Shown here one piece after another: positions 1 through 26,442 of a stretch of 26,442 nt of DNA (its first letter is position 1; each line of letters opens with the position of its first letter). This DNA is from a virus. The notes under the pieces were generated by a model. That model saw nothing but the letters and a program-made list of their open reading frames with translations. It did not search any database and was not told the origin of the DNA. The stretch lies in the IMG/VR virus record IMGVR_UViG_3300046373_000012, positions 1 through 26,442 of that record; one strand, given 5' to 3'. The translations under genes and the position numbers were made by a program.

Positions 1-11
1 CACAGAGTTTT

Positions 12-341
12 ATGCGCGTGGCAATCGTCAATCCAGTCGGCTTGCAATCTGTGCAGCTTCAAACATCCTATTACACAAGCAACCAGACTTCGGTAGTCGG
101 ACAGGTTTTCCAGAACAGCAATACAACGTGGTTGTCAGGGGAGGCAACGGACTTACCGTTTAATGTAGGCGACGAATTCACTTTGTACACGTTACCGATG
201 GTAGCCGGATCAAATGCTACGGCAGTACAACAGACGATAAACCTGCTTCTGTCTGCTGCTGCACCCATTAACGCAACGCCAGCGGCACAAATCAAGGCGC
301 TCAATGCAGTGAAGACGCCAGCATCCGGCGTCCCATTCTGA
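12..341 (+). CDS. Hypothetical virion-region protein, possibly 5'-truncated
   Basis: A 109-residue reading frame rich in Thr, Ser, Asn, Gln and Ala with no recognisable catalytic motif. It lies immediately before the head-completion genes on the same strand, so a head or capsid-associated structural role is likely by position only. The frame stays open to the left edge of the window (bases 3-11 encode Q-S-F), and only a weak purine run precedes ATG at 12, so the real start may lie outside the window. The stop TGA (339-341) overlaps an ATG at 341. I do not recognise the family. Confidence 0.65.
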   Translation: MRVAIVNPVGLQSVQLQTSYYTSNQTSVVGQVFQNSNTTWLSGEATDLPFNVGDEFTLYTLPMVAGSNATAVQQTINLLLSAAAPINATPAAQIKALNAVKTPASGVPF

Positions 342-399
342 TGACCTCCGCCCCAATCACTCCTGCCGCGCTTGTGGCGGCTGATGCAAAGGACTAGCT

Positions 400-828
400 A
401 TGACAATCATAGACCCGACAACACCTATCGGTAAGCTGCGACTTCGCTGTGGCGACTTCGGAGACTTTCCAATCCTACCTGACTCTGTGTACACATCGGC
501 GCTGGCTGACTGTAATCAAAGCTTGCCCCGCGCATCGCGCCTATGCGCGCAATACATTCTAGGGACGCTTACAGCTAAGACTCACAGAAAGCTGTCGTCC
601 TTGGAGACATGGAGTGGCGAGTACTTCGACCACTACGTACAATTCATTAAGCTGACGATCCTGAATCCAAACTTGATGTCGTTCTCTCCAGTCCCATACA
701 CACATGCAAATGAGATTGAGAACCCATTGCCGAAGTTCATCCGTGAGTGGAATCTTAACTACTCTGGAATCACGCAAGCAGAACAGATGACGATGGATGC
801 TATCGGCGTAACTCAAGGTCAACTATAA
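400..828 (+). CDS. Head-tail connector / adaptor protein
   Basis: A 142-residue protein starting MTIIDPTTPIGKLRLRCGD. The N-terminal pattern, T-P-I-G-K-L-R-L-R then a D-x-x-D-x-P-I-L-P-D loop, resembles the small helical adaptor proteins that sit under the portal and join head to tail. The middle part (about residues 30-85) is Leu/Ala-rich and probably helical, as expected for an adaptor ring. AAAGGA lies 6 bases before the ATG. The stop overlaps the next start as TAATG, which suggests translational coupling to the next head-closure gene. The family assignment comes from recalled similarity and gene order and was not searched. Confidence 0.6.
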   Translation: MTIIDPTTPIGKLRLRCGDFGDFPILPDSVYTSALADCNQSLPRASRLCAQYILGTLTAKTHRKLSSLETWSGEYFDHYVQFIKLTILNPNLMSFSPVPYTHANEIENPLPKFIREWNLNYSGITQAEQMTMDAIGVTQGQL

Positions 829-1214
829 TGTTTGATGACTTCGCATACGCCGTTCAGCAGTTCATGGACGAGAGTGGCTTCACAGCGTCCCTCACACAGC
901 CCACAGGCTCATACAACGCTGCGACTGGCAGTATGACTACAGTAGACACTGTAACGCCTGTAAGAGCCATCCTGATGGATCGTACGCTGCAACATAACGG
1001 CTTGGGCGAGAAGGGTAGTACGGAGATATTGGCGGGAGACAAGCAGATGTTTGTGCAACCTCCTCAAACGCCCACTGGCCCCACTATTCTCAACATCGAC
1101 CCGACCAAAGATACTGTGCTTGTTGGCTCTGTTAGGTACAAGATTGTAACACTGAAAGAAATAAACCCAACGAGTTCATACCCTATGTTGTATGAGCTTT
1201 ATGTCAGACGATAA
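828..1214 (+). CDS. Head closure / head-tail joining protein
   Basis: A 128-residue protein, predicted mostly beta-stranded. Its layout (short N-terminal helix, then P-V-R-A-I-L-M, later K-Q-M-F-V and a C-terminal V-R-Y-K-I-V-T-L-K) fits the small beta-barrel head-closure proteins of siphophages that seal the portal after packaging. It starts in a TAATG overlap with the connector gene. AAGG about 10 bases upstream is the likely ribosome site. Position directly after the adaptor supports the role; the primary sequence alone is not decisive. Confidence 0.55.
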   Translation: MFDDFAYAVQQFMDESGFTASLTQPTGSYNAATGSMTTVDTVTPVRAILMDRTLQHNGLGEKGSTEILAGDKQMFVQPPQTPTGPTILNIDPTKDTVLVGSVRYKIVTLKEINPTSSYPMLYELYVRR

Positions 1215-1227
1215 TTAAGGAACCTAA

Positions 1228-1611
1228 ATGGCAGCTAAATTCGCACACTCAGACGTACTCGATGGTGGCCTGCTGGCTATCAAAAACGGCGCTACCAAGA
1301 TGCTTCTGGTCTCGGCTTACACCTTTGGCGATTCGTATGCAACCGTCAATACCAACACCGTCGCCTCAGTAACGATGGCAGCAACGGACTTCACCATATC
1401 TAGTTCTGGCAACAATCGTGTCCTCACAACAGCGACTAAGTCAGCAACCGCTTCTGGCTCCATCGGAGGCACACCCGACTTACAATTCGTCTTTACTGAT
1501 GGAGCCTCCCGTGTGCTGTGGGTCACTGATGAGACATCAAATCAGGCAATCGCTTCGGGCAATACGGTGAACTTTCCAGCTTTGACTTACACCAGCAATC
1601 AGCCAACCTGA
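1228..1611 (+). CDS. Hypothetical structural protein, head/neck region
   Basis: A 127-residue protein beginning MAAKFAHSDVLDGGLLAIKN. The first 35 residues are well ordered with the pattern L-D-G-G-L-L-A-I-K-N-G-A, followed by a Thr/Ser/Ala-rich, probably beta-sheet, C-terminal half. AAGGA sits 6 bases before the ATG. The gene lies between the head-closure gene and a large virion esterase, so it is most likely a virion component (minor capsid, decoration or neck protein). I do not recognise a named family. The +1 frame stays open across its stop into a 24-codon mini-ORF (see findings). Confidence 0.6.
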   Translation: MAAKFAHSDVLDGGLLAIKNGATKMLLVSAYTFGDSYATVNTNTVASVTMAATDFTISSSGNNRVLTTATKSATASGSIGGTPDLQFVFTDGASRVLWVTDETSNQAIASGNTVNFPALTYTSNQPT

Positions 1612-1702
1612 TCTTGAAATGACTGACGCCACAGGCAAAGTCAGGACAGTGGTCAAGGGTACGTACATTTATACACAAGATATAACAAAATAAGGAGGCC
1701 GA

Positions 1703-3625
1703 ATGAGTGTCTTATATACGAGTAACTTTGACGCAGCCACCCTTGGCAGTATTGCACCAGGTTGGGTAAATGTTGCAGGTACTTGGCAGGTAACGACCAC
1801 AGGCGCTGTCAGTGGTTCGCAGGCATTCAAATCGTCAGGTAATGCTGACGGTGACGTTGCCATGTACACGGGAGTTACTGCTTCTGCAGATATGCAGGTA
1901 GACTTCTCGCAAGTCATCGTGACATCTGCAGGCAAGTTCCCACTAATAGGTTCGATCCTGAGGGGCGATGCATCAGGCCAGAACCACTACCTGATGTTGA
2001 TGGGTAACTCCACCACCACAGGTTGTACGGTGGCGTTGTACACGAAGAACGGCGGCACTTACACACTGATCACCTCCACACCTATCACGTATGGTGTAAC
2101 TCTCTCTGCAGGCCAAGTCTATAAGGTAAGGGCCAAGATAGTCGGCTCGTCACTGTCGTTCTATATCGGCATTGGCACTCTGCCGGGAACGCCTTCGGCA
2201 TCATTCACTAACACATCGATCACTGCAGCAGGCTACTCCGGTCTATACAATGCGCTGGATACTACGACAGCGATCATGGCAGTGGATGACTACACGCTTG
2301 ACGACACATCCGTACCAGTCGCAAACAATCCGCTGACATCAGGTACAGCTAACGTCCTGTGGTCACCTTATAACTGGAATGTAGGTACTTCGGCAGCTAA
2401 GACTATCAACCCCGGCGCGTACTTCAAGACGATATTCACTGGCACAGCTTGCTCGTTGCAATTCGATATGACTGGTGTTCTTACACCGCTGCCGCAGATC
2501 AGCTACAGGATAGATGGAACTGGTGCATGGATCACCGCACCAATTGCAGCCTCTGTGGTATTGACGCTGCCATCAGGGTCGAACTCGACAAGCGACTACG
2601 CAACGAAAGGTGGTCACCTGTTGGAAGTTGTTGTCAAGTCTATGACAGAGACGCAGGCTCGGTGGTCGACGCAGGCAACTGCAGTCAACCTGACTGGGAT
2701 TATCCTAGACACGTCAGCAACGCTGACCAAGCCCACAGCGCTGCCATTGAACGCTCTCTTCTACGGAGATAGCATCACTGAAGGTGTCCGTACACTGAAT
2801 GGCACGGCAACGAATGATACTGACCGCAACGATGCAGCACAGGGTTGGGCATATCACGCAGCACGTATCTTGGGCGCTGAAGTAGGTATCGTAGGCTTCG
2901 GTGCTTCAGGCTTCACTGTTACTGGCTCGGGTGGTGTTCCTGTCCTGTCCACTAGCTATAATCTGCTCTACTCCGGTGTATCTCGTTCGTTCTCTGTGGC
3001 ACCTGACTTTATCGTGCTGATGGAAGGTACGAATGACGGTGCAACAGACGTGACCACAGCCGCTACAACGGTACTGAACAGTCTGCTTGCAGCTACACCC
3101 GCCAGCACTAAGATCGTTGTCCTACGGCCCTTCAATGGAACAAGTCAGGCTGCTCGTCTGCAAGCGGCTATAGCTGCATGTTCGACACCTAGTCGTTGCA
3201 CATACGTGGACACTGCTAGTTGGTTCAATACAACAAACAGCTACGACGCACTGCATCCGTATGGTATTGAGAATCTGACCCACATTGCACCATTGGCAGC
3301 AAATGCCATTAGGCCGCTTCTGCAAATAACAAGGGGCGCGCGTACGGCAAGAACAGTTACACTGACGCTCAAGGATCGTACAGGAACACCCCGCGCCAAC
3401 TTAACAGGGCTTAAATGGGCATTCTTCGACCAAACTACCGCAGCCGCGTTGATTGTGAATGCTGACAGCGGAGCTTCTGCTACGACCGATGCTAACGGTA
3501 CACTCACACTGACAGTACAGACTACGCTTCCATCGGGCGGCACAGGCTGGCTGGTATTGTCGGACAGTGCAGGTAGTTCTGCAGTGGCGTCCAACGCATT
3601 CAGCGCCCCTGTGACTGTTGCGTAA
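1703..3625 (+). CDS. Multidomain SGNH-fold esterase (virion-associated)
   Basis: A 640-residue protein, probably a carbohydrate deacetylase or esterase carried on the particle. Residues 1-205 look like a LamG/concanavalin-type beta sandwich. Residues 206-345 form a second beta-rich module. Residues 346-545 form an SGNH hydrolase with all blocks visible: G-D-S-I-T-E-G (nucleophile Ser357), G-F-G-A-S-G (oxyanion Gly, about 400), E-G-T-N-D-G (Asn444), and D-A-L-H-P (Asp515, His518). Residues 546-640 resemble an Ig-like C-terminal domain. There is no signal peptide. A strong AAGGAGG lies 4 bases before the ATG. The usual place for such enzymes is a tail spike, as in G7C-type phages; here the gene lies between head-completion and tail-completion genes. 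Enzyme class is confident; substrate and virion location are inference. Confidence 0.85.
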   Translation: MSVLYTSNFDAATLGSIAPGWVNVAGTWQVTTTGAVSGSQAFKSSGNADGDVAMYTGVTASADMQVDFSQVIVTSAGKFPLIGSILRGDASGQNHYLMLMGNSTTTGCTVALYTKNGGTYTLITSTPITYGVTLSAGQVYKVRAKIVGSSLSFYIGIGTLPGTPSASFTNTSITAAGYSGLYNALDTTTAIMAVDDYTLDDTSVPVANNPLTSGTANVLWSPYNWNVGTSAAKTINPGAYFKTIFTGTACSLQFDMTGVLTPLPQISYRIDGTGAWITAPIAASVVLTLPSGSNSTSDYATKGGHLLEVVVKSMTETQARWSTQATAVNLTGIILDTSATLTKPTALPLNALFYGDSITEGVRTLNGTATNDTDRNDAAQGWAYHAARILGAEVGIVGFGASGFTVTGSGGVPVLSTSYNLLYSGVSRSFSVAPDFIVLMEGTNDGATDVTTAATTVLNSLLAATPASTKIVVLRPFNGTSQAARLQAAIAACSTPSRCTYVDTASWFNTTNSYDALHPYGIENLTHIAPLAANAIRPLLQITRGARTARTVTLTLKDRTGTPRANLTGLKWAFFDQTTAAALIVNADSGASATTDANGTLTLTVQTTLPSGGTGWLVLSDSAGSSAVASNAFSAPVTVA

Positions 3626-3634
3626 TGGCTTGCA

Positions 3635-3663
3635 TTGACAAAAATCAAGTAGTGGTGTATAAT
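3635..3663 (+). promoter_or_regulatory. Consensus sigma-70 promoter inside the late block
   Basis: TTGACA at 3635-3640 and TATAAT at 3658-3663 match the bacterial consensus at all 12 positions, with the optimal 17-bp spacer. The predicted transcription start is near 3670, about 17 bases upstream of the tail completion gene (ATG 3687). A short AT-rich inverted repeat (TAATT, ACGG, AATTA; 3660-3673) overlaps the -10 box and likely start site. It would give host RNA polymerase independent access to the tail genes. Confidence 0.8.
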
Positions 3664-3686
3664 TACGGAATTAAAGAGGTGAGCAA

Positions 3687-4145
3687 ATGGCTAGTTTAGG
3701 ATTTGCTGCGTCTATAAGGGTCAACAGTGATGCTGTTCTCTTAAAGGTTAACAAGGTTGCCTACAGGATAGCGTGGGAACTATTCACCTCCATCGTACAC
3801 CTTACACCGTCCCCTACTCAACCGGGCGCATTCGCTAAGGGTCTGCTGGCAAACCAGTGGTATCCCTCTGTTGGTACGCCTTCTGGTGAAGTAGGAACCG
3901 ACACCAGCGACACAGGTTCTGCCAGTCTGTCAAGAATAAACGAGTTCGTTGCTAACGGCAAGGAGTTCCTTGGCAAGGATGGTGTGTTAATCCTGTCCAA
4001 CAACCTCCCCTACTCCGGTAGGGCAGAGTCTGTTGGCTGGCTTGAGGCCCCTTGGTCTGGAAAGGTACGCCCCTATCGCATGGTTGCTCGCAGCCTGATA
4101 GCTGTTGCAGCCACGAACAGACTTATACCAATAAGGATTCCATGA
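3687..4145 (+). CDS. Tail completion / neck protein (HK97 gp10-like)
   Basis: A 152-residue protein with a helical N-terminal half. The pattern around residues 28-60 (A-W-E-L-F, then S-P-x-x-P-G-A-F-A-K-G-L-L, then N-Q-W-Y-P) and the later Y-S-G-R-A-E-S-V-G-W match the general form of siphophage neck or tail-completion proteins, where a peptide released from Ser/Pro-rich loops packs against the head-closure ring. It is preceded by AAAGAGG and by the consensus promoter at 3635-3663. Its stop overlaps the next start (ATGA), linking it to the tail terminator, which is the usual neighbour. Assignment rests on motif recall plus gene order. Confidence 0.65.
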   Translation: MASLGFAASIRVNSDAVLLKVNKVAYRIAWELFTSIVHLTPSPTQPGAFAKGLLANQWYPSVGTPSGEVGTDTSDTGSASLSRINEFVANGKEFLGKDGVLILSNNLPYSGRAESVGWLEAPWSGKVRPYRMVARSLIAVAATNRLIPIRIP

Positions 4146-4546
4146 GCAATTTAGCAATAAGGGCGGAACTTGAGCAGCGGCTTGCTGCTTGGGCTGCTGC
4201 TCAAGTTCCTCCTGTACCTGTGACGTTTGAAAGCACACCATTCACTAAACCTGCTGACGGCGTGTTCCTTGAATGCTTCCTGATGCCAGCGCTGACTCTG
4301 AATCGCGGAGTCTCTGGTGACCATGCCACCTACTACGGCTTGTTTCAAGTCAATGTGTGGGCAAGGTCTGGCAGGGGTATGGGGCAGGCAGAACGTCTTT
4401 CCAGCAACATTATATCCCTGTTTCCAGTGGTTCCTAAGACTGGGAACGTGTCCATCGAGCAGTTGCCTAGAGCAGAACCGTCTATGGCTGATCCTTCTGG
4501 GTGGATAGTAATACCCCACGTAATTAACTATCGCTACGAGACGTAG
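4142..4546 (+). CDS. Tail terminator protein
   Basis: A 134-residue protein starting MSNLAIRAELEQRLAAW. The N-terminal helix followed by a P-P-V-P-V-T-F-E-S strand, a G-V-F-L-E-C-F-L strand and a G-L-F-Q-V-N-V-W strand matches the fold pattern of gpU-type tail terminators, which cap the tail tube and stop its polymerisation. A longer frame opens at 4052, but the ATG at 4142 has AAGGA 4 bases upstream and forms the ATGA overlap with the previous stop, so I chose it. Position between tail completion and tail tube genes is typical. Confidence 0.7.
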   Translation: MSNLAIRAELEQRLAAWAAAQVPPVPVTFESTPFTKPADGVFLECFLMPALTLNRGVSGDHATYYGLFQVNVWARSGRGMGQAERLSSNIISLFPVVPKTGNVSIEQLPRAEPSMADPSGWIVIPHVINYRYET

Positions 4547-4561
4547 CTTAAGGATTAGACA

Positions 4562-4909
4562 ATGGCAACAATCGTTCAAAACAATGCTTCGAATGACTTT
4601 CAAGCAGTGCCTCTGACTCGCACTGCAATGACAGCATCTGACACTCTGTCCTACGTACAGGGTAGTGGTCAAGTTCTGTTTATGTACAACACCACAGCTT
4701 CGGCAATCCCTGTGACTATCGCAGGTAGCTTGGCTGGCAATCTGCAACCTGCTGGTTACGGCGGTGTCATTTCTCTGGCTGGTGGCAAGGTTGTAACTGT
4801 CCCTGCAAGCGGCTCTACTTACCTTCAACTGGATGACATTGCTGCATATCTTCCAGGTACTGTAACTCTGACAGGCGGCACTGGTATCACTGCTCACCTG
4901 TACATCTAA
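4562..4909 (+). CDS. Hypothetical tail-region structural protein
   Basis: A 115-residue, Gly/Thr/Ala/Val-rich protein, almost certainly all-beta, beginning MATIVQNNASNDFQAVPLTR. Strands such as G-Q-V-L-F-M-Y-N-T and I-P-V-T-I-A-G-S-L-A-G-N resemble small beta-sandwich decoration or minor virion proteins. AAGGA lies 7 bases before the ATG. It sits between the tail terminator and the tail tube gene, so a virion role is likely. I do not recognise a named family. Confidence 0.6.
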   Translation: MATIVQNNASNDFQAVPLTRTAMTASDTLSYVQGSGQVLFMYNTTASAIPVTIAGSLAGNLQPAGYGGVISLAGGKVVTVPASGSTYLQLDDIAAYLPGTVTLTGGTGITAHLYI

Positions 4910-4931
4910 ATTAAATTAAAAGGAAATACAA

Positions 4932-5369
4932 ATGTCCGTTCAAACCTCCGCAGGTTCCACCGTAGCTATCGCCACCGGCCTGCCAACAACATATGACGCA
5001 ACAGGCTTTGCTGCTCTCACATACACCCCTGTCGGTGAAGTTACCGACATCGGCCAATACGGCACAACCTACGTTGCCACCAAGTACACATCGCTGGCTA
5101 GTCGTCAGACCAAGAAGTTTAAAGGTTCCTTCGACAACGGCTCGATGGTTCTGAAGATGGGTCGCTTCCAAACAGAGCCGGGTCAAATGGCACTGAAAGC
5201 AGCTTTGCTGTCGGACGCTTCGTTCTCGTTCAAAGTCACGTATCAAGACGGCACCAAGAACTACTTCACCGGCAAAGTTATGGATTACAAACAGACCATC
5301 GGCTCTGTTGACCAGATCACTGCTGCTGAAACAACCGTAGAAATCGATGGCGGACTCGTTGAAGTTTAA
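4932..5369 (+). CDS. Major tail tube protein
   Basis: A 145-residue protein, the probable building block of the tail tube. The features are typical of the gpV-like tube family: an N-terminal G-S-T-V-A-I-A-T-G strand, a loop with T-P-V-G-E-V-T-D-I-G, a basic T-K-K-F-K-G-S stretch, and a C-terminal M-D-Y-K-Q-T-I-G ending in an acidic E-I-D-G-G. Length is right for a single-domain tube protein without an added Ig domain. AAAAGGA lies 8 bases upstream of the ATG. A strong hairpin follows at 5388-5407, and the chaperone pair and tape measure come next, which is the standard order. Confidence 0.85.
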   Translation: MSVQTSAGSTVAIATGLPTTYDATGFAALTYTPVGEVTDIGQYGTTYVATKYTSLASRQTKKFKGSFDNGSMVLKMGRFQTEPGQMALKAALLSDASFSFKVTYQDGTKNYFTGKVMDYKQTIGSVDQITAAETTVEIDGGLVEV

Positions 5370-5387
5370 TAGCAACTAGCATCACAA

Positions 5388-5407
5388 GGGCAACCAGTTG
5401 GTTGCCC
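5388..5407 (+). terminator. Hairpin after the tail tube gene (attenuator-like)
   Basis: Perfect 8-bp stem GGGCAACC / GGTTGCCC with an AGTT loop, 19 bases after the tail tube stop. Only a weak U-tract follows (ATTTCTC), so partial termination or 3'-end protection of the tube mRNA is more likely than full termination. Either would help make the tube protein more abundant than the genes downstream. Confidence 0.55.
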
Positions 5408-5473
5408 ATTTCTCAAGCTCCACAGAGAGCGTTGTACTCCATATTGTAACCTACCATAAAGGAATTAAAAATT

Positions 5474-5875
5474 ATGTTTGATCTGAATACTCTCGCCCTT
5501 AAAGACACCGTTGAACTGCAACTGCGCCACCCTGTTAGCGACGAAGCACTGTTCGCTGACGAAGCAGGTAAGCTGCCAGTCTCTATCGTCCTGTTCGGCA
5601 CTAGCTCGAAACAGTACCGCAACGCTGTCACGGCAATGCAGAACCGCCAAATCAAGCGCGGCAACAAGAAGCCAGTCTCCGCAGAAGTCATGCGCGATGA
5701 AGGTATTGCCCTGTTGGTGTCCTGCTCGTCCAAGGCGCTGAACTTCGAATACAACGGCGCACCTGTCGACAGTGACGAAGCGTTCCGTAGCCTGTATGGT
5801 GATGCATCGTTTGGTTGGATCAAAGACCAAGTTGACGCAGCACTGGGCGATGCAAGCCTTTTCATCAAGGAGTAA
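5474..5875 (+). CDS. Tail assembly chaperone, gpG-like
   Basis: A 133-residue protein of the kind that coats the tape measure protein during tail assembly and is absent from the mature virion. It begins MFDLNTLALKDTVELQLRHP. The early strand K-D-T-V-E-L-Q-L-R-H-P and the K-Q-Y-R-N-A segment are typical of chaperones in this position. AAAGGA lies about 10 bases before the ATG. The next ORF is in the -1 frame, overlaps this one if read upstream, and has no ribosome site, which is the classic G/GT arrangement. Position between tail tube and tape measure genes strongly supports the role. Confidence 0.8.
   Translation: MFDLNTLALKDTVELQLRHPVSDEALFADEAGKLPVSIVLFGTSSKQYRNAVTAMQNRQIKRGNKKPVSAEVMRDEGIALLVSCSSKALNFEYNGAPVDSDEAFRSLYGDASFGWIKDQVDAALGDASLFIKE
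5857..5863 (+). other. Candidate -1 ribosomal frameshift site (CCTTTTC)
   Basis: In the zero frame the codons are AGC CTT TTC ATC AAG GAG TAA. Slipping back one base at C-CTT-TTC puts ribosomes in the -1 frame, which is open from 5836 to 6324. It is not a perfect X-XXY-YYZ heptamer: the A-site tRNA re-pairs well (TTC to TTT) but the P-site has a mismatch (CTT to CCT). It is the best candidate between the -1 frame opening and the stop at 5873. The predicted fusion is about 283 residues. Confidence 0.5.
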
Positions 5876-5895
5876 GGGACTCCCTAACCCTTTAC

Positions 5896-6324
5896 ATGCG
5901 CCACCTTGCGTGGCTTCAAGCTACGCCTGAGGGCGCTACGAATTCTCGTCTCAAATCCTTCGCGGCTTTGGACGAGAATTCGTCGTTTCTGGAGATGCCT
6001 AACGTAGATGGTGCAGATTATTTAATCTCACTTCTGAACGAGGCGGGTCTCTTTGAAAGCAATGGTATGGGCGCTGTCCCGCTATCTTGGACAGAGCTAC
6101 ATAGCTGGCTGCGATGTACAGAATTATCGCTATCAAACTGGGAGATATTATCCCTGAAGCAAATGAGTGAAGCCTATGTAGGTGAACTCAACCAAGCAGA
6201 CAAGAAGGACAGGCCAGCACCATATACGCCTGAGATTGAGGAAGATACATTGGATCGTGTGGCAGTGGCTAAGAGGTTGCGCAATGCCTTGCAGTCGTTT
6301 AAAAGAAATACTCCAGCAGATTAA
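5896..6324 (+). CDS. Tail assembly chaperone C-terminal extension, gpT-like (read by frameshift)
   Basis: A 142-codon frame when counted from its first ATG, but probably translated only as the downstream half of a G-GT fusion. The ATG at 5896 has no Shine-Dalgarno sequence within range. The frame extends upstream without a stop to 5836, overlapping the gpG-like gene in the -1 register. The product is helical and acidic (W-T-E-L-H-S-W-L, then S-N-W-E-I-L-S-L-K-Q-M-S-E-A-Y), matching the T-domain pattern that links the coated tape measure to tail tube subunits. It ends 8 bases before the tape measure start. Confidence 0.75.
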   Translation: MRHLAWLQATPEGATNSRLKSFAALDENSSFLEMPNVDGADYLISLLNEAGLFESNGMGAVPLSWTELHSWLRCTELSLSNWEILSLKQMSEAYVGELNQADKKDRPAPYTPEIEEDTLDRVAVAKRLRNALQSFKRNTPAD

Positions 6325-6332
6325 GGATAAGC

Positions 6333-9300
6333 ATGGCAGATACATCAACGCTTCAAATTGAAGTTATCACAACTGGCTTAAGTGGTAACGGCGGTGCGCC
6401 AGCCCTCCTCAACAGGTTAGGCGAGGCAGCGGCTAGTGCCGAACCTAAGGTCAAAGCACTTACAGATACCATAGAGAAGCTGATGAATAGTCAGCGGACA
6501 GGCACAGCCATAGCTGAAGCATACGCTAAGTCAATGCAAGCGGCTGTCTCAGGTATTGCTGGTGGCACTGCATCTGCTGACACGCTGGCTAGTGCAACTA
6601 CGAAGCTGTCTCAAGCCATGCTCATTCTGTCGGAAGCCTTCACCAAGGTCAATACAAGTTCTAAGCAATCATCGCAAGCAATCGTAGCAAACACAGCAGC
6701 AATGCAGGATGCTCATGCAATGGCTCGTGGGTTGTCTGGAAGTCTCGGTGCCCTGTGGGTTACCTACGGCAACATGGTTCCGCTCGCTGCTGGTCTGGCA
6801 ATCGGGTCAGCATTCAAGGGCATCATCACAACTGGCATGGATGTTGAGCATGCCCTTGAAGGTATCCGTGTCCGTGGCCAAGAATCAACCTCCGCTATCA
6901 CTGAGATGCGGGGCGTAATCATGGACTTGGGCAAGGGAGTATATGGCCCAAAAGAAGTCGCTGGCGCTCTTGATACCCTGATCCTTGCTGGTCTTAATGC
7001 AAAGCAGGCTATGGTGGCCGTTAAGGACGCACTCAACCTAGCCACTGTCGGCGGGACTACGATTGAGAAGGCTGCTGAAGTGCTGGTGCAAGTAGGTACA
7101 TCCTTGGGCTACGCCGCTGAAGGTTATGGCCGTATTGCTGATGTCATCTCCGCTACAGCAGCGGCGTCTATGTCGTCTGTCGAAAGCGTATCTGAATCAT
7201 TCAAATCCGGCTCTGCAGTGGGTAAGGCTTACGGCCTGACGCTTACGGACATCGGAGCATCCTTTGCGATGCTGTCTAACTTAGGCATCAAGGGTACGGC
7301 TGCAGGTACAGCAGTAAAGAACTTCTTTTCATACCTTACTAAAGACTCTCCCAAGGTCAAGGATGCACTTGCTCAAATCGGGCTTAGTATATCCGATCTT
7401 CAGGATAAAGCAGGGAACATGAAATCTATCGGAGAGGTGTTTGGCACCTTATCCACACACCTGAATACTTTGACTGAGAGCAGCCAAAAGTTGGCAATGG
7501 CTAACATGACGAATCAGCAGGGCTTCCGCTTCATGGTGGAAGGCATCAGCATGGTGCGTAAAGCTGGCGAAGACGGTGGAAATGCCTTGGATGAACTGGT
7601 AGCAAAGATTGACAAGAGCTACGGCTACGCCGCTATCGGCGCTGCAGCTATGGCACTGACAGTTAAGTCACAGTTTGAGTCGGTTAAGAATACACTTCAG
7701 ACTCAATTCGTTGCAGCATTCCAAGACATCCAGCCTCAACTGTCTCTAATCGCTACACAGCTTAAGGCTGCGTTCAACTCCCCTGAGTTCTCCCACGGCA
7801 TACAAGAAATAGCTAAAGATTTGACGGGGCTTGGCCTTGCTCTGGCTAACAATATTGAACTGGTAAAGAACATATTGGAAGCGTTCCTAGCATGGAAGGC
7901 AATCGCTTTCATCGCTGGCGTCATATCGGGAATAGCGACAGCGATAAAAGAACTTACTGTCGCGTTGGAGGCTGGAAAGATTGCAGCTATAGCTTTTCAA
8001 GGTGCGCTTGGGCCTCTGACAATAGCTCTTGGTATCGCCGCCGCAGCATGGGTCTGGTACAAGAGTAAGAAGGACGAAGCGAACGCTGTACCTGCAGGCA
8101 TTAACTACATGAACAACTTCACTGACGAACTGAACAAAGAGGCAGAGCGCCTTGAGAAGCAGACCGCACTCATGAAGACAGGTGTGGATGCTGCCAAGGC
8201 TGCGAAGCAGACAATGGCTGAACAGCAGATGGGTGAGATTGTTAATAAAGGAAACGCAGAGGTTGTTTCTAAAGTACGTGAACTGACAACAGCCAAAGAA
8301 CAACTCAGTGCTGCGGACTTGAGAGCGTATGACCGTGCTGTTGCCCTGAACGCCACAGAGATAAACGGGTATGCAAACGTCAACAACGTCTTAAAGATTC
8401 GTAAAGAGACACAAGCCGTGATGGATCAGGTTGCAACGGCTCAAGACAAAGTTACACTGGCTGTTGCTCGTAACACCCAAGCCAGTAAAGAGAACGCTGA
8501 AGTAGCAGACGCGCAAGCTAAGAAGTCGCGGTCAAATCCCGATGCAGGATCAGGCGTATTCGTCCCTAAGTCCAAGGCTACCAAGGAATCCGGCCTGTCC
8601 GCAATCGAAAGCGAAATCATTGCCCTCAATGTACAAGCTGCTATGTACAAGTCGAAGCAAGCATCTGTGCAAGCAGTCGCTGACACAGAAGTTAAAGCAA
8701 TCGGTGACGTGAACCGTGCAAGGGTTGAAGAAGAAATCCTGCAAGGCAAGTTTGCAAAGAACGGTCAAGAACGCTTTGTCGAACAACTCCGCCAAGCTGC
8801 TCTCAGGGCAGACCAAGCTAAGTTTGAGTTGGACAAGGCTCAGGCTATGGCTGACTTCCAGTCGAATATGGCTGTAGGTTACAGAAAGACGCAATCAGCG
8901 CTGACAGAAGCTCAGACAGGCCATGCCAATCTAACAGGAGCATACACCAAAGAAGCTGAAGAATTCCTCAAGCTGTGGGGTATCGATAAGAATGGTGAGT
9001 ACGGCAAAAAACTCCTTGAGCAAGCAGCCGCACGCGGTGTCTTGAATGAGCAGTTGGAACGTACCATGCGTATCAACAAGCTGGCAGAGAGCATGAAGAC
9101 TCAGGCTTCTTCAGCGATGGAGAAGGGTGATGCACTAGTTGAAGATGGTAAGGGCGGTAAGCAGACCAACATGCAGCTTGCAGAACTCCAGATCATCAAA
9201 GAGAAACTTAACCAGACAACAGCAGCCGGGGCGATAGCTGAACTTAGGTCTGCTGCTGCGTCGAAGGACTTGGGCGACTCTTATGAGCGTCTGGCTGGAA

Positions 9301-12300
9301 TCTACAATACACTAGCGAAGGCCAAGAACAAAGCCATTGCTGCTGATTCGGCTGGAGTGATTGGGCTGGAGGGCGCTAAGGTCGCTGCTGCCTATGCTAC
9401 GATGAACAAGAACATCGAGTTCAATCACCGCACTGAAGAAGATGCTATAAACTCAGCGCGTGACTCCGCAACTGGTGCTACAGCGGAGCAAGAGTCCTAC
9501 TACGCAAAAGTTAATGCGCTGTACCTACAAACGAAGGCGCTGCTTGCACAGGGCTTGCCTGTCGATCTGAGGATTGCAGGGCTTGAGGACTTAGCTACAG
9601 TATTTGACAAGATGTCCTCTTCAGCTTCTAAATTGGGTGGCTATCTCGGGGGCTTGTCCAAGCCATTAAGTGACATGGGCAAGGCACTCACCAACCTAGC
9701 TAAGGCAGACAAGGAACGTGCTGCTGGTGTAAAGGGTTCGATGGCTGACCAGATTGGAGCCTATGGTGACATGGCTGGCGCTGCTGCTGGATTCTTTAAG
9801 ACTGGCACGACTGGATACAACACCCTGATGGGCGTTGCCAAGGTTGCTCACACGGCTCAGATGGCGATGCAAGCAGCGTCAATGGCTCAGGGTGCAATCA
9901 ATGCGATCATTACTGCTGCTGCTCAGACTGGCTGGCCCGGTATGATCCTCATGGCGGGGGCGATGGCTGCTCTTGGCTACGCTGTTAGTGGTGGATTTGA
10001 CTCATCATCTGGCTCTGCTGCAAGTTCGGCAGACCGTCAAGCTAGTCAAGGTACAGGTACAGTGTTTGGCGATGCATCTGCCAAATCTGATTCTGTCTCC
10101 AAGTCGCTTGAATACCTTGGTAAGAACTCCGACATCTCCCTTGAGTACTCTTCAAAGATGCTTGGTGCAATGAACCTAGTAGCCGCTGGCATCTCTGGCT
10201 TGACTAACATACTGCTACGTACGGCTGGCATCACTACTGGCAACAACTTCGGTATTGATACGGGCGTAATTGGCAAATCCCTTGGTGGCATATGGGGCAA
10301 GACCACTCAGTCTATTACGGACACTGGTATTAATGTGAATGGTAGCCTGAATGATCTGAAGGCTGGTCAGGGTGTAAATCAGTACGTCGACACTCAGACA
10401 GACAAGTCCAGTTGGTTCGGTCTGTCACACAGCATCAGCAACAATGAGCAGTCTGCTGCAGTTAGTGCAGATATTGCCAAACAGTTCAGCATGATCTTCA
10501 CACACATCAACGATACGATTGTTACTGCCGGTAAGATGTTTGGTAAGAGTGGCGACGAGGTGCAGAGTGCCTTGAACACACTGAGTATCAATCTTGGTCA
10601 CGTTAGCTTGAAAGACCTCAAGGGTGCCGATCTACAAGCCGCACTCGACGCTGTCATCTCAAGCGCATCTGATCAATTAGCTTCGTCTGTCATATCCGGC
10701 CTTGAACCTTTCCAGAAAGTTGGCGAAGGTTATCTGGAAACTCTGGTTCGTGTGTCTTCTGGCATTGAACAGTCCGGCGCTATCCTTGATAGGTTTGGTA
10801 TGACAGCAATCCAGTTCAGCCAGATCATCAACAAGCAAGGCGATGTAGCTGCTGAGATTGTTCGTCAGACTATTACGGACAACGAGCGATACACAGTGGT
10901 GCTGAGGAACTGGGACGGTTGGCTTAGGACTGCCAAGGGCAACATGAATGGCATTGGTGAAATCATCAATGACTTCCAAGGCACTGCAACAGAGATGGCT
11001 ACGTTGTATCAGAAGCTGATCGACATGCGCTCGCAGATGAAGTCTATGGGCCTTGGTGACAATCTAAACAGGGACTTGATCGCTGGAGCCGGAAGTGAAA
11101 CAAACCTCTCCTCGGGCCTCTCAGACTACCTGAAGGGCATGTTCTCTGCAACTGAGCAACAGGCAATCAAGGTTCAATCTCTGACTGATAAGTTTGCTGC
11201 ATTGGGCATGGCTCTGCCTACATCTGCTGCTGCATTCCGCTCGCTGGTTGAGAGTCTCACTGGCTCAGGTCAGAATAACTTGGCTGGCAAGGTGTTGGTG
11301 TTGTCCGGTGCATTTACTGACATGACCACATCGGCAGATAGCCTTGCATCAGCTACAACGGCAGCAGCAGACGCTGCAGCAGCCGCAGCCAAGCAGGCAC
11401 TGGCTCAGGCACTGACAGATGCTCACACGGCTCTGACGGCTTCCTACACAGCGGAGCAGACAGCACTGACAGCTACGAAGACAAAGTTTGAAGCCTTCGC
11501 AGCATCTCTGAAGACGTTCCGTGACGGCCTACTGACTGGCAACCTGTCTCCTCTGACCAACGCTGGTAAGTACTCTGCAGCACAGGCTGCGTATGAGTCT
11601 ACAGCAGCGGCAGCTAAGACTGGCGACCAGACTGCAATCAGTAACTACCAGACGGTGGCTAGTGCCTTCCTGACAGCATCACAAGCCTATAACGCATCTG
11701 GCGCTCAATACACGGAAGACTTTAACCGTGTGGCTACAGAGAGCGCAATGATGGCTGACTGGGCATCAAAGCAAGTCGATGTGGCTACAGCTAGTCTGGA
11801 TGCTCTCAACAAGCAGGTAGAAGGTTTAGGGGCTATTAAAGCTGCTGTTCAAAGTGTTGATGTTTCCATCATGCAGTTGTATGGCGCGATGGTAAACAGC
11901 AAGGACACTACGAACTACAACGCAATGGCATCCAGCATGATGCAGCGGTATGCAGGCCAGTCTGATCCAGCCAGCATCTCGATGTATTCTGGAATGATGG
12001 CTCAAGGTGCATCGTATCAAGATGTGCAGAATGCCATTACGAAAGCCTACCCGATTGACGGCTCTCACGCTAACGGCTTGGGCTTCGTTCCTTTCGACGG
12101 CTACCGTGCTGAGTTGCATAAAGGTGAGGCAGTGCTGACAGCTTCTGAGAACAAGCAGTATCAGATGGGTGTTGGCGGCAGCAAGGGCAACAACAGTGAT
12201 GTTGTCGCAGAACTGAAAGCTATGCGCGATGAAGTCAGGCAACTGAAAGAAGAGCAGCGTCAACAGACTGCAAGCCTGATTGGTGCTAACTACGATGCTC

Positions 12301-12392
12301 AACAGCGTAATGCTGATGCTGTCGTTGTCGGTATGGACGACGTAATCGGTAGTGCTGCTAGGGCGACGGCTATCAAGCCTTCGCTTAACTAA
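6333..12392 (+). CDS. Tail tape measure protein
   Basis: A 2019-residue protein, the largest in the window, setting tail length and probably helping DNA pass through the inner membrane. Residues about 165-405 match the TP901-type tape measure core (M-D-V-E-H-A-L-E-G-I-R, then T-A-A-G-T-A-V-K-N-F-F, then N-Q-Q-G-F-R-F-M-V-E-G). Hydrophobic segments lie near residues 509-577 and 1199-1222. Residues about 590-1060 are long charged helices rich in Ala, Gln, Lys and Glu. Near the C-terminus (about 1915-1940) is the common tape-measure tail pattern G-L-x-x-V-P-x-D-G-Y-x-A-x-L-H-x-G-E-x-V-L, then a short coiled coil. TAAGGA precedes the ATG. At about 0.15 nm per residue the tail would be near 300 nm. 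Confidence 0.95.
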   Translation: MADTSTLQIEVITTGLSGNGGAPALLNRLGEAAASAEPKVKALTDTIEKLMNSQRTGTAIAEAYAKSMQAAVSGIAGGTASADTLASATTKLSQAMLILSEAFTKVNTSSKQSSQAIVANTAAMQDAHAMARGLSGSLGALWVTYGNMVPLAAGLAIGSAFKGIITTGMDVEHALEGIRVRGQESTSAITEMRGVIMDLGKGVYGPKEVAGALDTLILAGLNAKQAMVAVKDALNLATVGGTTIEKAAEVLVQVGTSLGYAAEGYGRIADVISATAAASMSSVESVSESFKSGSAVGKAYGLTLTDIGASFAMLSNLGIKGTAAGTAVKNFFSYLTKDSPKVKDALAQIGLSISDLQDKAGNMKSIGEVFGTLSTHLNTLTESSQKLAMANMTNQQGFRFMVEGISMVRKAGEDGGNALDELVAKIDKSYGYAAIGAAAMALTVKSQFESVKNTLQTQFVAAFQDIQPQLSLIATQLKAAFNSPEFSHGIQEIAKDLTGLGLALANNIELVKNILEAFLAWKAIAFIAGVISGIATAIKELTVALEAGKIAAIAFQGALGPLTIALGIAAAAWVWYKSKKDEANAVPAGINYMNNFTDELNKEAERLEKQTALMKTGVDAAKAAKQTMAEQQMGEIVNKGNAEVVSKVRELTTAKEQLSAADLRAYDRAVALNATEINGYANVNNVLKIRKETQAVMDQVATAQDKVTLAVARNTQASKENAEVADAQAKKSRSNPDAGSGVFVPKSKATKESGLSAIESEIIALNVQAAMYKSKQASVQAVADTEVKAIGDVNRARVEEEILQGKFAKNGQERFVEQLRQAALRADQAKFELDKAQAMADFQSNMAVGYRKTQSALTEAQTGHANLTGAYTKEAEEFLKLWGIDKNGEYGKKLLEQAAARGVLNEQLERTMRINKLAESMKTQASSAMEKGDALVEDGKGGKQTNMQLAELQIIKEKLNQTTAAGAIAELRSAAASKDLGDSYERLAGIYNTLAKAKNKAIAADSAGVIGLEGAKVAAAYATMNKNIEFNHRTEEDAINSARDSATGATAEQESYYAKVNALYLQTKALLAQGLPVDLRIAGLEDLATVFDKMSSSASKLGGYLGGLSKPLSDMGKALTNLAKADKERAAGVKGSMADQIGAYGDMAGAAAGFFKTGTTGYNTLMGVAKVAHTAQMAMQAASMAQGAINAIITAAAQTGWPGMILMAGAMAALGYAVSGGFDSSSGSAASSADRQASQGTGTVFGDASAKSDSVSKSLEYLGKNSDISLEYSSKMLGAMNLVAAGISGLTNILLRTAGITTGNNFGIDTGVIGKSLGGIWGKTTQSITDTGINVNGSLNDLKAGQGVNQYVDTQTDKSSWFGLSHSISNNEQSAAVSADIAKQFSMIFTHINDTIVTAGKMFGKSGDEVQSALNTLSINLGHVSLKDLKGADLQAALDAVISSASDQLASSVISGLEPFQKVGEGYLETLVRVSSGIEQSGAILDRFGMTAIQFSQIINKQGDVAAEIVRQTITDNERYTVVLRNWDGWLRTAKGNMNGIGEIINDFQGTATEMATLYQKLIDMRSQMKSMGLGDNLNRDLIAGAGSETNLSSGLSDYLKGMFSATEQQAIKVQSLTDKFAALGMALPTSAAAFRSLVESLTGSGQNNLAGKVLVLSGAFTDMTTSADSLASATTAAADAAAAAAKQALAQALTDAHTALTASYTAEQTALTATKTKFEAFAASLKTFRDGLLTGNLSPLTNAGKYSAAQAAYESTAAAAKTGDQTAISNYQTVASAFLTASQAYNASGAQYTEDFNRVATESAMMADWASKQVDVATASLDALNKQVEGLGAIKAAVQSVDVSIMQLYGAMVNSKDTTNYNAMASSMMQRYAGQSDPASISMYSGMMAQGASYQDVQNAITKAYPIDGSHANGLGFVPFDGYRAELHKGEAVLTASENKQYQMGVGGSKGNNSDVVAELKAMRDEVRQLKEEQRQQTASLIGANYDAQQRNADAVVVGMDDVIGSAARATAIKPSLN

Positions 12393-12396
12393 GGGA

Positions 12397-12423
12397 AGGG
12401 GGCGACTGTAATGGTTGCTCCCT
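12397..12423 (+). other. Hairpin between tape measure and tail-tip genes
   Basis: Ten-base-pair stem (12397-12406 with 12414-12423, including two G-U pairs) with a 7-base loop, just after the tape measure stop. The bases that follow (CTTAATT) are a poor U-tract. It could slow transcription or protect an mRNA end between two highly unequal gene products, but a role is not shown. Confidence 0.35.
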
Positions 12424-12452
12424 CTTAATTCGTACTTGAAAGGTAGGTCTCG

Positions 12453-14168
12453 ATGGATAGTATATTTGCCTCGCAAGGTTCGTCTGGCACAGCTACATAT
12501 GAATCACAAACAACGGTAACAACAGGTGGTACGAACAACTTGACAGGTGTAGCCACTTCTCAGGCGAACAATACATCTACAGCGGCAGTAACGATACCTG
12601 GCAGTACAATAAACAATCTGAGCGGAGCAACAGCTACTCAGCAGAATTACAGTGCAACAAGCGCAATACAGATATACTTCCCCAATGCCCCTGAGCCGGT
12701 TATCCCTCAGGCATTCGGAGACTGGCTCAAGTCACAACGAGCGATACGCTGCGTATTGATTGAAGTCGTAGCACAGGTCGGTGGAGTTGAAACCACTCGA
12801 TATCTGTCAAACAAATCTTATGTGACTGGCCCAAGCGACTCTCCAGCAAACATCAACTACATTCCTGCTGTGTCAGGTGGTGTGCAGTTCACTGAAGCGC
12901 TTGCGCTAGATGGAACTCCATCCATGTCATACGGTGATATCGAGTTGTATAACATCAGCGGAGAGAAAGACACTTGGTTCAATGACATATGGCGTAACAG
13001 GAGTATCAAGATTTACATGGGCGATGTCACATGGACACGCAGCCAGTTTGTCATGATCTTCAACGGTGTGGTGGCGGACATTAGTACTAAGGCTCGTGAC
13101 AGGATTAACCTGATTCTCACAGACAAGATACAGCGATTGAATGGCCCGATCACGGAACATCTTCTTGGCGGTACAAGCCAGAACAAGGATAAAGAAATCC
13201 CCCTGTGCTTTGGCGAGTGCTTCAACGTAGAGCCGCTTCTGACTGACCCCACTGTACATGAGTATCAAGTGCATGATGGTGCTATCGAACGTGTCATCGA
13301 AGTGCGGGATAATGGCGTTCCAGTTAGCTACACAGAGTATTTAAGCACTGGCAAGTTCAGGCTGAATCAAAGCCCAGTTGGGCAGATCACATGTAGTGTG
13401 CAGGGAGATAAGTACCTCTCGTATATCACAGACATCCAATCGATCATCGAAAGGATTGTTACTGGGTTCGGTACAGCCACTCAGCGTTTCAGCACAGCTG
13501 ACATTGACAGCACATTGTCAGCGTCATTTAAAGCTGCTCACGCTGCGCCAGTTGGCATCTACATCAACAGCCGCACTAACGTCATCGACGTGTGCAACCA
13601 GCTTGCGACAAGCGTTGGAGCTAGGGTGGCTATGTCTAGGTCAGGGCTGTTGTATTTGGTACAGATTTCTGTGCCACGAACTGATAGCGGCACCACTGTT
13701 ACTTCAGCCGATATGGTGGAGAGGTCACTGAGCATCACGCAGCTTCCTCCTGTGGTGGCTAGTGTGCAGGTAGGCTATGCAAAGAACTGGTACTTGGAGA
13801 CGAACATCCAGACCGGCATCCCTTCTGATCATGTGGCGATGTACGCTCAAGAGTGGTTGACTTCAACATCATCCAACTCTGCAGTAGCTACGCAATACAA
13901 CTTGTTCAGCGTGCCTGCGATGGAAGAGACTCTGTTGCTGCGTGGCTCAGACGCTACGGTTGAATGCGCAAGACGGTTGGCGCTATATAGCACGCAACGC
14001 AAGGTGGTCGGCTACTCTGGATTGCCACAGCTTCTGCTGGCTACTCTTGGCAGTACGCAGACAGTGAAGACTAATAGATTCGGATTAACTAATGGACAGG
14101 CAGGGCAAATCATTTCGTTGAAGACGGATTGGTTGGCACCAAGTGTCGATGTGGAGGTATTAATTTAA
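12453..14168 (+). CDS. Tail-tip / baseplate hub protein
   Basis: A 571-residue protein following the tape measure gene, where siphophages encode the distal tail and hub. Residues 1-70 are a low-complexity Ser/Thr/Asn/Ala stretch of unusual composition. From about residue 85 an ordered part begins (F-G-D-W-L-K-S-Q-R-A-I-R), with later I-K-I-Y-M-G-D-V-T-W, I-F-N-G-V-V-A-D-I, L-T-D-K-I-Q-R-L-N-G and I-P-L-C-F-G-E-C-F-N-V-E-P, recalling hub proteins with gp27-like beta-barrel modules. It probably closes the tube and holds the fibre encoded next. A GGTAGG-type site precedes the ATG. The stop overlaps the next start (TAATG). Separate gpM/gpL/gpI counterparts are absent, so this protein may combine roles. 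Confidence 0.7.
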   Translation: MDSIFASQGSSGTATYESQTTVTTGGTNNLTGVATSQANNTSTAAVTIPGSTINNLSGATATQQNYSATSAIQIYFPNAPEPVIPQAFGDWLKSQRAIRCVLIEVVAQVGGVETTRYLSNKSYVTGPSDSPANINYIPAVSGGVQFTEALALDGTPSMSYGDIELYNISGEKDTWFNDIWRNRSIKIYMGDVTWTRSQFVMIFNGVVADISTKARDRINLILTDKIQRLNGPITEHLLGGTSQNKDKEIPLCFGECFNVEPLLTDPTVHEYQVHDGAIERVIEVRDNGVPVSYTEYLSTGKFRLNQSPVGQITCSVQGDKYLSYITDIQSIIERIVTGFGTATQRFSTADIDSTLSASFKAAHAAPVGIYINSRTNVIDVCNQLATSVGARVAMSRSGLLYLVQISVPRTDSGTTVTSADMVERSLSITQLPPVVASVQVGYAKNWYLETNIQTGIPSDHVAMYAQEWLTSTSSNSAVATQYNLFSVPAMEETLLLRGSDATVECARRLALYSTQRKVVGYSGLPQLLLATLGSTQTVKTNRFGLTNGQAGQIISLKTDWLAPSVDVEVLI

Positions 14169-17146
14169 TGGCAATAATCGTAAATGACAGGGACGTACTG
14201 CTTCAGTCAGTCAGTCCTCGTATCCAACAAGTAGGTCTAGCCCCTAACGTAGCAATCGACCCTAGCCAAGTTCCCGGACTAAGTGCTGCGTTCGATGCAA
14301 CTAAGGAAGTGGCCCTGAGCAGCACATCTCAGGTCTTTGTCGTTCCAAAGGTTGGAGCAATCCAGCCCGCAGTTATCACAATCTCTGCAACACTGCGTTC
14401 GATCACTGGCACGCCTACGTTCTCTGTCATCGACGGGACTGTGTCATTTACGAATAACGGAACTTCCATCACTGTCAGTGCGCTGAATATGTCCAGCCCT
14501 ACAGCAACCATCCAGGTATCTGTGCTGTTCAATTCTGTCCTGTACACCGATAAGATAACTCTTGGTAAGATCGCAGAAGGCTCAGATGCCGTTGTAGGGC
14601 TTTTATCCAATGAAGCCTGTACTGTGGCAGCAGACCCTACTGGAAACGTCACTGGAGCCGTCCTAGCAGCTTCTGGAGGCACTTACAACATCTTCGACGG
14701 CATTATTAACATGACTGGGCAGGCGAGTGTCGTCTACTCCGTGCTGAATACGTCAGGTTGTACTATGAGTATCGCAGCCACTGGCGTCTACACTCTTAAC
14801 TCTGTGACGGCTGCTACGGCTTCGGCAACCCTAAGGGCTGTCTACACGCGTGGCACAGCAAGTATTACAGTCGACAAGGTGTACTCGGTAGCCAAGGCTG
14901 TCGCAGGCATCATCGGTTCTAATGCCAAGCTGCTCTACCTGACAGCAAGTTCACAGATATTCCAGATACCAAAGGCAGGTAGCGTTACGCCTGCCCAGAT
15001 TACATTAACTGCCACAGCGCAGAACTTGGATCAATCGGCAACGTACAATTGGGTTACAACTCCTGCCATGACATTAGGTGGGTCTGGTAACGTCAGGACA
15101 TTGAACTACTCTGACATGACTGCAGATGCTGTTAGGGTGGATGCTACTCGTGACGGAATGACTGATACGATTACACTAGTCAAGGTGCGGGAAGGTAATG
15201 ACTCGATCACTGGATACTTAACCAACGAAGCGGCACTGGTTCCAGCGGACAGCAGCGGCACTGTTGCAGGCTCAAGCTACGCAGCAGCCGGTGGAACATT
15301 TGAAGTCTATCAGGGGCTTACGCACTTGACAGGCATCGGCCCAACGTACTCCGTAATAAGCGAGACTGGCATTGACGTAAGTATCAATGCGACGACTGGC
15401 GTCTACACTGTCAATTCAATGAGTACAGACGCTGGTGTTGCCACCCTTCGGGCGAGCCTCACTGTCGGCGCATCCACAATCAATATCGACAAGGTGTACT
15501 CCCTTGCTAAGTCTAAGACTGGCGCTACTGGTGCAGGCGGGTCTGGTACTCGTGGAACTGTAAACATTGCAGGAGCTATCTCTGGTTCCTCGTGGACAGA
15601 CGCTGCAGCCAACTCCGTGTTGTCTGGCGCAGGTTATGGCGTTCCTCAGAGCCGTGACATCGTCACCCTGTACAACACATCTGTCAGCTACTCTGAATCG
15701 AAGTTCTACAGCGGCTCTGCGTGGATTCCACTCGACGCATACATTAACGGTAACTTGCTAGTAGCCAAGACTATTGCCTCCGCATCGATTAACACGGGAG
15801 CTATCCAGACGCAGCACTTGTCTTTCGCATCCGGTGGTAAGAATATACTTAACAACTCTGCGCCTATGCCTAACGCAACTACGAGTTGGACAAGCGCCGG
15901 CTACTCCAACAATGGAGCTAACCCACAACCCGCTGCTGCTTACTCAGCGTTTGGGCCTATCGGTGCTTGGGCTATCGGCACTCACGACCCTGCCAGCCCT
16001 GCAAGTGGTAGCGTATTCGGAGTTACTAACGATAACAACGGAGCAAAGTATCCTGTGAAAGCAGGTCAGAGGTATGAGTTCAGCGCATACCTAGATATAG
16101 CACGCGCCGCGTCTGCCCATGTGCGAATCTACTGGTTCAATAGCTCAGGGTCTGCTGTAGGAGAGTCTGCAGGCTCCTTGGTGACTGCCACATCCGGCAA
16201 AGCTGCACTGGCGACATTCCCGCGATCCACGGGGTTTGACGTAGCTCCAGCAACGGCAGCATCGTGCGTCTTCGGTGTTCGACTTACCGCCAATGGCTCC
16301 ACAGACGCTTATGTATTCGTGTCGATGGCCTACATGGGTGAGGCTACTTCTGCGCAGACTGATTTCTCTGCGTGGAGCGAGGGCGGCTTGACAACTATCG
16401 GCCCAACGTCTATTTCCACCCCAAACTTGTCTGCCATTAGCGGAGACATGGGTTACCTGACAGTGGGGCACATGCACGGGCCAGTTATATCGGGAGGAGC
16501 TTACACAGATGTGTTTGCGTACCCTGCCGCTGGCGCTGGCAACGGCTTCCACCTAAGCGGTAACGGACTTCTGATGGGTAACGCAAACACGCCGGGTGCG
16601 AGTTACTTCAGGATTAATGTGGACGGCTCCATAGGGTCTAGGCAGTTTAATATTGACCCCACAGGTAACGCGACATTCGGGGGTAACCTAAGTGCTGCTG
16701 GAGGCTCCTTCAGCGGAACGCTTTCGGCTGCATCAGCCCAAGTCGACACACTGAACATCAACGGAAACGCCGTAACTGTACCTGAGGCTGTTAAACACGG
16801 CCTGATTTCAGGGACTGGCGCGGGTATTGACGTACTGTATGTCGGCATAACTATGAGCCAACCTGGTAGCGTTCTAGTATCATACTCTTGCAGCCAAGGT
16901 TACTCTTCTGGCCTCAAGAACTACCAGTTCATTATTCAGTACCTGCCATCAGGTGGTGCGGTTGTTGATGTGTATAACTCAGGCTCGGCTGGCGTAGCCT
17001 CGGCGTACCAGACAATGCCTTGCATAACAGCTATTGTAAAAAATATCCCTACAGGAGTTGCCACATTTCGAGTCGTATGGTACGGGCAAGACGGGACTGT
17101 ATCAATCGACCAAGGAACCCTTTCAGTGATTGGAGCAAAAAGATGA
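14168..17146 (+). CDS. Central tail fibre / receptor-interacting protein
   Basis: A 992-residue fibre protein. The frame opens earlier (14129), but ATG 14168 gives the TAATG overlap and has GGAGG 10 bases upstream, so I chose it. Residues 48-247 and 257-451 are two diverged copies of one beta-rich module, each ending I-x-x-D-K-V-Y-S-x-A-K. A short Gly-rich hinge (G-A-T-G-A-G-G-S-G) follows. Residues about 556-738 look like a galactose-binding/CBM sandwich (G-Q-R-Y-E-F-S-A-Y-L). Residues about 800-870 carry the F-x-I-D-P-T-G-N-A-T-F-G-G-N-L-S pattern common near the C-terminus of gpJ-like fibres. The last 120 residues form a probable beta tip. Host-recognition role is inference from architecture and position. 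Confidence 0.8.
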   Translation: MAIIVNDRDVLLQSVSPRIQQVGLAPNVAIDPSQVPGLSAAFDATKEVALSSTSQVFVVPKVGAIQPAVITISATLRSITGTPTFSVIDGTVSFTNNGTSITVSALNMSSPTATIQVSVLFNSVLYTDKITLGKIAEGSDAVVGLLSNEACTVAADPTGNVTGAVLAASGGTYNIFDGIINMTGQASVVYSVLNTSGCTMSIAATGVYTLNSVTAATASATLRAVYTRGTASITVDKVYSVAKAVAGIIGSNAKLLYLTASSQIFQIPKAGSVTPAQITLTATAQNLDQSATYNWVTTPAMTLGGSGNVRTLNYSDMTADAVRVDATRDGMTDTITLVKVREGNDSITGYLTNEAALVPADSSGTVAGSSYAAAGGTFEVYQGLTHLTGIGPTYSVISETGIDVSINATTGVYTVNSMSTDAGVATLRASLTVGASTINIDKVYSLAKSKTGATGAGGSGTRGTVNIAGAISGSSWTDAAANSVLSGAGYGVPQSRDIVTLYNTSVSYSESKFYSGSAWIPLDAYINGNLLVAKTIASASINTGAIQTQHLSFASGGKNILNNSAPMPNATTSWTSAGYSNNGANPQPAAAYSAFGPIGAWAIGTHDPASPASGSVFGVTNDNNGAKYPVKAGQRYEFSAYLDIARAASAHVRIYWFNSSGSAVGESAGSLVTATSGKAALATFPRSTGFDVAPATAASCVFGVRLTANGSTDAYVFVSMAYMGEATSAQTDFSAWSEGGLTTIGPTSISTPNLSAISGDMGYLTVGHMHGPVISGGAYTDVFAYPAAGAGNGFHLSGNGLLMGNANTPGASYFRINVDGSIGSRQFNIDPTGNATFGGNLSAAGGSFSGTLSAASAQVDTLNINGNAVTVPEAVKHGLISGTGAGIDVLYVGITMSQPGSVLVSYSCSQGYSSGLKNYQFIIQYLPSGGAVVDVYNSGSAGVASAYQTMPCITAIVKNIPTGVATFRVVWYGQDGTVSIDQGTLSVIGAKR

Positions 17147-17550
17147 GTGATGAAACTCTTTCGATATATTACGTAGCGTACACACCTGACGGCAGGATCA
17201 AACAAGCAGGTACATGTGACCCTGGACTGCTTTACCTGCATGGTGCTCCCGGTACTATGAAGGTCGTTACAACAGGTGAAGTAGATTGTAATAAATACTA
17301 CGTAAAGACAACACCAAGGGATGGGGCACTCCCGCTCATCGAAGTGCTTCCCCGTGCTGACAACCCTGCAAGCATATCTGGTGGAAACCTCGTGGACGTG
17401 CCGGTAGGCTCTCAGATTACAATCAACGGAAGCTCGCCCTACGACATAACTGAGTCACTTGTAGAGTTGGATTTTCCTAATGCCGGTGCATACAAGATAA
17501 AGATAACTTGCTGGCCTTTCTACGATAAAGAATTGGAGGTATTGGTGTGA
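17143..17550 (+). CDS. Hypothetical fibre-associated protein
   Basis: A 135-residue protein starting MSDETLSIYYVAYTPDGRI. The start at 17143 overlaps the fibre stop (ATGA) with GGAG 7 bases upstream; the longer frame from 17020 is not needed. The N-terminal I-Y-Y-V-A-Y-x-x-D-G-R-I pattern and the C-terminal L-D-F-P-N-A-G-A-Y-K-I-K-I-T-C-W-P-F are ones I associate with small proteins encoded just after gpJ-like fibres in phages of Proteobacteria. No enzyme motif is seen. It is likely a virion tip component or fibre accessory protein. Confidence 0.6.
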   Translation: MSDETLSIYYVAYTPDGRIKQAGTCDPGLLYLHGAPGTMKVVTTGEVDCNKYYVKTTPRDGALPLIEVLPRADNPASISGGNLVDVPVGSQITINGSSPYDITESLVELDFPNAGAYKIKITCWPFYDKELEVLV

Positions 17551-17948
17551 GAATAGTTTTTAATGACAATTCCTTCATTGTGGGTGCCACAGACGAGATT
17601 GATGCGCTGTGCGATATAGCTAGGCTTCGTATAGTCGTAGACCCTGTCCGTATGAAGGAGTACGAGACAGCAGAATCGCAGGCCACCACGTTCAAGACAG
17701 CAGGATACACAGGCGATGTTCCGCAATACGTGAAGTCTTGGCAAGAGGCCAAGGGATGGACAGCACAGCAAGCCTGTGACGACATCCTAGCGGCATCGGC
17801 TCGTTGGCAGTACGCACTTGCAATGCTTCGTGACTCCCGCTTGAAGACAAAAGAAGCAATTAAGCGTTGCACAACAAAGGTACAGGTGGACGCAATAGTA
17901 GCCACCTTTAAAAGCAATCTGGCTACAATGATGCAGGGAGTTGCGTAA
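17547..17948 (+). CDS. Hypothetical tail fibre accessory / assembly protein
   Basis: A 133-residue, mainly helical protein starting at GTG 17547, which overlaps the previous stop as GTGA, with GGAGG 7 bases upstream. Residues about 44-80 (A-T-T-F-K-x-A-G-Y-T-G-D-V-P, then W-x-x-A-K-G-W-T-A-Q-Q-A) match a segment I associate with fibre-assembly-type proteins in this gene position. The rest is helical with Ala, Arg and Lys. A chaperone or small structural role is likely but not proven. It is the only confident gene in the window with a non-ATG start. Confidence 0.55.
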   Translation: MRIVFNDNSFIVGATDEIDALCDIARLRIVVDPVRMKEYETAESQATTFKTAGYTGDVPQYVKSWQEAKGWTAQQACDDILAASARWQYALAMLRDSRLKTKEAIKRCTTKVQVDAIVATFKSNLATMMQGVA

Positions 17949-18757
17949 TGGCTAATCTAAGAATCGTTTATAACAACGTGGCAGATACAGCAACAATCGC
18001 TGCAACTACTCAAGCCGGTGGCCTTGGCCCATCCAATCTGCAGACTGATGTCAAGTCTGAAGTCTACCGCGCTACATCGACATCGGCAATGTTCACGCTG
18101 ACTTGGACTGGAGTAAAGAACGTGGCCTGTGTTGCGTTCCCATTCTCAAGCCTGTCCAGCGCAGCGACAATGCGGGTGCGGCTCTACACGAACGTTGGAG
18201 ATTCAGTTCCATTCTTTGACACTGGCAACAAGGCAGCATGCGCTGGCTTCACTGGAACAGTCACTGGCGTCAACGGCTATGCCTTTGCTGGCGGTGCGTA
18301 CGCTTCCACATGGTTCGCATCTCAAGCATGTAAGCAAGTGATCATCAACTTAGACGACGCTACAAACCCGCTCGGTTACATCGAAGCTGGAAGGCTCGTG
18401 GTTGGAGACTACTTCAGCCCAACGAACAACGCTGCATATTCCCCGATGCTTACCATCATGGATAACAGCAAGACTGAACGGACAGACTCTGGTGACCTAC
18501 GGTCGGAGCGAGGTTCAATGCACAAGACACTGACATTCAATATGGAATACATGTCTGCTACTGAGCGTAATTCAATCTGGAACATCATGCGTGGCAACGG
18601 CATGTATTCTCCTGTGTATGTAAGCCTGTTGCCAGAATCAACTGACCCGCAAGAAGAACAGATGTACCAGGTGTATGGAAAACTATCCAAAGCAGCGGGT
18701 CTGAGTTATCTTTTCGTTAATCAGTTCGTATCTTCAATGGATATAGAGGAAGTCTAA
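17948..18757 (+). CDS. Tail-tip associated protein
   Basis: A 269-residue protein starting MANLRIVYNNVADTATIAAT in a TAATG overlap, with AGGGAG 8 bases upstream. The first 160 residues look like a discoidin/galactose-binding beta sandwich (L-Q-T-D-x-K-S-E-V-Y-R, A-T-M-R-V-R-L-Y-T). The last 100 contain R-x-D-S-G-D-L-R-S-E-R-G and W-N-I-M-R-G-N-G-M-Y-S-P-V-Y-V-S-L. I associate this protein type with the tail-tip cluster of phages infecting Proteobacteria. A carbohydrate-contacting role is possible; no catalytic site is visible. Confidence 0.6.
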   Translation: MANLRIVYNNVADTATIAATTQAGGLGPSNLQTDVKSEVYRATSTSAMFTLTWTGVKNVACVAFPFSSLSSAATMRVRLYTNVGDSVPFFDTGNKAACAGFTGTVTGVNGYAFAGGAYASTWFASQACKQVIINLDDATNPLGYIEAGRLVVGDYFSPTNNAAYSPMLTIMDNSKTERTDSGDLRSERGSMHKTLTFNMEYMSATERNSIWNIMRGNGMYSPVYVSLLPESTDPQEEQMYQVYGKLSKAAGLSYLFVNQFVSSMDIEEV

Positions 18758-18758
18758 A

Positions 18759-19181
18759 ATGACATTTAAAATAGCGTTATACAAAGGGCATGGTAACCTG
18801 TTCAACAAGTTGATCCGCTTTTGGGATCAGGGCAAGTATAGCCATTGTGAATTGGTGTTCTCGGACGGCAAGTCTGCGTCCGCTACATTCCGCGATGGTC
18901 GACAAGTCAGAGAGAAAGAGATTGTATTCGATGATGCAAACTGGGACTTCATTAACCTGCCAGCCGAACTTGAGCCAGCAGCTAATGAGTTTCTTCAGCA
19001 GACTCGTGGCATGCCCTACGATCTGGTCGGGCAGAGTCGGTTCATGTTTGCACCTTGGCATGGGGTTAAGAAAAGTTACTGGTGTAGTGAGTGGTGTGCA
19101 GCAGCGTTGGGTATGTCGGAGCCTTGGAGGTACGGCCCTAACAACTTAGCAATCGTCCTCTGGTATAAATACAATGGCTGA
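18759..19181 (+). CDS. Permuted NlpC/P60-like cysteine peptidase
   Basis: A 140-residue protein, probably a cell-wall peptidase. The order of catalytic elements is that of circularly permuted NlpC/P60 (YaeF/YiiX-type) enzymes: the His lies N-terminal in Y-S-H-C-E-L-V (His29, with Glu31 nearby) and the Cys lies near the C-terminus in Y-W-C-S-E-W-C (Cys109 likely nucleophile). P-Y-D-L-V-G (about 86-91) matches the conserved P-Y-D-x-x-G of this fold. There is no signal peptide. AGAGGAAG precedes the ATG. It lies between tail-tip genes and the lysis cassette, so it could act in the tail during DNA entry (like gpK of lambda) or in lysis. The fold is fairly sure; which stage it serves is open. Confidence 0.75.
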   Translation: MTFKIALYKGHGNLFNKLIRFWDQGKYSHCELVFSDGKSASATFRDGRQVREKEIVFDDANWDFINLPAELEPAANEFLQQTRGMPYDLVGQSRFMFAPWHGVKKSYWCSEWCAAALGMSEPWRYGPNNLAIVLWYKYNG

Positions 19182-19542
19182 TACTAGATCAGCAGAACTG
19201 CTATCCGCTTTGATAGGACTGGCTATGGCGGTAGCCTTGCTGTTGAATCCAGAGTCGCTGATGTTCATGACCCTAGATAGCGCCAATGTCCTTCCTCAGT
19301 GGGCCATCCTGTCAATAGTTTGTAGCCTGATTAGCGTGGCGTCCGTGTTTATCAGTAGCTGCAAACTGCAAGCCCTTTCAAGGTTCCTGTCCGGCTGTGT
19401 GTGGGGCACCTTGATTATGATCTACTTTGCCATCGGGCAGACACATGCAATATTCTGGACATCCATTGTGCTGTTCACGTTCGACATAATTGTAGTGATC
19501 TTAAAGGGGCAGTACGTATGGATTCGAGAGAGCCGTTCTTAA
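19174..19542 (+). CDS. Four-TM membrane protein, holin-like
   Basis: A 122-residue protein with four hydrophobic stretches: about residues 7-25, 41-64, 73-90 and 93-111. It overlaps the upstream peptidase by 8 bases and the next holin gene by 25 bases, so it is translated within a tight cluster. No good Shine-Dalgarno is seen, which fits coupling to the upstream gene. Position just before a LydA-like holin and an endolysin suggests a second holin, antiholin or regulator of lysis timing. Sequence alone does not decide among these. Confidence 0.6.
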   Translation: MADTRSAELLSALIGLAMAVALLLNPESLMFMTLDSANVLPQWAILSIVCSLISVASVFISSCKLQALSRFLSGCVWGTLIMIYFAIGQTHAIFWTSIVLFTFDIIVVILKGQYVWIRESRS

Positions 19543-19847
19543 ACTCTGGACTGGTAACGTGGGGATGGGTTGTCGGGGTGTCAGTGTGGGGTGGGTTGGT
19601 GTCTTACTTTGAGAAGAAAGAGAAATTCTCCTTCGTTAGCTTCGTCGGGCACCTCACCTCAGCATCCTTCGCCGGACTGATGACGTACTTGCTGTGCCAG
19701 TACGGAGGCGTGCCGGGGCCACTAACAGGCGTCTGCTGCGGTGTTGCTGCGTACATGGGCACGCCAGCGCTGGTCGCCTTGGCAATGAAGCTAAAAGTGG
19801 TTAGGCAGTTCTTTGAAGCAGCGCCGGATGATGTGAAGGATAAGTAA
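19518..19847 (+). CDS. LydA-like holin
   Basis: A 109-residue membrane protein starting MDSREPFLNSGLVTWGWVVG at ATG 19518, which has AAAGGGG about 9 bases upstream; the longer frame from 19401 is a shadow of the previous gene. The N-terminal segment through V-S-Y-F, the K-K-E-K linker, and the S-F-A-G-L-M-T-Y-L-L and G-V-A-A-Y-M-G-T-P segments match the LydA holin family. Three hydrophobic segments are visible (about residues 11-28, 39-62, 67-92). The C-terminal tail is charged. It ends in a TAATG overlap with the endolysin, so the two are co-expressed. Inner-membrane pore formation at lysis is the known family role. Confidence 0.75.
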   Translation: MDSREPFLNSGLVTWGWVVGVSVWGGLVSYFEKKEKFSFVSFVGHLTSASFAGLMTYLLCQYGGVPGPLTGVCCGVAAYMGTPALVALAMKLKVVRQFFEAAPDDVKDK

Positions 19848-20290
19848 TGGTAGACGTAAATGCAGCATTGGCGTTAGCGGTGCCCTTAATCAAGAATGCT
19901 GAAGGGTGCCGACTCAAGGCGTACCTCTGTCCTGCCGGAGTCCCGACAATCGGGTACGGTGAGACAGACGGTGTGAAGCTAGGGGATGTGTGGACGCAGG
20001 AGAGGGCCGACAAGGCTGTCAAAGACAGGGCACTAGGCTTCCTACAAGGAGTTCTCAAAAGTTGCCCACAACTTGATCTGGAGCCTCCTAGCAGGCTTGC
20101 TGCATGTACATCTCTGGCATACAACATCGGACTAGCAAACTTTGCCAAGAGTTCTGTGTGTAGGCTGACTACAGCCAAACAGTACCAGCAGGCAGCAGAT
20201 GCTTTCAGGATGTGGAACATGGGCGGTGGGAAGATTCTTCCGGGCCTAGTAAGCAGGCGGGAATTGGAACGCGGTTTATATATTAATTAA
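19847..20290 (+). CDS. Endolysin, GH24 (T4-type) lysozyme
   Basis: A 147-residue muramidase that cuts the glycan chain of peptidoglycan at lysis. The catalytic region is E-G-C-R-L-K-A-Y-L-C-P-A-G-V-P-T-I-G-Y-G: Glu19 is the acid, Cys28 stands where T4 lysozyme has Asp20, and Thr34 matches T4 Thr26, giving the E-8-C-5-T variant of the triad. A-Y-N-I-G and R-R-x-x-E-R near the end are also typical. There is only a short N-terminal hydrophobic patch, too weak for a clear SAR anchor, so export through the adjacent holin is expected. The start overlaps the holin stop. Confidence 0.92.
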   Translation: MVDVNAALALAVPLIKNAEGCRLKAYLCPAGVPTIGYGETDGVKLGDVWTQERADKAVKDRALGFLQGVLKSCPQLDLEPPSRLAACTSLAYNIGLANFAKSSVCRLTTAKQYQQAADAFRMWNMGGGKILPGLVSRRELERGLYIN

Positions 20291-20300
20291 AGGATTTATT

Positions 20301-20636
20301 ATGCAAGGAATAGTGATGTTGCTGAACCTGTTGCGAAAAGGCAACGAGGTAGCCGATGTCAGCGCATGGAAGTCTGGTCAGATTTCTGTGAACTCAGTTG
20401 GTGCGCTGTTGCTGGCTGTTGCAGCAGTGGTGAAACACTTTTTCGGATTAGATTTGGGGATGGATGATGCGACGGCTCTTACAATTGGTGGTGGCGTTAT
20501 TGCTGTCGTTAATGTTGTACTTACCGCTATCACAAGCAAGCGAGCGGGAATTCTGCCAGCCAGCACAGCACCAGAACGACCCAGTGGCGTTAGCAATACA
20601 GCGGTCGAACAGATTGTGCCTGCCAAGGCACCATAG
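20301..20636 (+). CDS. Two-TM membrane protein of the lysis cassette
   Basis: A 111-residue protein with hydrophobic segments near residues 31-48 and 60-77, separated by an acidic turn (L-G-M-D-D-A-T-A), and a Pro/Ala/Ser-rich hydrophilic tail. N-terminal E-V-A-D-V-S-A-W-K-S-G-Q resembles small membrane proteins often encoded beside phage endolysins and sometimes called holins. AAAGGA lies 7 bases before the ATG. It is the last gene of the rightward block. A role as second holin or lysis accessory is inferred from topology and location only. Confidence 0.65.
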   Translation: MQGIVMLLNLLRKGNEVADVSAWKSGQISVNSVGALLLAVAAVVKHFFGLDLGMDDATALTIGGGVIAVVNVVLTAITSKRAGILPASTAPERPSGVSNTAVEQIVPAKAP

Positions 20637-20702
20637 TCCGTGCAGCCTAAGCCTAACACCGATATTGCATCTGGAACATATTCCGGATGAGTTAAATGAC
20701 AA

Positions 20703-20743
20703 AAGCCTTGCCCTTGACAAGATTGTCGAAGGGTACAAGGCTT
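20703..20743 (-). terminator. Probable terminator for leftward transcripts
   Basis: A 17-pair stem-loop with two bulges: AAGCCTTG pairs with CAAGGCTT, then CCCTT with AAGGG, then GACA with TGTC. Read on the minus strand, the stem ends in CAAGGCTT followed by TTGTCATTT, a U-rich tract suited to termination of the leftward small-gene operon. Read rightward, no U-tract follows. Confidence 0.6.
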
Positions 20744-20784
20744 CAGTATATTGCAAGTTTTAAGTTTTCCCTTGGTAGGGAATT

Positions 20785-20818
20785 GGGACAGACAGCGTAA
20801 GCTGTCTGTCCCTTTTTT
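20785..20818 (+). terminator. Rho-independent terminator of the late/lysis block
   Basis: Perfect 12-bp stem GGGACAGACAGC / GCTGTCTGTCCC with a GTAA loop, followed directly by six T residues (20813-20818). This is a textbook intrinsic terminator for rightward transcription, about 150 bases after the last lysis gene and 4 bases before the end of the first convergent gene. Confidence 0.92.
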
Positions 20819-20821
20819 CGT

Positions 20822-20992
20822 TTAAGCGAGCATTGCCATCATATACCAGTCAGGCGCAGGGCCGGGAGGGTTGCTACTGTTGTATTCAGTGCAGAAAGCA
20901 ACAGCCGCCTCATGTGTGGCAAACTCCCTGACCTCGTCAACCTTCTGGCCCCAACCTCGCTCCGACTCAATGATCAGAACTTTGACTGGCAT
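20822..20992 (-). CDS. Small conserved-looking hypothetical protein (56 aa)
   Basis: A 56-residue protein, MPVKVLIIESERGWGQKVDE at the N-terminus, then an E-F-x-T-H-E-A-A-V-A-F-C-x-E-Y-N helix, a Pro-rich N-P-P-G-P-A-P turn and a C-terminal D-W-Y-M-M-A. The strand-helix pattern is coherent and looks like a real folded small protein. Its ATG (20992-20990) overlaps the stop of the upstream gene as TAATG, so it is probably translated by coupling, as no clear ribosome site is present. It is the last gene of the leftward operon. Function unknown. Confidence 0.75.
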   Translation of the reverse strand: MPVKVLIIESERGWGQKVDEVREFATHEAAVAFCTEYNSSNPPGPAPDWYMMAMLA

Positions 20993-21222
20993 TACGCAGT
21001 AGGCTTCTTGTGGAACACGCCAGCAGCGTTCAGCATTGCAACGAAGCCAGTGATCATTGGGGTCAGCACAGGCATCATGCTGGACAGGTTGCCGTACACT
21101 TGCTCAAGCGATGCAACAGCAGCGTCGAACTTCTCTTTACCAGTGGAAGCTGGCATCAGGGACTCGATCAGTTTGATGATCTGGAAGACGGTAGGGATAA
21201 GGGCGAGGATAGTCAGGTTCAT
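20992..21222 (-). CDS. Small amphipathic/membrane-associated protein
   Basis: A 76-residue protein beginning MNLTILALIPTVFQIIKLIE. The first 25 residues are hydrophobic to amphipathic, the middle is a charged helix (K-E-K-F-D-A-A-V-A-S-L-E-Q-V-Y-G), and a second hydrophobic segment (L-T-P-M-I-T-G-F-V-A-M-L) precedes a basic tail. AAAGGA lies 6 bases before the ATG. I recall similar small proteins in other phages, sometimes labelled membrane or holin-like. Being in the leftward operon rather than the lysis cassette argues against a simple holin role. Confidence 0.65.
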   Translation of the reverse strand: MNLTILALIPTVFQIIKLIESLMPASTGKEKFDAAVASLEQVYGNLSSMMPVLTPMITGFVAMLNAAGVFHKKPTA

Positions 21223-21256
21223 GTAATTCCTTTATAGAGTTTGAAGGGTGTTTCTA

Positions 21257-21535
21257 TTAAGCGCCAACAGTGGCGTTGTCTAGTGCTGTGTACAACTCAC
21301 CAAGTTCTTTGGCGTCTTTCGTCTTAGTCTCGTAGCGAGCTTTAAGATACTTTGAAACTACAGGCTTCTTCAGGCCGGTGGTTTCGGATACGGTCTCTAC
21401 AACTTCCTTGAACTTCTCAACAGCAGCCGCTGCTGCTTCCAGGTGGTCGAAGGCTTCATCGATGTATCCTTGGAACAGTGCTGCGTTAATGTTTACGTTG
21501 CCGGTCTTAGTTGCGATAGTAGTTACTTTAGTCAT
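21257..21535 (-). CDS. Small helical protein, possibly DNA-binding (DsbA-like C-terminus)
   Basis: A 92-residue protein that is almost entirely helical and Ala/Lys/Glu/Val-rich. The C-terminal half (E-T-T-G-L-K-K-P-V-V-S-K-Y-L-K-A-R-Y, then A-K-E-L-G-E-L-Y-T-A-L-D) resembles in pattern the C-terminal part of T4 DsbA, a small double-stranded DNA-binding protein: a helix-turn-helix-like segment with basic residues followed by an acidic E-x-x-E-L-Y-x-x-L helix. AAGGAG lies 6 bases before the ATG. The DNA-binding idea is inference from pattern only. Confidence 0.65.
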   Translation of the reverse strand: MTKVTTIATKTGNVNINAALFQGYIDEAFDHLEAAAAAVEKFKEVVETVSETTGLKKPVVSKYLKARYETKTKDAKELGELYTALDNATVGA

Positions 21536-21554
21536 TGATTCTCCTTGTGGTTAA

Positions 21555-21773
21555 TTACGAAACGATCTTTGTTACTTTGGTTAGTACATCATCACCAGTC
21601 CATGCGGCGACGCTGCGGCCATCGCCGTCCCTGTCATAGAAGAACAGAGAGCCATCTGTATCTGCTTCAACTGTATAGACTTTTCCAATGATAAAGTCTG
21701 TCGGCAGGTACTCCTTGTTCGCCTTGCACTTGTGGAACACAAACTTGTCGCCTACTTTGAGTTTCTTTGCCAT
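21555..21773 (-). CDS. Small SH3-like protein, paralogue A
   Basis: A 72-residue protein starting MAKKLKVGDKFVFHKCKANK. The beta-barrel-like layout (K-V-G-D-K-F-V-F, G-K-V-Y-T-V, S-L-F-F-Y-D-R-D-G-D) is that of small SH3/KOW-like phage proteins. It is clearly related to the next gene upstream (21782-22006): both share M-A-K, a V-x-F-x-x-C-K-x-N-K-E core and G-K-x-Y-T-V. AGGAGGG lies just before the ATG. Function unknown; nucleic-acid or protein binding is possible. Confidence 0.75.
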   Translation of the reverse strand: MAKKLKVGDKFVFHKCKANKEYLPTDFIIGKVYTVEADTDGSLFFYDRDGDGRSVAAWTGDDVLTKVTKIVS

Positions 21774-21781
21774 ACTCCCTC

Positions 21782-22006
21782 CTATTCTACAATTACAGTT
21801 GCTTTTCCGTAAGACGTTACCTTGTCCATGCCTGCCTGATTGACATCGCCTACATCGTCAATGAAACACAGTTCATGGGAGTCGGGGATCCGTGTCACTG
21901 TGTAAATCTTACCGAGGGTCACCCCTCCATCGCCATCCTCCAGCATTTCCTTGTTCCTCTTACACCGACCAAATACAATACGGTCACCACATTTAATTTT
22001 AGCCAT
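21782..22006 (-). CDS. Small SH3-like protein, paralogue B
   Basis: A 74-residue protein starting MAKIKCGDRIVFGRCKRNKE, a paralogue of the gene immediately downstream with about one third identical residues by eye. The shared features are the V-F-x-x-C-K-x-N-K-E motif, L/I-G-K-x-Y-T-V and an F-x-D-x-x-G-D turn. AAAGGA lies 5 bases before the ATG. It follows the small membrane protein gene at 22015-22185 by 8 bases and is served by the promoter at 22216-22245. Function unknown. Confidence 0.75.
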   Translation of the reverse strand: MAKIKCGDRIVFGRCKRNKEMLEDGDGGVTLGKIYTVTRIPDSHELCFIDDVGDVNQAGMDKVTSYGKATVIVE

Positions 22007-22014
22007 GTAATCCT

Positions 22015-22185
22015 TTAATAGAAGTAACCGAGGAACGCGCCCAGTGGCGGGAGGAACAGGCCAACGACACGCAGCACGAGCAGTCCAGAAAATCCAACAG
22101 TTGCAATGATGTCAAAGACATTCATGACCCAACCAATGGCGACAGTAACAAACAGCGCCAGCCAACCCAGTACAATGTAAATCAT
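22015..22185 (-). CDS. Small membrane protein (56 aa)
   Basis: A 56-residue very hydrophobic protein: MIYIVLGWLALFVTVAIGWV, then M-N-V-F-D-I-I-A-T-V-G-F-S-G-L-L-V-L-R-V-V-G-L-F-L-P-P-L-G-A. Two membrane segments are likely (residues 1-20 and about 26-46). AGAAGGAG lies 5 bases upstream of the ATG, one of the best ribosome sites in the window. It is the first gene after the promoter at 22216-22245, so it should be the most directly expressed gene of the leftward small-gene operon. No family recognised. Confidence 0.75.
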   Translation of the reverse strand: MIYIVLGWLALFVTVAIGWVMNVFDIIATVGFSGLLVLRVVGLFLPPLGAFLGYFY

Positions 22186-22204
22186 ATTGCTCCTTCTCTG
22201 TTAT

Positions 22205-22230
22205 CGGAAGCAGCTATTATACTGCTTCCG
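22205..22230. promoter_or_regulatory. Palindrome bracketing the leftward -10 box (operator or hairpin)
   Basis: Perfect 9-bp inverted repeat CGGAAGCAG (22205-22213) and CTGCTTCCG (22222-22230) with 8 bases between. The intervening bases contain the complete TATAAT -10 box of the leftward promoter, and one arm covers the predicted transcription start. A dimeric repressor bound here would block the promoter. The alternative is a hairpin at the end of the upstream transcript. Confidence 0.65.
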
Positions 22231-22245
22231 TTCTGTTTAAGTCAA
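22216..22245 (-). promoter_or_regulatory. Strong leftward sigma-70 promoter
   Basis: On the minus strand, TTGACT (22245-22240) and TATAAT (22221-22216) are separated by 18 bp, matching 11 of 12 consensus positions. The predicted start is near 22209. It lies in the 64-base gap after the 22250-22468 gene and would drive the small genes from 22185 down to 20822. Confidence 0.75.
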
Positions 22246-22249
22246 GGTT

Positions 22250-22468
22250 TTATCGAAGATTGTGGGTAAGTACACTGGGAATGAAGGTGCGGTCATCATA
22301 CTCAAGACCTTCGTACACCGCATTGACCGCAGAGTCGGAGACTCCGAATGCTTTGGAGAAGACGTTGTTGATTGCTCCGAACAACCCTTTGACCATGTTC
22401 ACTTCTTCCTGCGACTCCAGCACCAGTGTGACAGGCTTGAATGATTGGTCTGTGTTGACGACTTTCAT
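22250..22468 (-). CDS. Small hypothetical protein (KPVTLVLES family)
   Basis: A 72-residue protein with an N-terminal strand F-K-P-V-T-L-V-L-E-S-Q-E-E-V, a helix M-V-K-G-L-F-G-A-I, and an acidic C-terminal half. The K-P-V-T-L-V-L-E-S-x-E-E pattern recurs in many small phage proteins in my recollection, without known function. AAGGAG lies 7 bases before the ATG. It follows the glutaredoxin gene closely and is probably the last gene of the nrd transcript before the internal promoter at 22216-22245. Confidence 0.7.
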   Translation of the reverse strand: MKVVNTDQSFKPVTLVLESQEEVNMVKGLFGAINNVFSKAFGVSDSAVNAVYEGLEYDDRTFIPSVLTHNLR

Positions 22469-22485
22469 TTATTTCTCCTTGGTAA

Positions 22486-22734
22486 TTACAAAATCTCATT
22501 AGTGAGAGTATTTGGATCGGTGTGTACGCCATCGATGTAGACTTGCGGTACTGACTTGTGCCCTTCACTCAGAAGGAACGCCCTGTCTGGAGGATTCAAG
22601 TCTACACGAACTTCGATGAATTTAACAGCCTTGAGAGTTAATTCTCGCTTCACCTTGGTACATTGTGGGCAATTTGCTTTCGAATACACTAGTACAGTTC
22701 TTTCACCAACTGTGGGCTGATCAGTAAGTTCCAT
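22486..22734 (-). CDS. Glutaredoxin / NrdH-like redoxin
   Basis: An 82-residue thioredoxin-fold protein that would pass electrons to ribonucleotide reductase. The active site C-P-Q-C is at residues 22-25 after the strand V-L-V-Y-S-K, and the cis-Pro loop is S-V-P-Q-V-Y-I-D-G, both standard for glutaredoxins and NrdH. The start ATG overlaps the nrdB stop as TAATG, with GGAG 7 bases upstream inside nrdB, so it is coupled to the enzyme it probably serves. The end is slightly short for a full glutaredoxin (P-N-T-L-T-N-E-I-L in place of a longer final helix), which is common in phage versions. Confidence 0.9.
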   Translation of the reverse strand: MELTDQPTVGERTVLVYSKANCPQCTKVKRELTLKAVKFIEVRVDLNPPDRAFLLSEGHKSVPQVYIDGVHTDPNTLTNEIL

Positions 22735-23834
22735 TAATACTCCAGTTCGTCATCGCCAAGATCGTCTTTCACAACGTTCAAGGCATAGTTATTGCCATCG
22801 GCTTCCTGCATCGCATTCTGTGTCTTGTCAATATCGATCCAGTTTTCCATCCACGGCAGCGGGTTAGTTTTGATTCTGTCGTACGGCAGGATAATCTTCA
22901 ACTCGTCTGCCACGAACTGGGAATTATACAGCACCCAGTCGCGGTTGAGTGGAACATTATATCCTACAATCGAGCGACCTTCAGAGAAAAGATGATTACC
23001 GAATGAGAATTCCCGCTCGATAACCTCTAGCAGCATGGCTTTAATCTCTACTTCGCATTGCCGCCAAGCGATCTTACCACGCTCTGTCTGAAGCTCAATC
23101 CGAATTATATCACGGTCAAGTGCTGCGTGTACATCAACTTCATCAACCATAATCTTCTGCACTGCCTTGCCGATACTCTGGCAATAGCCTTGCTCAGGGA
23201 TAGCGAAGGTTGCTGGAAACGATGCCATGAACTGCAGGCGCTCCAACAGGTACAGCGCTATGATTCCCTTGAGAACAGTATTGTACACCTGTTGTGGATC
23301 AAGTGAGAACTTATATCCAGAATTATTCAAGGTAACCATTGCCCCGACAGTCACCACGTCCTTCAAGGCATTGTTCACTGTAGATGCACGGGCAAGCGTC
23401 TGCTCGCTCTCCATCACCATCTTGAACACTTCCGAGGGGTCAGCTACGCATTGCTGCACGATGTTGGAGTACGTCTTCGCATGGGTGATTTCCATATTTG
23501 TGTTCTCCATCAGCGCTTCCCACAGTTCTGAGTTCGTCACGAACGGTGCAAAGGCTGGCGCAATAGCGCGGGATGCTACGCTGTCGGCTTCCCATTGGTA
23601 TGCCAAGTTCATCAGCATCACCTGGTAGATCGACCTTGGGCAGTTGAGCAAGTCCATGCGGGACTGCTCGTGGTTGAATTCATCGAAAATCCAGCGTTGA
23701 GAAATCTGCTTGGCGGCATGTTTCGCTATAGCGGGATAGTTCACGTTGATGCTGTCATGCAGCGCTGGAGCCTGCCCCATGAATAGCGGGTAGTGTCCAG
23801 TGCGCCATGCAGTATTGCTCTCGTTAAATGGCAT
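22734..23834 (-). CDS. nrdB: Ribonucleotide reductase class Ia, beta subunit
   Basis: A 366-residue radical-generating subunit. The di-iron ligands and radical site are visible: Asp84 (A-D-S), Glu115 and His118 (M-E-I-T-H), Tyr122 (A-K-T-Y), Glu198 (L-L-E-R-L), and Glu232 and His236. Trp48 and Asp231 of the radical path are also present. The last Glu and His are spaced E-V-D-V-H (three residues between) where most family members have two. The C-terminus is acidic and ends E-L-E-Y, as needed to dock onto NrdA. AAAGGAG lies 5 bases before the ATG. It is encoded with nrdA and a glutaredoxin, giving a complete aerobic dNTP-making set. Confidence 0.95.
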   Translation of the reverse strand: MPFNESNTAWRTGHYPLFMGQAPALHDSINVNYPAIAKHAAKQISQRWIFDEFNHEQSRMDLLNCPRSIYQVMLMNLAYQWEADSVASRAIAPAFAPFVTNSELWEALMENTNMEITHAKTYSNIVQQCVADPSEVFKMVMESEQTLARASTVNNALKDVVTVGAMVTLNNSGYKFSLDPQQVYNTVLKGIIALYLLERLQFMASFPATFAIPEQGYCQSIGKAVQKIMVDEVDVHAALDRDIIRIELQTERGKIAWRQCEVEIKAMLLEVIEREFSFGNHLFSEGRSIVGYNVPLNRDWVLYNSQFVADELKIILPYDRIKTNPLPWMENWIDIDKTQNAMQEADGNNYALNVVKDDLGDDELEY

Positions 23835-23843
23835 TGCTCTCCT

Positions 23844-23966
23844 TTAATATCGATGTGACACTATCTGTGTCAGCCAGTAGGCCAACGCGTGTAGTCCGTC
23901 TGACACCAGTGCGGCAAATAGTATAAACGCTACAAGTGCTATTAGCAAGCCCAGTGCTGCCAGCAT
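23844..23966 (-). CDS. Tiny membrane ORF between nrdA and nrdB (40 aa)
   Basis: A 40-residue ORF with a strong hydrophobic N-terminal segment (M-L-A-A-L-G-L-L-I-A-L-V-A-F-I-L-F-A-A-L-V) and a short polar tail ending S-H-R-Y. It sits in the 244-base gap between nrdA and nrdB on the same strand and ends 9 bases before nrdB. The frame extends further upstream without a stop, but that part overlaps nrdA and looks non-coding. No good ribosome site precedes the ATG, so expression is uncertain. Confidence 0.4.
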   Translation of the reverse strand: MLAALGLLIALVAFILFAALVSDGLHALAYWLTQIVSHRY

Positions 23967-23991
23967 ATTGTTTTCATTGTTGGCCCTGACT

Positions 23992-24005
23992 GGGGCCGAA
24001 GCCCC
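23992..24005 (-). other. UUCG-tetraloop RNA hairpin between nrdA and nrdB
   Basis: On the minus strand, GGGGC-TTCG-GCCCC gives a 5-bp G-C stem closed by a C(UUCG)G tetraloop, one of the most stable small RNA hairpins. No U-tract follows, so it is unlikely to terminate. It may protect the 3' side of nrdA mRNA or block early decay of the nrdB part. Confidence 0.5.
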
Positions 24006-24013
24006 TTTGGTTA

Positions 24014-24091
24014 TTAATCCATGCAGTCCCTGATGATTGCGACCACACACCCTATTACGAATATCCAGATGAACGGCTCTAGAGCGAGCAT
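24014..24091 (-). CDS. Very small membrane ORF overlapping the nrdA 3' end (25 aa)
   Basis: A 25-codon ORF, MLALEPFIWIFVIGCVVAII then R-D-C-M-D, with a single clear membrane segment and an acidic tail. Its ATG lies 13 bases inside the end of nrdA, so it could be translated by re-initiation. There is no clear Shine-Dalgarno. It looks like a plausible mini-membrane peptide but may be chance. Confidence 0.25.
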   Translation of the reverse strand: MLALEPFIWIFVIGCVVAIIRDCMD

Positions 24092-26319
24092 GTGTCACAT
24101 TCTGGTTCAGCTTCCTCGTACACCTCTTCCAGTTCAGCACGCGTCTTGGTGTTGACATAGTAGCGTGTAGGAAGTCCAACCTTACGCTGATACAAGAAGT
24201 CTGTCAGCATCTGCTTCGTTCCGATCTTACGCTCCCCACTGGCGTAGCGGTGATAGATATCTGCACTGATAGCCTGTCCAGTCCACTTATATACAAGAGC
24301 ATAGCAGTCGAACATATCCTTCGAAGGTACGTCCCATGCCAACTGATAACGACTTCTCAACTCATCCAGGTTGGGTGCGATGAATAGATTTTTGTTGTTA
24401 CCAGATGTCTTGAGCATCTTGTAGTCGCGGATAGGATACAGGCTGTTCGTGTGCCCACCAGCGATGCTAGATGACTCGCAAGGCATGTGGGCTTCAAGGA
24501 CGCTGAATCGATAGCCATACTTCATACCTTCGATGCGCAGCGCCTCCCAGTCGAACGAATGCGGACGGTGCCCAATGACTTCGTCAATCGCACGGTTAGC
24601 TGTGTCGATAGGGAGCCAGCCGTCTACATACTTCGTACGATCCAGCCACTCACAAGGGCCACGTTCCTTAGCCAGACGAATAGACGCCTTGTGCAGGTAG
24701 TAGGAGTGACGTTCAGCGAGGTAGTCGATGTAGCGCTTACCTTCGTAGTCCGTGTACTTCAGTCCCTTGACAGCCATTTCGTATGCAAGGTTGGTGATAC
24801 CCACGCCAGCATTCCGACGACGCGTTGCCGTGTACTTCAGTTGAGGGAACGGGTAGTCCATGATGTCGATGACATTGTCAATCGCCAGCAGAGTCGAGTA
24901 AGCAATCTGCTCGTACATCTCGTCTGGTGTATTGGCTGCAATCGCGCCAAGGCTACACAGTCCAATTTCACCGTTGCCCTCTTCTTCCACGTACAGTTCT
25001 GCAGTCGACTCATAGCCCTTCGTTGGGAACGCAATCTCTTGGCACAGGTTGCTGCTGTAGATCGTTTCCTTGAAAGGGGTGTGCAAGTTCAACAAGTCAG
25101 TGAAGTGCAAGTACATGCGCCCTGTGCCATACGCCTCACTCATCGCCAGAATTGCTACATCACGCGCAGAGACAAACTGCTTAGGGATGGACTTGTCAGC
25201 TTCGACAATGGCATAGAGGTTGTTAAATGCGGTCTGGTCGCCATTGTACATCTCCTCATACAGGTCAGGTGCATCCGCATAGCTCACCAGCATCCAGTCT
25301 TCATTCTTCGCTACCTTCTTGGCAAACAACTCGTTGCTGCCGAATGAGTAGTCGATATCCTTGATCCGGTCTTCCGGCAGGGACTGTACATTCTTCAGCT
25401 TCAGCAGCGCCATGATTTCAGGGTCGAGACAGTTGATGTGTGCGGTGTTGGCACCACCCCTGCTAGACTGCATATTAGCCGCTACAACCTTCTCCTGCAC
25501 TCGCAGGTAGGGTAGCTTACCCTGATGGACGATAGCGCCACCACGCACCTTGTCGCCCTTGCTACGGGTCTTCATGTGGCTTCCGATGCCAGCCGATGCT
25601 GCAGTCATAATGTAGGCAATATGGTCGGCGGCTGCCAGCGATCCAATCGTATCCAACGTCGTGAATGTGCAGCATGAAGCATACTGTCGCTTCGGCGTAC
25701 CGAGATTAATGAAGAACGGTGTCGGTGGATTCTGCAGCTTACGGCTGTAGGCGAAGTACGTGGTGCGTACGTCTTCCATCCGGCGATCCCTTGGCATATC
25801 CTTGTTGACGCCTAGCGCCATACGCATATACACGAATTGCGGCGACTCGTAAATCTTGTTGTCGACACGATCAATGATTGCGTACTTCTCCAGAATCTGC
25901 TTCGTCTCCGTCAGTGTTGCCTGCATATCCAGGTTGTGCATGATGAAGGAGTCAGCGTAGTCAAGTTCCTCGTCGGTGTAGTCCATGTTCTCCCACATAC
26001 CCATCCAAACCATGTTGTGGTACATGTATCTGACAGATGGGATTGTCTTCCAGCTACCGAAGGCTCGCTTGTACACTCGCCCGATGAAGATGCGTCCAGC
26101 CATCCGCAAGTGAGCCGTGGTCTCACGGTCTACGCATTCAGATATCAGTGCGTTCTCAAGGTCGTCAGTCGTACAACCATCGAACAGCTTGCGGCATGCG
26201 CCCAGTGCAATGCTGCCCCACTCCACGCCAAGCCCTGCGCCCCACTCAGACCACTTGTTCAACTTCTCTGCATCAAACTCCACTACCGTACCGTCACGCT
26301 TTTTCAAATTATTTATCAT
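24079..26319 (-). CDS. nrdA: Ribonucleotide reductase class Ia, alpha (catalytic) subunit
   Basis: A 746-residue enzyme that reduces ribonucleoside diphosphates. Residues 1-90 form one ATP-cone (K-K-R-D-G-T-V-V-E-F), so allosteric activity control is likely kept. Catalytic residues are visible: a redox Cys in A-S-C-C-T-F (about 216-217), N-L-C-Q-E (Asn424, thiyl-radical Cys426, Glu428), the partner Cys455 in G-L-C-S-L-G, and the radical-transfer pair Tyr720-Tyr721 (T-R-Y-Y-V-N-T). The flexible C-terminal tail ends C-D-T-C-S-L (Cys741, Cys744), the site reduced by glutaredoxin. AAGGA lies 7 bases before the ATG. No intein or intron interrupts it. Confidence 0.97.
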   Translation of the reverse strand: MINNLKKRDGTVVEFDAEKLNKWSEWGAGLGVEWGSIALGACRKLFDGCTTDDLENALISECVDRETTAHLRMAGRIFIGRVYKRAFGSWKTIPSVRYMYHNMVWMGMWENMDYTDEELDYADSFIMHNLDMQATLTETKQILEKYAIIDRVDNKIYESPQFVYMRMALGVNKDMPRDRRMEDVRTTYFAYSRKLQNPPTPFFINLGTPKRQYASCCTFTTLDTIGSLAAADHIAYIMTAASAGIGSHMKTRSKGDKVRGGAIVHQGKLPYLRVQEKVVAANMQSSRGGANTAHINCLDPEIMALLKLKNVQSLPEDRIKDIDYSFGSNELFAKKVAKNEDWMLVSYADAPDLYEEMYNGDQTAFNNLYAIVEADKSIPKQFVSARDVAILAMSEAYGTGRMYLHFTDLLNLHTPFKETIYSSNLCQEIAFPTKGYESTAELYVEEEGNGEIGLCSLGAIAANTPDEMYEQIAYSTLLAIDNVIDIMDYPFPQLKYTATRRRNAGVGITNLAYEMAVKGLKYTDYEGKRYIDYLAERHSYYLHKASIRLAKERGPCEWLDRTKYVDGWLPIDTANRAIDEVIGHRPHSFDWEALRIEGMKYGYRFSVLEAHMPCESSSIAGGHTNSLYPIRDYKMLKTSGNNKNLFIAPNLDELRSRYQLAWDVPSKDMFDCYALVYKWTGQAISADIYHRYASGERKIGTKQMLTDFLYQRKVGLPTRYYVNTKTRAELEEVYEEAEPECDTCSL

Positions 26320-26331
26320 TCAATTCCTTTG

Positions 26332-26442
26332 CTAGATTACTGCTAGATTTATTTCTGACCATATGCCGTCTACCTCTTGGCAGATGTCAGGCGTATTCCT
26401 GCAACCGATGTAGTCATCATGGAAGGCGCAACCCTCGCAGCC
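26332..26442 (-). CDS. Cys-rich protein, C-terminal part (cut by window edge)
   Basis: The last 36 codons of a leftward gene that enters from the right edge: G-C-E-G-C-A-F-H-D-D-Y-I-G-C, then C-Q-E-V-D-G-I-W-S-E-I-N. Four Cys in C-x2-C / C-x6-C spacing suggest a small metal-binding knuckle of a type often seen in short phage proteins. It ends 13 bases before the nrdA ATG, so it is probably co-transcribed with the nrd genes. The N-terminal part and function cannot be judged from the window. Confidence 0.55.
   Translation of the reverse strand, partial: GCEGCAFHDDYIGCRNTPDICQEVDGIWSEINLAVI

Follow-up and report, generated by a model that had tools for sequence, protein, structure and literature searches.

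The stretch of viral DNA analysed here (the window, 26,442 bases) is probably a fragment, because the longest contigs of related phages are 82-94 kb, and all features described are on its plus strand unless stated otherwise. The gene for the head closure protein Hc1 (828..1214; PHROG 161, 4.5e-11) is followed by a small gene of 127 aa (1228..1611), by a short remnant of coding sequence (1610..1693), and by an open reading frame of 640 aa (1703..3625) that begins with ATG and has the Shine-Dalgarno sequence AAGGAGG (1692..1698) four bases upstream. A consensus sigma-70 promoter, TTGACA-17-TATAAT (3635..3663), lies immediately 5' of the tail genes, which encode the tail completion or Neck1 protein (3687..4145; PHROG 169, 8e-8, with an alignment of 15 relatives), the tail terminator (4142..4546; PHROG 179, 1e-24, and Pfam PF13554, 7.5e-16), a small beta protein ("4562", 4562..4909), and the major tail (tube) protein (4932..5369; PHROG 158, 3.6e-18). 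An earlier sequence-only reading had described the 640-aa gene as an esterase with its own strong ribosome site, situated between head completion and tail completion genes, and the ribosome site and both flanking assignments agree with that description.

Elsewhere in the window, a large fibre-like protein (14129-17146) with repeats resembling tail fibre families is probably the host specificity protein of the tail tip. The protein at 18759-19181 carries the PHROG 1128 label enoyl-CoA hydratase-like, which is doubtful, as the sequence resembles a permuted papain/NlpC-type protein. A lysozyme gene (19847-20290) is followed by a probable holin open reading frame (20301-20763) that is overlapped in another frame by a short open reading frame with a signal-like start, possibly forming a lysis cassette. 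Ribonucleotide reductase genes occupy 22734-26319 on the minus strand, opposite to the structural genes, with a large subunit (24079-26319) about 54% identical to phage NrdA and a probable small subunit (22734-23834). Judging solely from the major tail protein, a Gram-negative host is likely, because its relatives among isolated phages infect Acinetobacter, Rhizobium, Vibrio, Pseudomonas, and Salicola. Scanning genome contigs with the Neck1 alignment gave no match, and a near-identity search with the window among isolated phages also returned none.

The 640-aa protein matches Pfam Lipase_GDSL_2 at 3e-11, and its SGNH blocks are intact, as had been claimed: Ser357 (codon 2771-2773) lies within GDSITEG, Asn444 (3032-3034) within EGTND, and Asp515 (3245-3247) and His518 (3254-3256) within DALHP. 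In an alignment of 39 sequences, the serine and asparagine are present in 39/39 and the histidine in all 36 rows that have a letter at that position, while position 515 is aspartate in 24 and glutamate in 12. A profile built from the 39 sequences over residues 205-640 matches structures of carbohydrate acetylesterases of family CE2, spanning both a beta-sandwich and the SGNH domain in 2wao (7e-37), 2wab, 2waa (6e-30), and 4xvh, and covering a good part of both in 3u37 and 2w9x. An AlphaFold2 model of residues 205-640 made from the same alignment has a pLDDT of 89.5 and a pTM of 0.84. When this region was compared with known folds, all CE2 structures scored Z 30-33.5, with 2waa at Z 33.5 over 308 residues and 2.5 A, whereas the tailspike protein gp63.1 of phage G7C (4qnl) reached only Z 14.6 over 174 residues, far below the CE2 enzymes. 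The structural comparison that had been suggested between these two classes thus places the protein with CE2 and not with gp63.1. Because fold and residues agree, the core at residues ~209-540 is almost certainly a CE2 carbohydrate acetylesterase, as predicted from profile, fold model, and active-site residues. Like CtCE2 (2wao), CjCE2A (2waa), CjCE2B (2w9x), and Est2A (3u37), it has the two-domain fold over its full length and the catalytic Ser, Asn, and His; unlike them, it is borne by a phage and has an extra N-terminal beta region and a C-terminal Ig domain. The tailspike esterases G7C gp63.1 and phage B2 Gp48/Gp49 share the SGNH catalytic fold on a phage protein, but align well over the SGNH part only (Z 14.6-14.8), and they are tail proteins. 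The proposal of a sugar-deacetylating esterase therefore holds to the extent that a protein of predicted carbohydrate acetylesterase class, with all catalytic residues, is encoded in the head-tail joining block.

The domain architecture had been read as two N-terminal beta modules, the catalytic domain, and a C-terminal Ig-like domain. The second of the N-terminal modules (residues ~209-345, 2327..2737), which aligns with 2wao and 2waa, is not a separate module but the beta-sandwich integral to CE2 enzymes, and it leads directly into the SGNH catalytic domain (residues ~346-540, 2738..3322), delimited by profile, model, and alignment. The first (residues 1-200, 1703..2302) is beta-rich, though in a poor model, matches no family, and is conserved in the homologues L144, L145, and L146. 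An early full-length model built with five sequences had a pLDDT of 50 and was discarded, so that the N-terminus could not be judged from it. A PDB search with this region returned antibody chains at weak E-values, and a ConA/LamG lectin identity was rejected since no profile link was found to the LamG-type ends of proteins in L143, L154, L155, and L094. The C-terminal Ig-like domain (residues ~547-640, 3341..3622) is upheld by beta strands in the model and by its recurrence at the ends of other proteins encoded between Hc1 and Neck1 in related phages, with 51% identity to the end of L005:9299-10270 and 28% in L005:8025-9299.

About 90 loci were recovered with the major tail protein and Neck1 as queries, and among these we defined a clade as the contigs that share the gene order of the window, HTJ-Hc1-Neck1-terminator-4562-MTP. 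In 12 distinct clade contigs (L007, L008, L009, L011, L024, L025/L092, L028/L088, L029, L090, L091, L093, and L097) the interval between Hc1 and Neck1 is empty, with a gap of 0-71 bases. Two contigs, L012 and L074, carry one small gene there, and nine, namely the window and L005, L006, L087, L094, L095, L099, L101, and L173, carry 2.4-6.9 kb; the interval is only partly visible in L010, L089, and L174. Alignments of occupied and empty relatives break at the Hc1 stop codon. The occupied L095 and the empty L097 are 73% identical up to the Hc1 stop and 80% identical again from about 50 bases before Neck1, and L087 (occupied) and L028 (empty) show the same border pattern at 66-69%. The place between Hc1 and Neck1 is an exchangeable cargo slot with defined borders in these related phages, the 5' border being the Hc1 stop, and this slot is what is new here. 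A horizontal origin of its contents is not supported by base composition, as slot G+C is close to that of the flanks.

What the slot contains differs between relatives and includes proteins with surface-glycan signatures. L099 has a SASA-type acetylesterase and a protein with a rhamnogalacturonan-lyase-type (PcRGLX) domain, L087 and L101 have alpha/beta-hydrolase proteins, L094 has LamG/Ig/FN3 proteins, and L173 has collagen-like and kelch-like proteins; in addition, some slot proteins that have no Pfam match read by eye as beta-helices. Adjacent APS kinase and sulfotransferase genes in L087 (6261-7093) are possible sulfation enzymes among the neck cargo. The Gp77 fibre-tail adaptor domain (PF23148), known from gp77 of podophage GP4 (PDB 8jou), is encoded at the slot end in L005 (2e-17) and L095 (8e-18), with 8jou itself matching the domain of slot relatives at 5.8e-7. 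The same domain is encoded after CE2 homologues in L143 and L144, but sequence searches of the window's intact slot genes found neither it nor a BppU_N domain. The domain of the 4562 protein is fused to the C-terminal ends of slot proteins in L094 (7097-9907) and L099 (8896-9909); the identification of 4562 itself as Gp77 was not supported. Genes of PHROG 1084 type occur in the slots of L101 and L173, and the one in L101 gives a lead to BppU_N at a Pfam E-value of 0.066, below the cut-off. A 130-aa slot gene of a relative matches PHROG 3758, a virion protein family labelled "head and packaging".

A promoter just after the esterase gene had been pointed out previously. The site at 3635-3663 does match the consensus at 12/12 positions, and the next best of 13 matches in 20 kb reaches 9/12, but it is not the esterase's own, being a conserved element before Neck1. 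The same element, at 11/12 or 12/12, is found directly 5' of Neck1 in 22 of the 24 clade contigs, empty and occupied alike, so the promoter belongs to the tail genes; in the two exceptions Hc1 and Neck1 nearly abut. L173 has the element at 11/12. A count of 22/22 would be circular, as that list was picked by the promoter, and 22/24 is the fair figure. Elsewhere in these loci such sites occur at ~0.008 per interval of that size, which sets the expected number. The promoter is the 3' border of the slot, and we infer that it would let the tail genes be transcribed independently of the cargo. Further 12/12 sites in the structural region of clade members (L028:862, L028:3070, L093:2579, L093:8263, L025:1489, and L090:4517) suggest several host-type promoters in the late genes.

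The first gene of the window's slot, the 127-aa open reading frame at 1228-1611, has no PHROG or NCBIfam match and a weak CBM_X2 match of 0.018 that is below the cut-off. No homology could be detected between it and the 130-aa proteins in the slots of relatives, and neither the PHROG 3758-type slot proteins nor the 4562 family received support as its homologues. In a different frame, 1610-1693 encodes DLEMTDATGKVRTVVKGTYIYTQDITK followed by a stop codon. These 27 codons correspond to the C-terminus of a PHROG 1084-type slot gene, L101:9593-9913, with 15 of 27 residues identical and a score of 87, where 2000 shuffles reached 49 at most. As the sequence has no start of its own and is joined to the small gene at the latter's stop, it appears to be the stump of a former slot gene and a sign of cargo turnover.

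The closest homologues of the esterase, L143-L147, are 51-60% identical overall and 66-74% identical over the CE2 region, and belong to other phages, in which the gene has terminase genes in its vicinity or comes after a tail gene and an integrase; in L143 and L144 the next gene has the Gp77 fibre-adaptor domain. In L145, the gene after the CE2 homologue (9222-11879) has inorganic pyrophosphatase and DarA_N domains. The sequence-only reading had allowed that synteny might expose the protein as a standard fibre in phages whose gene order is merely shuffled. The evidence here is divided: these close homologues do lie elsewhere, two of them before a Gp77-domain gene, but two unrelated HK97-type phages, L154 and L155, have a CE2 esterase gene that follows the capsid gene and precedes the connector genes, as read from sequence. 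The CE2 gene of L154 and L155 is preceded by an 85-aa gene that is also present in L143 and in the L005 slot; this short conserved gene of 85-94 aa precedes glycan-active late genes at L154:6766-7020, L155:7030-7284, L143:5705-5986, and L005:5252-5512. The 255-aa genes that follow CE2 in L154 and L155 were considered as Gp77, without support. With homologues at several gene positions, the esterase is a mobile appendage module, which has reached the head-neck block on more than one occasion.

A precedent for the arrangement exists in lactococcal phages. PHROG 7918, "neck passage structure protein", matches the esterase at 1.4e-26 over residues 227-520, the CE2 module only, and tblastn among isolated phages detected 24 Lactococcus records, all annotated neck passage, together with four from Leuconostoc and two from Streptococcus. 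Among viral proteins compared by fold, the neck passage protein of Lactococcus phage ASCC191 comes first (4e-24), and in ASCC460 the neck passage gene sits between small head-tail genes and the tail genes. Two of seven groups of neck passage structure (NPS) proteins in 936 phages end in a module matching 2waa, while the other groups terminate in a beta-helix or a BppA-type binding module, and the collar of these phages has been proposed to consist of BppU-like rings (Hayes et al. 2019, PMC6669499). Neck passage proteins are also reported to exchange domains (Smug et al. 2023, PMC10684548). The resemblance is close in several respects: the CE2 modules of ASCC191, CB13, and CB14 are homologous to residues 228-519 of the esterase at ~31% identity, the 936 genes precede the tail genes just as the esterase gene lies between Hc1 and Neck1, and CE2, beta-helix, and carbohydrate-binding versions replace one another much as slot cargo does. 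On the other hand, no BppU-type N-terminus or coiled coil was found in the esterase (BppU_N by sequence, the full-length model being poor), it has the extra C-terminal Ig domain, the slot precedes Neck1 and is multi-gene in relatives, and the window phage, with its probable Gram-negative host, is distantly related to 936 phages. A looser likeness, set by description, is to the neck fibres of Anabaena myophage A-1(L), separately encoded fibres held at the neck with a distal carbohydrate-binding module; unlike the esterase, these have no reported enzyme, and their module did not bind the tested host (PMC10966104). Given the PHROG 7918 and ASCC191 matches, the 936 gene order, and the groups of Hayes et al., the arrangement is a variant of something described, in distantly related phages, and the earlier view of it as rarely described must be qualified, since neck passage proteins of 936 phages share the CE2 module and are encoded ahead of the tail genes. 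Taken as a whole, what that reading observed is confirmed and its interpretation partly supported.

We favour the reading, at a probability of roughly two in three, that the esterase is exchangeable cargo in a slot between the head-closure and tail-completion genes and forms a virion appendage at or near the head-tail junction. That it is a virion appendage of some kind is very probable, and its position at the neck, as read from gene order, is fairly probable; the neck passage gene of TP901-1 lies after the receptor-binding gene (PMC9692632), so gene position and virion position can differ. The protein could instead be an ordinary tail fibre or tailspike esterase, located at the tail tip, whose gene was relocated to the head-tail block. 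Tailspikes are the typical place for SGNH esterases (PMC11654681), and the close homologues that lie beyond the neck block, of which two precede a fibre-adaptor gene, point the same way; yet the window has a separate fibre-like gene in the usual place (14129-17146), three unlinked settings (936 phages, the window, and L154/L155) each have a CE2 gene in the head-neck block, and the slot is bordered by Hc1 and Neck1 regardless of cargo, so that we hold this explanation unlikely while granting it some weight. A capsid decoration of the Hoc type, with Ig domains, would be compatible with the Ig-like C-terminus, with the match of a relative's 130-aa slot gene to a "head and packaging" family, and with the CE2 gene following the capsid gene in L154/L155, but it is rather improbable, as no known capsid-decoration family was matched and the nearest annotated relatives are neck passage proteins.

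Whether the module cleaves glycans bears on its role wherever it is held. In the work of Hayes et al., the CE2-like ends of 936 proteins were described as carbohydrate-binding modules (PMC6669499), and the title of the 2w9x structure refers to divergent catalytic and non-catalytic binding functions. Binding without cleavage is nonetheless unlikely for the window protein: Ser, Asn, and His are invariant across the 39 relatives and Asp515 is kept, which points to retained catalysis. Some slot genes of relatives look non-structural, such as the APS kinase and sulfotransferase of L087, and would suit a moron enzyme that is set free at lysis or works within the infected cell. This is very improbable for a large multidomain protein whose Ig-like end is common to other slot proteins, in a slot that in relatives includes fibre parts and Gp77 adaptors.

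If the esterase is indeed neck cargo, its CE2 core would work as part of a virion appendage at the junction of head and tail or close to it, comparable to the neck passage structures with enzyme tips that Lactococcus phages carry, and its terminal beta domains would hold the protein on the virion and place the catalytic core outward. Ser357, His518, and Asp515 would remove O-acetyl groups from host capsule, O-antigen, or exopolysaccharide, and this deacetylation would aid reversible binding of the particle or its passage through the layer, ahead of receptor recognition by the tail tip. Deacetylation of host surface polysaccharide during approach is thus the likely role, as far as the present analysis can indicate, and the conserved promoter before Neck1 would keep the tail genes transcribed whatever cargo lies upstream.

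More broadly, we regard it as somewhat better than an even chance that a siphophage clade, probably infecting Gram-negative bacteria, has a dedicated Hc1-Neck1 slot, bounded by the Hc1 stop and by a conserved sigma-70 promoter maintaining tail gene expression, in which neck appendage modules (CE2, SASA-type and alpha/beta esterases, lyase-like proteins, beta-helices, propellers, and adaptor domains) are swapped, making it a plug-in site for virion glycan-processing equipment. A search of the open-licence literature found no paper on a promoter-bounded slot of this kind, which is weak evidence. The customary picture places the sugar-degrading enzymes of phages at the tip of the tail. If true, an exchangeable slot where head and tail join, backed by a fixed promoter, would account for the gain and loss of neck appendages while tail production goes on undisturbed. 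It would also provide a genomic address at which to look in uncultured phages for new enzymes that act on polysaccharides, and would carry the idea of neck passage structures beyond dairy phages to a broader range of siphophages.
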